DNA of 64,000 nt from Rhodothermales bacterium (lineage in GTDB: Bacteria > Bacteroidota > Rhodothermia > Rhodothermales > JANQRZ01), in contig JBDUXZ010000030.1 in NCBI GenBank assembly GCA_039944855.1, forward strand, positions 1 through 64,000. Reading direction: 5' to 3'. The notes beneath the pieces were generated by a model. That model was not told where the DNA came from and did no database searches. It saw only the letters and a list, made by a program, of their open reading frames with translations. Made by a program: the position numbers and the translations under genes. How positions within the stretch are numbered: position 1 is the stretch's first letter; the number at the start of each line of letters is the position of its first letter. Of this stretch, positions 1-64,000 are shown one piece after another.

Positions 1-205
1 CGATGACGGCGACGTCGGGGTCGGCCTCGCGGACGAGGTCGAAGGCGTCGGCGGCGGATCCGGCGAGGCCGCAGAGCTCCATTCCGTGCTGGGCGCGGAC
101 GGTGTCGGCGATGGCCTCGCGGATGGCGGGGTGGTCGTCGACGACGACGACGCGGATCCCGCCGGGGACAGAGGTGGAGGGCGTTGCTTGAGGGGTGGAA
201 GTCAT
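1..205 (-). CDS. Response regulator receiver domain, partial (NarL/FixJ type likely)
   Basis: The first 68 codons read leftward from an ATG at 205. After about 16 Ser/Thr/Pro-rich residues comes a receiver-domain start: IRVVVVDDHPAIREAI holds the acidic pair and the DDHP motif of NarL/FixJ regulators, and DPDVAVI is the strand leading to the phosphoacceptor. The window ends one base into the next codon (G), where the acceptor Asp is expected. The histidine kinase at 448-2445 lies upstream on the same strand and is the likely phosphodonor. The output domain is outside the window; an HTH_LuxR domain would be usual for partners of HisKA_3 kinases, but that is inferred. Confidence 0.85.
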   Translation of the reverse strand, partial: MTSTPQATPSTSVPGGIRVVVVDDHPAIREAIADTVRAQHGMELCGLAGSAADAFDLVREADPDVAVI

Positions 206-447
206 GGGCTCGCGGGGTCCGTCACGTACGCGCCGAGGAGCGGGAGCGGAGGGGTGAACTTACAGGTCCCGGCGCAATGGTGCCGGACCGTGACCCCTTC
301 ATCAATAACTATGCCCACAGTCCGTTATCTCCATTTGGGATAGCGCGCGCAGGTCCAAAATGGGACGCCGGGAGCGTCGGCAAAGATAAACATAACGGGA
401 TGAAGGGTCCTCGCCAGCACTCCAGGAGCGCCCGTTTCCCCGCGCGG

Positions 448-2445
448 TCACGCCTCATCCCGGCGATGGGCGGGGAGGACGACGCGGATCATCGTCCCCA
501 CGCCGTCTTCGGAGTCGATCGTGAGCGCGGCGCGGATGCTGCTGGCTCGCCGTTTCATGCTGTAGAGCCCGAGCGATTTGCCGGTGTTGCCGTCGGAGTC
601 GAAGCCGACCCCGTCGTCCTCGACCTCCAGCGTCAGGTGGCGGTCCTCGGCCACGAACCGGATCCAGACGTGGCTGGGCTGGGCGTGCTTGAGCGCGTTG
701 TTGATCGCCTCCTGCGCCATCCGGTAGAGCTGGAGCTTCACATCGTAGTCGTCGACGTCGGCGTTCCCCTGGTGGTTGAAGGTGCAGCGGACGTCGGAGA
801 GCGCGTCCATGTTGGCCGCGAGCGTCTGGAGCGCCGAGGCGAGGCCCTCTTGGTAGAGCTGGGGCGGGACGAGGCCGCGGCAGATCTCGCGGACGCGCTG
901 GAGCGCCTCCTCGGCGAAGGAGGTGACTTTCCTGGCCGCGGCGGTGCCCTCGTCTTCGGGGGCGAAGTACCGCGCGCCGAGGTTCTCGCTGAGCATCCGG
1001 ATGCCGGTGAGGAGCTGGCCCACGCTGTCGTGGAGGTCGCGGCCGATCCGCTCCTGCTGCTCCTCGAGCACGGCCACCATCCGCCGTTCCATTTCCACCC
1101 GCTCCGTCACCTCGATGCAGCTCCCCCAGATCCGCACGAGCGCGCCGCGCTCGATCCGCCCGACGGCGTTAAGCGCGAAGTGGCGGGGGAGCGAGCCCTC
1201 GCCCTGCACGGTGAGCTCGTAGTTGTGGAGCCGGTACCCGTCCTCGACGAAGGTCTGGACGAGCCGCCGGTCGAGGCTCGGGACGAGCGTGCGGATGAGC
1301 TGGCCGATCACGGCCTCCGTCCGCTCCGCCCCGAGCAGCCGCGTCATCATCGTGTTGCACTCGGCGAGGTAGCCGTGCGTGAGGATGCGGTCGGCCTGGA
1401 GGTAGGGGAGGGCGAGGGCGGAGGTGGGCTCGGCGAGGTCGATCCGCCAGACGCCCTCGGAGATCGTCTGGACGAAGTTCCGGTAGCGCTCCTCGCTCCG
1501 CTTCCGGTCCGTGACGTCGCGGATGACGACTTGGACGGCGGGGATCCCCTTGAACGGGACGCCCACGGCGGTCGTCTCGACGAGGCGCTCCTCGCCGTCG
1601 AGCCGGATGATCTCGTGCTCGAACGGGCTGAAGGCGGGGCCCGACGCGTGCTCGTGGCGCCGGTGGTCGACGGCGTCGTACTGGTCGGCCGGGAGGAAGT
1701 CGCGGAGGGTGTAGCGCTCGAGGTCGGCGGCGTCTTGGAAGCCGAGGAGGTGGGCGCACGCCTCGTTGGCGTAGAGGATCTTCTCGTCGGCGACGACGAG
1801 GATGGCCTCGGGGTTGAACTCGACGAACTTCCGCCACCGCTCCTCGCTCTCGGAGAGGGCCCGCTCGGCGCGCTGCCGGCTGAGGTAGCCGGCGAGGAGG
1901 TCGCCGAAGACGGAGAGCACGCGGCCGTGCTCGCGGAGGGCGCCGTCGGAGAGCGCGGCGTGCTCGATGCCGAGGTAGCCCACGAACCGGTCCTGCTGCG
2001 AGAGCAGGGGGATGGCGACGCCTTCCTGCTCGCCGCCCAACCCGTTTCCCGCGCCGTCGCCGGCCGCGCTGTCGCCGGTAGCACCGCCGCCGGTAGCACC
2101 GCCGCCGGTTCTCGACCGGTCCGTGCTTGGCTGCGCCCCCTGTGTGCGTGCGAGCAGACGAAGGGCAGGAGCGGGGGAGGGGCCGTCGAAGAGCTTGCCC
2201 GAGGGGGCGCCGTCCCGCCGCCACCGCGTGACGGTGCCCGGCTGCGGCGCGTTGGCGACGAGGGGGTCGTCCTCGTCATCTACGGTGACGAGGTAAGCGG
2301 ACTCCGCTCCGACGGCCTCGCCGACGAGTCGGAGCACCTCGCGGAGGTCGGCCTCGCCCGAGGAAACGAGGAGGCGAGAGACCTCGACGAGCGCGTGCTC
2401 GATGCCCGAGCGGGGTTCGAATGTGGGGCTCCGAGCGTCATTCAT
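448..2445 (-). CDS. PAS-domain sensor histidine kinase, HisKA_3 (NarX/DegS-like) type
   Basis: A protein of 665 residues from the ATG at 2445; an in-frame start at 2496 would add 17 unconvincing basic residues. It has a GAF-like N-terminus (about 15-175) interrupted by a Gly/Ala-rich low-complexity loop, a PAS domain (about 205-310), a second PAS-like region (about 320-450) and the dimerisation helix GRDLHDSVGQLLTGIRM with the phospho-His near residue 472. The HATPase follows, with an N-box (QEAINNALKHA) and a G-box (DDGVGFD). No clear membrane segment is seen, so it probably senses a cytoplasmic signal. It should phosphorylate the regulator that starts at 205. The signal cannot be read from the sequence. 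Confidence 0.93.
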   Translation of the reverse strand: MNDARSPTFEPRSGIEHALVEVSRLLVSSGEADLREVLRLVGEAVGAESAYLVTVDDEDDPLVANAPQPGTVTRWRRDGAPSGKLFDGPSPAPALRLLARTQGAQPSTDRSRTGGGATGGGATGDSAAGDGAGNGLGGEQEGVAIPLLSQQDRFVGYLGIEHAALSDGALREHGRVLSVFGDLLAGYLSRQRAERALSESEERWRKFVEFNPEAILVVADEKILYANEACAHLLGFQDAADLERYTLRDFLPADQYDAVDHRRHEHASGPAFSPFEHEIIRLDGEERLVETTAVGVPFKGIPAVQVVIRDVTDRKRSEERYRNFVQTISEGVWRIDLAEPTSALALPYLQADRILTHGYLAECNTMMTRLLGAERTEAVIGQLIRTLVPSLDRRLVQTFVEDGYRLHNYELTVQGEGSLPRHFALNAVGRIERGALVRIWGSCIEVTERVEMERRMVAVLEEQQERIGRDLHDSVGQLLTGIRMLSENLGARYFAPEDEGTAAARKVTSFAEEALQRVREICRGLVPPQLYQEGLASALQTLAANMDALSDVRCTFNHQGNADVDDYDVKLQLYRMAQEAINNALKHAQPSHVWIRFVAEDRHLTLEVEDDGVGFDSDGNTGKSLGLYSMKRRASSIRAALTIDSEDGVGTMIRVVLPAHRRDEA

Positions 2446-2622
2446 AAGGAGGAAGATAGGACACCGCCTCGTGCAACGGTGAGGCCTATGGCGCAACGCC
2501 GCGCTGAGCCATGGGCCTCCGTGATCGATGTTGCCGAGGGTACGTCCCTACGTCAGACGAACTCGGCCGATGGGCCCTCGTGGCCCGCTCGTTCTCGGAG
2601 GCTATGTCCGTTATAGCAACGA

Positions 2623-2859
2623 TCAAACCATCAGACGCACGTCCCCGGTCAACGCCGGAGCCGCCTCCTCGTTCGCCGTCCCCTTACGCCGGACGATCCC
2701 CGCCCACACCGAGGGGCTGCTCGCCTCGATGCCATAGCGTTCGTGGACGTAGCGCTTGCGCTCGCAGCGGAGCCCGTTGAGGTCAACGACGCAGAGGGCG
2801 TCACCCGCGCGGAGGCCTGGGTAATCGAGGCCGGGGATATGGCGTCCGATAAGTGGAGG
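2623..2859 (-). pseudogene. ORF fragment without start codon, truncated next to inverted repeat
   Basis: The reverse strand is open for 78 codons from an in-frame TAA at 2860-2862 to a TGA at 2623-2625, with no ATG, GTG or TTG in its upstream half. The translation looks protein-like (for example GLDYPGLRAGDALCVVDL and RKRYVHERYGIE) and not like a low-complexity shadow. I do not recognise the family. It looks like the 3' part of a gene whose 5' end was lost at or near the inverted repeat 2844-2868. Confidence 0.4.
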
Positions 2860-2868
2860 TTATCGGAC
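2844..2868. repeat. Perfect 9-bp inverted repeat, candidate recombinase core site
   Basis: GTCCGATAA (2844-2852) and TTATCGGAC (2860-2868) flank the 7-bp spacer gtggagg. Two 9-bp arms around a 6-8 bp spacer is the usual geometry of a tyrosine-recombinase core, and a tyrosine recombinase begins about 170 bp downstream. It is not a convincing terminator, because the arms are AT-rich and no T-run follows. The role is inferred. Confidence 0.45.
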
Positions 2869-3036
2869 ACGAAGCCTTACCTTGTCAGGGCTATAGTGGC
2901 GCGGCTCGTTGTGGCATTGAATGTGCAATAACAGATATATCCTACCCCAAAGCGCCCGCCACGTCGCTGCTTTCATTGCTTGGGCCCTCGCTCTTGCTCC
3001 CACGGCACGATGGAGTTACGTTCCTTCCACATACCT

Positions 3037-4095
3037 ATGTCCGACCGCACTTCCGACCTCACTGTCCAGCATCCCGACCGTGCCGTAGGGCCGCTCGCAA
3101 GAGAGGCTCAGGAGGCGCGGCGGTATGCTGCCCAAGCCCGCTCCGATAGCACGCGCCGGGCGTACCGCGCCGATTGGTCCGACTTCACGCGCTGGTGCGA
3201 CGAGCGCGCGGTGTCTGCGTTGCCGGCGACGGCGGACACCGTGACCTTGTATATAGTGTCGCGCGCTGGGTCGGCCGCGGACGGCGGCCCGGGACTCAAG
3301 GTTTCCACGCTGACGCGGCGGCTCGCGGCCATCAGCCAGGCGCACAAGCTGGCGGGGCATCCGAGTCCCACCAGCCGCCAGAACGAGCCGCTCCACTCGG
3401 TGTGGCGGGGCCTCGTCCGCGAGAAGGGTGTCGCCCCCGCGAAAGTGGCCCCCACGCTAACGCCCGACATCGCCGCCATGGTCGGCGCGATCGCCACGGG
3501 GGTCGACGACGCGGGGGACGCATCGGCAGCGGCGGACGCGCTACGTGGGAAGCGCGACCGCGCCCTCTTGCTCATCGGCTTCGCTGGGGCGCTCCGCCGG
3601 AGCGAGCTCGCCGCCGTTCGCGTAGCCGATGTCACCGTCGGCGCCGACGGCCTCCGCCTCGTCATCCCGAAGAGCAAGACCGATCAGGAGCGCGCGGGGC
3701 AGGTCATCGGCCTCGCCTACGGCGCGCACGCAGCGACGTGCCCCGTTCGCGCGTACCGGTCGTGGGTCCATGCCGCCAGCAACGCCCTCGGGTGCCCGCT
3801 CACGGGGCCGGTCTTCCGAGGCGTCGGGCGGTGGGGCACGCTCGCCGGCGACGCCATCGCGCCGCGCACAGTGGCCCGCGTCGTCAAGGCGCGGGCGGCG
3901 GCGGCCGGGCTCGACCCCGCCCTCTACAGCGGGCACTCGCTCCGAGCGGGGTTCGCCACGCAGGCGGCGCGGAGTGGGAAGGCCGACCGCTCGATTATGA
4001 AGCAGACGCGGCACAAGAGCGTGCAGACGCTCAACGAGTACGTCCGCGACGGCCGCCTCTTCGACGACAACCCCTCCGATGGCCTCGGCTTGTGA
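3037..4095 (+). CDS. Tyrosine recombinase/integrase
   Basis: About 352 residues from the ATG at 3037; in-frame ATGs at 2980 and 3010 are also possible. An N-terminal SAM-like core-binding domain (STRRAYRADWSDFTRWC) precedes the catalytic domain. Recognisable catalytic residues are the first Arg in GALRRSELA, a Lys in PKSKTDQE, H-x-x-R in GHSLRAGFA, the second His region TRHKSVQT and the nucleophile Tyr in LNEYVRDG. All are present, so the enzyme looks active. It would catalyse site-specific strand exchange through a 3'-phosphotyrosyl intermediate. Its neighbours (RadC-like, DUF6166-like, HUH Rep) suggest a mobile or plasmid-derived block. The inverted repeat at 2844-2868 is a candidate site. 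Confidence 0.92.
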   Translation: MSDRTSDLTVQHPDRAVGPLAREAQEARRYAAQARSDSTRRAYRADWSDFTRWCDERAVSALPATADTVTLYIVSRAGSAADGGPGLKVSTLTRRLAAISQAHKLAGHPSPTSRQNEPLHSVWRGLVREKGVAPAKVAPTLTPDIAAMVGAIATGVDDAGDASAAADALRGKRDRALLLIGFAGALRRSELAAVRVADVTVGADGLRLVIPKSKTDQERAGQVIGLAYGAHAATCPVRAYRSWVHAASNALGCPLTGPVFRGVGRWGTLAGDAIAPRTVARVVKARAAAAGLDPALYSGHSLRAGFATQAARSGKADRSIMKQTRHKSVQTLNEYVRDGRLFDDNPSDGLGL

Positions 4096-5005
4096 GCCCC
4101 TGGGCGGGCGCAGCGTGCCGGCTCTCGATCTGTCGTCGTTGCTGGCGATGCCTCTGTGGCCCGGTTGATGTGCGTGAACTCAACCGTTCCCGGTTGCCTT
4201 TCGATGCCTCGCCCCTAAGGTCCGCCAGCGGAGCTGGCGCCTCCAGCGCGAATAGCCGTCGGCGATCGGCCCCGTTGTCCCCGAGCGGGCCTGGATTCGG
4301 TACCGTCGACGCCGCCCCGCCCCCCCTCGCGCGCCGCTCCCGCACGCGCGTTCTCTCGCAGGCGTCGTGCCTCGGACCCGGTCAGGAACGGCCTGCCACG
4401 CCCTCCCACGCGCGATCGGAACGTAGAATAGTCGACCTCACCCGAAAGTCATCGCTCCCGCTCGACTATAGTCTAGCGCGATCCCACCTGTCCTTCCACC
4501 GAGTCCGAGGCGCCGGCTGCGTCGGCCGATCCACACGGCTCGCGGGCGGGCGTCCGGCCGCCCATTAACGGCCTGATAGGGCGGCCCCAAATCCGGTTCA
4601 TCGTCCGAGGAAGGACGAAGGCCCCCCTCGGACGAGGCCGTTCGGGTTTCGACGCCCCGGGGGTCTCTCAGAGGACGCCCTCGGGGGGACTCCGTCACGG
4701 GGAGGGCGAACGTCGCTCGACCCCCACCGCCCGCGTGCTCGTCCGCCGCGTCCCCCCAATCCGGGGCGGTCCCGGTACGGGCTGGCCCGAGGCGGCCGCT
4801 CCTCACTCCTCACCCATCAAACCCGAGGGATACCCATGCCCACACGCTCACGATCTCCACCCCAGAGCGATGCCTGCACCGCAGGCTAACCCCCGCCTAC
4901 ACCTAGCAAACGAAGCCCGCTCCCTCGCCGGGGGCGGGCTTCGTCCTTTCAACCCGGTGCTGCTTCTACAGCGCCGGGCCTCACACGAAGACCAAAGAGG
5001 TCATC
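4096..5005. other. Long non-coding stretch (910 bp)
   Basis: I see no convincing gene here; the open frames look like GC-rich shadows. Visible elements are a 10-bp palindrome GACTATAGTC at 4464-4473, a possible 17-residue peptide frame from the ATG at 4836, and a terminator-like hairpin at 4911-4943 just before the next gene. The spacing resembles a plasmid-type leader region, but no function can be assigned. Confidence 0.5.
4911..4950 (+). terminator. Terminator or attenuator-like hairpin
   Basis: Arms CGAAGCCCGC (4911-4920) and GCGGGCTTCG (4934-4943) are perfectly complementary over 10 bp, with a 13-nt loop, followed by tcctttc. The T-run is weak. The hairpin lies only about 60 bp before the ATG at 5006, so it may attenuate that gene or end a short upstream transcript. 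Confidence 0.5.
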
Positions 5006-6121
5006 ATGCACAACGCAGTCAACATACTCCACGGACTCCGCCCCACCCATCCCCGCCCCGCACTTAGTCACCCGGCCTTCCGCCTTCTCGTCAAGCGACC
5101 GACGCTTGTCGAGCGACCGACGCTCGTCGCCGACCGCGGAACGGGCTACGAGCTCCCAGACGCCGACGCCTACGCGCGCCGGCTCGCCGAGGAGGCCGAG
5201 GCGTGGCTCGCCCACGCCCGCGCCCGCTCGCGGATGGGGGACGAGACCCTCGTGCTGAAGGCGCTCACGGCGCTCGCCTTCAGCTTCCGCCACCGCGCCC
5301 ACGACTTCGCCGTGCCCTCGAAGCTCGCGGGGATGTCGAAGCACCAGCCCGTGCTCTGGCAGATGGTGAAGGACCACGTCGGATTCGGTACCCCGCTCGA
5401 GGTCGAGGAGGTGCCCACGGACAACAGCTCGGACAACCGCTCCCGGCTCGTCGTCTCCTACGAGGGCGAGGAGCTCGGGGCGGTGCAGCCGAAGCACGTC
5501 CCGTGGCTGCGGCCGCTCATCCCCTTCGGCGCCGGGATCTACCTCGTCCGCGTGACGGGGCAGGAGCGCGACTTCACGCTCGGCTGCAACGTGGCGTTCG
5601 GCCGCGTAGGGGGCGCCGTGGCGGCCTTGAACCACGCGCTCGGTACCGACCTCGGGCACGACCTCGGCAGCGACGGCGACGGCGGCGACGGGGCTTCTCA
5701 GACGCCCACAGGAGCCGCTCTCGTCGAGGCCCAACCCCGCCCGGATCACGGTGGGGACGGCGCGGCAGGGGGGCTCCGGCTCATCTCGTCGGCTCTGCCT
5801 GTGGCTAAGCCTCAGGCCGCCAGTACTGCCCATCCCGACGACGTCGTGCTCTACCGCGCGCTCGACGGGACGGCACGGGCCACGGTGAAGCACGTCGTCC
5901 GCCACAGCCCGAGCGGCATCGAGTGGGGCTACCACGGCTCCGGACCGGCCGACCTCGCCCGGAGCGTGCTCCTCGCCCACACCGACGAGGCCACCGCGGA
6001 CCGGATCTACCAGGCCTTCAAAGCTGCTGTCGTGGCGCTCGTGCCGAAGAGCGGGGGCGTGATCCGCGCCGCCGACGTCCGGGCATGGCTCGCCGCACAC
6101 GGCGGGGACGCCCAGCGGTAG
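5006..6121 (+). CDS. DUF6166-like accessory protein
   Basis: A 371-residue protein. Its ATG is preceded by aaagagg, one of the few clear ribosome binding sites in the window, about 5 nt away. The middle holds a low-complexity Gly/Asp linker (about residues 210-255). The C-terminal 90 residues (VVLYRALDGTARATVKHVV..., IEWGYHGSGPADLARSVLL, YQAFKAAVVALVP) match my recollection of DUF6166, a small uncharacterised domain found on plasmids and mobile elements. The N-terminal part (VLWQMVKDHVGFGTP) is unrecognised. It sits between the recombinase and the RadC-like gene. The function is unknown. Confidence 0.6.
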   Translation: MHNAVNILHGLRPTHPRPALSHPAFRLLVKRPTLVERPTLVADRGTGYELPDADAYARRLAEEAEAWLAHARARSRMGDETLVLKALTALAFSFRHRAHDFAVPSKLAGMSKHQPVLWQMVKDHVGFGTPLEVEEVPTDNSSDNRSRLVVSYEGEELGAVQPKHVPWLRPLIPFGAGIYLVRVTGQERDFTLGCNVAFGRVGGAVAALNHALGTDLGHDLGSDGDGGDGASQTPTGAALVEAQPRPDHGGDGAAGGLRLISSALPVAKPQAASTAHPDDVVLYRALDGTARATVKHVVRHSPSGIEWGYHGSGPADLARSVLLAHTDEATADRIYQAFKAAVVALVPKSGGVIRAADVRAWLAAHGGDAQR

Positions 6122-6190
6122 CCCGAGGACGATAGCACTTCACCCCGAGCCCGAGCGGTTCACTTCACATACTGACAACCACCGACCGAG

Positions 6191-6235
6191 AGGCCGGGCT
6201 CCCTTCACCGGGGGCTCGGCCTTTCGTCGTTTATA
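6191..6235 (+). terminator. Rho-independent terminator-like hairpin
   Basis: AGGCCGGGCTCCC (6191-6203) pairs with GGGGGCTCGGCCT (6210-6222) over 13 bp with two G-U wobbles and a short loop, followed by ttcgtcgttta. It lies between the DUF6166-like gene and the RadC-like gene and probably ends the former's transcript. Confidence 0.6.
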
Positions 6236-6248
6236 CCTACTACACACG

Positions 6249-6908
6249 ATGAGAACCAACTCGAAGAACCACACCCTCGACCTCTTCACCACGAACTCTG
6301 CTACCCCGGCTGCTGATACGAGCGCGGCCACGCGTCTCAACGGGAGATCGACGACGGACTCGGCCACGAAACGGCCTGCGGGTGACGGTCTACCCGAGAC
6401 GTCCCTGCCCGCGCTCAGTGACATCGAGTTCCACCGGACGGAGCCGTTCCGCGTCCCCGGCTTGAAGTCGCTCGTTATGCCCTGTCCCGTGTTCTCGCTC
6501 AGGCTTGTTAGAGAAAGGGATCACCTCACGAGAATGGTACAAAGCCCGGCCGACGCCGCGCGGCTGTGCTCGGAGATGCTCGACGGGCTCGACCGCGAGG
6601 TCTTCTTGGTCGTCGCGCTCTCGACGTCGAACCGCGTGATCGGGGCGCACGCCGCGCACCAGGGCACCGTGGATGCGTCGATCGCCAGTCCGAGAGAGGC
6701 CATGAAGTTCTGTCTCCTCTGCAATGCGAGGTCGTTCCTGATCGCGCACAACCACCCCAGCGGGAATCTGGAGCCGTCGAAGGCCGACGTTGCCGTCTCG
6801 AAGCAGATGAAGGCGGCGGGAGACGTCGTAGGCGTCCGGCTCCTCGACAGCCTCGTCTGCGGCTTCGACGGTCGCTACACGTCGCTAGCAGAGCGGGGGC
6901 TGATCTAA
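6249..6908 (+). CDS. RadC-like JAB/MPN domain protein
   Basis: A 219-residue protein whose C-terminal half is a RadC-type JAB domain. FLVVALSTSNRVIGAH is followed by the metal-binding core AHNHPSGNLEPSKADVAVS (H-x-H-P-x-G...D) and the closing LLDSLVCGFDGRYTSLAERG. The first 90 residues are Ser/Thr-rich and unrelated to the usual helix-hairpin-helix of chromosomal RadC. Short RadC-like JAB proteins are common on plasmids and genomic islands. Their biochemical role is not settled, and the DNA-repair label is historical. It is flanked by a terminator upstream and the HUH Rep downstream. Confidence 0.85.
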   Translation: MRTNSKNHTLDLFTTNSATPAADTSAATRLNGRSTTDSATKRPAGDGLPETSLPALSDIEFHRTEPFRVPGLKSLVMPCPVFSLRLVRERDHLTRMVQSPADAARLCSEMLDGLDREVFLVVALSTSNRVIGAHAAHQGTVDASIASPREAMKFCLLCNARSFLIAHNHPSGNLEPSKADVAVSKQMKAAGDVVGVRLLDSLVCGFDGRYTSLAERGLI

Positions 6909-7221
6909 CGCTGATCCTTAGAACGTCCCCCTCCTCCCACGCCTGAGCTCCGGTTCGACTCGAAGCCACCCTGGTGCCGAACGGCGATGACGAGCTGGGG
7001 GCGAGCGCGCCGGGTACCAGCGTGGAGGGGCGGCGATACGTCACCTCTGGGTGAGCCTCAATCCCCTCTGGGGGGGATTTACAAGGGAGACGATGCTCTG
7101 TATTCTCTACGTGCCCGCTCGACGGTGCCCTCGTGGCACCAACGAAAGCGCCCTACCCGACTGAACCTCGGATAGGGCGCGCTGGGCTTCTCCAGAACCA
7201 TCACGAACCAGATCTACCTCC
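6909..7221. other. Rep upstream region with two inverted repeats (possible nicking origin)
   Basis: This is 313 bp without a gene ahead of the HUH Rep. AATCCCC (7060-7066) and GGGGATT (7073-7079) form a 7-bp hairpin with a 6-nt loop. GCGCCCTA (7148-7155) and TAGGGCGC (7173-7180) form a second, looser hairpin. Rolling-circle initiators nick in such hairpins next to their genes, so one of these could be a double-strand origin. A terminator for the upstream gene is the simpler alternative. Confidence 0.35.
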
Positions 7222-8331
7222 ATGCAGTCTACGAACTCCGGCGGCGGCCCGCAAGCGCCGTCGCCGAAGCGCAACGTCGCCCGCCACGCGCTGCCGTCCG
7301 AGCGCACCGAACGCCCCGCGATCCCAGGCGGGCGCACTTCTTCTACTAGCTACAAGGCGGCTTCTACCGCAGGCGGTGGCGGCCTCGACGAGTGCCCCTG
7401 GCCGGTCGGGGACCTCACCGATCGCTCGACGGGGGAGGTGTTCGGGAAGCCCTGCGAGCGCCGGTGGTGCCCGTACTGCGGCGAGCGTCTGTACCGGTGC
7501 CACGTCGCCCACTTCACGGAGGTCTTCCGCGACCTCCCCGACCTCTTCGCCGTCACGCTCACCCTCGATCCCAAGGTGCTCCCCGAGGAGTTCCGCTACG
7601 ACGCCCGTGCTCAGGAGGCCGTCCTCGTCGAGAAGGTCTGGACCCCGTTCCGGAGCAACTTCACGAAGGACTGCAAGAAGGCCGGCGTGGCGTTCACCTA
7701 CGTCGGGGCGCACGAGCGCCACGGCGGTCGCCACGGCGGGGTGCCCCACATCCACGCGCTCGTCTCGTGCCCGCTCCCGGACGCCGAGGAGGCCATGGCC
7801 GCGCGTTGGTTCCACTCAGGGGGCGGCGCCGTGCTCTCGGTGGAGCCCGTCGAGGGCGGCGAGCGCGGCGTGGCGCGGTGGCTCGGCTACTGCTTCAAGG
7901 GGTGGTTCGGGAAGACGGCTCCGCGTCACCGCCGGCTGCTCAGCAACAACGGGATCGGGTACCACTCGGCGGCGGCCAAAGCGCGCCGCCGGGAGCACGT
8001 GGAAGACCCGGACCGTTTCGCCTACACGCCGCCGGAGGAGGGCCTCCGCCGTGAGGACCCGGGTCGGGTGCGGGCGGCGCTCCCCGTCGGCGCCATCGAA
8101 CTCCAATTCGATCGGCGCTCGACCCGCTACCTCCGCTACGTCGAGGGCACGCCGTACGGGGTGCAGGTGGACCTCGACGAGAGGGGGGCGCAGACGTACA
8201 CGCTCGTGGAAACGGGCCCCCAGTACAAACGACGCCTGGGGGGATATCCCACGGTCGGGAAGTGCGACTCTATGGCGGCGGCAAAGGCGGAGGCCAATCG
8301 CCTCGCGAACGAAGAGGGGGTAGAGGGTTGA
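7222..8331 (+). CDS. HUH-type replication initiator (rolling-circle Rep-like)
   Basis: A 369-residue protein. Residues 78-94 form a zinc-finger-like cluster (C78, C83-P-Y-C86, C93-H94) as in Rep_1-type initiators. The HUH metal-binding motif is PHIHALV (H176, H178), and the catalytic Y-x-x-K motif is GYCFK (Y223, K226). Such enzymes nick one strand at an origin and stay linked through Tyr. The first 50 residues are Ser/Pro-rich and disordered-looking. Its association with a recombinase and RadC suggests an integrated rolling-circle plasmid or a mobile element. It is distinct from the Rep_3-type initiator at 44968-46005. The family call is firm; current activity is unknown. Confidence 0.85.
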   Translation: MQSTNSGGGPQAPSPKRNVARHALPSERTERPAIPGGRTSSTSYKAASTAGGGGLDECPWPVGDLTDRSTGEVFGKPCERRWCPYCGERLYRCHVAHFTEVFRDLPDLFAVTLTLDPKVLPEEFRYDARAQEAVLVEKVWTPFRSNFTKDCKKAGVAFTYVGAHERHGGRHGGVPHIHALVSCPLPDAEEAMAARWFHSGGGAVLSVEPVEGGERGVARWLGYCFKGWFGKTAPRHRRLLSNNGIGYHSAAAKARRREHVEDPDRFAYTPPEEGLRREDPGRVRAALPVGAIELQFDRRSTRYLRYVEGTPYGVQVDLDERGAQTYTLVETGPQYKRRLGGYPTVGKCDSMAAAKAEANRLANEEGVEG

Positions 8332-8345
8332 TCTCGGTTGCCCTC

Positions 8346-8615
8346 ATGGATGAGATTGAGGTTGAGCAGGCCATTCGCTCGGCGGCGGCCGAGGCCGCCG
8401 CTAAGGAGGCGCACGCAGAAGCGTCGCCCGCTCGAGGATGCCGGAGGCGGCGAGCCGCTACGCTCTCGCCTGTCTCGACGAATCCTCTGCGCTACCCCGG
8501 AGTGCTACTGCTCCTGGTAGACCCCGCGATTGGGGCCGCGTGCGTGCGGGACCAATTCGATTCTACCCCCCATCGCACTTTAGCCCCTCCCCCTGCCGAG
8601 GCTCCGAACTCCTAA
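8346..8615 (+). CDS. Small hypothetical ORF after Rep (doubtful)
   Basis: An ATG 15 bp after the Rep stop opens 89 codons. The first 27 residues (MDEIEVEQAIRSAAAEAAAKE...) would form a plausible acidic/Ala-rich helix. The remainder is basic and Pro-rich and looks like unselected sequence. It may be a small Rep-associated protein that has lost its true C-terminus, or a chance frame. I do not recognise it. Confidence 0.3.
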   Translation: MDEIEVEQAIRSAAAEAAAKEAHAEASPARGCRRRRAATLSPVSTNPLRYPGVLLLLVDPAIGAACVRDQFDSTPHRTLAPPPAEAPNS

Positions 8616-8757
8616 GCGGGCCGCATGCCGTCTCACAACCGGTATCGTTTTCGCGCACGGTATTTGATGCGGACCGGGGCGCCTGCACCCACCGATCCAC
8701 CCAGCGACACCCTATTATGCTTGGCTTCCCTTTGATTTCTAATGCAGTATCCCTCCT

Positions 8758-8766
8758 CCCCCCCCC
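8758..8766 (+). repeat. C9 homopolymer before signal-peptide start
   Basis: Nine consecutive C residues end 1 bp before the likely ATG at 8768. If translation starts at the in-frame ATG at 8717 instead, the tract is inside the coding sequence and length changes would shift the frame; if it starts at 8768, changes would alter the 5' untranslated region. Confidence 0.7.
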
Positions 8767-8767
8767 G

Positions 8768-11700
8768 ATGCGGCGGGCGCTCTCCGTCGCCCTTATTCTA
8801 GCGGGAGCCCTCAGCGGCACGCCAAGCTCCGCCCAGACCAGCGCGCCCGTGACCGGCGCGACCGCCTCCTACGACATCGAACTCGAGGCAGGGCCGAACC
8901 TCGTCGCGCTCCCCGTCGTGCCCGACGCGAACGCCGTCACGGACATCGTGTCGGGCGTGCTCCCCCAGCTCACGCTCGTGCAGAGCAACGCCGGGCAGTA
9001 CTTCATCCCCGCGCAGGGGATCGACGCGCTTGGCACGTGGAACTGGGCGGAGTCGTACAAGATGGTGCTGACCTCCCCGGCAACCCTCACGGTGGAGGGA
9101 CCCGAGATCTTGCCGCAGTTCTCGCCGGTCCTCCTCGAGAACGAGGTGGGGAACTGGGTGCCGTACTTCCGCCGCGAGCCGATGGCCGTGGCAGAAGCGC
9201 TCGCTCCCATCGCTGCGTCCCTCGCCCGTGTGGAAGCCGCCGACGGCCGCTTCTACCAGCCCGGCGACGAGGCTTCCACCCTCGACTCACTCCGCACGGG
9301 GCGGGGCTACAAGATCTGGGTCACGCAGGCCACTACCCTCACGTACCCCGCGAACCCAGCGCAGCCGTCGGATGGATCGACGGTAAACACTCTCGGTGAA
9401 GCGCTTGCGCTGACCGGGCTCACGCCGGGGCAGCAGATCGAGGTGCTCGGGTACTACGCGCCCGGCGACGGCGGCGGCGGCACGTTCCTCGTCACCGACA
9501 GCGGCGAGACGCCCGACGGCGGTCTCGTCTTTGTGCCATATGAGGCACAGGGTGTCCCCACTACCCATACGCGCATCGGCATCAACGCTAGCCACGCTAT
9601 CGGCAACCTCTCTGCGGGACAGGACGTGGTGTTTGGCAGCGTGAGTGTGGACCTCCTCAACCCGAACACGGAAGAACTTCTCCTCACCATCGACGGCAAG
9701 CACCTCCACGGGCATAACGCGTGGCAATCCAAAGATCAGCAGCCCATGTTCGACTACGAAACGGGTTACCTCCACGACTACGCCTACCGTATCTACGCAT
9801 ACTACGATGATCTCTACGGCACTCCCGTCACTACTTATCTGCGGACCACCTATCGCGTGACGACCTCCGACCTCCGCCTCGTCCGTCAAGGCGTAGAGGA
9901 CACGCTGAACGCCCGGTGGTTCGGAGCGAGGACGTACGCCGAGGACCCCGCCTTCGACAACCAGCCTGTCCTCGCCCAGATGATGAACGTGGCGAACGCT
10001 CGTAACGTGACTTCGCCGGGCTCGGTGACAACACTCTACCTTCCTAACATCAACGGGCAGAGCACCGTGTATGAATACTGGGGCTCCATCGAGATGGGCG
10101 ACGGGATGACCCTCGCAGGCGAGGCCGGGACGGAAGTGGTCGAAGCCATCACGACGCTAACGAGCCCTGGACTGGCTCTTGACGATGGCACCTACGTCGT
10201 CCACGATAGCCTCTCTTACACCGTCTCTGGAGACGTGGTGACATACACGTACTACCCCGTTCGCCGCCGCTCCGACGCTACGATCCTGCGAGTGAAGGAT
10301 GACAAGGCCCTCGAGTACGTCCGCCGTTATCGTAATCCCGGTGCTGAGGGGGCCTTGCCTAAGGATGCCAAGTCAGTCCTGAACACAGCCTCCACCGTAA
10401 TCACTAGCGCCCACGACATCATGTACATGGGGCTTGAGAACATCGTGCTCGACGGCAATTGGGAGGGCAACCTCGACGTCTACAACACCACTCTCGACCA
10501 TCTCGAGAGGGAGACGTACCTACGCAATTCCCCCGGCTGGTCCGGTTTCGTGAGCACGAACCATGGAAACAAGGCGATCCCGGTGGGGCAAGAGGTCGTC
10601 GTCCGGAACGCGGAGGTCTCGGGCTATGGGGCGACGGGCCTGCTCGGACACCAGAATGCTACCTGGCAGGGTGAGAACGTCCGCTCGGGGAACGCTGTCT
10701 ACAACCACAACCATTACGGGGCCAACGGGACGTGGGAGAACTACACGATGGAGGGGTTCGGGTGGACCCACGTCGTCTCGAAGGGGGACACCTTCCGCAA
10801 CTTCGTCTACGAAGACGCGGCCGACTCCCCGACGGCCCGCTCCGGTCCTGAGATCATCAACTACCGCAACGATCATGGTCGAGGCTTCGCCCTCGACGGG
10901 TTCTTCTTCGACTTCCGGGGCTCGTCGCAATACTCGGAGATCGTCAACGGGAACGGTAAGCCCATGCAGCAGACGGACGGCGTAGTGATCACCTCCCCAG
11001 ACGTGGGTTTCGCCACGCTCTACAAGCGGAATGGGATCAGCCAGGGGCTCCTCCCCAACAACGACTTCGTGAATATCGACGTGTTCGTGACCCAGAGCGC
11101 GGCGGCCGTAACGGGCTACCTCACCTCTACGGAATCGATCGTCGAGGACGTGCGGTTCGTCTCCGCGAAGCCGGACGGCACTCCGGCACGCACAGGCAGT
11201 CTGGGCGCCTTCCAAGGCGTGATGGGTGGCGGTTCGTCGTGGTTGCAGCCCAAGAACCGTGTTATCCGCGAGGTGGACCTCGCCCTAGGAGGCGCCTCCT
11301 TCGACATTCTCGACCTCAAAGTGAAGGAGAGTCTTGTAGAACCGATGGAGTGGTTCGTCCTCAACTCCAAGTTCAATAACACGAGCGCGGCCATCTTCAA
11401 GGCGAACGGAGCCGCAGCGGGTGAGCTCTACCGCTTGGAGGACCCCGACAACCCGTATGCGAGAGTACTCTTCCGCGACAGCGAGTTCAACGTGCCGCCG
11501 GGTTCCTACTACCTGTGGTATGAGACCTTCCTCACCTTCTCCTACCACGACAACTCCGTAGATCGCCTCACAGGAAAGACGAGTGAGAGTACGGGGACCG
11601 TGAACATGACGGCGGCGGGTGGCGAGACGTTCATCGACGTGGACCCCGACCTCTGGTGGGTCCCGATGCAGGCGGAGTACGTGACGTACACGGGGCACGA

Positions 11701-11914
11701 TGCTGGCCTCGTGGCCTCCGTGGCCCCGGTGTGCTCCGGTATGATAAAGGCATTCGGCCTCCCTACTAGCAACAGCGACGACAAGCGGGATTGCAACCTC
11801 CGCTTCACGTTCACGGGAGCGCTCACCGCAGGTGAACAGGTGACGTTCGACTGGACGGCGGCGGTGCAACCGTGGCCCAACGGGGTGACAGTGCCCGATA
11901 CGAGTGGATGGTAG
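8768..11914 (+). CDS. Large secreted beta-helix-like surface protein
   Basis: About 1048 residues. The ATG at 8768 gives a clean signal peptide (MRRALSVALILAGALSG...SSAQ); an in-frame ATG at 8717 would lengthen it. The N-terminal 180 residues contain two related segments (GPNLVALPVVPDANAV...; YKMVLTSPATLTVEG, then YKIWVTQATTLTYP). The central region has short Asn/Gly-rich strands (VVVRNAEVSGYGATGLLGHQNATWQGENV, split as seen over about 10606-10680) typical of parallel beta-helix, pectate-lyase-like proteins. No FPNPF-type sorting tail is present. It may bind or cleave polysaccharide at the cell surface, next to the glycan locus. The exact activity is unknown. A strong terminator follows. Confidence 0.7.
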   Translation: MRRALSVALILAGALSGTPSSAQTSAPVTGATASYDIELEAGPNLVALPVVPDANAVTDIVSGVLPQLTLVQSNAGQYFIPAQGIDALGTWNWAESYKMVLTSPATLTVEGPEILPQFSPVLLENEVGNWVPYFRREPMAVAEALAPIAASLARVEAADGRFYQPGDEASTLDSLRTGRGYKIWVTQATTLTYPANPAQPSDGSTVNTLGEALALTGLTPGQQIEVLGYYAPGDGGGGTFLVTDSGETPDGGLVFVPYEAQGVPTTHTRIGINASHAIGNLSAGQDVVFGSVSVDLLNPNTEELLLTIDGKHLHGHNAWQSKDQQPMFDYETGYLHDYAYRIYAYYDDLYGTPVTTYLRTTYRVTTSDLRLVRQGVEDTLNARWFGARTYAEDPAFDNQPVLAQMMNVANARNVTSPGSVTTLYLPNINGQSTVYEYWGSIEMGDGMTLAGEAGTEVVEAITTLTSPGLALDDGTYVVHDSLSYTVSGDVVTYTYYPVRRRSDATILRVKDDKALEYVRRYRNPGAEGALPKDAKSVLNTASTVITSAHDIMYMGLENIVLDGNWEGNLDVYNTTLDHLERETYLRNSPGWSGFVSTNHGNKAIPVGQEVVVRNAEVSGYGATGLLGHQNATWQGENVRSGNAVYNHNHYGANGTWENYTMEGFGWTHVVSKGDTFRNFVYEDAADSPTARSGPEIINYRNDHGRGFALDGFFFDFRGSSQYSEIVNGNGKPMQQTDGVVITSPDVGFATLYKRNGISQGLLPNNDFVNIDVFVTQSAAAVTGYLTSTESIVEDVRFVSAKPDGTPARTGSLGAFQGVMGGGSSWLQPKNRVIREVDLALGGASFDILDLKVKESLVEPMEWFVLNSKFNNTSAAIFKANGAAAGELYRLEDPDNPYARVLFRDSEFNVPPGSYYLWYETFLTFSYHDNSVDRLTGKTSESTGTVNMTAAGGETFIDVDPDLWWVPMQAEYVTYTGHDAGLVASVAPVCSGMIKAFGLPTSNSDDKRDCNLRFTFTGALTAGEQVTFDWTAAVQPWPNGVTVPDTSGW

Positions 11915-12065
11915 CGATGGTAACCCTTACCGGCTCAACATGACGACTGAGAAACGATTGGGGAAACAACCACGGCATGCCCATGCCGTCCGCCGGAACC
12001 ACTCTAGCAGGCGGGTCGCTCGTTGGAGGAAGTTTGCCACCACCGCCCACTCTCGGGCTGCAGCG

Positions 12066-12110
12066 CGGCCCGTATCGTGCTGATCCAGCCGATACGGGCC
12101 GTCTTTTATT
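12066..12110 (+). terminator. Strong rho-independent terminator
   Basis: CGGCCCGTATCG (12066-12077) and CGATACGGGCCG (12090-12101) pair perfectly over 12 bp with a 12-nt loop, followed by tcttttatt. The T-run is on the + strand, so it ends the transcript of the beta-helix protein. The reverse strand has no T-run after the stem. Confidence 0.9.
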
Positions 12111-12185
12111 CCCGATCGCTGCTGCGTACAGCCAAGAGAACAAGCGGACTTCGGATTGGGCGCCCTCGTGCCACGGAGCCGAGCG

Positions 12186-14301
12186 TCACCGCACGGGCTG
12201 GGCGCTCGGCGCATCGTCGACGGGCGTGCCCCGGAGCGGGCCATCTCCGAGCTCCCCCCCGAGCGCGTCGGCCAACGCTGGCGCGAGCGTGGCCGCGAAC
12301 GCCGCCGTGAAGTGGTTGTCGTCGCGGAACGTGACCACGCCGTCGCGGACGGGCTCGCATGCTTCGTCAGGGCAGACGGCCTCGCTGAGGTCCACCTCCC
12401 GCACGCCTTCCACGCGCCGCGCCGCGGCGGACTGCGCCTCGATAGCGGCGGCGTACGGGCTCTCCCGCGAGAACGCGCACGCCTCGGTCCCGTCGCCTCG
12501 CCAGGTCTTGCGCGAGAGGCAGGCCGGGAGGGCGAAGCCCGGCCTCGGCGTGTCGCGGAGGTGGACGACCCGCCCGCCGGCCTCGGCGCTCACGGCTGCG
12601 ACGCGCCGGTAGAACGCCGTCGTCGGCTCCGACCACGTCCCGTCCGCGTACTCGTCTTCCGTGGCTGCGGAGGAGACGACGACGAGGGCGGGGCTGAGCT
12701 CGCCCACGCGCACGACCGTCTTGTCCCGCCAGATAGAGCACTCGTCGTGGAAGCGACCGAGCGTGTCCGACCACTCCCGCGTATCGACCATGTCGCAGCC
12801 GGAGTGGGTGAGCGTGACGAGGTGCCACCCCTCGAGCTCCGCTGCCAGCGTCATGGCAGGTAACCAGTGGTCGGCGTGGCTGTCGCCGAGGAGCAGGACG
12901 ACGGGGCCGCTCTCGTCGCCGAACTCGCACTCGATGACGTCCGTCTCCGTCATCCCGCCGATACAGCCCTCGGCCCCTTCGCCGTAGCGATCGAGCACGG
13001 CCGCGGCGTACGCCTGCTGCTCTGGGGAGCCCGCCGCTTCCCCAGCGAGGTGCCCCCAGCCAAGCGCGAGCCCGACGCCGAACGCCGTGAGCATCCCGGC
13101 CAGCGCGAGCCCCCGCCCGCTCCGCTCGGCCAAGAACCGGTGGTGTCGCACGGGGTCCTCCACGAGCCGGTACGACGCCTCGGCGAGCACGAGCGAGCCC
13201 GCCGCGAACGCGAGCCGCTGCCACAGCGGGAGGTGGCCGAGCATCCCCGCCGCGAAGACGAGCACGGGCCAGTGCCAGAGGTACCACGAGTAGGAGAGCC
13301 GGCCGAGCTCCTGCAACGGCCGCCACGCCAGTGCCCTCGCCAGCGACGTGTCGGTACGTGCGGTCCCGGCACGCAGCGCGAGCACGGTAGCTACGGCGGG
13401 GAGGAGCGCAGCGAAGCCGGGGAAGGGCGTGCGGGCGGAGTAGAGGCACCCGGCCACGAGGATGCCAGCGAGCCCGAGCCATCCGAGCCAGCGCGAGGCC
13501 GCCGGTACCTCCTCGAGCGAGCCGAACCGCCACCCGCTAGCGTCCCGCGTGAGCCGGGGCACCATCGCACCGAGGGCGCCGAGGCCGAACTCCCACGCCC
13601 GCGTGGGCGAGCCGAAGAAGGCCCAGTGCGTGCGGAGCGTGCCCATGAGGTAGAGCGTGAGGGCGAACGAGACCACGCACACGGCCACCATAACCCAGAT
13701 CAATCGGCGCTGGCTGATCGCACTCGGCGCTCCTCCGGACGGCGCTCCCGACCCCCTGCGTCGGACGCCGGTGAGCGCGAGGAGGACGAGCACGGGCCAG
13801 ACGAAGTAGAACTGCTCCTCGACGGAGAGCGACCACGTGTGGAGGAGCGGGTTCGTCTCGGCCTCGGCCGCGAGGTAGTCCGTGGCGCCGGCGGCGAAGT
13901 GGAAGTTGGAGAAGTAGCCGGCCGTCGCGACGGCGGTGTCCGCGATCGGCCCCTGCTCCAACGGGCTGTAGAACACGAAGGCGAACGCTGTCACCGCGAC
14001 GAGGAGCACGGCCATCGCCGGGAGGAGCCGGCGCGCGCGTCGGGCGTAGAACCGCCGGAGGTCGACGGTCCCCGTTCGCACGACCTCGGCGGCGAGGATG
14101 CCCGTGATGAGGTAGCCCGAGAGGACGAAGAAGACGTCGACGCCGACGTAGCCGCCGGCGAATCCGGGGACGCCGGCGTGGTAGAGCACGACGAGGAGGA
14201 CGGCGATCCCGCGGAGCCCCTCGATGTCCTGCCGGAATGGGGGGGCGGGGCTTCGGGAGCGCGGCGTGGGCGTGGCGCGGCGCGGCGGCGACGGGGCTCA
14301 T
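12186..14301 (-). CDS. Acyltransferase_3 (OafA-like) with SGNH domain, 5' frameshift at G7 tract
   Basis: This is a membrane O-acyltransferase with about ten hydrophobic segments, including GGYVGVDVFFVLSGYLITG, and a C-terminal SGNH domain (GDSHADHW and DDNHFTAAFA catalytic blocks). The family's conserved R-x10-H motif reads GLRGIAVLLVVLYHAG, but the only in-frame start, a GTG at 14189, lies after that Arg. The ATG at 14301 (MSPVAAAPRHAH...) is in another frame. Removing one base from the G7 run at 14239-14245 joins them into one natural N-terminus. The gene is therefore frameshifted, phase-variable or affected by a homopolymer error. It would acylate a glycan residue. It is the last gene of the leftward polysaccharide array. 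Confidence 0.85.
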
Positions 14302-14321
14302 AGAGCGGGGCTAGGGTTGGG

Positions 14322-14368
14322 TACGACCTGTCGTTAGGGATACGACCTATCGAGGAGAGGATAGGTCG
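14322..14368. promoter_or_regulatory. Inverted and direct repeats upstream of acyltransferase
   Basis: CGACCTATC (14343-14351) and GATAGGTCG (14360-14368) form a perfect 9-bp inverted repeat with an 8-nt spacer. The left arm is part of TACGACCTATCG, which nearly repeats TACGACCTGTCG at 14322-14333. It lies 20-70 bp upstream of the acyltransferase ATG, in a 320-bp gap, and looks like an operator. The regulator is unknown. Confidence 0.45.
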
Positions 14369-14624
14369 CAACCACCTATCCATCCTATGCCTTGCCCCTG
14401 TTACGCCTACGCTTTGTCGTCCCACCGCTACGGCTTGCCGCTCCTCATCCACTTGCCCCGTCGTCACGTTACCTGCTGCAAGGTATCGCCTGAACCAGTG
14501 GCAGGCACCACGGCCTAGGCGCCGAGCAGGCGCCCGCACGCCACGACGCAGACGAGTATCCTCGGCCGCACGCTACGCCGCCCACGCGCCGAGCGTCTGT
14601 AATACGAGAGCCACGTGCTCCGCG

Positions 14625-15587
14625 TCAGGATGTCACCTGCAGGTAGGCCGCGCTCGGGAAGTGGCCCGGCGTGGTCTCCAGCCCCTCGTCGTTGCCGGCC
14701 GGCCGGTAGTTGGGAAGCAGCGTCGCGAGCTCGGCGGGCGCAGCGTAGTGGAGCATCGCGAGCGAGGCGCGGAGGGCGAACCGGCTGTTGTAGGCGAGGA
14801 AGGCGTGCAGAAGCACGCTCTCGTGGGGGAAGACGAGCGCGGAGTCCAGCGTGTTGCGGTCGTAGTCGTACGGGAAGGTGATGTCGTGGAAGTGGGCCCA
14901 AGCGCCCTCCTTCAGCCGAGGCAGCATCTCCAGGATGATCCGGCTGACCTCGCCGGCCGGACCGAGCGTGTGCGTCGAGTCCACGAAGAACAGGAGGTCG
15001 TTGCCCAGCGCGCTGATCCGGTCGAGGTCGACGAGTTCGACCTTCTGCTCAATGAGCGTGACCTTCCCCTCCCGCGTCAGGCGCTTGAGGTACCCCGTCG
15101 GGTACGGGTCGACGCAGATGATCTCGGGGGTGTAGCCGGCATCCTCGGCCGCCATCAGGCAGAGGGCCGTCGAGACACCGCAGCCGATCTGGAAGATCTG
15201 CCGCGGCCGCTTCGAGCGGACGAAGGCGTAGAGGAAGTCGGCCTCGATAGGCCCGTAGCCCGTCTCGCCGTTCTCCTCGGAGGCCCGGCGGCGCAGCTCC
15301 CCCGCCCGCACCCGCTCGACGAGCTCTGGCGTGCAGACCTCGCGGACGAAGGCGAGCTGCCCCTCGGCGTCCGCCCCCTCGACGCCGATCATCGAGAAGG
15401 GGCTCTTCCAGTGGTCGGACTGCCGGAGCAACCGGACGTCGGGGATCTCGGAGTAGAAGTGGCGAGGCAGCACGTCGAAGCCGAGGCGCTGCCCGCTCTC
15501 GAACAGGCGGCGCAGCCCAGACTTCAGGGCGTTCTTCAGGGTTCTGTTCAAAGCGGAGTATCGTTGAAGGACCGGGGCGCCCTTCAT
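14625..15587 (-). CDS. SAM-dependent methyltransferase-like protein
   Basis: A 320-residue protein with a class I methyltransferase core: FQIGCGVSTALCLMAAEDAG (SAM-binding Gly motif), an acidic residue after the next strand (IICVDPYP), then FFVDSTHTLGPAGEVSRI and AWAHFHDITFPYDYDR, resembling the Methyltransf_24 arrangement. Such enzymes in polysaccharide loci methylate sugar residues or caps, but the substrate cannot be read from sequence. It lies between the acyltransferase and a GT4 gene on the same strand. The TGA-ATG gap to the upstream gene is about 28 bp. Confidence 0.75.
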   Translation of the reverse strand: MKGAPVLQRYSALNRTLKNALKSGLRRLFESGQRLGFDVLPRHFYSEIPDVRLLRQSDHWKSPFSMIGVEGADAEGQLAFVREVCTPELVERVRAGELRRRASEENGETGYGPIEADFLYAFVRSKRPRQIFQIGCGVSTALCLMAAEDAGYTPEIICVDPYPTGYLKRLTREGKVTLIEQKVELVDLDRISALGNDLLFFVDSTHTLGPAGEVSRIILEMLPRLKEGAWAHFHDITFPYDYDRNTLDSALVFPHESVLLHAFLAYNSRFALRASLAMLHYAAPAELATLLPNYRPAGNDEGLETTPGHFPSAAYLQVTS

Positions 15588-15615
15588 CGGGCACCGGAAT
15601 CAGAGAAGAGGAAAG

Positions 15616-16893
15616 CTACACGGCCACAGGCTCGACGGGCTCCTGTGCATCGTTCGGCTTGCCGACGCGCTCGAACATCCGCTCCCACATCGCGCACGCT
15701 ACCTCATGCTCGTAGCGATTCAAGAATGCAGCACGGGCGCGGGCGCCCTGCTCGGCGCGGAAGCCGTCGTCGTCACAGAGCCGAAGGAGGTTGTCGACAA
15801 GTTGACTCGTTGCCGCTTTCCCCTCGCGGTCATAGTCAACGACAAAACCGATCTGCTCGTCGAGGATCGTCTGTGCCGGCTCGGACGCTTCGGGGCCGAC
15901 CATCACCACGGGCAGGCCGGCGGCCATGATGCCGTAGAGCTTGCCCGGCACCGCGATCCCGGACATGTCGCTCCGCAACGTGAGGAGGTGGGCGCTCGGG
16001 GCGGTCAGCGAGTAGCGGAGCTGCTCGCGCGGGAGGTAGTCGAGGTAGCGGAAATTCTCGATCCCGTGCGACTCGGCGAAGGCGACGATCTCTTTCTTAC
16101 GCGGGCCGGACCCGATGAAGAGAAAGAACAGCTCGGGGTGATCCTTCAGCGCCTGCATCGCGCCGAGCACCTCGTCGAAGCGGTGCGCGAGGCCGGCGTT
16201 GCCGGAGTACATCACGACGCATTTGTCGCGGAGCCCCCACTCGTCGAGGAGCGGGTTCTCCTCGTGGGGCAGCGGCTCCACCTCGTCTTTCCTGCTCCAG
16301 ACGGGGATCGTGTGCAGCCGCTCGCGGCGGACGCCCTTCGCTTCGAGCCGCCGCTTCATATACGCGCCGAGGTCCACGACGAAGTCGGCGTTGCGATAGC
16401 CGAAGTCGTTGAGCCCGTGGAGGACGCGGGAGAGCGGGCTCCCCTCCGTGATCATCCCCACGGCCTCTTCGGCGTCGGGGTGGAGGTCCATCGACCAGAT
16501 CCCGTAGCGCTGCCCGCGCAGCTGCTTCAGCACGGCCCCGACGCAGCCGAGGAGCGGCGGCGTCGTCAGCATCACGAGGTAGTCGTGGTGCCGCGCGCGG
16601 AGGACGCGGAGGATCGCTTTGAGGTAAAAGCTGGCGTAGTCGGCGATGCGGCCGAGGTGGGAGCCGCGGCCGAACCCCGTCCCACGGACGCGGTAGATGC
16701 GGACGCCGTTGTGCACCTCCTCGGCCGGTACGTCGAGCTCGCCGGCGAGGTACTTCGCCCGGCTGCACAGCACGCTCACGTCGTAACCCTCGGTCGCGAG
16801 GTGCTCGGCGAGGTCCGTGAGGTGCTGGCCCGTCGAGGCGAAGTCGGGCCAGTAGTGCTGGTTGACGAAGAGAAGAGACGGCCGATCGGGCAT
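15616..16893 (-). CDS. Glycosyltransferase family 4 (WbuB/WcaI-like)
   Basis: A 425-residue GT-B enzyme. The N-terminus LLFVNQHYWPDFASTGQHLTDLAEHLATEG is typical of WbuB/WcaI-type transferases (seen over 16780-16880). The donor-binding half includes VVMYSGNAGLAHRFDEVL, FLFIGSGPRKKEI and PGKLYGIMAAGLPVVMVG. It would transfer a nucleotide-activated sugar (often deoxy or N-acetyl sugars in this subgroup) to a lipid-linked acceptor on the cytoplasmic side. Its neighbours are all polysaccharide genes on the same strand. Confidence 0.88.
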   Translation of the reverse strand: MPDRPSLLFVNQHYWPDFASTGQHLTDLAEHLATEGYDVSVLCSRAKYLAGELDVPAEEVHNGVRIYRVRGTGFGRGSHLGRIADYASFYLKAILRVLRARHHDYLVMLTTPPLLGCVGAVLKQLRGQRYGIWSMDLHPDAEEAVGMITEGSPLSRVLHGLNDFGYRNADFVVDLGAYMKRRLEAKGVRRERLHTIPVWSRKDEVEPLPHEENPLLDEWGLRDKCVVMYSGNAGLAHRFDEVLGAMQALKDHPELFFLFIGSGPRKKEIVAFAESHGIENFRYLDYLPREQLRYSLTAPSAHLLTLRSDMSGIAVPGKLYGIMAAGLPVVMVGPEASEPAQTILDEQIGFVVDYDREGKAATSQLVDNLLRLCDDDGFRAEQGARARAAFLNRYEHEVACAMWERMFERVGKPNDAQEPVEPVAV

Positions 16894-16935
16894 AAACGCG
16901 GTTAGAGTCGATAAGAGGTAGAGGTGGACAGAGGG

Positions 16936-17769
16936 CTACAACGACACGTCGGCGGCGCGGAGTCGCTGCTCTTTCATCTTGACGACCGTCATGTATTCGT
17001 ACGTCGATAGCAGGCGGCAATACGTGTACCCGGCGGCCCCGTCGAGGAAACCGAGGCGAAGAAAGTACATGTAGAGAAACCGCAGGGTGGGCCTGAAGGG
17101 CAAACGTGCCGCGATCTGTTTGAGCGTGCGGCGGCGGCGGGTACCGTTGCCAGAGGCCAGGCCCCGCCAATCGATTCTGCCTTCGGCCGCCTCCTCGAGC
17201 GCCTGGCGCGCCTCGGCCGTGGAGTAGCGGTTGTGCCTCTCGAACCAGTCTTCCAGTCCCTTCGAGAAGGAGTAATGGAGCAGGGGATGTTCGAGCGTGC
17301 CGATGCGCTCGGGCAGCAGCGCCTCGCGCTGCCCGTGACCGACCTGCACGAACGAGAGGGCCTCGCGCCGTCCGAGCCGCACTTGGTAGGTCGGGTACAT
17401 CCCAGCATGCCGAAGCCACTGCCCGTGCAGCATCATCTTCGAGGGTACCTGGTAGGCATCCTTGCTCTCGTCTCCGATCACTCGGAACAGCTCGTCGTGT
17501 AGCTTCGGCGTGACGACCTCATCGGCGTCGAGGTGGAGCACCCACTCATGACGGAGACCTCCCTCGGTGAGGCCAAAGTTGCGCTGCCCAGCGAAGTTGT
17601 CGAAGCGGCGCTGCAGCACGCGCGCACCCCACGCCTCGGCGATTTCGACCGTCCGATCCGCGCTGAACGAGTCGACCACGAGGACGTCGTCGGCCCATGT
17701 GATTGCATCGAGGCACCGGGGGAGGTTCGCCTCCTCGTTGAGGGTGAGGATCAGGACGGAGATAGACAT
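16936..17769 (-). CDS. Glycosyltransferase family 2 (WaaE/KdtX-like)
   Basis: A 277-residue GT-A transferase. It has SVLILTLNEEANLPRCL, the donor-site VVDSFSADRTVEIAE, the F-AGQRNFGL block and LHLDADEVV (a D-x-D-type metal site), characteristic of the LPS-core beta-glucosyltransferase WaaE/KdtX group. The C-terminal helix FLDGAAGYTYCRLLSTYEYM is also typical of this group. It starts 1 bp after the upstream acetyltransferase gene, so the two are probably translated together. The acceptor is unknown. Confidence 0.88.
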   Translation of the reverse strand: MSISVLILTLNEEANLPRCLDAITWADDVLVVDSFSADRTVEIAEAWGARVLQRRFDNFAGQRNFGLTEGGLRHEWVLHLDADEVVTPKLHDELFRVIGDESKDAYQVPSKMMLHGQWLRHAGMYPTYQVRLGRREALSFVQVGHGQREALLPERIGTLEHPLLHYSFSKGLEDWFERHNRYSTAEARQALEEAAEGRIDWRGLASGNGTRRRRTLKQIAARLPFRPTLRFLYMYFLRLGFLDGAAGYTYCRLLSTYEYMTVVKMKEQRLRAADVSL

Positions 17770-17770
17770 G

Positions 17771-18394
17771 CTAGCGGCGCGGCGTGGGAGAAGCGCCGCT
17801 TACAGGGGTATCGTTCATCTCGCGGCGTTTGACGGGGACGGCTGGGTTGCCGGCCACAATCACCCAGGGCTCGACGTCACGCGTCGCCACGGCCGCCGCA
17901 CCGACGATGGCCCCCTCGCCCACGGTGATTCCCGGCCCGACGAACGCGTCGGCACAGATCCACGCCTGCGACCCGATCGTGATCGGCGGCTTGAGGAGGG
18001 GGAGATCGGACTGACGGTAATCGTGCGTACCGGCGCAGACGTGAGCGCGGTGCGAGATCGTCGCCCGCTCGCCGATGGTGACCGGACCGAGGTTGTAGAT
18101 CAACACGTCCTCTCCAATGGCGCTCCAAGCCCCCACGGCAAGGTTCCACGGCATGTACACCTGCGTGGAATTATAGAGGTGGACGTGGGGCCCTACCGTG
18201 GCGCCGAAGAGTCGGAGCACGAACCGCCGCCACCCGAAGAAGGGACGCGGGCTAAACCGGACGAGGTACTTCCCTACCATCCACAACACGCGCAGCCCCA
18301 TCTCTCTCCGGCTGTATTTCTTCGCCGTTCGGTTCGTCTGGATATCGAGGGTGTCGGGTTCCGGCATGGGGGTAGGAGCGGGCGATCGCGACAT
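17771..18394 (-). CDS. WcaF-like hexapeptide O-acetyltransferase
   Basis: About 207 residues from the ATG at 18394; in-frame ATGs at 18403 and 18442 also exist. It has a left-handed beta-helix of hexapeptide repeats (VGPHVHLYNSTQVYMPW, IGEDVLIYNLGPVTIGERATI, ITVGEGAIVGAAAVATRDV; seen over 17860-18230) and the AHVCAGTHDY loop with the catalytic His. The closing VIVAGNPAVPVKRR is typical of colanic-acid WcaF-like acetyltransferases. It probably acetylates a sugar with acetyl-CoA in the cytoplasm. It is followed 1 bp later by the GT2 gene. Confidence 0.88.
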   Translation of the reverse strand: MSRSPAPTPMPEPDTLDIQTNRTAKKYSRREMGLRVLWMVGKYLVRFSPRPFFGWRRFVLRLFGATVGPHVHLYNSTQVYMPWNLAVGAWSAIGEDVLIYNLGPVTIGERATISHRAHVCAGTHDYRQSDLPLLKPPITIGSQAWICADAFVGPGITVGEGAIVGAAAVATRDVEPWVIVAGNPAVPVKRREMNDTPVSGASPTPRR

Positions 18395-18503
18395 GGTACG
18401 CATGATACGGTACGTGCACACGGAGCTAAAGCGGTGCCGCATCGCCGGTTCTCGTTCTTGACCTGCTCTCCGTTATCTCTGCATTACGTCACGTCCCTTT
18501 GCG

Positions 18504-19658
18504 CTACGTCACCACGACGGCTTTGGGGCGCACTCCCCCCTCTAGCACCCACACGTACGCCTCCCGCATTTTCGCGGCGACGTGAGCCCACGAGAGTTCC
18601 TCTTCAACGTAGGCACGGCCGCGCTGGCCCATCGCGAGCCGGCGCTCGTCCGCGAGCGATGTCGCCTCCCTCAGCGCCGCCACGAGAGGCTCCACACCGG
18701 TGTCGATCCACCACCCACAACCGCGCTCCTCCAGTATCCCCCACGGCGCCCCTCTTGTTGTGATGGCGGGTATCCCCGCCGCCAACGCCTCGGCCACGAC
18801 GATCCCAAAGTTCTCGCTGAAGGTGGGCAGCACGAACAGGTCGGCACCGTAGTAGAGGTCCCACTTCGCTCGGTCGTCCACCTCCCCCGTCCACCTTATC
18901 CCTTCCAGTCCGAGCGCTCGGATCACGTGCTCAACCTCGGCGCGGTGGCCTCCCTCGTCTGGCCCGGCCAGCACGAGCTCCCACCCCTCCGCCCGCACCT
19001 CGGCCCAGGCACGGACTAGGTTGATCAGCCCTTTCTTAGGGTGGACGCGGGACAGGAACAGCGCCTTGCGCACCATGCCCGTCGGCGCCTCACGGGCACG
19101 GTCGGGGAGTTCGACGCCGTTGGGGATGAGGGCGACCGGCTGACGCAACCCCGCCCGTCGGATGTCTTCGACTTCCTCTTCTGCCGTCGCGTGAAAGAGC
19201 CGGGCCGATTGGAGGTCGCGGCGCTGATACAGGGCCCAAGCCACCCTCTTCTTCCCCGCGTTGAACCGCAGTGCCCACTCTGTCAACATCCCCCGCGTGC
19301 TGACTACGAAGGGTACGCTGGCGCGAGCCGCCGCTCGAGCCGACGCGTGGTTCGTCGGTAGCCACAGCCCGTGGTCGTGGATGAGCCCACTCCCCCCTCC
19401 CACGGTGTCGCGGATGGCGGCACCGAACCGCCCCGCCCCCGGCAGGAAGGCGTGCCAGCCCCCTTCGGGTTCGACAAAACGAACGTTCGCGCTGTCGCTC
19501 GCGGGCATGACGGGTGGGGGCTCCCCGGGCTGCCGTTGCCGCGTGACGATACTGACGCCCACGTCTTGCCGTGCGAGGTCGCTACAGAGGGCCGTCACGC
19601 TACGGCTAGGGCCGCCGTGGTCAGCGCGAAGACTACTAACGGTGTGGATCACCCTCAC
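18504..19658 (-). CDS. Glycosyltransferase family 4
   Basis: A 384-residue GT-B transferase. The N-terminal MRVIHTVSSLRADHGGPSRS Gly loop, the donor-domain strand KALFLSRVHPKKGLINLVRA and the nucleotide-binding E-x7-E block (FSENFGIVVAEALAAGIP) are clear. It overlaps the upstream GT4 gene by 4 bp (ATGA), showing translational coupling. It probably adds one sugar of the repeat unit. Confidence 0.9.
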   Translation of the reverse strand: MRVIHTVSSLRADHGGPSRSVTALCSDLARQDVGVSIVTRQRQPGEPPPVMPASDSANVRFVEPEGGWHAFLPGAGRFGAAIRDTVGGGSGLIHDHGLWLPTNHASARAAARASVPFVVSTRGMLTEWALRFNAGKKRVAWALYQRRDLQSARLFHATAEEEVEDIRRAGLRQPVALIPNGVELPDRAREAPTGMVRKALFLSRVHPKKGLINLVRAWAEVRAEGWELVLAGPDEGGHRAEVEHVIRALGLEGIRWTGEVDDRAKWDLYYGADLFVLPTFSENFGIVVAEALAAGIPAITTRGAPWGILEERGCGWWIDTGVEPLVAALREATSLADERRLAMGQRGRAYVEEELSWAHVAAKMREAYVWVLEGGVRPKAVVVT

Positions 19659-20878
19659 GCAGCTCCCTCCGCCGCGCTGGCGTGCTCTCGCTGTTTATCG
19701 GGGGGAGCGATCCCATAGACCGATCCCCAGGCCTGCGCAAATGCCGGCCTCGTAATGCCACGCCGCGCGAGCGAAACGCCCGCGGCCTCCTTCGCCGCAC
19801 CCAGCGTTGCCACATCCACGTCGAGGTAATACTCAATCCCTTCACGCAGCGCCGCCGCCGTCTTCGCCCGGCACACGAACCCGTCCAAGCCGTGCTCGAC
19901 GAGCTCGGGCAACCCGCCATCGGGGAACACCACACTCGGCACGCCCGCCTGCTTCGCCTCGAGGACCACGTTGCCGAGCGCCTCGTCACACACCGAGGGG
20001 CACGTGTGCACGTCGGCCCCGACGAGGAGCCCCGGCACGTCTTCGAGGTAGCCGACAAAGCGGATGCGGTCGGCGAGCCCAGCGGCCTGCACCTTCCCGG
20101 CGAGGACGAGAGCGAACGGGTTTTGCTTCGAGACGGAGCCTGCGAGCACGAACCGGACATCGTCCCGCTCGCGGCAGAGCGCAAGCGCGGCCTCGACGAG
20201 AATATCCACCCCTTTATGCGGCCGGATCTGCCCGACGTACGCCACGGTCCGCCCGTCGAAGGGGTCGAGCGTAACGGGGTGCTCCGGGACCGGACGTTCG
20301 GGGGGATAGCTGTAGAGCACATGCGCTTTGTAGGGCGGCGCGCCCGTCGCGATCAGGCTCTCGCGGATGTGCTCCGAGATGCAGACGAACCGCTCCACGC
20401 GGGGCACGACGAGCCACCGCCACACGAAGCGGTAGAGCGCGTGGTGCTGCGTCGGGACGTCGCCGAGGCGGTATATCAGGGGCGTCCTCATCAGCAGGAG
20501 CGCCGGGAGCACGCTAAGCACGTAGTGCTGATTCGCCGCGTGGATGTGCGTCGGTTCGTAGCGCCGGGCGATCCGCCCCAGCCCCCACGACGCCTTGACG
20601 AGTCGGGTGAGGTTCTTCACCCACCCGAGCGGTCGGAGCCGCTTCGTAAAGTGGTAGGCATACGCAAGCGACGTCCACCGGAGCCCGAGCCGGTCGAGCG
20701 TAGGCTGGATCTGGACATGTCCCCAGTCCGCATGAGTTACGAAAAGCGCATCTACCCCAACGCTCTTCGCAGCGTAGAGGGCCTCGATATTGCCACGTTC
20801 CTGCCCGTTTAGCGCTGCATTGCCGAGCAGGACGAGGACGCGCGGCGCGCGCTCCCGTTGGGACTCGGGGTCACTCAT
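19655..20878 (-). CDS. Glycosyltransferase family 4
   Basis: About 407 residues from the ATG at 20878; an upstream in-frame GTG at 20896 is less likely. GT-B features include VLVLLGNAALNGQERGNIEAL, VAYVGQIRPHKGVDILVEAA, FVLAGSVSKQNPF and the donor-site DEALGNVVLEAKQAGVPSVV. It overlaps the next gene (GT4 at 18504) by 4 bp. The predicted role is sugar transfer during repeat-unit assembly; its specificity is unknown. Confidence 0.9.
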   Translation of the reverse strand: MSDPESQRERAPRVLVLLGNAALNGQERGNIEALYAAKSVGVDALFVTHADWGHVQIQPTLDRLGLRWTSLAYAYHFTKRLRPLGWVKNLTRLVKASWGLGRIARRYEPTHIHAANQHYVLSVLPALLLMRTPLIYRLGDVPTQHHALYRFVWRWLVVPRVERFVCISEHIRESLIATGAPPYKAHVLYSYPPERPVPEHPVTLDPFDGRTVAYVGQIRPHKGVDILVEAALALCRERDDVRFVLAGSVSKQNPFALVLAGKVQAAGLADRIRFVGYLEDVPGLLVGADVHTCPSVCDEALGNVVLEAKQAGVPSVVFPDGGLPELVEHGLDGFVCRAKTAAALREGIEYYLDVDVATLGAAKEAAGVSLARRGITRPAFAQAWGSVYGIAPPDKQREHASAAEGAA

Positions 20879-20905
20879 ACGGTTGGGAGGAGCCACGTGC
20901 TGAAA

Positions 20906-22402
20906 TCACGTTCCGTGTGCGAGAGATGGACGGGCCAAGCGAGCGGGCGCGCTTCCTCCCTCCAGCCACGTCCGGAGCCGCGGTTCGAGGAAGTACAGTA
21001 GCAAAGCCAGCACCATAAACTTCATCGTCACCCCGCCCAACATCTTGATCCCCGCCATCTCAAACTGGTACGCCTCGATAAGAAGCGCCGTCGCGAAGGC
21101 ATAGCCGAAGATGGCACTCTGTGCACGCGATATGAAGAAGGCATACAACCACCCCCAGAAGAACCCCATCATAAAGATGGGTACGAACATACCCGGCACA
21201 CCGAAATCGATGTAGCTCTCGCCCATGTACCCGATACTGATGGAGGTGCCCTCATCGCCACTCGCCAGAAATAACCCGGTATACCGCATAGTGAACTCGG
21301 AGTCCGACTTCAACACCGGCTTGTCCGGGAAGAAGACGCGGGGTTGGAGCACGTGGAGGATCGATTCCATCCAGACGTTGCCGCCCTCATGCGGGCGGTA
21401 CTCCGGCACGAAGTCCATCGTCAGCGCGAAGAAGTCCACGTAGGCGATCCGGATGAACAGCGGCTCCATCCCCTCCTGTACGTCCTCCCACGACAGCGAC
21501 CCGATCAACTCCCCGAGACGGCCCAGTTGCTCCGACCGTGACACGACGGTGGTCTGTGTCTGCTCACCTTGGGTTAGGAAGTTGCGATACTCATTCTTGA
21601 CGCTCGTCCACGCCGCGCCGAAAACTAAGAGCGCCGCTAGCACTACCGTCCCCATTACGATCACCCCCGGCCTGAGCTGATATCGAACCGTGACGATGAC
21701 GAGCAAGGTGACGAAGAGGACCGTTTTAAACCCGGAGAAGAACCCAATGCCGCCGATGAACTCGATGGCGATCGCAGCGAGGAAGTAGAGATACCGCTCG
21801 TTGCGCTGAATGACGAGGTAGCCCAGCAAGAAAAAGAAGACCCACTTCACCGCCACTGCCGAGAGGAGTATCTGGGTCACCGAACCAAATATCCAAGCGT
21901 ACTGCGCCACGACGGCCGTTGCCGCCGCTCCGATGAGGTAGAGCAAAAACGCTCGGTCTACGGAGAACGTGCGCGTTTCTTCTGCGGCCTGAGCGTGTCC
22001 CGTGGGGGCCAGCTTCCGCATCCCGAGGCGCATCCCGAAGGCAAGCACGGCAAGCCCGATGAGCCCGAGCCAGACCGCTCGCTCGATAGACGGCGAGCTA
22101 CCGCCTAGCCACCACCCTATATCACTTATCGGCACGCCAAGCACGTTGGCGTGGAAGACCTTCGCCGAAACCTGAAGCCACTGGAAGCTCACCGCAAAGA
22201 GGAGCACGGGCGTCTCGCCCTTCCTCCACAGCAGCGCCATGTAGAGCGGCAGAGAAAGAACGCTCGCTGCCGTCAGCCACGGGTTCGCCGTCGTGAGGCT
22301 GAAGACAGCCCCAGCGAAGAACACGCCGATCATCCCGCCCGTAACCTTGACGTACGGGCTCCCCTCCAGCGTCGAGGCTCCAGCGTGAGCGAGTGCGTGC
22401 AT
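20906..22402 (-). CDS. O-antigen polymerase-like (Wzy-like) membrane protein
   Basis: A 498-residue, very hydrophobic protein with roughly ten or more membrane segments (for example VTGGMIGVFFAGAVFSLTTA near the N-terminus). A large loop in the second half (about residues 255-350) carries VFFPDKPVLKSDSEFTMRYT, a region commonly seen in O-antigen polymerase/ligase-like proteins. Wzy-type polymerases are recognised mainly by topology, so the call rests on topology, the loop and context among glycosyltransferases. It would join repeat units on undecaprenyl diphosphate in the periplasm. Confidence 0.7.
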   Translation of the reverse strand: MHALAHAGASTLEGSPYVKVTGGMIGVFFAGAVFSLTTANPWLTAASVLSLPLYMALLWRKGETPVLLFAVSFQWLQVSAKVFHANVLGVPISDIGWWLGGSSPSIERAVWLGLIGLAVLAFGMRLGMRKLAPTGHAQAAEETRTFSVDRAFLLYLIGAAATAVVAQYAWIFGSVTQILLSAVAVKWVFFFLLGYLVIQRNERYLYFLAAIAIEFIGGIGFFSGFKTVLFVTLLVIVTVRYQLRPGVIVMGTVVLAALLVFGAAWTSVKNEYRNFLTQGEQTQTTVVSRSEQLGRLGELIGSLSWEDVQEGMEPLFIRIAYVDFFALTMDFVPEYRPHEGGNVWMESILHVLQPRVFFPDKPVLKSDSEFTMRYTGLFLASGDEGTSISIGYMGESYIDFGVPGMFVPIFMMGFFWGWLYAFFISRAQSAIFGYAFATALLIEAYQFEMAGIKMLGGVTMKFMVLALLLYFLEPRLRTWLEGGSAPARLARPSLAHGT

Positions 22403-22514
22403 AGATTTTTGCTGGGGCTAGTCCTCAGCGCTGCGAAATTGAGCTACTACAGACGATAGGTTCCACGAGGACGCGCGACACGCCTCCTTAATATAGGACG
22501 AGCGATCAGCCTTC

Positions 22515-23687
22515 TCAGAGCGGCCGTACGGCCCTTACGGCTCCCAGAGTGCCCGAGACCGCCGTTTCCAAAGAGTACGTCTCCATCCTGGCCTTTAATG
22601 CACGCGCAGCCGCGGGATCCCGTGCCAGGTGCAAAGCGCGTTCCATTGCCACGGCGAGGGCATCCACGTCGCCCATCGGGTACGTTCCTCCCGTCGCGCC
22701 GGGTTCCACGAGGTCAGGCGCGCACCCGACGCCGCTGGAGACGACGGCGGGGAGCCCACACGCGAGCGCCTCGTTCACGACGAGGCCCCAGGTCTCGGTC
22801 TCGGAGGGGAGCACGAGGACGTCGGCGAGGGCGTAGGCCTCGGGCATCTCGCTCTGATTGAAGAACCCGAGCAGCCGGACCGGGGCGCCCGTCCGCTCGA
22901 TCTCCGCCTCGATCTCAGCGCGCATCGGCCCCTCCCCCACCATCGCGCCCTCGACATCGGGGACCCGGCGGGCGAGAGCCGCCACCCCGCGCACGAAGTC
23001 GAGCGGGCGCTTCACGGGGATAAACTTCCCTGCGAAGAGCAGCACCGAGGCTTCGGGCGTGACGCCGCGTTCTTCGCGGCGCGCCGCCCGGCCGGCCCGA
23101 CGCCGCGCCGCCGAAGCCGACGCCGCGAAGAACGCGTTGTCGACGAAGTGCGGCACGAAGTGCATGCGCTCCGGCCGCGCGCCATAGTGGAGGTAGTACT
23201 CCCTCGCGCGCTGCCCGACAACGAGGTAGCCGTCGAAGCGGGGGATGAAGGCGCGGTAGACGGCTTCCTTGGCGAGGCGCTTGGCGAGGCTGCGCGGGGT
23301 GTGAAGCTGGGAGTCGCCGCGCACCAGAATCGGCGTGCCCGTCCGCCAGCATGCGCGGATGGCCTGCCAGAAGCTCCGGTTGTACCACCCGTTGACGAGG
23401 AACGCGTCGAACCGCTCGCGCGCGATGAGGTCCGCGATGTCCGGCGTGTGGCAACCGAACGGGGTGCTCACATCCGGTTGAGCGGCCCTATTCCGGAGGA
23501 ACGTGTGCGGGTAGCCGTCGAGGAGGGGCACGTCCCACTCGAAGGGAACGCCGAACCCGGCGTCGGCCTGCCCCTCCGCCGTCTGCTGATGTGCGAAGTA
23601 GACGGCGAGGTCCAGCTCCGCAGCCAGCGCCCGGTAGAGCGGGGCGTGGTACTGGATCGGGTGCGTAGCGAGAACGCCGAGGCGCAT
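22515..23687 (-). CDS. Glycosyltransferase family 4
   Basis: A 390-residue protein from the ATG at 23687 (MRLGVLATHPIQYHAPLYRAL); the reading frame extends further upstream only as a shadow inside the previous gene. Donor-half features are SVLLFAGKFIPVKRPLDFVR, AMVGEGPMRAEIE and PSETETWGLVVNEALACGLP (E-x7-E). An Ala/Arg-rich insertion near residues 205-220 is low complexity. The start overlaps the upstream stop by 1 bp (TGATG). Confidence 0.9.
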   Translation of the reverse strand: MRLGVLATHPIQYHAPLYRALAAELDLAVYFAHQQTAEGQADAGFGVPFEWDVPLLDGYPHTFLRNRAAQPDVSTPFGCHTPDIADLIARERFDAFLVNGWYNRSFWQAIRACWRTGTPILVRGDSQLHTPRSLAKRLAKEAVYRAFIPRFDGYLVVGQRAREYYLHYGARPERMHFVPHFVDNAFFAASASAARRRAGRAARREERGVTPEASVLLFAGKFIPVKRPLDFVRGVAALARRVPDVEGAMVGEGPMRAEIEAEIERTGAPVRLLGFFNQSEMPEAYALADVLVLPSETETWGLVVNEALACGLPAVVSSGVGCAPDLVEPGATGGTYPMGDVDALAVAMERALHLARDPAAARALKARMETYSLETAVSGTLGAVRAVRPL

Positions 23688-24997
23688 CACGTCGGCTCCC
23701 CTGCCCTGCCGTTCACCACTTCGTCGAAAAAGGCCGTCTGTCGGCGGGTCATCGCTCGAGCGGTGTAGGGCTCGAAGGCGGCCCAGTTCGTGTCGGGCGG
23801 ATCCGGGAGCCGGCCCAGCAGGGACGCCCACGCCGTCTTCACCCGCTCGCCGAGGTCGGCGCCCTGCTCAGCGCGGAACGTCACCGTCTCCCCTGCCCCC
23901 GTCTCCCGCAGCACGTCGACGACGCTGCTCCGCTCGTTGAAGACGGCGAGGAGCGGGCGGCGGGCGAGGATGTAAGGGTAGAGCTTGGACGCCGTATAGG
24001 CGGGATCCGCCGAGCCCGGGAGGACCAGCATGTCGGCCTGGCGCAGGAGGTGGAGCGCGGTGAAGTAGGGCACGCGGGCGGGGTACTCGGCGACGAACGC
24101 GCCGACGCCGCGCGCTTCGGCCAGCGGCTGGAACGTCTTCGCCCCGTGGCCTTCGGCGGCGTAGTCCGTCCCGATGAAGTGCATCCGCACGCGCTCGAAG
24201 AGGTCCGGACGCTCGCGCCGTCCGGCAGCGAGGGCGTCGAAGAGCGCGGCGCCCGCCCGCGCCATGTCGTGGCCGCCGCGACCGACATAGACGACGTTCG
24301 TGTACGCGTCGTCCGGGCGGAAAAACGGGTTGTCGAGGTCGAGGCGGTCGAGCACGTCGAAGTCCGCCTCGGCCCCGCCGAAGGGGATCACGCGGCACAT
24401 GTCGGGGCGAATGTTGGGGTAGCGCCCCTGCAGCGTGTCGCAGTACCCCTGCGAGACGGAGACGATCCCGTCTACGCCGTGCATCGTGACCGGTTCGAGC
24501 AGGCTGTCGAGGAGGTACGAGAGCCAGAACTTGGGGGGGCGCTCGTCCGGCGGCACGCTGAGGTAGTGGTCGCTCCGCCACGGGTCCTGCATGTCGATCA
24601 CGTAGGGCACGCCGAAGCGGGCCTTCCAGTAGCGGCCGAGGACGAGGACCTGAAACGCCGTCGTGGAGAAGTAGACGAGGTCGATGTCGCCGCGCGCGAG
24701 GAGGGCGTTGCCGGCGCGGCGGTAGGCCCAGAGCGAGCGGAGGGCGACGCTGCCGAGTCCGAGCCGCCGAGTCCAGTGGTAGTCGAGGGCGGGGAGGCGG
24801 CGCACGTCGGCCGCCTCGGCGATCGTTTCGAGGAGGTGCTCGTCGCGGTATCCCTCGACGTATTCGGGGTCCACGGCGAGCGTCACGGCCTCCCAGCCTG
24901 CCTCGGCGAAATAGGGCAGGCTCTGCCGCACGCGGTGCATGTCGGCCGCGTTCACAGGCGGGAAATGGGGGGATATGATGAGGACGCGCCGCATCAA
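23687..24997 (-). CDS. Glycosyltransferase, GT-B/GT4-like
   Basis: A 436-residue protein with a GT4-like N-terminus (RVLIISPHFPPVNAADMHRV), VPYVIDMQDPWRSD, GIVSVSQGYCDTL, TNVVYVGRGGHDM and a donor half (ADMLVLPGSADPAYTASKLYPYILARRPLLAV). The last block lacks the textbook E-x7-E but has the equivalent K-x-Y-x-Y-x-L-A helix seen in several polysaccharide GT4 enzymes. It overlaps both neighbours by 1-4 bp. Confidence 0.83.
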   Translation of the reverse strand: MMRRVLIISPHFPPVNAADMHRVRQSLPYFAEAGWEAVTLAVDPEYVEGYRDEHLLETIAEAADVRRLPALDYHWTRRLGLGSVALRSLWAYRRAGNALLARGDIDLVYFSTTAFQVLVLGRYWKARFGVPYVIDMQDPWRSDHYLSVPPDERPPKFWLSYLLDSLLEPVTMHGVDGIVSVSQGYCDTLQGRYPNIRPDMCRVIPFGGAEADFDVLDRLDLDNPFFRPDDAYTNVVYVGRGGHDMARAGAALFDALAAGRRERPDLFERVRMHFIGTDYAAEGHGAKTFQPLAEARGVGAFVAEYPARVPYFTALHLLRQADMLVLPGSADPAYTASKLYPYILARRPLLAVFNERSSVVDVLRETGAGETVTFRAEQGADLGERVKTAWASLLGRLPDPPDTNWAAFEPYTARAMTRRQTAFFDEVVNGRAGEPT

Positions 24998-26289
24998 GTA
25001 TCGTAACCGTCTACCACCTGCTCGTGTCCCGTAGTGCAGCCACTCACGATCCGATCGAACACGGCCGAGTAATCACGCTGCCACGTTACCTCCGCCGCGG
25101 CCGCACGCGCGTTGCTTTGGAACGCCTCGCACCGTGCGCGGTCATGTGCGAGCATGTCGATGCAGCGTGCCAAACCACCCGGATCTGACGGCGGGTAGAG
25201 AAGCCCGACGTCGTACTCGTCAAGCGTCTCGGCGAGTCCGGGGAGATCAGGCGCTAACACGGCCAGCCCAGCGTGCATGTACTCAAACACCTTATTCGAG
25301 GAGGTTAACAACTGATTCTCATCGGCACCTTGCTCTGCGCTGACCCCAACATCGTATGCCCGGATGGAAGCTACGATCTCTTCCGGGTGCGCCGGCGGTT
25401 TGAAGTAGACGCGTGCGCCGACACCCGCTTCTGCCGCGACTTCTTGAATCAGCGCCCGCTGCTCGTCACTCACTCTGCCTTGGAGGTACAGTTCTGCGTC
25501 GGACTCACAACGGCGGAGGGCGTCAAGGATGACGTCCACGCCGCGACCGCGGTAGTTGATCTGAAAACCGTGCCACACGAGGCGCAAAGGGCGACGCTCG
25601 CGACGCCCTTTGGAATCTCCCTCCGTCTCCGAGACCGCGTTCGCGGGCGGCGCCTCCGACGGAGCGTTCCGTACCCGGAGCGCGGGTGAGGAGAGGCCGT
25701 GAACCTCATCCAGACGCCCGGCCATCACATCCGTAGTCCCGATCACGACGTCGGCCTCCCCAATACAGCGGCGCTCGGCCTCGCGGACCCACGCCATCGC
25801 CCACGCCGAGCGGGCCTGACCGGTGAAGAACTCCTGCGAGTCGTAAACAAGGACTGCGCCGTGCGCTCGCTTAAGCTCGGCCGCGAGGGGAAGTGTATCG
25901 ACGAGGTTGGAGACGATCACGTCGTAGCGCTCGCCCGACGTGTCGAGCCCGATGAGCCCCTTGTTGAGCGCGTGGGGAAAGCTCCACCCAAAGGCCCACC
26001 CTCGCTTCCACAGGCGTTGCGCGGCGAGGTGCCGCAGCGACGCCCAGGCCCACTGTGCCCAGGCTTGCGAGTCACGCTTGCTGATGTTGTACTCCTTGAA
26101 CCGCCATGCGCGCGACGCCTTGAACGACTCGTAGAGGGCCAGATCAGCGATCCCGAACACCGGGTTGAACACCGTCACTTCCGCACCGCGCCCGGTGAAG
26201 TAGTCACCGGCCTTCAGCAGACGGGGGTTGTAACAGACCTCACTGGGCGAGAGGAGGAGCACGCGGAGCGGCATTGGGGGCGGGTTCAT
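24994..26289 (-). CDS. Glycosyltransferase family 4-like
   Basis: A 431-residue protein. The N-terminus LRVLLLSPSEVCYNPRLLKAGDYF is GT4-like, followed by VLVYDSQEFFTGQ, DVVIGTTDVMAGRL and LRLVWHGFQINYRGRGVDVILDA. The donor half has VGVSAEQGADENQLLTSSNKVFEYMHAGLAVLAP. It overlaps the downstream gene by 4 bp and follows wecB by about 24 bp. It probably transfers a sugar made by that pathway, although the exact donor is not shown by sequence. Confidence 0.82.
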   Translation of the reverse strand: MNPPPMPLRVLLLSPSEVCYNPRLLKAGDYFTGRGAEVTVFNPVFGIADLALYESFKASRAWRFKEYNISKRDSQAWAQWAWASLRHLAAQRLWKRGWAFGWSFPHALNKGLIGLDTSGERYDVIVSNLVDTLPLAAELKRAHGAVLVYDSQEFFTGQARSAWAMAWVREAERRCIGEADVVIGTTDVMAGRLDEVHGLSSPALRVRNAPSEAPPANAVSETEGDSKGRRERRPLRLVWHGFQINYRGRGVDVILDALRRCESDAELYLQGRVSDEQRALIQEVAAEAGVGARVYFKPPAHPEEIVASIRAYDVGVSAEQGADENQLLTSSNKVFEYMHAGLAVLAPDLPGLAETLDEYDVGLLYPPSDPGGLARCIDMLAHDRARCEAFQSNARAAAAEVTWQRDYSAVFDRIVSGCTTGHEQVVDGYDT

Positions 26290-26313
26290 GAATGGCGGCG
26301 TGATGTGACGGGG

Positions 26314-27489
26314 TCAGCTCCCTTCTGCCGCGGCCACGACATGCCCGCTCTCGGACCGCATGGCGCGCCACTCGGTCGCTCTGAGGGCCTGTACGATGCG
26401 CTCGGCGGCGTGCCCATCGCCATAGGGGTTCGCACGTTGCGCCATTTCGTTGTAGGCCGCTGCGTCGTCGAGGAGATGTTCGGCTTCCCGCACGATCACC
26501 GTCTCGTCCGTCCCGACGAGGCGGGCAGTTCCCGCCTCCAAAGCCTCTGGACGCTCCGTTGTGTCACGCATGACAAGGACGGGCTTGCCGAGCGAAGGCG
26601 CCTCCTCCTGAATGCCGCCAGAATCTGAGAGCACGAGGTCTGCTTGGGTCAGAAGGTATACAAAGCGAAGGTAGTCCTGCGGCTCGACGAGATGGACGTT
26701 CGGTGCGTCGCTCAGCAGGGATTCTACGGGGCCGCGGACGCGGGGGTTGAGGTGGACGGGAAACACGATCTGCACGTCGCGCCGCCGGCTCAAGCGGAGG
26801 AGCGCACGGCAGATCCCGCGAAGTCCATCGCCGAAGTTCTCCCGGCGGTGGCTCGTTACCAGTAGCGTCCGTAGCGATGGATCGAGGAACGGGAAAGCTC
26901 CGGCGACCTCGGCCCGGAGGCCCGTGTCGCGCGCGAGATGGTCCTTCACCATCATGAGGGCGTCGATCACCGTGTTCCCTGTCACGAAGATCCGCTCTTC
27001 CGGAACGCCCTCCCGCAGGAGGTTGCCGCGGGACCACGTCGTTGGCGGGAAGTGGAGGTCCGCGACGACGCTCACGAAACGGCGGTTCGCTTCCTCCGGC
27101 CACGGCGAACGAAGGTCGTGCGTGCGGAGGCCGGCTTCGATGTGGCCGACGGGGATGTTCTCGTAAAACGCCGCTAGTCCCGTTGCCATCGTCGTGGTAG
27201 TATCGCCCTGAACCAAGACAAGGTCGGGCTTTTCCGCCTCCAAAATACGCTTCATGCTTATCAGAACACCCGCTGTGAGAGAGGTCAGGGTCTGACCCGG
27301 AGTCATGAGGTCGAGATCGTGCCGAGGCACGATCTCGAAGAGTTCGAGCACTTGGTCGAGCATCTCACGGTGTTGGGCAGTCACACATGGAACCACCTCA
27401 TATTCCGATCGAGCAAGCGCAGCGATGACAGGAGCCATCTTAATCGCTTCGGGCCGGGTGCCAAACACGACGAGAACTTTCCTTTTCAT
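26314..27489 (-). CDS. wecB: UDP-N-acetylglucosamine 2-epimerase (non-hydrolysing)
   Basis: A 391-residue protein matching WecB along its length: [81 protein letters not shown] and [30 protein letters not shown], which holds the allosteric and UDP-binding residues. It interconverts UDP-GlcNAc and UDP-ManNAc in the cytoplasm and would supply ManNAc-type donors for the glycan. No wecC-like dehydrogenase is in the window, so ManNAc rather than ManNAcA may be used, unless that gene is elsewhere. Confidence 0.96.
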
Positions 27490-27588
27490 AGCTTGAGGGC
27501 GAGTTACGCATGAGACTCTGCGGGGCCGATCTACCCACGTTCGGGTTCGCCAGTGGAGTGATTCGGACTCCTTGCGCGGACAGCGAGG

Positions 27589-28665
27589 TCAGGGAGAGGA
27601 TTGAGAGGCGATATGGCGGCGATACAGGCTCTCGTAGGCGTCGACGATGGCGCGGTCACTGAACATACGCTCGCAGCGGTCACGGCTGGCACGGCGGTCG
27701 AGATCGGGCACGCGACCGACGGCCTCGGCCATCTCCCCCGCCGTGTCGCAGACGAAGCCCGTCACGCCGTGCTCAACGACCTCAGGCACGGACCCGCGCC
27801 GGAACCCGACGACGGGCGTCCCGCACGCGAGCGCCTCGGCCATTACGATGCCGAACGGCTCCTCCCACTCGATCGGCATAAGAAACGCAACAGCACGGCC
27901 CATCATCTCATTTTTCTGCACGTCGTCTACGGGTCCGACGTAGCGGACCTGCTCGCCGTCGAGATGGGGCGCGACCTGCTCATCGAAGTAGCGGCGGTGC
28001 TCGTCGGTCTCGGGCACGTTCCCCGCGATCACGAGCGGGCGGCCCGTCGCACGCGCCACCGCAATCGCCGTGTGCGTGCCCTTGATCTGCTCGATCCGCC
28101 CGAGGAAAACGAGCGGGGCGTCGGGTCCGACCTCCGGCTGGAAATCGTAGTCGGCGAGGCGGACGCCGTTGTAGACCGTGTCCCACTTCCCGATGTGGCT
28201 CACGTCGCGGCGGCAGTTCGTGCTGCATGCCGTGAACGAGAGGGAGTCGCCGGCGAGGCGCACGGCGCGCTCGATATTCTGCGGCGTGATCTCGCGCTGG
28301 TAGCTCTGGATCTTGGGGATGGAGGACGGGAAGAGCGGGAGCATTCCGGCGAGCCGCCCGAAGCTGTGGACGAGGTCGAAGTCCCCCTTCCGCCGGGCGA
28401 GGCCGGTCATCACCTGGAGCAGCTCCCGCGTGCGAACGACGCGGCCGTGGTGCGGCTCAACCCCGTACGGGACGAGCTCGGCGGGCACGTCCGATTCGGG
28501 GTGCGCCCAGAGCGTCACCTCGTGCCCGCGTGCGGCGAGGCCTTCGACAAGGAAGTCGAGGACGCGCTCGATCCCACCGTAGAGCTTCGGCGGGACGGGG
28601 ATGTACGGGTCCGCCACGAGGGCGATGCGGAGGGGGCGGTCCGGCGATGCGGAGGGGGAAGGCAC
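27589..28665 (-). CDS. Glycosyltransferase family 4
   Basis: About 358 residues from a GTG at 28665; there is no ATG before the conserved N-terminus LRIALVADPYIPVPPKLYGGIERV. The open frame upstream is a shadow of the previous gene. GT-B motifs are APLVFLGRIEQIKGTHTAIAV, PLVIAGNVPETDE and EPFGIVMAEALACGTPVVGF (E-x7-E), then GSVPEVVEHGVTGFV. It resembles the GT4 enzymes that begin by binding a UDP-sugar through a GGIERV loop. Its specificity is unknown. Confidence 0.88.
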   Translation of the reverse strand: MPSPSASPDRPLRIALVADPYIPVPPKLYGGIERVLDFLVEGLAARGHEVTLWAHPESDVPAELVPYGVEPHHGRVVRTRELLQVMTGLARRKGDFDLVHSFGRLAGMLPLFPSSIPKIQSYQREITPQNIERAVRLAGDSLSFTACSTNCRRDVSHIGKWDTVYNGVRLADYDFQPEVGPDAPLVFLGRIEQIKGTHTAIAVARATGRPLVIAGNVPETDEHRRYFDEQVAPHLDGEQVRYVGPVDDVQKNEMMGRAVAFLMPIEWEEPFGIVMAEALACGTPVVGFRRGSVPEVVEHGVTGFVCDTAGEMAEAVGRVPDLDRRASRDRCERMFSDRAIVDAYESLYRRHIASQSSP

Positions 28666-28700
28666 GAGCAGGTGGGGGTAGTCGAAATAGAGAACGGTCG

Positions 28701-29873
28701 TTAGATCGGGGAGCGAGCGGGCGCGTCTACGTCCGCCAGGAGCGCTTCGATCCGTATTCGGGCAACGGTCGCGCTCGCCTCGGCCCGCACCCACGCGCGC
28801 GCCGCTGCGCCCCGCGTCCGTGCCTCTCCCACATTGGCCGCGATCTCGGCGAACGCAGCAGCTACGGACGCGGCGCTCTGGGGCTCGGCGAGCCAGCCGC
28901 GCTCCCCCCGGCCTATGATTTCGGCCCCGTCCCCCACCCGCGTTCCAACCACGGGCTTCGCCATCGCCATGGCGTCGATGAGCTTCGTCGGCACCTGGCT
29001 CTCGGCAAACGCCACCGGCTGCTGCACGACGGGCACTGCGTCGACGGCTGCGAGGAGCGCCGGCATCTCGGCGAACGGCACCCGCCCGATCTGCCGGCAC
29101 CGATCTCCGAGCCGCTGCTGGACCCGGTCGAACTCGGGCGTGCGCGGCGACCCAGCCAGGATGAGGTCCCACCCCGCGCACTCCGGCCGCAGGAGCGCTT
29201 CGGCGACGACATCGAGTCCTTTGTGCGCGCGTGCGACGCCCGCGAAGAGCGCGAGGGGTCGGTCCGCGGGGAGGTCAAACCGGCGCCGGAGCGCCGCGAC
29301 ATCGGCGAACTCCGGTCGGGTAGGGTCGAAGGCCACAAGGTCGGCGGGGTGACGGAGCAGCGTCCCACCGTAGCGGTGTTGCAGCTTCCGGCTCACGACC
29401 GTCGTGCCGTCGGCGAGCCATGTGAGGGGGTGGAGGGCGCGGGTGTACTTCACCGCCGTACCGTGCCGCCAGCCCCCGAGCACATCGCGGCGGAGCTTCT
29501 CGGCCCACGTCGTGCCCATCGTCCCCCACTCATCGTCGTCCACGTCGAGGAGGAGCGGACGGCGACGAGGGACGCGGGACGCATAGAGGGCGGGGCCGAA
29601 ACTGCTCAGCACCGGTTTGAAGGCGTACATCACATCGCCCGTCGCCCGGACGGCGAGCTGACGCGACGATGCGAGAAGGGTGGTCACGTTGGGCGATGTG
29701 CGGATCGCCCGATACTCAAAGAGATCTGCATAGGGGCCGTAGACCTCATCATCGGCGAGGAAGAGACCGAGGATCTCGACCTCGTGGCGCTCACGGAGAG
29801 CAAGGGCAACTGGGACGACACGTGCAAGCGCATTACGTGAGAGATCGGCGACGAAGAGGCTGAAGCGTGCCAT
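28701..29873 (-). CDS. Glycosyltransferase family 4-like
   Basis: A 390-residue GT-B-like protein: FSLFVADLSRNALARVVPVALAL, then LLLDVDDDEWGTMG, PLALFAGVARAHKGLDVVAEAL and AFAESQVPTKLIDAMAMAKPVVGTRVGDG, a donor-site helix. Its stop is directly adjacent (0 bp) to the start of nothing but the 35-bp gap before the next GT4; the upstream GT2 gene ends at 29874, immediately before its ATG. The immediate stop-start arrangement suggests coupling. The substrate is unknown. Confidence 0.83.
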   Translation of the reverse strand: MARFSLFVADLSRNALARVVPVALALRERHEVEILGLFLADDEVYGPYADLFEYRAIRTSPNVTTLLASSRQLAVRATGDVMYAFKPVLSSFGPALYASRVPRRRPLLLDVDDDEWGTMGTTWAEKLRRDVLGGWRHGTAVKYTRALHPLTWLADGTTVVSRKLQHRYGGTLLRHPADLVAFDPTRPEFADVAALRRRFDLPADRPLALFAGVARAHKGLDVVAEALLRPECAGWDLILAGSPRTPEFDRVQQRLGDRCRQIGRVPFAEMPALLAAVDAVPVVQQPVAFAESQVPTKLIDAMAMAKPVVGTRVGDGAEIIGRGERGWLAEPQSAASVAAAFAEIAANVGEARTRGAAARAWVRAEASATVARIRIEALLADVDAPARSPI

Positions 29874-30947
29874 CTATACCTCGGCCCCACGATCACCCCC
29901 GCCAGTTCCCATGTGGCGCTCTAGGTTTTTTCCGAGTTGACGGTAGCTGGTCGCAGTGCCCCATCGTTTGACAGTCTGCACGCTCTCTTCGATGCCGCTT
30001 AGGCGGTAGGCTCGCTGTAGCCTCACGGCTGCCTTCCAACCCAAGAGATCCCTCACGGGCTGGAACGGACGGCTAACCTCCACACGACGGCTGCCGCCAC
30101 CGAGCGCGGCGACCCGATCCTCAGCCTCCTCGATGAGCGTCGGCACCTGGGGGTAGGCTAAGAAGAGGAACACCTGCCAGTAGCACGCTGCAGCGTGCCG
30201 CGTGCGTTCGCTGTCTTCAACGGCCAGCAGGCGCTCCGTGCTGAGCCGCACAACCTCGAATAGCGAGTGCAGCGCCCGGTCGTCTTTGCGCCCACTGAGG
30301 CTCTCGTTACCCGAGCGATAGTACCACCGCGAGTCTTCACAGAAAACAATCCGCTCGCTCGCAAGGACAGCGCGCGTGAAGTACTCCATGTCGTTGTTCA
30401 GCGTCAGATCTTCGTGCCACGGCCCGATGGCGTCCACCACCGAACGGGGGTAAAGCCACGCGCCCGGAGGCATTGTCCCCCGACCTTCCCAATCGTCGAG
30501 CAGCCACTCGATCGGTACGTCGTAATCCTGCCAGTCAGCCCCCGCGACGACCCGGACGTTGGCGATGTCGTTGTCGAAGAACCGCGCCCACCACGACGTG
30601 GCGATCGTGCCTGGCGGCTCCGACAGCAGCCGCCGCACTTGAGCCTCTATCTTGCCAGGCTCCATCACGTCGTCGGCGTCGAAGAACTGGATAAAGTCGC
30701 CCTGCGCCTCTTCGAGGGCGCGGTTGAGCGCGGCCGTCTGCCCCCGGTTCTCCGGTTGCGCAACGACCGTCACCCCACACGACTTGTACCTCCGGGCTAC
30801 ATCGAGCGTCGCATCCGCTGATCCGTCCTCTACCACAATCACCTCGATACGTGGCCATGTCTGGGCCAGAGCAGATTCTACTGCCTCTGCCAGATACCGC
30901 TCGGCGTTGTAGGCGGGGATGAGAACGGAAACGAGGGGACTGGACAC
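29874..30947 (-). CDS. Glycosyltransferase family 2
   Basis: A 357-residue GT-A transferase: VSVLIPAYNAERYLAEAVES, VIVVEDGSADATLDVA, the PENRGQTAALNRAL block and IQFFDADDVMEPGK with the D-x-D metal site. A C-terminal helical region (about 230-357) is family-variable. It ends exactly where the next GT begins. Its role is transfer of a sugar to a lipid-linked oligosaccharide; the linkage is not predictable. Confidence 0.9.
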   Translation of the reverse strand: MSSPLVSVLIPAYNAERYLAEAVESALAQTWPRIEVIVVEDGSADATLDVARRYKSCGVTVVAQPENRGQTAALNRALEEAQGDFIQFFDADDVMEPGKIEAQVRRLLSEPPGTIATSWWARFFDNDIANVRVVAGADWQDYDVPIEWLLDDWEGRGTMPPGAWLYPRSVVDAIGPWHEDLTLNNDMEYFTRAVLASERIVFCEDSRWYYRSGNESLSGRKDDRALHSLFEVVRLSTERLLAVEDSERTRHAAACYWQVFLFLAYPQVPTLIEEAEDRVAALGGGSRRVEVSRPFQPVRDLLGWKAAVRLQRAYRLSGIEESVQTVKRWGTATSYRQLGKNLERHMGTGGGDRGAEV

Positions 30948-30965
30948 AGTTCGACAGGCGAAGTT

Positions 30966-31931
30966 CTACTGAGCAGGATTGCTAGCGCGAAGGTGGGGGC
31001 GGAGCGTGCGAATGAGGCGCTCGCGGAGGCGGAGAGCCGTAGGACCATGAAGCGTAGCGAGGGCACGGAAAGCGGGGCTCCCAGCCTCAGGAGTGCGTCC
31101 GCCGAGGTCGTGAGCAGCATGGGCGGCGCGGACGGCAGACTCCCACGCTTCGTACTGCGCGGCGAACGCCCCGGCCTTCCAGAACTTCTGTGCGAGATCT
31201 GCGGCATAAGGGGCAAGCATACCACGCGAGCGGAGCACGTCGGTGGTCTTCTCTAGCACGCAGACCTGCGCGCGGGCACACCGCTGCTGGTTCGCGCCAG
31301 ACATGCTCCCACTGTAGCGGTAGTTGAGGCACGTCAGCGCGGGCTCGTAGTCGAACCGCAGACCAGCGAGGGCAAGGCGGTGGTGGAAGGCGACGTCCTC
31401 GTTGTAGAGCACGTTCGGGTCGAGGTCGAAGCCCCCGGCGTCGAGGAACGCGGGGCGCCGGTAGACGCCGAAGTTGGGGACCTCGTGCCGGACGACAAAG
31501 CCGACCGGGTCACGCCGCAAAAGGGCAGCATCATACGACGACTCGCTGAGGTGCTCATCCGTCGCGTGATCACGGTACTCGAAATGGAGGAGGAGTACGT
31601 CCGGTGCGTCGGCACGTTCGAGATGAGGCCGGACGCGCTCGACAAGATCGAGCGTAATGTCGTCGTCGGCGTCATGGAAGTGGATCCACTCACATGCCGT
31701 CGCTTCGGCGAGACGGTTCTTCCCGGCCGAGCAACCCCGATTCACGTCACCCTGAATGACGCGCGCGCCGTACGCCTCGGCGACAGCGGCCGTGTCGTCC
31801 GCCGAGCAGTCGTCGTAGACGATGACCTCGTCGAACCGCACCGTCTGCTCGGCCGCCGACGTGAGGAGGCGAGGCAAATACTCAGAGGCGTTGTACGCCG
31901 GGATGCATAGGGCGAGTGTAGGAGGAGGCAT
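30966..31931 (-). CDS. Glycosyltransferase family 2
   Basis: A 321-residue GT-A protein from the ATG at 31931; the frame is open further upstream only as a shadow. It has LALCIPAYNASEYLPRLL, VIVYDDCSADDTAAVA, NRGCSAGKNRLAEA, WIHFHDADDDITLD (D-x-D) and the acceptor-side YNEDVAFHHRLALAGL, which places the catalytic E-D. It is separated by 4 bp from the upstream GT4 stop. Confidence 0.9.
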   Translation of the reverse strand: MPPPTLALCIPAYNASEYLPRLLTSAAEQTVRFDEVIVYDDCSADDTAAVAEAYGARVIQGDVNRGCSAGKNRLAEATACEWIHFHDADDDITLDLVERVRPHLERADAPDVLLLHFEYRDHATDEHLSESSYDAALLRRDPVGFVVRHEVPNFGVYRRPAFLDAGGFDLDPNVLYNEDVAFHHRLALAGLRFDYEPALTCLNYRYSGSMSGANQQRCARAQVCVLEKTTDVLRSRGMLAPYAADLAQKFWKAGAFAAQYEAWESAVRAAHAAHDLGGRTPEAGSPAFRALATLHGPTALRLRERLIRTLRPHLRASNPAQ

Positions 31932-31935
31932 GAGG

Positions 31936-33258
31936 TCAGCGTCCAGGCACAAGTTTGTCACGGAGACGGCGGCCAGCATAGCGCAGGAGACCGCTGAGCG
32001 GCTGCTGGTCGAGGAAAGCGAGCGGGCGCGGCGCGGCGCCTGCTGGATGCGCCGCCTCTGCCGCCCACGGGTTAAGAGCAAACGGCGCGCCCGTTTCGAT
32101 GGCCTCCTGATACGCGGCGACTTTGTCTGCGGCCACGCGCTCTGGGACGAGCGTCTCGCCGACGAGCCGCTGCGCGGCCGCTCCCATGACCGCTTTCGCT
32201 TCGATCGAGAGCGCCTGGACTGCCTCGAGCTTCGCCGCGAGCGCTTCGGCATCGCCTACGGGAAAGGTAAACCCAGTGACGCCGTCCTCGACCAGATCGG
32301 CCGCCCCGGCCCCCATCGAACAGATCACGACGGCCCCACTCCGCATGGCCTCAACGGCCGTAAGGTTGAACACGTCCCACAGCGAGGGCACGACGACGAA
32401 CCCAGCCTCGGCCTGCAGCTCGGCGACGCGCGCCGGCGGCACTTGACCCACCTTCGCCACCGTCCGGCCCCACACGTCGGGGTACGTCGCGGCGAGGTAG
32501 GCGTCCATCGAGCCGCCGCTCTCACCCAATATGGTATCCCGCCCGATCCAATCGATCTCCGGGGCGGCATTCCCCATTCGCCGCAGCGCCTCGCAGAGCA
32601 CGGTCGGCCCCTTCCACCGTTGGATCCGGCCAACGACGAGCCCGCGCTCCGTACGCTCGCGGGGCTCTGACGGCCAGAGCGGAAGCGGGGGCGCGAGATA
32701 CGTCACGGGCCGCCCCGTCGCAGCTTCCCACTCGGCGAGGTTGACGGAGCTGTGCGTGTGGACGCCGGCGGCCGCCCGCATCACTTCCGCTTCAAGGAGG
32801 CGGGTGACGTGGCCCTGCAATGCCGCGCCGGGCGAGGGGTCGCGGAAGTCGATCTGCCCTGTACTCCCGTGGAGCTGCACGATGGCCGGGGCGGCAGGCT
32901 CGACCACCCAGGGCACGAAGAGCAAGCCCCAGTCCACGACCTCGACGGCATCGTAGCCCGCCCCCCCCTCCTTCTGCTCATGCATCGCCCACGCCGCCGC
33001 GAGGTAGCGCTGCAGTTCGGGGAGCGCCTCGTACGCGCCGAACCGAGCAATGTACCGCCGGAACCGCTCGCCTTCCAGGAACGACACGCGGACGCCGTCG
33101 CGCTCGTACGGCGCCTCGTCGGCCGTGAACGCGCTGCCGACGAGGACATCCACCTCGTGGCCCTGCTGCACGAGCGCGGGCAGGAGCGCCTCGTAGAACG
33201 TGACGATCCCGCCGCCGTGGTGCGGCGGGTACTCTGGTAGGACGTAGAGGAGGCGCAT
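31936..33258 (-). CDS. Glycosyltransferase family 4
   Basis: A 440-residue GT-B protein. MRLLYVLPEYPPHHGGGIVTFYEALL opens the acceptor domain (seen 33180-33258). The donor domain has RGLVVGRIQRWKGPTVLCEAL, WDVFNLTAVEAMRSGAVVIC and DLVEDGVTGFTFPVGDAEAL. A tail of about 45 Pro/Ala-rich residues follows the domain. It contains a C8 run on the + strand (32961-32968), but the frame is intact. Confidence 0.9.
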   Translation of the reverse strand: MRLLYVLPEYPPHHGGGIVTFYEALLPALVQQGHEVDVLVGSAFTADEAPYERDGVRVSFLEGERFRRYIARFGAYEALPELQRYLAAAWAMHEQKEGGAGYDAVEVVDWGLLFVPWVVEPAAPAIVQLHGSTGQIDFRDPSPGAALQGHVTRLLEAEVMRAAAGVHTHSSVNLAEWEAATGRPVTYLAPPLPLWPSEPRERTERGLVVGRIQRWKGPTVLCEALRRMGNAAPEIDWIGRDTILGESGGSMDAYLAATYPDVWGRTVAKVGQVPPARVAELQAEAGFVVVPSLWDVFNLTAVEAMRSGAVVICSMGAGAADLVEDGVTGFTFPVGDAEALAAKLEAVQALSIEAKAVMGAAAQRLVGETLVPERVAADKVAAYQEAIETGAPFALNPWAAEAAHPAGAAPRPLAFLDQQPLSGLLRYAGRRLRDKLVPGR

Positions 33259-33286
33259 ACGGTAACGGACCGTTCAGATCAGCAGC

Positions 33287-34252
33287 TCAAGCAGCAGAGG
33301 CTGACGCGAGAAATGCGTCTAGTTGCTCGTTCAAGACGGAAGCACTGCGTCGGGACCTCATGGCGTCGCGGTAGGCCCGCGCGCGGGCCTCAATCTCGTC
33401 GGCTGGTGTTTGGATCGCGCGACGGGTAGACCGCTCCAGACGGAACACGTTGTCGAAGTCGAGTTGGACGAACGCTTCGGTGGCATCGGCTGGGAATCCG
33501 CGAGGGAGTACACCAATAGGGACACACCCCGCGGCGGCACACTCGCCATACTTCAAGAACTCCAGCCGGCACCGCGACGGCGAGACGAACATGAACGCGT
33601 ACCGGGCGAGGTGTTCGATGTACCTCGCACCGATCTGCTCGTGTTTCTGCTCCTCGCCGATGTCCGGGTAACCCGGATGCTCTAGCACGTCCACATGTCG
33701 CCCCAGTGGCGGCCACCACGTCGCGATACGGTCGAACTGATAGCGGAAGGGGTAGACAGTGCGGAGCTGGTTGCCGGAGAAGATCACCTGTTGCTTCCGG
33801 CCGCCGCCGGCGGGCTGCTCGACATCGGCGGGGTAGGCGTAGGGGACGACCACGAGCCGGTCGCCCCCGCTCGCCCGGTCGAGGTCGGCGACGACCTCGG
33901 CCGGGACGTAGGGCGAGAGAAAGTAGACGTTCGGGCGACGGGCCACGGCGAAGAGCATCCGGTAGTACCAGTGGTCCCGGCACCACTCGTAGTACGGGTC
34001 GATGGCCTTCAGTACGAAGGGCATCTCGGGGTTCGCCTCAATGGACGCCGTCAGAATCTCGCACTCGCGCTCGCTCAGCCGGTTGTCCACGACCGTCCAC
34101 CCCTCCGAACAAAGGATCTCGAACTCAGAGCCGAAGGCCTCATCGAAACTAAGCACCGGCCAGCCCATACGCTCGGCATAGACCGGACCGGCGGCCGGGC
34201 TGATGGACTGGCTGTAGTCCAGATCTGAGGAGATCACGTACTGCTTCTTCAT
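33287..34252 (-). CDS. Glycosyltransferase-like protein of uncertain family
   Basis: A 321-residue protein. QQVIFSGNQLRTVYPFRYQF and YAFMFVSPSRCRLEFLKYGECAAAGCVPIGV look like the donor-binding half of a GT-B enzyme; the N-terminal half (YVISSDLDYSQSISPAAGP) is unfamiliar. It overlaps the upstream GT2 stop by 4 bp (ATGA). It sits inside the glycosyltransferase array, so a sugar-transfer role is likely, but the family could not be named with confidence. Confidence 0.6.
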   Translation of the reverse strand: MKKQYVISSDLDYSQSISPAAGPVYAERMGWPVLSFDEAFGSEFEILCSEGWTVVDNRLSERECEILTASIEANPEMPFVLKAIDPYYEWCRDHWYYRMLFAVARRPNVYFLSPYVPAEVVADLDRASGGDRLVVVPYAYPADVEQPAGGGRKQQVIFSGNQLRTVYPFRYQFDRIATWWPPLGRHVDVLEHPGYPDIGEEQKHEQIGARYIEHLARYAFMFVSPSRCRLEFLKYGECAAAGCVPIGVLPRGFPADATEAFVQLDFDNVFRLERSTRRAIQTPADEIEARARAYRDAMRSRRSASVLNEQLDAFLASASAA

Positions 34253-35208
34253 GCTGACTCCTTACTGTCCACCAACTCGAGCAAACGAGAGTCTACAGTG
34301 TTAGGGTCGGCACTGCTCTTACGGTAGCCCTGCCACGCCCCTACCCAGTAGCTCAGTGCTAGGAACGCCTGCCACCAGCCCGCTCGGTCAAGGAGTAGGG
34401 TGCGCTTCGCGGTGCTGAGCCCGCACCTGACGAGGTGGCCCCGCATCTCGTCCAGTGCCTTGGGGTCTCCGCTTGCGTATGCCGTCTGCCCGTGCTGGGT
34501 GCCACCCCGATACTTCCGGCGGATCAGCCACCGTAAAGTGCTCCGCTCCTCCGGGACGTAGTGCCAGACGAGCGCGTCCGGCACGTCCACCTGACGAACG
34601 CCACGGGCTAGCAAGCGCTCCTGCATCTCGGCCTCTTGGCCCGTCGCACCCGTCGGCGAGCCTGGGCCGAAGTCCGCGTTAAATCCGCCGACAGCGCGGA
34701 CGTCTTGGGCAAACGCTGCCCAGTTGCAGCCGAGGTAGAGGTGCCACTCACGCTCTTTCTCATGGAGATCCATGCCGCGGGCACTCAGTGGAAGCAGACG
34801 GCGCACCCAGTCAGGCGGTTCGCGCTCGTAGTCCACGCCCATCGACCCGCCGTAGTAGTGACCAACGCTAGTTTTATTAGCCGCCGCAGCGTAGGCCTCC
34901 AGCACACCCGCCTCAAACCGTACGTCGTCATCGAAGAACACGGAGAGCCCCTCCCCCACTGTCGACAGCGCCTCGTTCAGTGCGTGGCTCTTGTTCGCCC
35001 ACTCCACATGGAGGTATCGGAGCCTCAAGCAGGGGTGTGCTTCGGCCGCCTCTGCCACGACGGCCTCCGCCCCGGCCTGACTCCCATTCTCTACAACTAC
35101 GACCTCGGCGAAGCCCGCGGGAAGACGGCACGCCCCGAGCGAGGCGAGCGTCCGTCCCAGCAGCGTTGGGCGGCCGTGAGTAGGAATAAGAACTGTGACA
35201 ACAGTCAT
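34249..35208 (-). CDS. Glycosyltransferase family 2
   Basis: A 319-residue GT-A protein: VTVLIPTHGRPTLLGRTLAS, VVVVENGSQAGAEAV, WANKSHALNEAL, LSVFFDDDVRFEAGVL (D-x-D) and GATGQEAEMQERLLARG, the acceptor-side acidic motif. A WHYVPEERSTLRWLIRRKYRGG segment matches GT2 enzymes of actinobacterial and Bacteroidota polysaccharide loci. It overlaps the downstream gene by 4 bp. Confidence 0.9.
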   Translation of the reverse strand: MTVVTVLIPTHGRPTLLGRTLASLGACRLPAGFAEVVVVENGSQAGAEAVVAEAAEAHPCLRLRYLHVEWANKSHALNEALSTVGEGLSVFFDDDVRFEAGVLEAYAAAANKTSVGHYYGGSMGVDYEREPPDWVRRLLPLSARGMDLHEKEREWHLYLGCNWAAFAQDVRAVGGFNADFGPGSPTGATGQEAEMQERLLARGVRQVDVPDALVWHYVPEERSTLRWLIRRKYRGGTQHGQTAYASGDPKALDEMRGHLVRCGLSTAKRTLLLDRAGWWQAFLALSYWVGAWQGYRKSSADPNTVDSRLLELVDSKESA

Positions 35209-35244
35209 GTAACTACGGTAAACGTGATACTTCTAGGAAACGGA

Positions 35245-35934
35245 TCAGTTGACAAGGACTGTCCCCCTCTCCATCGAAGGCATCTCTCTGAACTTCGGAT
35301 AGTGGTCCAGGGCGCACCGATCCACTGCCCCTATAACACAGGGCAATGGAATGCGGAGGATCCAAGCGACTGTGAACCGGTGGACCCCAGCCTCCCCGAA
35401 TATGAGCTCTCCACCCGGTCCGATGTTCATTAGGACTCCCCCCTCTTCCCGAAGCGCGGTCGGATCGATCTCCCCACGTGTTTTCAGGCGCCCCGTTCGT
35501 TTCGCCTCCTCGAACATCTCATCCAAGCGGCGGTAGCGCGCCACTACGTCTTCGCGGGTGAAGCAGCCCTCCGCGCCGTTCGGCCTCTGCGGCGCCACTC
35601 GCAACATGTACTGGTAGTTGCTAAGCTCCTCCCACGGAACACCATCGATCCAGTGAGCCTTGAGTTTTATTATGTTACCAGATTCAGCGACATTCCTCGT
35701 GATCGAGTCCCAGTCTACGTCGTTGACTACCCGTCCACTGTGATGCAGTCCTAATTTGCTACCGACCTCCCACTGCACGAAACGGGTGCACTCTCTCGGG
35801 TTCACATAAATCAGCTCTAGATGTCTCGGGGCATCTATCCCATACCGGATGATATTGGAAAGATCACGCTTCCAGTAAACCAGTTGGCGTTTTGTTTTGC
35901 GTAGGAATGAGAGCTTCTTGGTATCGACAGACAT
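35245..35934 (-). CDS. Hypothetical protein with ParB/Srx-like motif
   Basis: About 229 residues from the ATG at 35934 (MSVDTKKLSFLRKTKRQLVY). I recognise no enzyme family. The segment GGELIFGEAGVHRFTVAWIL with IPLPCVIGAVDR resembles the G-x-HR-x-A core of the ParB/sulfiredoxin fold, and LIYVNPRECTRFVQWEVG may be its first strand. Similar uncharacterised proteins occur in surface-polysaccharide loci. The gene looks less GC-rich than its neighbours, suggesting separate acquisition. Its function is unknown. Confidence 0.5.
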   Translation of the reverse strand: MSVDTKKLSFLRKTKRQLVYWKRDLSNIIRYGIDAPRHLELIYVNPRECTRFVQWEVGSKLGLHHSGRVVNDVDWDSITRNVAESGNIIKLKAHWIDGVPWEELSNYQYMLRVAPQRPNGAEGCFTREDVVARYRRLDEMFEEAKRTGRLKTRGEIDPTALREEGGVLMNIGPGGELIFGEAGVHRFTVAWILRIPLPCVIGAVDRCALDHYPKFREMPSMERGTVLVN

Positions 35935-35991
35935 AGTGTGGTAGGAGCGTCTGTGGTTCGTGAAAGTCACCTTTGAAACAAACGGCGTTGC

Positions 35992-36654
35992 TCACCGAGG
36001 TAGAGCCATGCTTTTTCTGGCAGCGTCCGCACCATAGCCTCCACTGCCAACCGCCCTATTGGCTGGTTGAGCGAAGGACTGAGCGAATCTGGTTAGCCAT
36101 GCCGGACCATCGCCGTCGTATATAGTGCTGCTCGCTTGCTCATGACTAAGTGCAAGCATGGCGTCTACAACATCACGCCAGTGACGCGGGAAGAAAGATG
36201 GAGTCCCACAGCGAGAACCAAGGTTCCGCGGCAAGACCCAGCACCTGACTCGCTCTCCGAGGAAGGGTAGGCCCGGCATTCGCACACGGTCGGACGAGGC
36301 TAGCCCATCCAGCCACGTCTGGGCCGCCTTCGTGGCGGCGGCAGTACGATGAGCACTGATGTGCTTCGTCGCCTCCTCCTTGATGAGGAGCCACCACCCC
36401 CTGCGAGCCACCTCAACAGGAGCGGCCCTAACCGGCTCATCAAGGCGGTGGAGGAACCTCCCGCCAAGGCTGACGGCCCGGTCCATGAGCACCCTGAGAC
36501 CTTTCCTGTCAGCCATCACGGGCAAACTGGAATGAGACGCGAGATGCCGGCTGGCCGCCCGGCTAGTGTTCAAATCTGGCACCTCTACGGGCTCCGGTGC
36601 TAGCAGGTACTGCCCTACCCGGTCGGCGCACTCCTCCTTCCTTGCGACCATCAC
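35992..36654 (-). CDS. Hypothetical protein coupled to pyruvyl transferase
   Basis: A 220-residue protein with no family I recognise. It overlaps the pyruvyl-transferase stop by 4 bp (ATGA), so it is probably translated with it. It is rich in Arg and Ala, with no membrane segment and a possible helical middle (KHISAHRTAAATKAAQTWL). The FrhB-like and pyruvyl-transferase genes upstream are often accompanied by a third enzyme in other polysaccharide loci, and this could be a divergent or degraded version. That is speculation. Confidence 0.5.
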   Translation of the reverse strand: MMVARKEECADRVGQYLLAPEPVEVPDLNTSRAASRHLASHSSLPVMADRKGLRVLMDRAVSLGGRFLHRLDEPVRAAPVEVARRGWWLLIKEEATKHISAHRTAAATKAAQTWLDGLASSDRVRMPGLPFLGERVRCWVLPRNLGSRCGTPSFFPRHWRDVVDAMLALSHEQASSTIYDGDGPAWLTRFAQSFAQPANRAVGSGGYGADAARKSMALPR

Positions 36655-37898
36655 GAACCTCGTGAGCTAGAGGAATGAAAGAGAGCAGCAACCCGCTCAA
36701 AGGCCAACGCCGAGCGTGCTTTCACATCAAGCAGCCGCTCATTGATCTCTGTCCGATAGGCTGCCCGGGCATCCCACACCTCCAAGACCGCTTGCACGAG
36801 CGCGTCCGGCGTAAGCGCGTCGTGATCGAAGACCAGGCGCTCCATCCCAAACTCACCGAGCAGCTCGGGATACTTATGCGCCCAGCCAATAGCTACGGAG
36901 GGGACGCCGCTCGACAGCGCCGCGATGAGCGCGTGGAACCGGGAGCCGAGCATGAGGTCGCACGCCCCGATCATCGCCTTGAGGTCCTCGGCCGTCCGGT
37001 CCGTCGTGACGGCGACAACGTCCGGGTCAGCCAGCATGTCGGCGAGGAGCCCGCACAGGTAGCGGTCGTCCGGGCGTTTCTCGCCACGAGGCAGAATCTC
37101 GTGGGGGACGATGAGCAGTTGGGCACCCCGCGCCCGAAGCTCTCGGCCCACGCGGACGAGCGCGGCGCAGTAGTGGTTCGCCTCCCCCTCCCCATCGGTC
37201 CGCTCGTAGACCCGCATGTTGGGCGAGATCGCGGCGATCGGGCGCTCCGAGTCCAGCCCTAGGTCAACGATCAACTCAGTCCCATTGGGGGCCGGCTGAA
37301 ACAAGAACGCGATGTCGGGCGCCTGCTCGACGTTCGCCGTGCTGTCGAGGATGGCTTCGAGGTGCTCGCGCGAGGTCGTATCACGGGCGTAGACCAGATC
37401 GGCGCTCGTGCACGCGCGCCGCGTGAGCTTCTGGACCATGGGGCCCTCGAATGGTCCCCACGCCTGGGGCAGAAACACGAACGGTTTGCCCCGACGGGCG
37501 AACAACTCGCTGAGGTGGACGAGTTGTTCCGCGGCCTGCTCGCCGCGCTGGTCCGAGAAGAGGAACCCGCTCACGTCTACGGCAGCGTCCACGAAATCCG
37601 TCAGCGCGTCGATGTAGCTGAGCCGCCCCCGCTCGCGGAACCAGTAACGCGGCCCTTCCGGCGTGCGGAGCGCGTGGGTGGCGAGTGCTTGAACCTGCTT
37701 GAGACGCCCCCCCATCGCAACCGGGGCGAGCGGCACGCCGGCCTCTACGACGCCGTCGGCATGCCACTGCCGAGCACGGTGATCGCCGATGTAGAACGAG
37801 GCGCCCGGGATGCGGCGCGACAGCTCCGCCTGCACCGTGCGGAGCATGGCCTCCCCACCCTTGTTGATGACGCTGCTTCCGAGAATGAGGATGCGCAT
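36651..37898 (-). CDS. Polysaccharide pyruvyl transferase family protein
   Basis: A 415-residue protein. MRILILGSSVINKGGEAMLRTV (Gly loop), FLPQAWGPFEGPMVQKLTRR, DLVYARDTTSREHLEAI, IAAISPNMRVYERTDGEG and MLGSRFHALIAALSSGVPSVAIGW are the usual blocks of the WcaK/CsaB fold. It transfers a pyruvate ketal from phosphoenolpyruvate to a sugar of the repeat unit. Its location between an FrhB-like gene and a coupled hypothetical gene is a recurrent arrangement in bacterial exopolysaccharide loci. Confidence 0.9.
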   Translation of the reverse strand: MRILILGSSVINKGGEAMLRTVQAELSRRIPGASFYIGDHRARQWHADGVVEAGVPLAPVAMGGRLKQVQALATHALRTPEGPRYWFRERGRLSYIDALTDFVDAAVDVSGFLFSDQRGEQAAEQLVHLSELFARRGKPFVFLPQAWGPFEGPMVQKLTRRACTSADLVYARDTTSREHLEAILDSTANVEQAPDIAFLFQPAPNGTELIVDLGLDSERPIAAISPNMRVYERTDGEGEANHYCAALVRVGRELRARGAQLLIVPHEILPRGEKRPDDRYLCGLLADMLADPDVVAVTTDRTAEDLKAMIGACDLMLGSRFHALIAALSSGVPSVAIGWAHKYPELLGEFGMERLVFDHDALTPDALVQAVLEVWDARAAYRTEINERLLDVKARSALAFERVAALFHSSSSRGS

Positions 37899-37906
37899 AG
37901 GTCCGG

Positions 37907-39439
37907 CTATTGGCTGGAACGGGATACGGGCTGCTGCGAGGTAGACGGAACGAACGGTAGCCGCCGTACACGCCGGGCCACTCCGCCGCGAGCACGCCGA
38001 CCGAACCGAAGCAATTGCCTCAACGGTCGCACGAAGCGGGGCCAGTACGCATCACCATTCCGATGATCACGGGTAATGCGCTCTATTCGCCGCTGGAAGT
38101 AGGCGAAGGACCCCCTGCGTCGTGCCTCCCGGTATGCCCCCGGCCCCTCTTCAGCGAGGTCGAGCCGCAATAGAAACTTACGCTTGCCCTCTAGGCTCAG
38201 GTGATCAGCCCTTGCGGCTACCCGTTTGGTGGGCCGCCAGTCTCCCGCCTCATCTTTGAGCTGGAGGCGGTACGCCAGTCCGTCCCTCCGGTGGCGGAAC
38301 CCCCCGGCTTGCGACTGCACCACCGCCTCGGTGTCGAGGACGTCGAGCGCAAGACGCCCTTCGGCCCGCGCCTCATCGATGAGGTCTTGGACCTCCCGCC
38401 GCCGTACGATCAACACGTTCGTCCCCTGGCCGTCCTCGACGTACTCCGGCAGCCACGCGTCTCCCACAACGACGTCCGCCGTTTCGGCTACGACATCGTC
38501 GCAGTAGTCACACGCGTTGTACTTGAACAGGCCTAGGGAGTAGTCCGTCCCGAAGTATTTCTGCACGATGTCCCCCGTCCGGACCTCGCGCGCGTCCTGG
38601 ATCCGGGTGAACTCCATCCCCTTCTGCTTGGCTGTGGCGCCCGGGTACTTCTTGCGGAAGTCCACCCCGCGCAATGCCCCCGGCTCGATGCCATCCTGCC
38701 ACGCGAGCATCTCCGCGTAGAAGGTGCTCTTGAGGTGCCCGCAGACGAGCCCGATTGCGAAGCCGAGCCGCTCTGCCAGCACGGAATCACGGGCGGCCAG
38801 CAGGCGGAGCGCTTTGATGAAGCACGGGACCCCCACGACGGCGTAACACCCTTCGTGCTCCTTCATCTCGCGCACCACCTCCGAGAGCTCCACCGGGTAG
38901 TAGACGGAGCGAGAGGCATGCTTCGTCGCCTCCAGGTCTCTCGTGACGGCGTAGCGATAGAGGACGCCGTCACTGTTGGAGGGGGGCTGTGCAACTACTT
39001 GAACGACGGCGTCTACGAGCCCCTTCCGCATCAGCTCGTAGCCGATCCATTTCCCGAGTCCCCCGGAGCTGCCGTGGTCTCGAAACTCGCCTTCCTGAAC
39101 GAACCCTGCGTAGCAGCTGAGGTGGTAGCCGAGCTTATCGTGCCACGTCGCGTACGAGCCGAAAAGCCGCTGCGCGATAGCTGTTTCGTTGGAGGCCTGA
39201 TCGGAGAATGGACACACCCGCTGCAATCCGCTGGCCTGCGCAGGGCCGGTCACTGCCGGCTCGTACTGCCCACTCTCATTGAGGCCCATCGCCAAGCCGC
39301 TGCCCTCTACGGCCGCGCAGGCCCCACAGCCTACACAGTATCCCCCGGCCACCACCGTATCCAGCAGGTGCTTCCGCTCCTGCTCGCCATTCGCCGCCGT
39401 CTTACTCATAAGAAGATCCGTCCCTGCTGCGCTAGTCAT
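37907..39439 (-). CDS. Coenzyme F420 hydrogenase/dehydrogenase beta-subunit family protein
   Basis: About 510 residues from the ATG at 39439, whose first bases overlap the Wzt stop (ATGACTAG); an ATG at 39409 is an alternative. It has an N-terminal Fe-S motif (YCVGCGAC...VCPF), the FrhB_FdhB_N/C core (YAVVGVPCFIKALRLLA, GFAIGLVCGHLKSTFYAEML) and a second Cys pair (ACDYCDD). Proteins of this family beside pyruvyl transferases are thought to be flavin/Fe-S oxidoreductases acting on sugars or their ketals. True F420 use is not implied. Confidence 0.9.
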   Translation of the reverse strand: MTSAAGTDLLMSKTAANGEQERKHLLDTVVAGGYCVGCGACAAVEGSGLAMGLNESGQYEPAVTGPAQASGLQRVCPFSDQASNETAIAQRLFGSYATWHDKLGYHLSCYAGFVQEGEFRDHGSSGGLGKWIGYELMRKGLVDAVVQVVAQPPSNSDGVLYRYAVTRDLEATKHASRSVYYPVELSEVVREMKEHEGCYAVVGVPCFIKALRLLAARDSVLAERLGFAIGLVCGHLKSTFYAEMLAWQDGIEPGALRGVDFRKKYPGATAKQKGMEFTRIQDAREVRTGDIVQKYFGTDYSLGLFKYNACDYCDDVVAETADVVVGDAWLPEYVEDGQGTNVLIVRRREVQDLIDEARAEGRLALDVLDTEAVVQSQAGGFRHRRDGLAYRLQLKDEAGDWRPTKRVAARADHLSLEGKRKFLLRLDLAEEGPGAYREARRRGSFAYFQRRIERITRDHRNGDAYWPRFVRPLRQLLRFGRRARGGVARRVRRLPFVPSTSQQPVSRSSQ

Positions 39440-40727
39440 TCGCGTGTGCAAGCTCCCGTTCCCGCCACCGATAGTCTAAGAGAACACTTCCGCTCTTAGC
39501 GCTGGGTGTTTTACCAACCCCGTAGAAGTCCCCGCCTTCCACGTAGAAGCGCGAGGCAGCCTCAATCCAATCTGCTTTTTGACGGTTCCGCCATATGGAG
39601 GTGTTAAGCGAGTAATCCCCAGAAGGCAAGGGGAGGCGGGGGATCTCGCACACGATCAGCCCCCTCCCAGGGCGGAGCGCGTCGTTCACCGTAGCGGGGT
39701 CGAAGGCCGTGCTTAGGTACGCGACGTTGCGGCTCATGTGGTCGTAGAGGCCGAGGTGGACGTCGCACTTCCCCGTCTCTTCCAGCATCTCGTAGTCGAG
39801 GCAGATCCGCACCGTCTCTCCCGAGGCGAAGGTGGTCCGCCGCTCGCCGTTCTCGCCCTCGAACCACAGCCCCAGCAGGCGCACGCTCCCGTCGCCCTCC
39901 CGGTCCGTCCGGTCAGCCACCTCGACGTCGGCGTAGGCGTCCATCTGGCTGAGGTAGACGCCGATGGCCTCATCGACGCCGCCGTCGAAGGTGACCCGCC
40001 CGCCGTCAAGCACGACGCCGCGCTCGCACAGCGCCTCGATCATGTTCATGTGGTGACTCACGAAGATCACCGTCCGCCCCTCTCCCGCCACGTCGTCCAT
40101 CTTCCCGAGGCACTTCTTCTGGAAGGCCACGTCGCCGACCGCAAGCACCTCGTCCACGAGCAGGATCTCCGGCTCCAGGTGCGCCGCCACCGAGAACGCC
40201 AGCCGCACCTTCATCCCCGAGGAGTACCGCTTCACCGGCGTGTCGATGAACTTCTCGATCTCGGAGAACGCGACGATCTCGTCGAACTTCCGGTCCACCT
40301 CCGCCTTCTTCATCCCGAGGATGGTCCCGTTGAGGTAGGCGTTCTCGCGGCCGGTGAGGTCGGGGTGGAAGCCGGTGCCGACTTCGAGGAGGGAGGCCAC
40401 GCGGCCGTAGATGTCGATGCTCCCCGTCGTAGGCTCGGTGATCCGGCTGAGCACCTTGAGCAGCGTGCTCTTGCCCGCGCCGTTGCGCCCGATGAGCCCG
40501 ACGACCTCGCCGTGCTTCACGTCGAACGAGATGTCGCGGAGGGCCCAGAGCACGTCGGCCTCATCGGCCTCGCCGAAGACGCTCAGCTTGCGGAGGTCTC
40601 GGAAGCTCTTCAGCGGCGCCTTCAGCACGCCTAAGGCGGCGCCGGCTAGGGTCTCGGAGCGCTCCTCCAGCATCCCGATGCGGTAGCGCTTGCCGATGCC
40701 GTCGATACGAATGGCCAGGTTGCTCAT
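39432..40727 (-). CDS. wzt: O-antigen/capsule ABC exporter ATPase with C-terminal glycan-binding domain
   Basis: A 431-residue protein. The ATPase half has a Walker A (GLIGRNGAGKST), the LEVGTGFHPDLTGRENAYLNG block specific for polysaccharide exporters, the signature RYSSGMKVRLAFSVA, Walker B (PEILLVDEVLAVGD) and switch His (FVSHH). Residues from about 270 form a beta-rich Wzt_C-like domain that would bind a terminal modification of the chain. It pairs with the Wzm-like permease just upstream (31-bp gap) and overlaps the FrhB-like gene. Confidence 0.95.
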   Translation of the reverse strand: MSNLAIRIDGIGKRYRIGMLEERSETLAGAALGVLKAPLKSFRDLRKLSVFGEADEADVLWALRDISFDVKHGEVVGLIGRNGAGKSTLLKVLSRITEPTTGSIDIYGRVASLLEVGTGFHPDLTGRENAYLNGTILGMKKAEVDRKFDEIVAFSEIEKFIDTPVKRYSSGMKVRLAFSVAAHLEPEILLVDEVLAVGDVAFQKKCLGKMDDVAGEGRTVIFVSHHMNMIEALCERGVVLDGGRVTFDGGVDEAIGVYLSQMDAYADVEVADRTDREGDGSVRLLGLWFEGENGERRTTFASGETVRICLDYEMLEETGKCDVHLGLYDHMSRNVAYLSTAFDPATVNDALRPGRGLIVCEIPRLPLPSGDYSLNTSIWRNRQKADWIEAASRFYVEGGDFYGVGKTPSAKSGSVLLDYRWRERELAHAND

Positions 40728-40758
40728 AGCAGCGTGCTCATAGCAGGGTACAGAGTGA

Positions 40759-41676
40759 TCAGGCGACGTCGGCGAAGGTCCGCTCCATGCGGCGGAAGAG
40801 GAGGCTCCCCGTGATCACGAGGAAAGCCGCGACGCCGGCACCGATGGCGATGAGGTCCCACGGCATCGGGACGGTCCCGAGCAGCGAGGCCCGGAAGCCC
40901 TCGATCACGCCGGCCATGGGATAGAGCCCGTAGACGAGGCGGAGCGTCTCGCCCCAGACGGGGAACTTCTCCACGATGAGGGACACGGGCCAGACGACGG
41001 GCGCGGCGTACATCAGCAGCTGCATCGCGAAGGTCATCGCCTGGTTCACGTCCCGGTACTGCACCGAGAGCGACGAGAGCCAGAGCCCCGCGCCGAAAGC
41101 CGTCGCCACCATGATGAGGATGAGGAGCGGGAGGAAGACCACGTTCAGCGTCGGCGCCACGCCGTAGTACACCATGAGCCCGGCGAGGACGACGGAGGCG
41201 ATGGCGAAATCGACGAGCCCGGTGATCACGGGGGCCAGCGGGATGATCAGGCGCGGGAAGTAGACCTTCGTGAAGATGCCCTTCTGCGCCGTGAGGCTGT
41301 TCGTGGCCCCGCCGAGCGCGCCCGAGAAGTACGTCCACGGCAGCAGCGCCGCGTACGAGAAGAGGGCGTACGGCGCGCCGTCGGAGGGCACCGCCGCGAG
41401 GTTACCGAAGATGACGGTGAAGACGACCATGCTGAACACCGGGCGGATCACCGCCCACGCGTAGCCGAGCACGGTCTGCTTGTAGCGGGCCGACACGTCG
41501 CGGAGGACGAACTGGGTGAGGAGGTCGCGGTAGGCGACGAGCTCACGCCAGTTCACGAGCCGCCACCCCTTCGGCGGCTCGATCCGGATGAAGGGCTCGC
41601 CCTGCGCCTGATCGTCCCGACCGGGGGGTCGGGGCTGGACGGCTAGCGGCGAGGGCTGGGTTGCTTGGGCTTCCAT
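40759..41676 (-). CDS. wzm: O-antigen/capsule ABC exporter permease
   Basis: About 305 residues from the ATG at 41676 (MEAQATQPSPL). Six membrane segments follow a cytoplasmic amphipathic stretch (LVAYRDLLTQFVLRDVSARYKQTVLGYAWAVIRP, 41400-41540), which is the signature start of polysaccharide ABC-2 permeases. It moves undecaprenyl-linked glycan across the inner membrane with the ATPase encoded next. A conserved 14-bp motif (41717-41730) lies about 40 bp upstream. Confidence 0.95.
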   Translation of the reverse strand: MEAQATQPSPLAVQPRPPGRDDQAQGEPFIRIEPPKGWRLVNWRELVAYRDLLTQFVLRDVSARYKQTVLGYAWAVIRPVFSMVVFTVIFGNLAAVPSDGAPYALFSYAALLPWTYFSGALGGATNSLTAQKGIFTKVYFPRLIIPLAPVITGLVDFAIASVVLAGLMVYYGVAPTLNVVFLPLLILIMVATAFGAGLWLSSLSVQYRDVNQAMTFAMQLLMYAAPVVWPVSLIVEKFPVWGETLRLVYGLYPMAGVIEGFRASLLGTVPMPWDLIAIGAGVAAFLVITGSLLFRRMERTFADVA

Positions 41677-41728
41677 ACGGTAGAAATGGGCGGCGACACC
41701 GGGGACGGCGTCACCATACAGGGTATCG

Positions 41729-42886
41729 TTATGCGGATTCCGCGACGGGCTCGCAGATCGTTTCGGACCGGGGGTCGGCGGTAGGAACAAACACGTGGTC
41801 CACCACCTCGTGCCATCGCTCGCGGAACCGATCGAACGAAAAGTAAGCCAGCCCCTCGGGGGCCCCGTCGTGCTCGGTCGCTAAAGCTCGAAGGATTCCG
41901 CGCCGGACGGAGGCCGCGTCGTCGGGGTCGACGACCTCGCCGAGGGCGCCGTCGCGGACGGCCTCGCGGCTGGCGTCGTGGCTGCTCGCCACCACAGGCA
42001 CACCGCATGCCAGCGCCTCCAGGTACACGATACCGAACCCCTCCCCCCTCCCCGGCATGACGAAGGCGTCGGCTAAACGGTAGTGGTCGGCTTTCTCCTC
42101 CTCAGGGATGTAGCCGGCGAACACGACGCGGTCACCCACGCCGAGCTCGACGGCCTTCCGTTCCAGACGCGGCCGGTCGCCGCCGTCGCCGCATACGAGG
42201 TAGGCGAGGTCGGGGTGGGCCGGCGCGAGGGCGGCCACGGCCTCGAGCGTTTCGTCGAAGCCCTTGTAGCGCTCGGCAGGGTCCATCCGCCCGAGGGTGA
42301 GCAGCACCCGCTTCCCCGCCAGCCCGTAGCGGGCGAGGAGGTCCGGCCGCTTCGAACCGGGGCCGAACCCGGAGGCATCGATGCAGTTCGGCACGACGAA
42401 CCCCTTCCGCTCGTCGACCCCGGTCCACGCCGCGAAGCGCCGCTTCGAGACGTCGCTGACGGCGATGAAGGCGTCGAGGCGCCGGAAGGCCCGCCTCGTG
42501 AGGCGCAGCGCTACGCCCTGCTGCGTCGGCCCCCACGCCTCGATGCCGTGGATGACGAGGAGGAGCGGCACCCGCTTCCACAACGCCGCGAGCACGGCGA
42601 GGGGCAGAAGGTAGACATGCCCACACACGACGCCGTCGAAGTGCCCGCCTCTCAGGAGCGTCCGCCCGACGGCGCGCACGTATCCGACCTTGCCGCCGGC
42701 GGCCTCGTGGTGGTAGGTCAGCCCCCCCGGCATCAGCCGCGTCACGGGCTCCGGCATCACGCGGGGCAGCGCCACTACCTCCGTCGTCGCCGGGTGGCTG
42801 CAGAGGGCCGCGAGAAGGTCGCGGTTGAACTTCGCGATCCCGCCGCGCCCGCCGAAGGCATCGGTCACGAGCGTGAGCAGCCTCAT
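41729..42886 (-). CDS. Glycosyltransferase family 4
   Basis: A 385-residue GT-B protein from the ATG at 42886; the longer frame is a shadow of asnB. LLTLVTDAFGGRGGIAKFNRDLL, KRVLLTLGRMDPAERYKGFDE, LVCGDGGDRPRLE and GEGFGIVYLEALACGVPVVASSHD (E-x7-E) are the standard blocks. The start overlaps the asnB stop by 4 bp. It is the first glycosyltransferase downstream of asnB and may act early in assembly. Confidence 0.92.
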   Translation of the reverse strand: MRLLTLVTDAFGGRGGIAKFNRDLLAALCSHPATTEVVALPRVMPEPVTRLMPGGLTYHHEAAGGKVGYVRAVGRTLLRGGHFDGVVCGHVYLLPLAVLAALWKRVPLLLVIHGIEAWGPTQQGVALRLTRRAFRRLDAFIAVSDVSKRRFAAWTGVDERKGFVVPNCIDASGFGPGSKRPDLLARYGLAGKRVLLTLGRMDPAERYKGFDETLEAVAALAPAHPDLAYLVCGDGGDRPRLERKAVELGVGDRVVFAGYIPEEEKADHYRLADAFVMPGRGEGFGIVYLEALACGVPVVASSHDASREAVRDGALGEVVDPDDAASVRRGILRALATEHDGAPEGLAYFSFDRFRERWHEVVDHVFVPTADPRSETICEPVAESA

Positions 42887-44742
42887 GGCGCCCCCGTGTG
42901 TCGGGTCCCCGTGGGGCGACCCCCCGTGTATCGGGCGTGGACCTCGCGCGCCCACCCACGCAGTCCGCGGTCGGACGACGAGACGAGCCCCTCTTCGAGC
43001 ATCCACCGCCGGACGGGCGTCGTGAACCCCGTCTTCGGCCGGTTGAGCACGGCGTCGGGGAGCCCACGCGCCGGCGTCTCGGCCATGCTGTGCTTGCCGA
43101 GCGTCGGGTCGGCGGCGAGGAGCGGGGCGACGTCGTGGAGCAGCTTCCAGTCGACGAGCGGCGTGCGGACCTCGAGCGAGTGGGCCATGCTCGCCCAGTC
43201 GGTGTCGCGGAGGAGCTGGTTGCGCATGTACCACGTCGATTCGAGCGCGGAGATCTTCAGCCGGTCCCGCTCGATCCCGCGCGTCGTGGCTTCGAGCCGC
43301 GCCCGCGTGTCGAGCGTGCGCCACCCCTCGCGCACGAGATCCGGGTCGAGGAGGCCGGGCAGCTCCCACGGCATGAAGAGGCTGCGGCGGAGGATGTACG
43401 CGCCGGCGACGTCGTTGCCGTACTCGAGCAGGCCCGCGTACTTCGGCGACGTGAACCGGCCGAGCACCGGAGCCGCGACGGCGCGGACGCCCGGCCCGAT
43501 CCGCCCCGCGAGCGGGACGCGGCCGACGAGCCCGACGAGCCGCGGGATCTCGGTGAAGCTGGGGTAGCCGCCGAAGAGCTCGTCGCCGCCGAGACCGGAG
43601 AGCGCGACCTTCAGCCCGGCCTGCGCGGCCGCCCGGCTCACGAAGTAGCTGTTGACCCCGTCGAGCGTCGGCTGGTCCATCGCCGCGAGGAAGTCGTCGA
43701 AGGAGGCGTGGAAGTCGGCGCGGTCGATCCACACCGTGTCGTGCTGCGCGCCGTAGTGGGCCGCGACGGCCTCGGCGAGAGGGACCTCGTCGTCGGCCGT
43801 GCCCCGGTACTCCTCAAACCCGAGCGTGACGGTGCGGAGCCGCCCGCCGACCTCGGCCGCGAGCGCGGCGAGCGTCGTCGAGTCCCGGCCTGAGGAGAGG
43901 AACACGCCCACGTCGACGTCGGCGACGAGGTGGTGCCTCACGCTGTCGAGGAGCGCCGCGCGCAGTTCGTCGGGGGCGTGGCCCCGGAAAGCATCGGCGT
44001 CCGTCTCCGCGGCGCTGAGCGCGTCAGATACGGAAGCGAAGCACCGCTCCCGCTTCTCCCCCGATCGGTCGACCCACAGCGAGTGGCCGGGCGGGAGCGC
44101 GCGGATGCCGCGGTAGAGCGTGTGCGGCTCCGGGACGTGGCCCCACAGGAAGAACCCGACGTGGCCCGCCGGGTCCGGCCCGGTGTCGATCCCGCCCCCG
44201 GCGAGGAGGGCCTTGACCTGCGACGCCGCCCAGAGCGTCCGCCCGTCGTCGGCGACGTAGAGCGGCTTGATGCCGTAGGGGTCGCGGGCGAGGAAGAGCC
44301 CGCCGCGCTCGGCGTCCCAGAGCGCGAAGGCGAACATCCCGCGCAGCTCGCCGAGCATCTCCTCGCCACGCTCGGCCCAGAGGTGGAGGAGCACTTCCGT
44401 GTCCGAGTGCGAGCGGAACTGGTGCCCGGCCTTCTCGAGCCGGTCGCGGATCGCCTGGTAGTTGTAGATCTCGCCGTTGAACGCGATCACGTGCGCGCCG
44501 GAGCCTGCGCTAGAACCCGCGCTGGATACTCCCCCACCGGACACCATCGGCTGCGCGCCGTCCGCGGAGAGGTCGATGATGGAGAGCCGGCGGTGGCCCA
44601 GCCCGGCGCGGCCGTCGGGAGCGAACCACGTCCCCTCGCCGTCGGGGCCACGCCTGCTCATCTGGTCGCACGTCCGCCCTAGCGCGGCTCGGTCCACGCC
44701 GGACCCGTCGTTGTAGGCAAACGCCGCTGCTATCCCGCACAT
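42883..44742 (-). CDS. asnB: Asparagine synthase (glutamine-hydrolysing) family protein
   Basis: A 619-residue protein. The N-terminus MCGIAAAF carries the Cys2 nucleophile of class II glutamine amidotransferases, followed by RRGPDGEGTW and FNGEIYNYQAIRDRL. The synthetase half has the PPi-loop in the variant FLSSGRDSTTLAAL and LSGLGGDELFGGYPSF. It makes Asn from Asp and Gln, or in glycan loci may amidate uronic-acid residues. It is at the promoter-proximal end of the leftward array. It is distinct from the cyclase at 54630, which lacks Cys2. Confidence 0.93.
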   Translation of the reverse strand: MCGIAAAFAYNDGSGVDRAALGRTCDQMSRRGPDGEGTWFAPDGRAGLGHRRLSIIDLSADGAQPMVSGGGVSSAGSSAGSGAHVIAFNGEIYNYQAIRDRLEKAGHQFRSHSDTEVLLHLWAERGEEMLGELRGMFAFALWDAERGGLFLARDPYGIKPLYVADDGRTLWAASQVKALLAGGGIDTGPDPAGHVGFFLWGHVPEPHTLYRGIRALPPGHSLWVDRSGEKRERCFASVSDALSAAETDADAFRGHAPDELRAALLDSVRHHLVADVDVGVFLSSGRDSTTLAALAAEVGGRLRTVTLGFEEYRGTADDEVPLAEAVAAHYGAQHDTVWIDRADFHASFDDFLAAMDQPTLDGVNSYFVSRAAAQAGLKVALSGLGGDELFGGYPSFTEIPRLVGLVGRVPLAGRIGPGVRAVAAPVLGRFTSPKYAGLLEYGNDVAGAYILRRSLFMPWELPGLLDPDLVREGWRTLDTRARLEATTRGIERDRLKISALESTWYMRNQLLRDTDWASMAHSLEVRTPLVDWKLLHDVAPLLAADPTLGKHSMAETPARGLPDAVLNRPKTGFTTPVRRWMLEEGLVSSSDRGLRGWAREVHARYTGGRPTGTRHTGAP

Positions 44743-44967
44743 AGGGTCTTTTCTCTCACGCCGTCGGTGAATCCCGAGCCGCTCGGGGCTGGTCCCCCCG
44801 TCTGCGCTCAGGGCTCGGGGGACGAGTTGATGAACGGAGTGTAGGGCAAATATTCGGCCAGCGTGCGCGAAGGTCTGAACAAGCTCGGCGCCTGCCCCCT
44901 CCCCTTTCCCGCTCGCCCGCCGCTATCCCGCGCTGGTTCACTCGGGTGCGCTGGAGCGTGAGCGGCG

Positions 44968-46005
44968 CTAGCTCTCCGCCATGGCCTCGCGCCACAGCGC
45001 CATCATCTCGGCGCGGAGGCTCGCCTGGGCCGCTACGCCTGCGGGGTTCTTCCGGACGATCTGCCGGACGAACGGGTCGAGCCGCTCGGTCGCACGCCGT
45101 TCGAGGTCCGCCTGCTCCTCACCCGACCGCTCGGCGAGCCACGCCTGGAACGCCGACCGCTCGGGGTCCCGCTGGGGGTCCGGCTTCGACGCCGGACGTG
45201 GGGTCGCGGGGCGCGCGCTCGTGGGATCGACGGGCAGCTCGAGCGCCTGCTGCGCGGGGTCGCGCGCGGCGTCCCCCTTGCGCCGCGTCCGGCGCGCCGG
45301 CGCCTGCTCCCGCGATTCGTGCTCGTCCTTCCGGCGGATGTAGAGCTTCACCGCCGTCGGCGTACGACCGTCGCGGACGATGTCGTACGTGACCTCGAGG
45401 TCGGTGAACTTCCGGATCTCGCGGCGGGCCTGCTCGAGCACGCGGCGGCGGAAGTCGTAGAACCGGGGGTACTTGTCCTCGACGGCGAGCATCGTCCGCA
45501 GCGCGTCGAGCTCGATCGTGCGGTGCCCGACGTCGGCGTACTGCTGGGCGAGCTCGTAGATCCGGATGGAGTACGGGCTCTGGAAGCGCATGACGTGCTC
45601 GAGCATGTAGCGGGTGAATCGCCGCTTGAGCTGGAGCAGGAACGGTCGCATGTCCTGGTTGAACCGGGCGATGATGTAGCCCGGGGCCGGCTCGACGTAC
45701 GAGAGGAGGTTGTACCCCCGCCACCGCCCGCTCTCGGCCATGACGTAGATCTTCTGGTTGAGGAGGACGTGGGCCGCCTCCGCCGCCCGCTCGTAGTACG
45801 CGTTCCCCGTCACGTGGCCCTGGTCGAGGAGGTCCCCGATGTAGACCGTCTGGTTCCCGAAGTCGTCGGCGTCGAGGTCGAGTTGGGCGATCATGAGCAG
45901 GATCATCCGCTGCTGGAGCACGGTCCAGTCATACTTCGCGTTGATCAGGTCGTTGGATTTCACGACCCAGTCGCGGCGCAGCGGCACGTCCTGGAGGGGT
46001 TGCAT
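44968..46005 (-). CDS. Rep_3/RepB-family plasmid replication initiator
   Basis: About 345 residues from the ATG at 46005 (MQPLQDVPLRRDWVVKSNDL). Two winged-helix domains are visible: SNDLINAKYDWTVLQQRMILLMIAQLD with YERAAEAAHVLLNQKIYV, and SPYSIRIYELAQQYADVGHRTIEL with VLEQARREIRKFTDLEVTYDIV. This matches iteron-binding initiators. A charged Pro/Arg-rich tail follows, ending in a helix (NPAGVAAQASLRAEMMALW). An array of iterons lies immediately upstream (46018-46450), so it should bind them to open the origin and control copy number. Confidence 0.93.
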   Translation of the reverse strand: MQPLQDVPLRRDWVVKSNDLINAKYDWTVLQQRMILLMIAQLDLDADDFGNQTVYIGDLLDQGHVTGNAYYERAAEAAHVLLNQKIYVMAESGRWRGYNLLSYVEPAPGYIIARFNQDMRPFLLQLKRRFTRYMLEHVMRFQSPYSIRIYELAQQYADVGHRTIELDALRTMLAVEDKYPRFYDFRRRVLEQARREIRKFTDLEVTYDIVRDGRTPTAVKLYIRRKDEHESREQAPARRTRRKGDAARDPAQQALELPVDPTSARPATPRPASKPDPQRDPERSAFQAWLAERSGEEQADLERRATERLDPFVRQIVRKNPAGVAAQASLRAEMMALWREAMAES

Positions 46006-46017
46006 GAGCGGTCTCGA

Positions 46018-46033
46018 ACGACAGATTGAGGAA
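46018..46033 (-). repeat. Inverted iteron copy at rep start
   Basis: The reverse strand reads TTCCTCAATCTGTCGT followed by TCG, identical to the consensus of the direct iterons. It lies about 13 bp upstream of the rep ATG, so it could serve as an operator for Rep autoregulation. Confidence 0.85.
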
Positions 46034-46135
46034 CGCGGCGCTGACGTGCCCCCTCGTGCGCTCTTCGTCGGGGGCCCTAGCATCGGCCGAGCATCCGTCA
46101 AGTATAGCCGTAGCGCCCCCGCCGATGCGAGGGCT

Positions 46136-46450
46136 TTCCTCAATCTGTCGTGCTTAGCCGGACTCGAAACGCCGAATCCAGCTCGTATGAACCCATTCCT
46201 TCCTCAATCTGTCGTGCTTAGATCCGGCCGGCCGTGCTCTGCACAGCGACGCTCCCTTCCTCAATCTGTCGTTCGGGGCGTTCTATCTCCCTCCCACGCG
46301 GCGCTCAGGGGCTTCCTCAATCTGTCGTTCGGGGTCTTTCCTCAATCTGTCGTTCGAACAACCCAGGGCTTTCCTCAATCTGTCGTCGCAGTCCTCAATC
46401 TGTCGTCGATATTTCCTCAATCTGTCGTTCGAATCTCCTCAATCTGTCGT
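46136..46450 (+). repeat. Nine direct iterons, consensus TTCCTCAATCTGTCGTTCG
   Basis: Copies start at 46136, 46200, 46257, 46313, 46338, 46371, 46391, 46413 and 46435. The core CCTCAATCTGTCGT is invariant; the first base or two vary at 46391 and 46435, and the last three bases vary among copies. Spacing narrows from about 60 bp to 20-33 bp toward the AT-rich side. The last three are 22 bp apart, about two helical turns, so bound Rep monomers would line up on one face. Confidence 0.95.
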
Positions 46451-46500
46451 TCGAGACGTCGTTTAAACTCATTAAACACAATAACCTTAGAGAGGGGTCC

Positions 46501-46535
46501 AAATATACAAATATTCAAATAGCAAATATACAAAT
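46501..46535 (+). repeat. AT-rich 12-bp direct repeats (unwinding element)
   Basis: AAATATACAAAT occurs at 46501-46512 and 46524-46535, with a 23-bp period and another A/T-rich segment between. Such repeats next to iterons are typical of the DNA unwinding element. Confidence 0.75.
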
Positions 46536-46611
46536 GGGATTTTGAGATGGTTAGGGTTCTTGACCCCGCTCCATCTTAGCTCTGCCCGGGGGCTGCGACA
46601 CTCCTCCGTCC

Positions 46612-46992
46612 CTACCCCCTCGTCCGCTCCAGGTACTCCCGGATGAGCTCTTGGAGCACGTCCGTCATCGTCCTCCCCGCCATCCCCGTCACGCCCTTGA
46701 ACTGCTGGTGGAGGTCGGAGGGCACGTCGAGGTTGATCCGCTTCATCCGAGGCTTGCTCCGCTCCGCAGGGTGTTCCTCGCGCTTCGCGGTACGCTCAGC
46801 GGCCACCTCCTCGGTTTCCTGCGTCTTTGAAACGGATGGGTCTGAACCGGACGGGCTGGGCGGTGCCGCATCCCCGACCTCCGCCAAGAGGCTGTCGAGG
46901 TCGCCTACGTAGCTCCCCGGCCGTCGACCGATCGCCCCTAGCGGGTTCGCTTTTGCCTTCGTCTCCGGCTGCGACTTGCGCTCTTTAGCCAT
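46612..46992 (-). CDS. Ribbon-helix-helix partition protein (ParG/CopG-like)
   Basis: A 126-residue protein from the ATG at 46992; an in-frame upstream ATG at 47034 lies inside parA. The first 70 residues are charged and disordered-looking. The last 45 are a ribbon-helix-helix domain: MKRINLDVPSDLHQQFKGVTGMAG, then TMTDVLQELIREYL. It overlaps the parA stop by 8 bp. It would bind the centromere-like repeats upstream of parA and stimulate the ParA ATPase through its flexible N-terminus, as ParG does. The partner role is inferred. Confidence 0.85.
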   Translation of the reverse strand: MAKERKSQPETKAKANPLGAIGRRPGSYVGDLDSLLAEVGDAAPPSPSGSDPSVSKTQETEEVAAERTAKREEHPAERSKPRMKRINLDVPSDLHQQFKGVTGMAGRTMTDVLQELIREYLERTRG

Positions 46993-47626
46993 CGAGGTAC
47001 CCCTTGAGTTCGTTGTACAAGCTCCGGATTTCATCGGCCGCCTTCCCGTCCGGCTCGTAGTCGAGAACGGTCAGCCCCGCTGCCATCGCCTCGCTGTACG
47101 CGACCCGCTGCGACGTCCTCGACTCGAGGACCGGGACCCCGTACGACGCGAGGACCTCGTCGACGCCCCCTGCGAGGCGCGTGCCGAGGATCTGGCGATT
47201 GATCACGAACGCCGCCCTCGGGCGGCCGTCGGTGAGCTGCTGCCGGGCCTCGATCATGTCCACGAGGTCGTTCACGGCCCAGAGGTCAGCGGCGGAGGGT
47301 TGCACCGGGATCAGGACGAGGTCGGCGGCCTTGATGGCGGAAACCGCCATCTTGGTCATCTTCGCCGCGCCGTCAATGACGATCACGTCGAAGGCGTGGG
47401 CCACCTTCGGGATGTCGATGTCGAGCGTGGGCCGGTCGACCCCGAACACTGCCGGGAGGTCGATGTCGCCGCCGGTCTCGCGCCAGTCCCGGGCGGTGCC
47501 CTGCGGGTCGGAGTCGACGATCAGCACGGAACGCCCGTCGCGCTGGAACGCCCGGGCGAGGTTGGTAGCGAGGGTGGACTTCCCAGCCCCCCCCTTCGTG
47601 TTGAGCACGGCGATGACGTGGGACAT
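46985..47626 (-). CDS. parA: ParA-family partition ATPase
   Basis: A 213-residue protein: deviant Walker A KGGAGKST at residues 11-18 (VIAVLNTKGGAGKSTLATNLA), Walker A' VLIVDSDPQGTA and Walker B IDGAAKMT. The small size and lack of an N-terminal HTH place it in the type Ib/ParF group, whose partner is a ribbon-helix-helix protein, as found here. It drives segregation of the replicon by forming DNA-bound ATP gradients. It does not autoregulate by itself in this group; the partner is the likely repressor. Confidence 0.95.
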   Translation of the reverse strand: MSHVIAVLNTKGGAGKSTLATNLARAFQRDGRSVLIVDSDPQGTARDWRETGGDIDLPAVFGVDRPTLDIDIPKVAHAFDVIVIDGAAKMTKMAVSAIKAADLVLIPVQPSAADLWAVNDLVDMIEARQQLTDGRPRAAFVINRQILGTRLAGGVDEVLASYGVPVLESRTSQRVAYSEAMAAGLTVLDYEPDGKAADEIRSLYNELKGYLDG

Positions 47627-47645
47627 CAGGGCGTCGTTCGTGAGA

Positions 47646-47769
47646 TGAGTAAAACTTCAAATGAAGATATACTCATTTACTCAAACGGCAAATGCGGCCC
47701 TGACGAGTCGTATGGAGGTTTGGCCAAGGTTCTAAGATGATGATTTACTCAAATGATGAAATGAAGATA
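47646..47769. promoter_or_regulatory. Candidate partition site/operator repeats
   Basis: Upstream of parA lie TGAGTAAA (47646-47653) and its complement TTTACTCA (47676-47683, 47744-47751), the longer ATTTACTCAAA at 47675-47685 and 47743-47753, and AAATGAAGATA at 47659-47669 and 47759-47769, exactly 100 bp apart. The segment is AT-rich. This is where the centromere and operator of a ParF/ParG-like system is expected. Confidence 0.65.
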
Positions 47770-47798
47770 GATCCACATGGCACGTCCTTCTCGTCGGG

Positions 47799-47836
47799 CA
47801 AAACAAAAGCGGCCGGGGGAAGCCTCCCCCGGCCGC
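47799..47836 (-). terminator. Rho-independent terminator (leftward)
   Basis: GCGGCCGGGGG (47809-47819) and CCCCCGGCCGC (47826-47836) pair over 11 bp with a 6-nt loop. Read leftward, the stem is followed by ttttgttttg. It ends the transcript of the secreted protein at 47863-48612 and insulates the partition region. Confidence 0.9.
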
Positions 47837-47862
47837 GCTCGCTCGTCGTCCTCGGCGTCCCG

Positions 47863-48612
47863 TTAGTTGACCAGCGTCATCTTCCGGTGCAGCGTGTGCT
47901 CGCCCGCTTGGAGCCGGTAGAGGTAGATCCCGCTCGCGAGCTCGCTCCCGGCGACGAACCCGACCTCGTGGCGGCCGGCCGGGAGCGTGGCGTCGACGAG
48001 GACGTGCACCCGGTGGCCGAGCATGTCGTACACCTCGAGCTTGACCCGGGTGGACTCCGCGATCTCGTAAGGGATCGTCGTCTGCTCGCTGAACGGGTTG
48101 GGGAAGTTGCCGTCGAGGGCGAACAGGCTCGGAGCGGACGGCTCATCGGTCACCGGGACGCTGACGCTGATCTGCGCCGCCTGGTAGACGGCGTCGGGGA
48201 GGAAGACCCCGGCGTCTTCGAACGCGCCGTCGTACGTCACCGAGATCTCGCCGAGGTCGCGGCCGTACTCGAGGCTCTCCGACGCGTCCCAGACCGCGTA
48301 CGTCATCGCGTCGCCTTCGGCGAACCCCTCCGTGGCCTCCGTCATGGGGTCGTCCTCCCACACGGCGAGCGCCGCGTTCCCCCCGTTCCAGACCAGCCGG
48401 CCGGCACACGTGCCGCCAGGCGTGAAGACGGCGAGCTCGTCGTTCGCTTCGAGCGCGGCCCCGTTGATGGCGATGGCCGAGGCCGGGACGATCAGGGTCG
48501 CGTTGTTCCCGGTCCGCTCGGAACACGAGGCGAAGTGGGGGTCGGCCTGCGCTACGCGGGGGGCGAAGCAGAGCAGGAGGGTGAAGAGGAGGGGGGCAGA
48601 AGGAAAGCGCAT
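47863..48612 (-). CDS. Secreted protein with C-terminal (T9SS type A-like) sorting domain
   Basis: About 249 residues from the ATG at 48612, which gives a signal peptide (MRFPSAPLLFTLLLCFAP...AQA). A beta-rich middle with one Cys pair (ASCSERTG, GGTCAGRL) is followed by an FPNPF-type domain: GNFPNPFSEQTTIPYEI, VYDMLGHRV, LPAGRHEV and ASGIYLYRLQAGEHTL, ending MTLVN. This tail targets proteins to the outer surface in the FCB group. The middle domain is unrecognised. An upstream in-frame start at 48666 would bury the signal peptide. Confidence 0.85.
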   Translation of the reverse strand: MRFPSAPLLFTLLLCFAPRVAQADPHFASCSERTGNNATLIVPASAIAINGAALEANDELAVFTPGGTCAGRLVWNGGNAALAVWEDDPMTEATEGFAEGDAMTYAVWDASESLEYGRDLGEISVTYDGAFEDAGVFLPDAVYQAAQISVSVPVTDEPSAPSLFALDGNFPNPFSEQTTIPYEIAESTRVKLEVYDMLGHRVHVLVDATLPAGRHEVGFVAGSELASGIYLYRLQAGEHTLHRKMTLVN

Positions 48613-49156
48613 CGGGCGGTGGGGCTTTGGTGGGGGCGTCCGTGGCCTCGACAACCAGCATGCCACCCGCCGTCCCGCAGCGAACCCCCGAGTTCAATTC
48701 GCCGTATGCCCCGTTCGTTGCTCCTCCGTGGAGACCGCGCCTTACAAACCGCCGGAGTGTTCAGGCCACGCCGGCCCCTCGTCCTCCGCGTGTTCATTAC
48801 ATCACGGACGGGAGGGTTACGAAACCAACCCGTCACGCCGCACCATACGTCCCGGTGCCAAACCGGAACGGCCCTTGCAGTCAGACAAGGCCGTAGCCCC
48901 GGCCCTGGGTCCGGTCAGCGGTTCGAGCCGCGAGCGCGGAGTCGCGCAAGCGGAGTCGCGCCAAACGGTGAGATCCCTTGACCCGACCTGCGCCAGAAGC
49001 CTACTCCGCATGAGCCTAAGATGGCTCGACCGGCCTGTGTGAGTCCGTACATTCCGTTACTTGTGTAGGACCGCGTGCGATGCGCGTTTCAATCTTGAGT
49101 ACCGGGCACGGCTGCCCCGCTTTACCTCCACATCGCCCTCCGGGGCCCTATTGAAT
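48613..49156. other. Divergent intergenic region with shared 12-mer
   Basis: 544 bp between the leftward sorting-domain gene and the rightward Wzc-like gene. No gene is supported. It must hold both promoters. It contains GGTTACGAAACC at 48815-48826, an imperfect palindrome repeated exactly upstream of the WecA-like gene (52315-52326). Confidence 0.5.
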
Positions 49157-51499
49157 ATGAACGCTCCTAACCTCGATTCCCGCCGCGCTACGCCTGGATA
49201 TGCGCCTTCTTCGCAGTCGAAGAACAAGCAGATCGAGCGCGTGCTCGACGTCCTGTACCGCCGCCGGTGGATCATCGCTACGGTCTTCGTCCTGGTGCTG
49301 GCGGTGGGCGTCGTTTACACGCTGCAGCAGGAGCCGGCCTACCAGGCGACCTCCCTCATCATGGTGGAGCTCAACCGGATGCCGGGGGGGGAGACGGTCG
49401 TTTCCGAGGGGAACACGCCGTTCGTCCGCAGCGACCGCTCGATCGCCACGGAGCTCTTCATCCTCCAGAACTCGTACACCATCAACGCCCGCGTCAACGA
49501 GCGGCTCCGCGAGATGAGCGCCGAGAATCCCGACGTGGCGTTCCCACCCCGGGGCGGCGTGCAGTTCGGTCCGGCGAGCCGGAGCATCAACAACGCCCTC
49601 GCCGTCTCGGCCACGAGCTTGGACCCGCAAGAGGCGGCCCTCCTGGCCAACCTCTACGCCGAGGAGTACGTCCGCCAGACGCAGGACGCCAGCCGCACCC
49701 ACCTCGTCCAGACCCACGACTTCTTGGAGAAGCAAGCGGCGAAGCGCCGCGAGGAACTCCGGGCGGCCGAGGACGCGGTGGAGAACTACATGAGGCGGAC
49801 CGGCGCCGTGGGCCTCAACCAGGAAGGGTCGTCCCTCGTCGCTCGGATCGCGGGCCTCGAAGCGCAGCGTGACGAGGCGCGGATCGACATGCAGATGCGC
49901 CGGACCCAGCTCTCGTCGATCAACGCGCAACTGAGCGACATCAACGCGCAGCTCCCCAAGCGCGTCTCGTCCAACGTCGACCGCCGCCTGGCCGTGCTGC
50001 AGGAGAACCTCGCCCGGCTCGAAGAGGAGCGCCGCGTCATCCTGGGTTATACCGGGGCGCGGGATCAGAGACGGCTCGACGAGATCAACGCGGAGATCCC
50101 GCGTCTCGAAGCGGAGGTCGACCAGCTGACCGAGGAGTACGTGAACGAGGTGATGGCGGTCGGTGGGATCGAAGCGGGATCGAGCGCTGTCGGGTTCGCG
50201 GCCGAGATGAAGCGGAACGCGGTTCAGCAAGCCATCGAGGTCGAGGGTCTCGAAGCGCGTGTCGGGACGCTCACTAGCCGCCTGCGCGAGTACCAGGCGG
50301 AGCTGGCGAACATCCCGGGGCAGTCGACGGACCTCGCGCGGCTCGAGCGCACGCGGCAGCACGCCGAGCAGATGTACCAGTACGTCGTGGAGCGGCTCCA
50401 GGAGACGAAGATCTCCCTCGAGTCCGAGCCGGGGTACGCCCGCGTCCTCCGTCACGCCAGCGTTCCTGGCATGCCCTTCGGCGCCGACCCCTTCAAGAAC
50501 ATCGCGATGGCGCTCCTCCTCGGCCTCGCCGCCGGGATCGCCCTCGCCCTCGTCCGCGACAAGCTCGACAACCGGATCTACAAGCCCGACCAGCTCCGCG
50601 ACCGCGACCTCGACGTGCTCGGGGTGATCCCGGGGATGGAAGCCCTTATCAAGAAGGAGCACGGCGGGGACGAGTTCGCGGACTACCGCGGCCAGCGCAT
50701 CTCGACGAACCTGACGACGCTCCTCCAGCCGCTCTCCTCCACGTCGGAGGCGTACCGCCACCTCCGGACGGCCGTGCAGTTCAGCCGCCCCGGCGTCGTG
50801 GTGCAGACGGTCCTCGTGACGAGCGCGGCCCCCTCGGAAGGGAAGTCGACGACGGCGGCCAACCTCGCCCTCACGATGGCGCAGGCCAAGCGGCGCACGC
50901 TCCTCATCGACGCGGACATCCGCAAGCCGAAGCAGCACAAGATGTTCGGGTGCCCGATCGAGCCGGGCCTCGTCCAGCTCCTCTACCAGGGCGATGCCCA
51001 CCGCGATGCGGCCGTCGACGTGTTCCAGACCCCGTTCGACGAGAACCTCTTCGTCATGCCGGCCGGAGCGCTCGTGTCGGACACGCCGGGAGGGGAGGGG
51101 CCTACCCGTGTCGAGGAGCCGTCCGAGATGCTGGGCTCGAAGCGGATGCGCGACGTGCTCGAGACGCTCCGGGGCCAGTTCGACATCATCGTGATCGACT
51201 CCCCGCCCGTCCTCGCGGCGACCGACGCCGTCCTCCTCTCGACGCAGGCCGACGCGACGATCGTCGTGGCCTCCGCCGGGACGACGAAGGAGGGCGACCT
51301 CGAGCACAGCCTCGAGCGCCTCGGCGACGTGGGCGCCCACGTGATCGGCACGCTCCTCAACCGGTTCGACCTCTCGATGGCCTACGGCTACAAGTACAGC
51401 TACGGTCAGTACGGCCCGTACTCCAAGTACAGCTACGGGCAGGACGAAGCGCCGAAGCCGTGGTGGAAGCGTCTCCGCCGCGGCGAAGGGGTATCGTAG
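49157..51499 (+). CDS. Wzc-like polysaccharide co-polymerase with BY-kinase domain
   Basis: A 780-residue protein from the ATG at 49157. It has an N-terminal membrane segment (WIIATVFVLVLAVGVVYTL), a Wzz domain, long coiled coils (about 170-390) and a second membrane segment (NIAMALLLGLAAGIALALV). The cytoplasmic tyrosine kinase has Walker A (SAAPSEGKSTTAANLAL), A' (LLIDADIRKPKQHKMF) and B (IIVIDSPPVLAATDAVLLS). It ends in a Tyr cluster (YGYKYSYGQYGPYSKY...), the autophosphorylation tail. It would set chain length and coordinate export of the glycan. The frame is intact across a G8 run (49384-49391). Confidence 0.95.
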   Translation: MNAPNLDSRRATPGYAPSSQSKNKQIERVLDVLYRRRWIIATVFVLVLAVGVVYTLQQEPAYQATSLIMVELNRMPGGETVVSEGNTPFVRSDRSIATELFILQNSYTINARVNERLREMSAENPDVAFPPRGGVQFGPASRSINNALAVSATSLDPQEAALLANLYAEEYVRQTQDASRTHLVQTHDFLEKQAAKRREELRAAEDAVENYMRRTGAVGLNQEGSSLVARIAGLEAQRDEARIDMQMRRTQLSSINAQLSDINAQLPKRVSSNVDRRLAVLQENLARLEEERRVILGYTGARDQRRLDEINAEIPRLEAEVDQLTEEYVNEVMAVGGIEAGSSAVGFAAEMKRNAVQQAIEVEGLEARVGTLTSRLREYQAELANIPGQSTDLARLERTRQHAEQMYQYVVERLQETKISLESEPGYARVLRHASVPGMPFGADPFKNIAMALLLGLAAGIALALVRDKLDNRIYKPDQLRDRDLDVLGVIPGMEALIKKEHGGDEFADYRGQRISTNLTTLLQPLSSTSEAYRHLRTAVQFSRPGVVVQTVLVTSAAPSEGKSTTAANLALTMAQAKRRTLLIDADIRKPKQHKMFGCPIEPGLVQLLYQGDAHRDAAVDVFQTPFDENLFVMPAGALVSDTPGGEGPTRVEEPSEMLGSKRMRDVLETLRGQFDIIVIDSPPVLAATDAVLLSTQADATIVVASAGTTKEGDLEHSLERLGDVGAHVIGTLLNRFDLSMAYGYKYSYGQYGPYSKYSYGQDEAPKPWWKRLRRGEGVS

Positions 51500-51618
51500 C
51501 GCCGACGCCTCGGTGGAGGCGGCAGTGCGCCCGCAGCATGCAGAGCACGCCTCTCGGCCGTAGCTTTGCACGCTGCGGGCGTTTTGAACAACGACACCTC
51601 TTACCTACCCCTCTGCGC

Positions 51619-52125
51619 ATGCGACCCCTCTTCATCCCTATCACCGCCTTCGCCGCACTCCTGTCGTTTGCTCCTGCCGCGGCCCAGACGCCGCGCCCCA
51701 CCGACGTCATAGCCCAGGGGACCTCGTATTTCATCTTCGCGGCTCCGGGCGAAGCGACCATCGAGTTGCTCGTCTTGGGCAACACCAAGTCGGGCGTGTA
51801 CGTCGTCGGGGAAACGACGACCTTCACGGAGCTCCTCGCGCTCTCGGGCGGGACCGGGGCGTCCGACCAGAACCAGTCCGTCCGTGTCGAGCGAACGGTC
51901 CGGCTGCTGCGGGAGGAGGGGGGGGAGCGCGTCGTCGTGTACGAGGCCGACGCGGACGAGGCGCTCCGGCAGACCGGCGCGCACCCCACGCTCATGAACG
52001 GGGACATGGTTACGGTGGAGACGGAGGTCCACAGCCGCTTCAACCTCCGAGACACGCTGAGCATCGTGACCTCCCTCGCCAGCGTGACCCTACTGATCCT
52101 CCGCCTTGTTGATTCATCGAATTGA
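51619..52125 (+). CDS. SLBB-domain protein lacking the Poly_export domain
   Basis: A 168-residue protein from the ATG at 51619 with a signal peptide (MRPLFIPITAFAALLSFAPAA). A single SLBB-like beta-grasp is seen: LLVLGNTKSGVYVVGETTTFTELLALSGG, then RTVRLLREEGGERVVVYEADADEAL and MNGDMVTVETEV. The Poly_export domain that normally precedes SLBB in Wza-type channels is missing. It ends in a hydrophobic segment (LSIVTSLASVTLLILRLV). It lies between Wzc and WecA and may be a periplasmic or membrane adaptor in export. A G8 run at 51918-51925 is in frame. Confidence 0.75.
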   Translation: MRPLFIPITAFAALLSFAPAAAQTPRPTDVIAQGTSYFIFAAPGEATIELLVLGNTKSGVYVVGETTTFTELLALSGGTGASDQNQSVRVERTVRLLREEGGERVVVYEADADEALRQTGAHPTLMNGDMVTVETEVHSRFNLRDTLSIVTSLASVTLLILRLVDSSN

Positions 52126-52424
52126 GCGAGCGAATGAGCGGACGTCCGCAGAAGCGCACCTAGGATGCGCCAAACGTACACCCCCGTGCCCCCCCAGAGA
52201 GTGAGGGGCGGGCGAGACGGCATTATAGCTTCCGTAGAAGAGCAACGCCCCCACTCCCGCTCCAAGCGCGCTGAGCCCCGGAGCCCTCATTACCTCGCCC
52301 GTACGATAGGAGACGGTTACGAAACCCCTCCTCTATCGCTCCTGGCACGATTACCGCAGCTACGTGGGGCGGACGACATGAATACCCCTCCGTCCGCCCA
52401 TCACGAACGTAGCCTCTCGACCCC
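52126..52424. promoter_or_regulatory. Upstream region of WecA-like gene with GGTTACGAAACC motif
   Basis: About 300 bp without a gene. It contains GGTTACGAAACC at 52315-52326, preceded by TCATTAC at 52287-52293. The same 12-mer, also preceded by TCATTAC, lies upstream of the Wzc-like gene, so both may share a regulator. Confidence 0.4.
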
Positions 52425-53723
52425 ATGGAATACTCGGTGCTCATAGCGGGCTTCCTCGTCGCCTTCGGCACGACGGCTCTCACCACGCCCATCGTCCGCC
52501 GCCTCGCCATCGACTACGACTGGGTCGACCGGCCGGATGGGCAGCGCAAGCTCCACGCCGACGTGGTCCCCGCCATCGGTGGGATCGCCATCGCGCTCGG
52601 GTTCGGCGTGGGCCTCTCGTACCTCTACGCCGTCCGCGGGCTGCTCCCCTTCGACGTCGTGTTCCCCACGCCGGCGCTGTGGGCCGGCGCGCTCGCCATC
52701 GTCGCGTCGGGGTTCTACGACGACACGCGCGGGCTCGGGTTCAAAGGGAAGCTGGCTGTCCAGGCCCTCGTCGCCTACGCCCTCTTGCACGCGGGCTACC
52801 GCGTCGACGTCTCCGGGCTCCCCTTCGTAGGGGAGGACGTCTACACGCAAGCCCTCGTCTCCATCCCCGTGACGCTTCTCTGGATCGTGGGCGTCATCAA
52901 CGCGGTGAACCTCCTCGACGGCCTCGACGGGCTCGCGGCGGGGGTGTCGCTGATCGGCTTCGCGGCCCTCGGGCTCATCTTCGGGATCCACGGGGAGATC
53001 GGGCTGGTGATGATCGCGCTGATCATCACGGGGGCGCTCGCGGGCTTCCTCCTGTTCAATTTCAACCCGGCGTCGATCTTCATGGGCGACTCCGGGAGCC
53101 TGTTCCTCGGCTACCTCCTCGCGACGTACTCCCTCTCCGGCACGGGGCATGCGAACCCGATGATGGCCCTCGCCGTGCCGGCCGTGGTGCTGGGGCTCCC
53201 CCTCGTGGACACGGCGCTCTCCGTCGCCCGCCGGTTCGTGGAGCGGAAGGCGATCTGCGCCCCGGACCGCGACCACATCCACCACCGGCTCACGCGGACG
53301 CTGTCCCACCGCAACGCCGTGCTCGTGCTCTACGCCGTCGCGCTCAGCTTCGGCGTGGCCGCCGTCGCGCTCAGCGTCCTGCCCGTCGCGCTGGGGATCG
53401 TACTCATCGTGGGGGTCTTCGCGCTCACGGGGCTCGGGTTGAACCGGCTGAAGTACCTCCGCCGCAGCTACGTCGTACCGGACATCCACCCGATCGGTCG
53501 GTCCAGCGGAGCGGCTTCCGCCTCAGAGCCGAACCGTGAAGCGAAAGCGGGGGAATCGTCCGTCCGGTTCGCGGCTTCGAACGGGGACGGCGGCTCGTCC
53601 TCGGTGGACCTCGTATCGATGGGTCCCATGACCCCGGCTCGGGAGGTCACGTCCACCCGAAAGCTTGAGGGTCGCGCCATCGCCGACTCCCACGAGGCCC
53701 TCGCTGCCCGCGCGGCCCCTTGA
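52425..53723 (+). CDS. WecA/MraY-family undecaprenyl-phosphate sugar-1-phosphate transferase
   Basis: A 432-residue membrane protein with about eleven segments. Catalytic blocks are GFYDDTRGLGFKGKL (D-D pair), INAVNLLDGLDGLAAG, SIFMGDSGSLFLGYLLA and the cytoplasmic DRDHIHHRLTRTL (HIHHRL motif typical of WecA/TagO rather than MraY). It transfers GlcNAc-1-P or a similar sugar phosphate to undecaprenyl phosphate and starts repeat-unit synthesis. The C-terminal 75 residues are Ser/Ala-rich and disordered. The usual bacterial WecA is about 350 residues, so this tail is extra. Confidence 0.95.
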   Translation: MEYSVLIAGFLVAFGTTALTTPIVRRLAIDYDWVDRPDGQRKLHADVVPAIGGIAIALGFGVGLSYLYAVRGLLPFDVVFPTPALWAGALAIVASGFYDDTRGLGFKGKLAVQALVAYALLHAGYRVDVSGLPFVGEDVYTQALVSIPVTLLWIVGVINAVNLLDGLDGLAAGVSLIGFAALGLIFGIHGEIGLVMIALIITGALAGFLLFNFNPASIFMGDSGSLFLGYLLATYSLSGTGHANPMMALAVPAVVLGLPLVDTALSVARRFVERKAICAPDRDHIHHRLTRTLSHRNAVLVLYAVALSFGVAAVALSVLPVALGIVLIVGVFALTGLGLNRLKYLRRSYVVPDIHPIGRSSGAASASEPNREAKAGESSVRFAASNGDGGSSSVDLVSMGPMTPAREVTSTRKLEGRAIADSHEALAARAAP

Positions 53724-53728
53724 CGAGG

Positions 53729-53792
53729 AGAGGGCGAGCACCTTACCACGGGGGACCCCCAGCCTGGGTTGTATGGGGCATCCTCGCCCTCT
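53729..53792 (+). terminator. Long hairpin after WecA-like gene (weak terminator)
   Basis: AGAGGGCGAG (53729-53738) and CTCGCCCTCT (53783-53792) are perfectly complementary across a 44-nt loop just after the WecA-like stop. No T-run follows, so termination would be weak. It may separate the polysaccharide genes from the peptide cluster. Confidence 0.4.
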
Positions 53793-53897
53793 GCGCACGC
53801 CCGGCGTAGTTGAGGGATGGACACCTTCGCTTAGAGTTACTATACTCCGCAGATAGAAATGATCTCCGCTAGCCCCCCCGCATTTGTGAACGCCTTC

Positions 53898-54188
53898 ATG
53901 GTTACAGAGCGCTCGACCGTCGTAGTGAAGCCGGGTCTTACGGCCGCAGACCTAGGCGGAGAAGCCGTCGTCCTCGACCCCCATACCGGCCGTTACTACG
54001 GGCTGAACGAGCTCGGCGCCCGCATCTTCGAGCTCTCGCAGAAGCCCCGCTCTGTAGACCGGATCATGGCGGCCCTCCTGCAGGAGTACGACGTCGCAGA
54101 GGACCAACTGAGGACGGACGTGGTCGCCTTCCTGCGTGAGATGGAGAACCGCGAACTCATCGAGATCAGCGATGGCGCTCCTGCGTAA
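53898..54188 (+). CDS. PqqD-like RiPP recognition protein (lasso B1)
   Basis: About 96 residues from the ATG at 53898; an in-frame ATG at 53859 would add 13 residues. It has the whole PqqD fold: VVVKPGLTAADLGGEAVVLD, then GRYYGLNELGARIFEL and VDRIMAALLQEYDV, with VVAFLREMENRELIEI. The wing and strands bind precursor leaders and deliver them to the protease. In lasso systems with split B proteins this is B1. It starts a rightward operon whose next gene (B2) overlaps it by 17 bp. Confidence 0.93.
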   Translation: MVTERSTVVVKPGLTAADLGGEAVVLDPHTGRYYGLNELGARIFELSQKPRSVDRIMAALLQEYDVAEDQLRTDVVAFLREMENRELIEISDGAPA

Positions 54189-54633
54189 GTTCCTCGCCCG
54201 CTCGTGGGCCGACCGGGTGTTGCTCGTTCGTGCGTTCGTGCTCGTGAGCGCCGTCCGAATCGGGCTGTGGGTGCTGCCGTACCGGACCGTCCACCGGCTC
54301 GCGGACTGCCCCGTAGCGCCGCGAGCGATGACGCCGGATGAGGAGCGACGGAGCCTCCGTCGGATCATTGGAGCCGTCGAGGCGATGAGCCGCCGGCTCC
54401 TCGGGACGAAGCCGTGCCTCACCCAGGCGCTCGCGGCGCAGCGGATCCTCCGGCAGGAGGGGATGGACTCGACCCTGCGAATCGGCGTGGCGAAGGACGG
54501 CCAAGAGCTGCTGGCCCACGCGTGGCTCGAGCGTGGCACCCGGGTGCTCATCGGGGGGGGGCATTCGCCGCGGCTATACGCCCCGTTAGTACCGATGCGG
54601 CCAGAGACGCCCGCCCACCAGGAGCCGGCGTGA
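54172..54633 (+). CDS. Lasso-type B2 leader peptidase (transglutaminase-like)
   Basis: A 153-residue protein. After a hydrophobic/basic N-terminal region, the catalytic core is GTKPCLTQALAAQRILRQEG (Cys82) and LLAHAWLERGTRVLIGG (His116), matching lasso B2 proteases of the Transglut_core3 type. With B1 it would remove the leader so that the cyclase can act. Its codons for Gly128-130 lie in a G9 tract (54553-54561). It overlaps B1 by 17 bp and the cyclase by 4 bp (GTGA), so the three are coupled. Confidence 0.92.
   Translation: MALLRKFLARSWADRVLLVRAFVLVSAVRIGLWVLPYRTVHRLADCPVAPRAMTPDEERRSLRRIIGAVEAMSRRLLGTKPCLTQALAAQRILRQEGMDSTLRIGVAKDGQELLAHAWLERGTRVLIGGGHSPRLYAPLVPMRPETPAHQEPA
54553..54561 (+). 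repeat. G9 homopolymer in B2 coding sequence
   Basis: Nine consecutive G residues encode three Gly within VLIGGGHSP near the C-terminus of B2. A gain or loss of one base would replace the last 25 residues. Confidence 0.9.
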
Positions 54634-56729
54634 GCGCGGTCGCCGGGCTTTACCTGTTGGATGGCCGGGCCGTAGACCGGGCCACCCCGGCGCGTATGAT
54701 CGGCACGATGCCTCACCGGAGCCCCGACGGGTCCGCGGTGTGGACGGGGGGCGCGGTGGGGTTGGCCCACGGCGCATTCCACACGACGCCGGAGTCGCTC
54801 CACGAGGTGCTCCCGCTCACGAACGAGGCGGGCACGCTCACGATCACGGCCGACGCCCGGATCGACAACCGGGACGAGTTGATCGCCTGGCTGGCGCTCC
54901 CGAACCGGCCCGAACCGATCGCGGACAGCGAGCTCATCCTCGCAGCGTACGAGGCGTGGGGGGAGCGGTGCCTCGACCGGCTCGTGGGGGACTTCGCTTT
55001 CGCTATTTGGGACGCTCGCCAGCGGGCGCTCTTCTGCGCACGGGACTACGTGGGGACGCGGCCCCTGTACTACTACTACGAGCCGGGGCAGATCTTCGCC
55101 TTCGGGAGCGAGGTCAAAGCGATCCTAACGCTCGATGGAGTGCCAGAGGACATCAACGAGGTCAAGGTCGCAGACTATCTGTCGTGGAGCTGGGACGACG
55201 TAGAGAGCACGCTCTACGAGGGCGTCCTCCGCCTCCCTCACGCCCACGCCTTGAGGGTGGACGCACACGGGATACGGAAGTGGAAGTACTACGAACTCCG
55301 TCCGGTGCCCTCGGCGGGTTGCCACTCCGACGCCGACTACACGGAGCGCTTCAGGGAGCTCTTCACTGAAGCCGTCCGTTGCCGTTTGAGGAGCGCCTTC
55401 CCGGTCGCCTCCCAACTCAGCGGGGGGCTCGATTCCTCAGCCGTGTCTTGCGTTGCTCGAGACATCTTGCTAGGGGCGGGGCGGGGGGAGCTCCACACCA
55501 TCTCCCTGGTCTTCGACGAGGACCAGGCCAGCGACGAGCGCTCCTACATCTCGGCCGTCCTCGAGCAAGGCGGCTTCGTCCCTCATTTCGTCCCCGGAGA
55601 CACGGGGGGACCCCTGAGCGACCTCGACGAGATCTACGGCACGCTCGACAGCGAGCTGATTTCGGGGAATCCTCGTTTAGTATGGGTGATGCTCCAGGAG
55701 GCGCGCCGCAGGGGGGTCCGGGTCCTCTTGGACGGCCTGGACGGCGACAACGTGATCTCCCACGGGTACCTCCGGCTGAAAGAGCTCGTGGACGCCGACG
55801 ATTGGGAGGCCTTCGCAGACGAGGCCACCCAGCTCGTGGCGCGCTTCAAGAGCGCCGACCACATGCAAGAGGCCCAAAGAGAGATGGCCGACCCGAAGGC
55901 CTTGGCGAGGGTTTTCGGAACGTACGGGGTCCCACGCCTACGGGCCTACGCGGAAGAGGGCGCGTGGACTCGGTACTGGGAAGGCCTGCAGACGGCTAGG
56001 CGCGCCTTCTCCCTTAAGCGCGGCCCCTTGCTCAGGCGCCACTGGCGATACCTGCTGGCCCCTGCGTGGCTGCTCAAGTTGTGGAGGGCGTCCAAGGGGA
56101 ACGGGTCGGGGAGCGTCTCCGGCGCGCAGGTCCCTCCGCCGCTGTTGAGTCGGCAGTTCGCCGAACGGATCCGACATCGCGAGCGGCTCGCTGAGTTCGA
56201 GGGGCTCAAGTCCAACGCCGAGGGGGTGCGGGAGTCGCAGAGGGAAGTGTTGGGGGGGGGGAAGTTGGCAATAGGCCTCGAATTGGGAAACCTGTGCGCC
56301 AGTGCGCAACACGTAGAGATCCGTCACCCGTTCATGGACCGGCGTTTGGTAGAGTTCTGCCTGTCGCTTCCTTCCGAGTTCAGCCTCCGCAACGGTTGGA
56401 CGCGCTTCATCCTCCGACAGGCCCTCGTCGACGTACTGCCAGAGCGTATAGCTTGGCGCACCGGTAAAGGAAACATGGTCCCAACGTTCACCCCAGGCCT
56501 CTTCGAGCGCAACGACGAGCGATTACGCGAGCACGTAACGGACCTCGGCCCGCTCGCGGAGTTCGTGGACACTGAAGCGGTCCGCCGCATGTACGAGCGA
56601 GGAGCGGAGCTAGGCGAGCTAGACCAGGTCCGTTTGGCCGCAGTAGCCACGATGTCCTTCTGGCTCAAGCGGCGCCGTGAACCGTCCGTGGATACCGATG
56701 CCTCCGCTTCCGAAGATCGAAACGGTTGA
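54630..56729 (+). CDS. Asparagine-synthetase-like lasso cyclase (C protein)
   Basis: 699 residues from a GTG at 54630, overlapping the B2 stop. The N-terminal half keeps the amidotransferase fold (HRSPDGSAVW, GDFAFAIWDARQRALF) but begins MSAVAG and lacks the catalytic Cys2, so it should not hydrolyse Gln, as in lasso cyclases. The synthetase half has the PPi-loop LSGGLDSSAVS (near residue 265) and LLDGLDGDNVISHGY. It would adenylate an Asp or Glu side chain and form the macrolactam with the freed N-terminus. A G10 tract lies in frame at 56252-56261. Confidence 0.92.
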   Translation: MSAVAGLYLLDGRAVDRATPARMIGTMPHRSPDGSAVWTGGAVGLAHGAFHTTPESLHEVLPLTNEAGTLTITADARIDNRDELIAWLALPNRPEPIADSELILAAYEAWGERCLDRLVGDFAFAIWDARQRALFCARDYVGTRPLYYYYEPGQIFAFGSEVKAILTLDGVPEDINEVKVADYLSWSWDDVESTLYEGVLRLPHAHALRVDAHGIRKWKYYELRPVPSAGCHSDADYTERFRELFTEAVRCRLRSAFPVASQLSGGLDSSAVSCVARDILLGAGRGELHTISLVFDEDQASDERSYISAVLEQGGFVPHFVPGDTGGPLSDLDEIYGTLDSELISGNPRLVWVMLQEARRRGVRVLLDGLDGDNVISHGYLRLKELVDADDWEAFADEATQLVARFKSADHMQEAQREMADPKALARVFGTYGVPRLRAYAEEGAWTRYWEGLQTARRAFSLKRGPLLRRHWRYLLAPAWLLKLWRASKGNGSGSVSGAQVPPPLLSRQFAERIRHRERLAEFEGLKSNAEGVRESQREVLGGGKLAIGLELGNLCASAQHVEIRHPFMDRRLVEFCLSLPSEFSLRNGWTRFILRQALVDVLPERIAWRTGKGNMVPTFTPGLFERNDERLREHVTDLGPLAEFVDTEAVRRMYERGAELGELDQVRLAAVATMSFWLKRRREPSVDTDASASEDRNG
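56252..56261 (+). repeat. G10 homopolymer in cyclase coding sequence
   Basis: Ten consecutive G residues (with TTG before) encode VLGGGKLAIG. It is the longest homopolymer I see in the window. Slippage would truncate the cyclase, losing its last 155 or so residues. Confidence 0.9.
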
Positions 56730-56921
56730 TGGGGGAGTAACCCTGTGCGCTCTTGCGCCAAAAGCGCATAGCGTGCGAGACGACAGGAAGCAGTTGAACG
56801 GAGACTCGGAAGCGTATGTTGAGTATTACCGCATGACCTGTGTCTCTCACGCCGTTGATTCCTCGTATAGAGGAAGCGGCCCGTGCGGTAACCCCCTTTT
56901 TTAGCGCCCTCGGGCCACACC

Positions 56922-57119
56922 ATGAAGAAGCTCTATACCGCTCCTCAGTTGAGCGATTTCGGCAGCATCAGCCAGCTCACGGCGGACAGCCGCGAGAACA
57001 GCACGGCCGACACCTTCTACACCGCGAACGGGAGCCAGTCAGGCGCCGGTGGCTCCATGGACGGTTGCGTGTTCAATCCTCAGACGCGCCGCTGTATCAA
57101 TCCCGCCGCGACGCCCTGA
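56922..57119 (+). CDS. RiPP precursor A1 (lasso-family leader)
   Basis: A 65-residue peptide. The leader MKKLYTAPQLSDFGSISQLT has the Y-x2-P-x-L-x3-G...LT pattern bound by PqqD-like B1 proteins. The C-terminal part contains GAGGSMDGCVFNPQTRRC and ends in NPAATP, with two Cys. Its first 103 nt are identical to those of the second precursor. The position between the cyclase and the kinase-like gene supports substrate status. Whether the product is a true lasso peptide, and where cleavage occurs, is uncertain: a cut after LTA would give a ring ending at Asp9, and a cut nearer GGSMD would give a ring closed at that Asp. Confidence 0.88.
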   Translation: MKKLYTAPQLSDFGSISQLTADSRENSTADTFYTANGSQSGAGGSMDGCVFNPQTRRCINPAATP

Positions 57120-57124
57120 TCCCT

Positions 57125-57150
57125 AGCGTTCCACGAGAGCGTTCCACGAG
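57125..57150 (+). repeat. 13-bp tandem duplication between precursors
   Basis: AGCGTTCCACGAG occurs twice in direct contact (57125-57137, 57138-57150), followed by a small hairpin TTCCCC/GGGGAA (57151-57165). It lies in the spacer between precursor genes and may be a scar of the gene duplication or a processing element. Confidence 0.6.
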
Positions 57151-57196
57151 TTCCCCCTTGGGGAAGTTAACAAACCATACCTAAACAGGTAAAACC

Positions 57197-57403
57197 ATGA
57201 AGAAGCTCTATACCGCTCCTCAGTTGAGCGATTTCGGCAGCATCAGCCAGCTCACGGCGGACAGCCGCGAGAACAGCACGGCCGACACCTTCTACACCGT
57301 GAACGGGACCCAGCCGGGCCTCGGCGGCTCCCTGGACGGCTGCGTGTTCTTCCCCCAGGGCCACCCGCAGGCGGGCGAGTGCCAGAACCCCGACGCCCCT
57401 TGA
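57197..57403 (+). CDS. RiPP precursor A2 (lasso-family leader)
   Basis: A 68-residue paralogue of A1. Residues 1-34 are identical, including at third codon positions. The C-terminal part is different: GLGGSLDGCVFFPQGHPQAGEC, ending QNPDAP. The GxGGSxDGCVF block and the two Cys are shared, while the loop between the Cys residues differs in length (8 versus 11 residues). The gene ends 18 bp before the kinase-like gene. It would give a second product made by the same enzymes. Confidence 0.88.
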   Translation: MKKLYTAPQLSDFGSISQLTADSRENSTADTFYTVNGTQPGLGGSLDGCVFFPQGHPQAGECQNPDAP

Positions 57404-57421
57404 TCGACGCCTGATCACAGG

Positions 57422-58387
57422 ATGTCAGCGACTGCTCCTTGGGGGAGTCCGGCCAGCGATACTGAGATGGAGATGTTTTCTTACAGGGCCTACACGCTCA
57501 CGATCCACTCAGACATCAAGCTGGCCGGGCTCCCCCTCGGCGCAGGGCCCCCGGACGCTACGATAGTCCGTCGCCGGCTCTCCGAGGCCGAGCTCAGCGC
57601 GTCCTCACGAGAGGGGCTGTCTCGGGGTAGGATTTACGACGACTTGGAGTTCCTCATCGAAGACGGGACACGCATGGTGATCGACATGCGCGCGCCCATG
57701 GGGGACGACCTGCTGTGCTCGTACGTATTGGGGCCCCTGCTGAGCATCTTGCTCCGACAGCGGGGGCTCTTCGTCGTCCATGCGTGCTGCGTAGCTAGGG
57801 ACGGAGAGGCCATCGGTTTCCTCGGGGAGTCCGGGTGGGGCAAGTCCACGCTGACAGAGTTCTTCTGTCAGCGGGGGTACTCCCTCGTGACGGACGACGT
57901 GCTCGCCGTGGACCTCACGGCTGGGGAGCGCCCCCACGCTGTGCCGGGCTACCCCCACATCCGCTTGCTCCCCGGAGCCGGCGGCAGCTTGATGGGTGAC
58001 TTCCAAGCGTTACCGTTGGTGTTCGAGGGGGGGCTCAAGAGGTTGCTCGTGCGAGACGAGATGCCCGAGACGCCCCTCCCGCTGAAGAAGCTGTACCTGT
58101 TGAACGAGGACTACGCGCCAGCCCACGCGATAACACCGTTGTCGGCTTCCGAGGTGGTCCGTCGGCTGATTCGCCACACGCGGGTCATGCACGTGATGAC
58201 GAGCCCCCCCGTGCTCGCGCACCACCTCGGGCAGTGCTCGGAGTTGGTGCGCTCCGTCCCTATCAGCGAGCTGCATCGCAAGGCGTCCTTCGCTGCTCTG
58301 CCGGCCCTGTTCGATCTAGTGGAGCGCGATCTCGAGGCCCTCGTCCCGAGGGGTGCCGTAGCGAGCGTGGAAGCCGCGGGCAATTAG
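57422..58387 (+). CDS. HPr-kinase-like protein of lasso cluster
   Basis: A 321-residue protein with the HPrK/P C-terminal fold: FVVHACCVA (near residue 120), Walker A FLGESGWGKSTL (K141, S142) and SLVTDDVLAVDL with the D158-D159 pair, then HIRLLPGAGGSLM. Homologues in lasso clusters phosphorylate the C-terminal Ser of the precursor. Neither precursor here ends in Ser (TP and AP), so the substrate must be another residue or another molecule. Starts at 57467 are alternatives. A G7 run at 58027-58033 is in frame. Confidence 0.85.
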   Translation: MSATAPWGSPASDTEMEMFSYRAYTLTIHSDIKLAGLPLGAGPPDATIVRRRLSEAELSASSREGLSRGRIYDDLEFLIEDGTRMVIDMRAPMGDDLLCSYVLGPLLSILLRQRGLFVVHACCVARDGEAIGFLGESGWGKSTLTEFFCQRGYSLVTDDVLAVDLTAGERPHAVPGYPHIRLLPGAGGSLMGDFQALPLVFEGGLKRLLVRDEMPETPLPLKKLYLLNEDYAPAHAITPLSASEVVRRLIRHTRVMHVMTSPPVLAHHLGQCSELVRSVPISELHRKASFAALPALFDLVERDLEALVPRGAVASVEAAGN

Positions 58388-58726
58388 GTGAGCGACCAAC
58401 GTTCCGAGTTCGCGTTTCGCCGTGGGGCCTTCCGCGGCCTACCACGCGATGGCTCCGGCGCAAGGGCCTGCATCGAGGGTCCCTACACGGCGCGGCTAGA
58501 GACGGGGGAGGTTCGACGAGCGCCGGCCGGCAGGAGTCGTCGGGCGTCGTCCGCCACCGAGCACGCAGGCCCGCGCGGTGGGCGATCTCACGTCCGGTCG
58601 TCGGAAGGGTTCACATTCGCAAGGGCACCCGCGTGATCTGGTCTCTAGGAAAGATCTGGTCTCTAGGAAAAGGGAGGCCCCGGGTTCCCGCTCCGTTCGC
58701 TGCGACTTGACCCCCCCGTCGCCTAC
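58388..58726. other. Non-coding stretch with 18-bp tandem repeat
   Basis: 339 bp. A weak frame starts with a GTG directly after the kinase-like stop (to 58636), but the translation is Arg/Gly-rich and not convincing. GATCTGGTCTCTAGGAAA is repeated in tandem at 58635-58652 and 58653-58670. It could hold a promoter for the transporter part of the cluster. Confidence 0.5.
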
Positions 58727-59926
58727 ATGTTAACCGACCGACCATCCTTGGCGGCCCGCACTATGAGCGCCCTGCCGTACGGGCTCTCCCCCGCGTTCTT
58801 GGCCGTACTCGGGCTCGCGATCACGCTCCGCGTAGGGGTCGCCGTCGTCAGCGGTCCGGGCTGGTTCCCCATCGACACGTCGTTCTACCTCGAGCAAGGG
58901 CGTCAGATCGCAGCGGGCACCCCCCACGCATACCTCCCCAACGGGTTCCCGCTCTTGATCGCGGGCTTCTGGGCCGCGCTCAGCCCGCAGTACGTGCCAA
59001 CGGCGGTCCTCTGGCTGAACGTGTGCGCGTCGATCGGGACGGTCGTGGTGGTCTACGCGATCGGGTGCCAGGTAGCCGATCGCTCGACGGGGGCCCTCTC
59101 AGCCCTCGTTGTGGCCGTCTACCCTAACCAGCTCAACTTCGCCCGGATGCTCATGTCGGAGGCGACCGCTACGTTCTTGCTGGTCTCGGCTCTGTACCTC
59201 CTCCTCCGTCACCGAGCCCTATGGTCTGGCCTCGTGCTCTCGCTCGCTGTTTTGGTCCGGACGTCCTTGCTGCCCGTGGTGCCGGCCCTCCTCGTGGTGA
59301 TCCTCGCCTTCCGGCGGAGTCGGAGGGAGGCGGTGGCCTTCGTGCTCGGCGCCATGCTCGTAGCTGGGCTGCAGGCCGTGCTCCTCACGGCGGGCACGAT
59401 TGTGCCACCCCAGAACGTGGCCTACAACGTGCTGCTCTCGATCGACACGGTCAGCTCTGACGGCGTCGACTTCACCCAAGCGTCTTTCCAGGCGCGATTC
59501 TCGGAAGAGGAGCAAGAGCGTCCGTTTACGACATACTTCCGATTCGCGGTCGAGAACCCCCGCGTCTTCCTCAAGCAGAGGCTCTCGGCGATGTGGGAGC
59601 TGTGGGGGCCCTGGCCGTCGTCGGGGGACCCCCGGCACCCCCGCCGCCCGTTGTCCCAACTCCTCATCGGCCTGCGCTTCCTGCTGATCGTACCGGCCAC
59701 GTGGGCCCTCGCGCGCCACCGCCGAGAGGCGTGGGCGTGGGTCCTTGCGGCCCCCGTCCTGTTAGTCACCGTCGTACACGTCTCCTTCTTCTCCACGCCG
59801 CGGTTTACCCACGTGGTCGAGCCCGCGGCGGCGGTCTTGGCAGCGTCATTAGCCGTCGAACTGCTGGCGCGGTCAAGGTGGGGGCAGTCGCGGTGGGGGA
59901 CACCGCTGAATCCCAATCCGCCCTGA
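58727..59926 (+). CDS. GT39/ArnT-like glycosyltransferase membrane protein
   Basis: A 399-residue membrane protein with about ten segments. The N-terminal loop GPGWFPIDTSFYLEQGRQIAAG, with an acidic residue after the first membrane segment, and PHAYLPNGFPLLIAGFW match the GT-C (PMT_2/ArnT-like) fold, which uses polyprenyl-phosphate sugars on the periplasmic face. It may act on the glycan or, given its location between the kinase-like and exporter genes, on the peptide. A start at 58763 is also possible. Its role in the peptide cluster is inferred only from position. Confidence 0.7.
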   Translation: MLTDRPSLAARTMSALPYGLSPAFLAVLGLAITLRVGVAVVSGPGWFPIDTSFYLEQGRQIAAGTPHAYLPNGFPLLIAGFWAALSPQYVPTAVLWLNVCASIGTVVVVYAIGCQVADRSTGALSALVVAVYPNQLNFARMLMSEATATFLLVSALYLLLRHRALWSGLVLSLAVLVRTSLLPVVPALLVVILAFRRSRREAVAFVLGAMLVAGLQAVLLTAGTIVPPQNVAYNVLLSIDTVSSDGVDFTQASFQARFSEEEQERPFTTYFRFAVENPRVFLKQRLSAMWELWGPWPSSGDPRHPRRPLSQLLIGLRFLLIVPATWALARHRREAWAWVLAAPVLLVTVVHVSFFSTPRFTHVVEPAAAVLAASLAVELLARSRWGQSRWGTPLNPNPP

Positions 59927-60245
59927 GGTTGGGGGTCGCCCGGTTCTGGAGGCGATGCTCCAGTGAGCGAGGGGCCCGCGGGGTTGCCGGGTTTTGGTGG
60001 GGCCCCTCCCCCGCGAACGGCCGCCCCTCCCCCCGTCCGACTGAGCCCTAAGTCCGGTGCTATCCGCACGTATCCCTCCCTTGGCACGTATATTGACACG
60101 GCGTTGTCGGTCGCATCCAGTCGGGCTCCACCAGGGTTATGGAGCAAGGGTTATGGGGCATCGGTGCGAGGCAGGCCCTCCCCCGCTGGGCACGGACCTC
60201 CGGGAGTCTAGTGCATTCTATTGATTCGGTAACGAGCCCTCAACT
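59927..60245. other. Intergenic with hairpin and short repeats
   Basis: 319 bp without a gene. GAGGGGCCC (59969-59977) and GGGCCCCTC (60000-60008) could form a hairpin after the GT39-like gene, but no T-run follows. A short repeat (GGGTTATGG twice, near 60135-60160) precedes the exporter. Confidence 0.45.
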
Positions 60246-62099
60246 GTGAAAGGACGTGCTATTGAAGTGATCGGGCGCCTGGAGTATGCCCGACTCGCAC
60301 TCGGCTTCATCTGGGATTCCGCTCGTAGGTGGACCGTCCTCTGGTTCGCCTTACTCGTCGTCCAGGGGGTGATCCCGGCAGCGATCGTCTACCTCACGAA
60401 GTGGGTGGTGGACAGCGTGGCGTCCGTGGTGGGTGGGGGGGCTTCGTGGGAGGCCGTCGCACTCGTCCTCGTGCCTGCGGGGTTGATGGCCGGGCTCATG
60501 CTCCTGCAGCGCGTCCTCGGCGGGCTGAACGAGTGGGTGTCTACGGCCCAGGCCGAGATCGCAGGAGACCACATCAAGTCCCTCATCCATGAGAAGTCAG
60601 TAGCGGCAGATTTCGGGCTCTACGAATCGGCGGAGTACCACGACCAACTCGAGCAGGCCAACTCGCAGGCGAGCAGCCGCACGCTCCAACTCCTCAACAA
60701 CGTCGGGGGGTTGCTCCAGGCCACCGTCACCTTCACCTCCATAGCGGTCCTGCTCCTGCAGTACAGCCTGTGGCTACCGCTCGTCTTGGTCGTCAGCACG
60801 CTCCCGGCCTTCCTCGTCGTCGTCTACCACAACAAGAAGTACCACGCGTGGTGGGAGGAGATGACGCCGACCCGTCGTCGGGCGCAGTACTATGACCTCA
60901 TGCTCACCCGCGACATGACGGCGGCCGAGATCCGTGTGAACAACCTGGGCGGCCTCTTCCAGGAGGAGTACGGGGCGCTACGGAAGAGGCTGCGCGAGGA
61001 TCGGCTCGTGCTCCTCCGCAAGCAGGTCCTCGGGAGGCTCCTCGCCGCGGCCATCGCGCTTTTGGTGACCGGGGCCACGATGGCGTGGATCGTGCTCCGC
61101 GCCCTGGAGGGGCAGGCCACGCTGGGGGACCTCGCCCTCTTCTACCAGGCGTTCAACCAGGGGCAGTCCCTCGTCGGATCCTTGCTGCAAGGCATGGGCG
61201 AGATCTACACGAACACGTTGTTCCTAGAGCACGTCTTCGCGTTCTTGCGCCGGCGCAAAGAGGTGGTGGACCCCGACGAGCCCGTGCCCTTCCCGCGCGT
61301 GCTCGAGAGCGGGGTCCGCTTCGAGGACGTCACCTTCACGTACCCCGGCAGCGAGCGGCCGGCCTTGCAGGACTTCAACCTCCACATCCCTGCGGGGAAG
61401 GTGGTGGCCATCGTGGGGGAGAACGGGGCCGGGAAGAGCACCTTTATCAAGCTGCTCTGCCGGTTCTATGACCCCGACACGGGGCGGGTGACCGTAGACG
61501 GTGTGGACATCCGGAGCTTCGCGCAGGCGGACCTCCGCCACCACATCTCCGTCATGTTCCAGTTCGCGATGAAGTACCAGATGACGGCGTCGGAGAACAT
61601 CAGGATGGGCGACGTGAGCGCCCCATACGGGCGGGACGAACTCGAAGCTGCGTCGCGCAGCGCCGGCGCGCACGATTTCATCTCGGAGCTTCCCAAAGGC
61701 TACGACACGATCTTGGGACGGTGGTTCGCTACCGGCATGGAGATCAGCGGGGGGGAGTGGCAGCGGGTGGCGCTCGCTCGTGCGTTCTTGCGGCGCGCCC
61801 CCCTCATCATCCTCGATGAGCCCACCAGTTTTATGGACTCGTGGGCCGAGAACGACTGGCTCCGCCGGTTCCGGCGCATCGTGGAGGGGCAGACGGCCCT
61901 CATCATCACGCACAGGTTCAGCACGGCCATGCAAGCCGACATCATCCACGTCATGGACGACGGCAACATCATCGAGTCGGGCTCCCACGCGGACCTCATC
62001 GTGAGGGGGGGGCATTACGCGACGTCGTGGGCGGCGCAGATGCGCCAGGCCGGCACCCAGGCGGCTGCCGGCACCCAGGCAGCTAAGGTGATGGAGTAG
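60246..62099 (+). CDS. ABC exporter, fused membrane and ATPase (lasso D protein)
   Basis: 617 residues from a GTG at 60246. Six membrane segments are followed by an ATPase: Walker A (IVGENGAGKSTFI), Q-loop (VMFQFAMKYQMTASENI), signature EISGGEWQRVALARAF, Walker B (LIILDEPTSFMDSW) and H-loop (IITHRF). It lacks an N-terminal peptidase C39 domain, so it exports but does not cleave. It would export, and give immunity to, the mature peptides. The C-terminal tail has GTQAAAGTQAA repeats. A G7 run (60435-60441) and a G8 run (62005-62012) are in frame. Confidence 0.93.
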   Translation: MKGRAIEVIGRLEYARLALGFIWDSARRWTVLWFALLVVQGVIPAAIVYLTKWVVDSVASVVGGGASWEAVALVLVPAGLMAGLMLLQRVLGGLNEWVSTAQAEIAGDHIKSLIHEKSVAADFGLYESAEYHDQLEQANSQASSRTLQLLNNVGGLLQATVTFTSIAVLLLQYSLWLPLVLVVSTLPAFLVVVYHNKKYHAWWEEMTPTRRRAQYYDLMLTRDMTAAEIRVNNLGGLFQEEYGALRKRLREDRLVLLRKQVLGRLLAAAIALLVTGATMAWIVLRALEGQATLGDLALFYQAFNQGQSLVGSLLQGMGEIYTNTLFLEHVFAFLRRRKEVVDPDEPVPFPRVLESGVRFEDVTFTYPGSERPALQDFNLHIPAGKVVAIVGENGAGKSTFIKLLCRFYDPDTGRVTVDGVDIRSFAQADLRHHISVMFQFAMKYQMTASENIRMGDVSAPYGRDELEAASRSAGAHDFISELPKGYDTILGRWFATGMEISGGEWQRVALARAFLRRAPLIILDEPTSFMDSWAENDWLRRFRRIVEGQTALIITHRFSTAMQADIIHVMDDGNIIESGSHADLIVRGGHYATSWAAQMRQAGTQAAAGTQAAKVME

Positions 62100-62107
62100 C
62101 ACGTCGG

Positions 62108-63190
62108 ATGCGGCGGCTCGTTCGGGTGCTGTCCTTGGGAGGGGATCTCCTGCTCGGTGGGCTCTTCGTGGCCGGTAGCGCAGCGTACTTCGTCCCTCCG
62201 GGTCCCCTCTGGGTCCTTCAGTTAATCGCTCCAGCGGTTCCTTACCTTGGGGCTGCCGTGATAGGCGTGGCTGTTGCCATGGCGCTAACGCGGCGCTGGA
62301 TCGCCTTCGCAAGCCACCTCGCTATTTTGGTCGCCGCTGTTGCCGCACCGATGGGTTCGGGGGGGGCGGTCCCTGCCACCGTCCCACCCGCTACGCCTAC
62401 CCTCACAGTAGTGAGCTTCAATGCTCCGGGATTCTCCGGGAGGGCGTTCGAGCGACTGGTGACCGAGGCGAGGCCGCACGTCTTCGCGCTCCAAGAGGTC
62501 ACGGTCCAGGCGACCCCGCCATCCGGGCAGGTTCAGGGCGGGGGGCTCGTGGTCGTCCCCGCCCTCTTGGGCCGCGGGTACGGGCTCTCGCGGCTAGCCG
62601 GTGATGCGTACGCCCCCGTGCGGGAGCCCATCTTCTCCCTGCTCGAGCCGGCCGGCCCAGCCCAACTCGTCGCGGGGTACCCCCAGGAAGGGCTGTGGAG
62701 ATCGGGAGGGATCACGCGTTCGCTCTACCACTGGCAGGGGCGAGTCATCGCCGTCTACAGCGTGCACATGCACTCCTTCAGTGGAGAGCGGCCGTGGAAG
62801 CGGGTAGGGGGGGAGCGGCACGTGTTTTCGCTCTCGGCGTGGTACCGCGCTCTACGTTCCTACCGGGCTGATTTTCGGATACGGGCGGAGCAGGCGCGGG
62901 AGTTCCGTCGCGTGCTCGAATCGGAGCCGCACCCGTTCATCGTGTGTGGCGATCTCAACAGCACGCCGTACCACTGGGCCTACGCCCACCTCGCCGCCCC
63001 GCTGCAAGACGCGTTCAAGGGGGCCGGAAGTGGGTGGGGCGGGACCTACCACGCACGCCTCCCCCTCGTCCGGATCGACTACGTCCTGGCCAGTAAGGAG
63101 TGGGAGGTGCGGGCGGCTCGCGTGGATAAGAACGTGGCCTCGGACCACCGGCCCCTGGTAGCAGAACTCGCGTTACGGCCCCAAGAGTAG
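62108..63190 (+). CDS. EEP (endonuclease/exonuclease/phosphatase)-family membrane protein
   Basis: A 360-residue protein with three N-terminal membrane segments and an extracytoplasmic EEP domain: VVSFNAPGFSGRAFERLV (Asn), FALQEVT (Glu), YSVHMHSFSGERPW, FIVCGDLNSTPYHWAYAHL (D-x-N), IDYVLAS and SDHRPLVAEL (D-H). All catalytic residues are present. EEP proteins hydrolyse phosphodiesters or phosphomonoesters. It starts 8 bp after the exporter stop. A role in the peptide pathway (for example removing a phosphate-linked group) is only a guess. Confidence 0.85.
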   Translation: MRRLVRVLSLGGDLLLGGLFVAGSAAYFVPPGPLWVLQLIAPAVPYLGAAVIGVAVAMALTRRWIAFASHLAILVAAVAAPMGSGGAVPATVPPATPTLTVVSFNAPGFSGRAFERLVTEARPHVFALQEVTVQATPPSGQVQGGGLVVVPALLGRGYGLSRLAGDAYAPVREPIFSLLEPAGPAQLVAGYPQEGLWRSGGITRSLYHWQGRVIAVYSVHMHSFSGERPWKRVGGERHVFSLSAWYRALRSYRADFRIRAEQAREFRRVLESEPHPFIVCGDLNSTPYHWAYAHLAAPLQDAFKGAGSGWGGTYHARLPLVRIDYVLASKEWEVRAARVDKNVASDHRPLVAELALRPQE

Positions 63191-63579
63191 TCGAGGGCGA
63201 CCCGCGTTATGACGGCGTGCCCATCGGCCGATAGCTACCGTGTTGGACGTCCCGCCTCCCAGCTCCGGTCCGGTCTGCTGAGAAGGGAGAGTGGTGCCGC
63301 ACACGTGCGGGCTGTTTCGTTTCCCTCGCCTATGCCTCCTCCGCCCGCTCCAGGGGAGCCCCCGCGCTACGGCCCCTCTCGGGCCCGACGTTTGAGGAGG
63401 CGGGGAGACGGCGCAGCAGGCCAACAGGACAGGGGTCCCTCGGCTGTCGCCTCGGCTTATCTTACGGTTTAGACCTATGCGCCCGTCACAGTCTTACGCT
63501 GGCCGAACAGCCGATCGGGCCAGATCATCCATTGTGCCACCCACTGACCGTTGTGCCACCCATAATCAGCGGCATTGAA
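63191..63579. other. Non-coding stretch between cluster genes
   Basis: 389 bp without a supported gene. It contains a terminator-like hairpin at about 63296-63325 and the 12-bp direct repeat TTGTGCCACCCA at 63532-63543 and 63551-63562 (19-bp period), close to the start of the next gene, which might be a regulatory site. Confidence 0.5.
63296..63325 (+). terminator. Possible terminator after EEP gene
   Basis: A short GC hairpin around GCCGCA...TGCGGGC (one bulge) is followed by tgtttcgttt, about 105 bp after the EEP-family stop. The stem is short, so confidence is modest. Confidence 0.4.
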
Positions 63580-64000
63580 ATGGAACGCCGCGCAGAATTC
63601 GACTTGCTGACGCTCTTCAGCCGGACCGCGCTCGGAGGGGAACAGGAAGTGCGCGCTGAGGCGCTACTCGGAGAGGACCTCGACTGGGGTTACCTGGGCG
63701 CGATCGCCGGTTACCACGGCGTCCAGCCCCTGTTGTACTACCACCTGCGGAGGCTGGCGCCGGAACTGCTCGCGGTAGAGCCGCTCGACCGGCTACGGGC
63801 CGTCGTCGGCGCCCGTTCTGCGCACGGGCTCGTGCTCGTGCACGAGCTGGGCCGGCTCGCCGGGGTGTTCGAGCGCGAGGGGCTCCCCGTCATCGCTATG
63901 AAGGGTCCCGTCCTGGCGCAGAGCATCTACGGGGGCATCGCGCTGCGTCCGTTCGTCGACCTCGACCTCGTGATCGACCGCGCGAGGTTCGACGAGGCCA
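63580..64000 (+). CDS. Nucleotidyltransferase family protein (NTP_transf_5-like), partial
   Basis: 140 residues from the ATG at 63580 to the window edge. After a helical N-terminus (GYHGVQPLLYYHLRRLAP), the nucleotidyltransferase block LPVIAMKGPVLAQSIYGGIALRPFVDLDLVID shows the KGP-x8-Y motif and the D-x-D metal site. Nucleotidyltransferase-family genes of this kind occur in lasso clusters with HPr-kinase-like proteins, for example the paeninodin type, where a nucleotidyltransferase gene accompanies the kinase. The rest is beyond the window. Confidence 0.87.
   Translation, partial: MERRAEFDLLTLFSRTALGGEQEVRAEALLGEDLDWGYLGAIAGYHGVQPLLYYHLRRLAPELLAVEPLDRLRAVVGARSAHGLVLVHELGRLAGVFEREGLPVIAMKGPVLAQSIYGGIALRPFVDLDLVIDRARFDEA

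What the first reader, a model, noticed from the sequence alone, without database searches (positions are those of the whole stretch)
56922..57403. Twin RiPP precursors with identical 5' segment and divergent 3' part
The first 103 nt of both genes (56922-57024, 57197-57299) are identical, including silent positions, while the rest differs strongly apart from a GxGGSxDGCVF block. This suggests recent duplication or gene conversion preserving the recognised leader, with diversifying selection or recombination of the product-encoding end. The enzymes would make two products from one leader.
Basis: seen in the sequence. Interest (0 to 1): 0.8.

Follow-up and report, generated by a model that had tools for sequence, protein, structure and literature searches.

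The report
Twin lasso-peptide genes sharing one ring
Two neighbouring genes in a Rhodothermales bacterium encode the starting peptides of two predicted knot-shaped (lasso) peptides; their identical stretch covers the removable leader and also the whole ring of the product, so the two products would share a ring and differ only in their long tails.

Summary
In detail: 56922-57024 and 57197-57299 are identical over 103 nt, and the rest diverges. It is not chance: all 13 differences in the 53 gap-free codons lie after the block (Fisher p = 5e-7; silent codons 0/33 vs 3/13, p = 0.02). The genes are the two precursors of a complete lasso-peptide cluster (B1, B2, cyclase, two A genes, HprK-like kinase, ABC exporter) of a type common in cyanobacteria. 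In 106 precursors from 78 loci, Asp/Glu falls nine residues after the predicted cut in 76, and the published YxxPxL position also puts the cut after residue 21. The leader is only 63 nt; the identical block also holds the predicted nine-residue ring (DSRENSTAD) and four tail residues. The products would share a ring and differ in 31-34 tail residues, each tail with a Cys pair. Zero silent change inside the block points to gene conversion or tail replacement; diversifying selection is not supported. Tandem precursors and mosaic identity recur in relatives, and multi-precursor lasso clusters are known (caulosegnins). Unusual: predicted cores of 44 and 47 aa (longest-tailed known lasso: 33 aa in total) and Asp at core position 1.

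The parts
53859..54188 (+). B1: PqqD-like leader-binding protein (RRE)
   Evidence: PF05402 E 3e-20; lasso PqqD family NF033536 69 bits (below its cut-off of 80); matches solved lasso B1 proteins 9x90 and TbiB1
54172..54633 (+). B2: transglutaminase-like leader peptidase (start inferred from relatives; the listed ORF starts at 54136)
   Evidence: NF033537 96 bits, cut-off 33
54630..56729 (+). C: asparagine-synthetase-like macrolactam cyclase (GTG start inferred from the G001 homologue)
   Evidence: NF033535 713 bits, cut-off 525; 52% identity to the G001 cyclase
56922..57119 (+). Precursor A1, 65 aa
   Evidence: NF033528 partial match E 3e-5, below the curated cut-off
56922..56984 (+). A1 leader, residues 1-21 (YTAPQL at -17 to -12, Thr at -2)
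   Evidence: PMC10368454
56985..57011 (+). A1 predicted ring DSRENSTAD (core 1-9, closed by Asp9)
   Evidence: Asp/Glu at core position 9 in 76 of 106 precursors
57012..57116 (+). A1 predicted tail, 35 aa, two Cys; first four residues TFYT shared with A2
57197..57403 (+). Precursor A2, 68 aa
57197..57259 (+). A2 leader, identical to the A1 leader
57260..57286 (+). A2 predicted ring DSRENSTAD, identical to A1
57287..57400 (+). A2 predicted tail, 38 aa, two Cys
57467..58387 (+). K: HprK-like kinase (start inferred from relatives; the listed ORF starts at 57422)
   Evidence: H105, K126, D143, D144 conserved in 97-100% of 77 homologues; weak HprK-family matches below cut-off; K homologue in 80 of 86 loci
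60246..62099 (+). D: ABC exporter (ATPase-permease)
   Evidence: PF00005 E 1e-31; homologue in 69 of 86 loci

Best explanation
56922-57403 holds two precursor genes of one lasso-peptide cluster. B1 would bind the shared leader (YTAPQL), B2 would cut after Ala21, and the cyclase would join the Asp22 amine to the Asp30 side chain around the tail, giving a nine-residue ring. The kinase probably phosphorylates a Ser, possibly that of the GGS(M/L)D tail motif, and the exporter secretes the product. Both genes would give the same ring with different long tails, each with a Cys pair (possible tail disulfide). The identical 5' 103 nt was homogenised by recent gene conversion, or left when one copy's tail was replaced, in an older tandem pair. 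Shown: gene content, homology, position statistics, mosaic divergence. Inferred: cleavage site, ring, disulfide, phosphorylation, two products, and the conversion event.
For: Complete cluster by profile matches with the order B1-B2-C-A-K-D kept in G001 and G046. Asp/Glu at core position 9 in 76 of 106 precursors against a 12% background; Y5-L10 at -17 to -12 and Thr20 at -2 as published. No silent change in 17.7 sites of leader+ring against 9.7 of 24.8 in the tail, run test p = 1.5e-5. Mosaic identity with other breakpoints in L050, L078, L041 and L027, and reversed in G001. Multi-precursor lasso clusters are known to work with one enzyme set (caulosegnins, PMC13352647).
Against: Asp at core position 1 occurs in no other of the 106 precursors; the ring also lacks the Gly3 that 68 of them have. 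Predicted cores of 44 and 47 aa exceed the characterised lasso peptides in the review read. The silent-site contrast taken alone is modest (p = 0.019). With two copies and no close homologue, conversion and tail replacement cannot be separated.
Confidence: 0.72

Rival explanations
1. One reading: the identical part is the leader and the product is only the divergent 3' part, for example a core starting near GxGGSxD with a seven- or eight-residue ring.
For: GAGGSMD and GLGGSLD could by spacing give a seven-residue ring, and the divergence starts just before it.
Against: No Thr at -2 there; the YxxPxL distance would be far from -17 to -12 (PMC10368454); relatives align with Asp9 after the earlier Thr, and their GSxD motif lies in the tail.
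Confidence: 0.08
2. Recent whole-gene tandem duplication followed by fast change of the tail alone (relaxed constraint or diversifying selection), without recombination.
For: Leader pN is lower than ring and tail pN across 14 multi-copy loci; the second half of the genes differs mostly by amino acid changes and indels.
Against: Silent changes also fall only in the 3' part (0/33 vs 3/13 codons), flanking spacers are unrelated upstream, and tail pN/pS is below 1.
Confidence: 0.15
3. One of the two copies is not used: a decaying or silent duplicate.
For: No expression data exist here; neither copy has a close homologue outside this genome.
Against: Both ORFs are intact and keep YxxPxL, Thr(-2), Asp9, GGSxDGC and a second Cys; tandem intact copies are common in relatives.
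Confidence: 0.1

Closest known systems
Cyanobacterial-type lasso clusters (NCBIfam NF033528 precursor, NF033535 cyclase)
   Same: Cyclase above the curated cut-off; leader, Asp9, D-F/T-x-(F/Y) start of the tail, GSxD motif, often two tail Cys and tandem precursors; B1-B2-C-A-K-D order
   Different: Rhodothermales host; precursors score below the family cut-off; Asp at core 1 and no Gly3; Ala instead of the usual Gln at -1
Caulosegnins I-III (Caulobacter segnis)
   Same: Several precursors processed by one enzyme set into different lasso peptides (PMC13352647)
   Different: Those products have rings of 8 and 9 residues; here the two predicted rings are identical and only tails differ
Pandonodin (class IV lasso peptide)
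   Same: Long tail with a tail-tail disulfide (PMC13352647, PMC9266682); here two Cys in each predicted tail
   Different: 33 aa in total against predicted 44 and 47 aa; the disulfide here is untested; no direct sequence comparison was made
Phosphorylated lasso peptides (paeninodin, pseudomycoidin, BsfA)
   Same: Kinase gene in the cluster with the His-Lys-Asp-Asp pattern (PMC9266682, PMC10368454)
   Different: Known targets are the C-terminal Ser or Ser3; here there is no C-terminal Ser and the site is unknown

Membership tests
Lasso peptide biosynthesis cluster | B2 leader peptidase and asparagine-synthetase-like cyclase together | tested here: met
   NF033537 96 bits (cut-off 33); NF033535 713 bits (cut-off 525)
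Lasso peptide biosynthesis cluster | B1 RRE protein of the PqqD family | tested here: met
   PF05402 above cut-off; matches TbiB1 and 9x90; lasso-specific PqqD models below cut-off
Lasso peptide biosynthesis cluster | Leader with YxxPxL at -17 to -12 and Thr at -2 | tested here: met
   Y5-L10 and T20 with Ala21 as -1 (PMC10368454)
Lasso peptide biosynthesis cluster | Asp/Glu at core position 7-9 | tested here: met
   Asp30 = core 9; 76 of 106 precursors of the set agree
Lasso peptide biosynthesis cluster | Macrolactam ring threaded by the tail in the product | not testable with these tools
   needs mass spectrometry and NMR
NCBIfam NF033528 (cyanobacterial lasso precursor) | Precursor score above the curated cut-off of 33 bits | tested here: not met
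   24.1 and 23.9 bits over the leader only
Phosphorylated lasso peptide (paeninodin type) | Kinase with His-Lys-Asp-Asp | tested here: met
   H105, K126, D143, D144 conserved in 97-100% of 77 homologues; the kinase was not aligned with PadeK or ThcoK
Phosphorylated lasso peptide (paeninodin type) | C-terminal Ser acceptor | tested here: not met
   Both precursors end in Pro; an internal GGSxD is the candidate instead
Class IV lasso peptide | Disulfide between two tail Cys | not testable with these tools
   Two Cys in each predicted tail; bond not testable

The most novel reading that the evidence does not exclude
The cluster diversifies by keeping one ring and exchanging tails: recombination swaps a 3' tail cassette behind a fixed leader and ring, giving lasso peptides of 44-47 aa whose tails extend past the kinase's Ser site and are closed by a disulfide.
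Probability: 0.3. Interest if true: 0.55.

Novelty: new member of a known kind. Interest (0 to 1): 0.35.

Why it matters
It corrects where the product starts, on which any expression experiment or mass search depends: the expected products are 44 and 47 aa starting DSREN, not the short divergent ends. If true, the pair is a natural one-ring, two-tails experiment on how far lasso enzymes tolerate long, variable, cysteine-bearing tails, and it shows that recombination in these precursors does not respect the leader/core border.

Tried and rejected
Core starting at GxGGSxD (seven-residue ring): rejected on Thr(-2) spacing and relatives. Close homologues of the precursors: none in plasmids or genome contigs; a 148-genome search of relatives gave only weak matches, of which the one in G001 is a real related precursor cut by a contig end. 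A third copy in the genome: none credible. PDB sequence match for the kinase: only P-loop matches at E 0.03 or worse. Hairpins in the spacers: folded; the spacer after A1 and those of relatives fold better than shuffles, the one after A2 does not, so no shared element is claimed. Paper search on gene conversion in RiPP precursors: none of the papers listed contained the term. Structure prediction was not used, since it would not decide the questions asked.

Full report
Observation. The two ORFs (65 and 68 aa) are identical for exactly 103 nt from the ATG, then diverge with substitutions and indels. In the 53 gap-free codons there are 13 differences, all after nt 103: Fisher p = 4.7e-7; a run of at least 103 identical nt arises in 1.5e-5 of random placements. 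Codons 1-34 hold 33 degenerate codons for shared amino acids, none different; codons 35-53 hold 13, three different (p = 0.019). The sequence upstream of the two genes is unrelated (shuffle p = 0.56); a 12-nt match lies downstream of both (p = 0.008).

What the genes belong to. The surroundings are a lasso-peptide cluster: PqqD-like B1, B2 peptidase (NF033537, 96 bits, cut-off 33), cyclase (NF033535, 713 bits, cut-off 525), the two precursors, an HprK-like kinase and an ABC exporter. B1 matches solved lasso B1 proteins by sequence. The nearest named relative is a Rhodothermales MAG (52% cyclase identity); most other good matches are cyanobacteria. The order B1-B2-C-A-K-D is kept in G001 and G046.

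Where the product starts. I collected 106 precursors from 78 loci, the window included, by a leader pattern. The first leader Thr preceded by a hydrophobic residue was taken as -2, a choice that uses no information on Asp. Core position 9 is then Asp/Glu in 76 of 106, against 5-20 at the other positions from 5 to 12 and a 12% background. A published study states that YxxPxL spans -17 to -12 and that Thr at -2 is the usual rule (PMC10368454); Y5-L10 and T20 of both window precursors fit with Ala21 as -1. The core is therefore predicted to be residues 22-65 and 22-68 (44 and 47 aa), with the ring DSRENSTAD closed by Asp30. The identical block thus covers the leader (21 codons), the ring (9) and TFYT (4). 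A review gives pandonodin, 33 aa in total, as the lasso peptide with the longest tail (PMC13352647). Asp at position 1 occurs in no other precursor of the set, which is a caution.

How the mosaic arose. Silent distance is 0 of 17.7 sites in leader plus ring and 9.7 of 24.8 in the tail (the tail alignment has gaps); tail pN is 0.20 against pS 0.39. Averaged over 14 multi-copy loci, pS is similar in leader, ring and tail (0.40, 0.41, 0.50), while pN is lower in the leader (0.135 against 0.28 and 0.26). Constraint on the leader is thus general. It cannot explain the absence of silent change in this pair, which points to recombination. Similar mosaics occur in L050 (147 nt identical, then divergent), L078, L041 and L027; in G001 the pattern is reversed, with 16 of 18 differences in the leader, the second copy being cut by a contig end. 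The p-values are uncorrected over 32 pairs within loci. In the three Rhodothermales duplicates (window, G046, G001) the ring is identical at the protein level. Conversion of the 5' part and replacement of one 3' part cannot be separated with two copies.

Kinase and tail. H105, K126, D143 and D144 are conserved in 97-100% of 77 homologues, like the His-Lys-Asp-Asp motif described for lasso kinases (PMC9266682). Known targets are the C-terminal Ser, or Ser3 in BsfA (PMC10368454). Among the 106 precursors, 37 have a Ser within the last three residues, and 50 of the rest have an internal [GDS]Sx[DN] in the tail; the Ser lies at median core position 28 in both groups (Mann-Whitney p = 0.93). The internal pattern was written after looking at the sequences, and the last match was used, so this is a lead for the kinase site (Ser24 of the window core), not a test. 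The two tail Cys suggest a class IV-like disulfide, untested.

Verdict. A real, non-random feature of an otherwise recognisable lasso cluster.

Noticed in passing
L028 (G000:C5), 7053-9885: A second lasso-type cyclase with an adjacent HprK-like kinase in the same genome; no B1, B2, exporter or precursor was recognised within the 16 kb examined.
   Followed up: partly
L014, L015, L017, L018, downstream of the cyclase: Several small precursor-like ORFs (leader ending ITA, then for example GSCWYGKQGGQYDADLGPGTLSDCR) without Asp/Glu at core 7-9, so perhaps not ordinary lasso cores.
   Followed up: no
L026, first 147 bases (G001 contig C19): A second precursor of G001, cut by the contig end: core almost identical in DNA to that of L025 but leader diverged (16 of 18 differences), the reverse of the window pair.
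   Followed up: yes
L041-L044 (Moorena), L050 (Tolypothrix): Arrays of three to five tandem lasso precursors in one cluster, with varying rings and tails.
   Followed up: partly
L025:8967-9110; L027:8729-8800 and 9226-9330: Strong hairpins just downstream of precursor genes (z about -3.7 to -3.8 against shuffles), perhaps setting precursor dosage.
   Followed up: partly
window 49061-53723 and 62108-63190: By reading of the ORFs, polysaccharide-export-like genes (chain-length/tyrosine-kinase-like, WecA-like) precede the cluster, and an Exo_endo_phos protein (PF03372) follows it; similar neighbours lie in L025.
   Followed up: no
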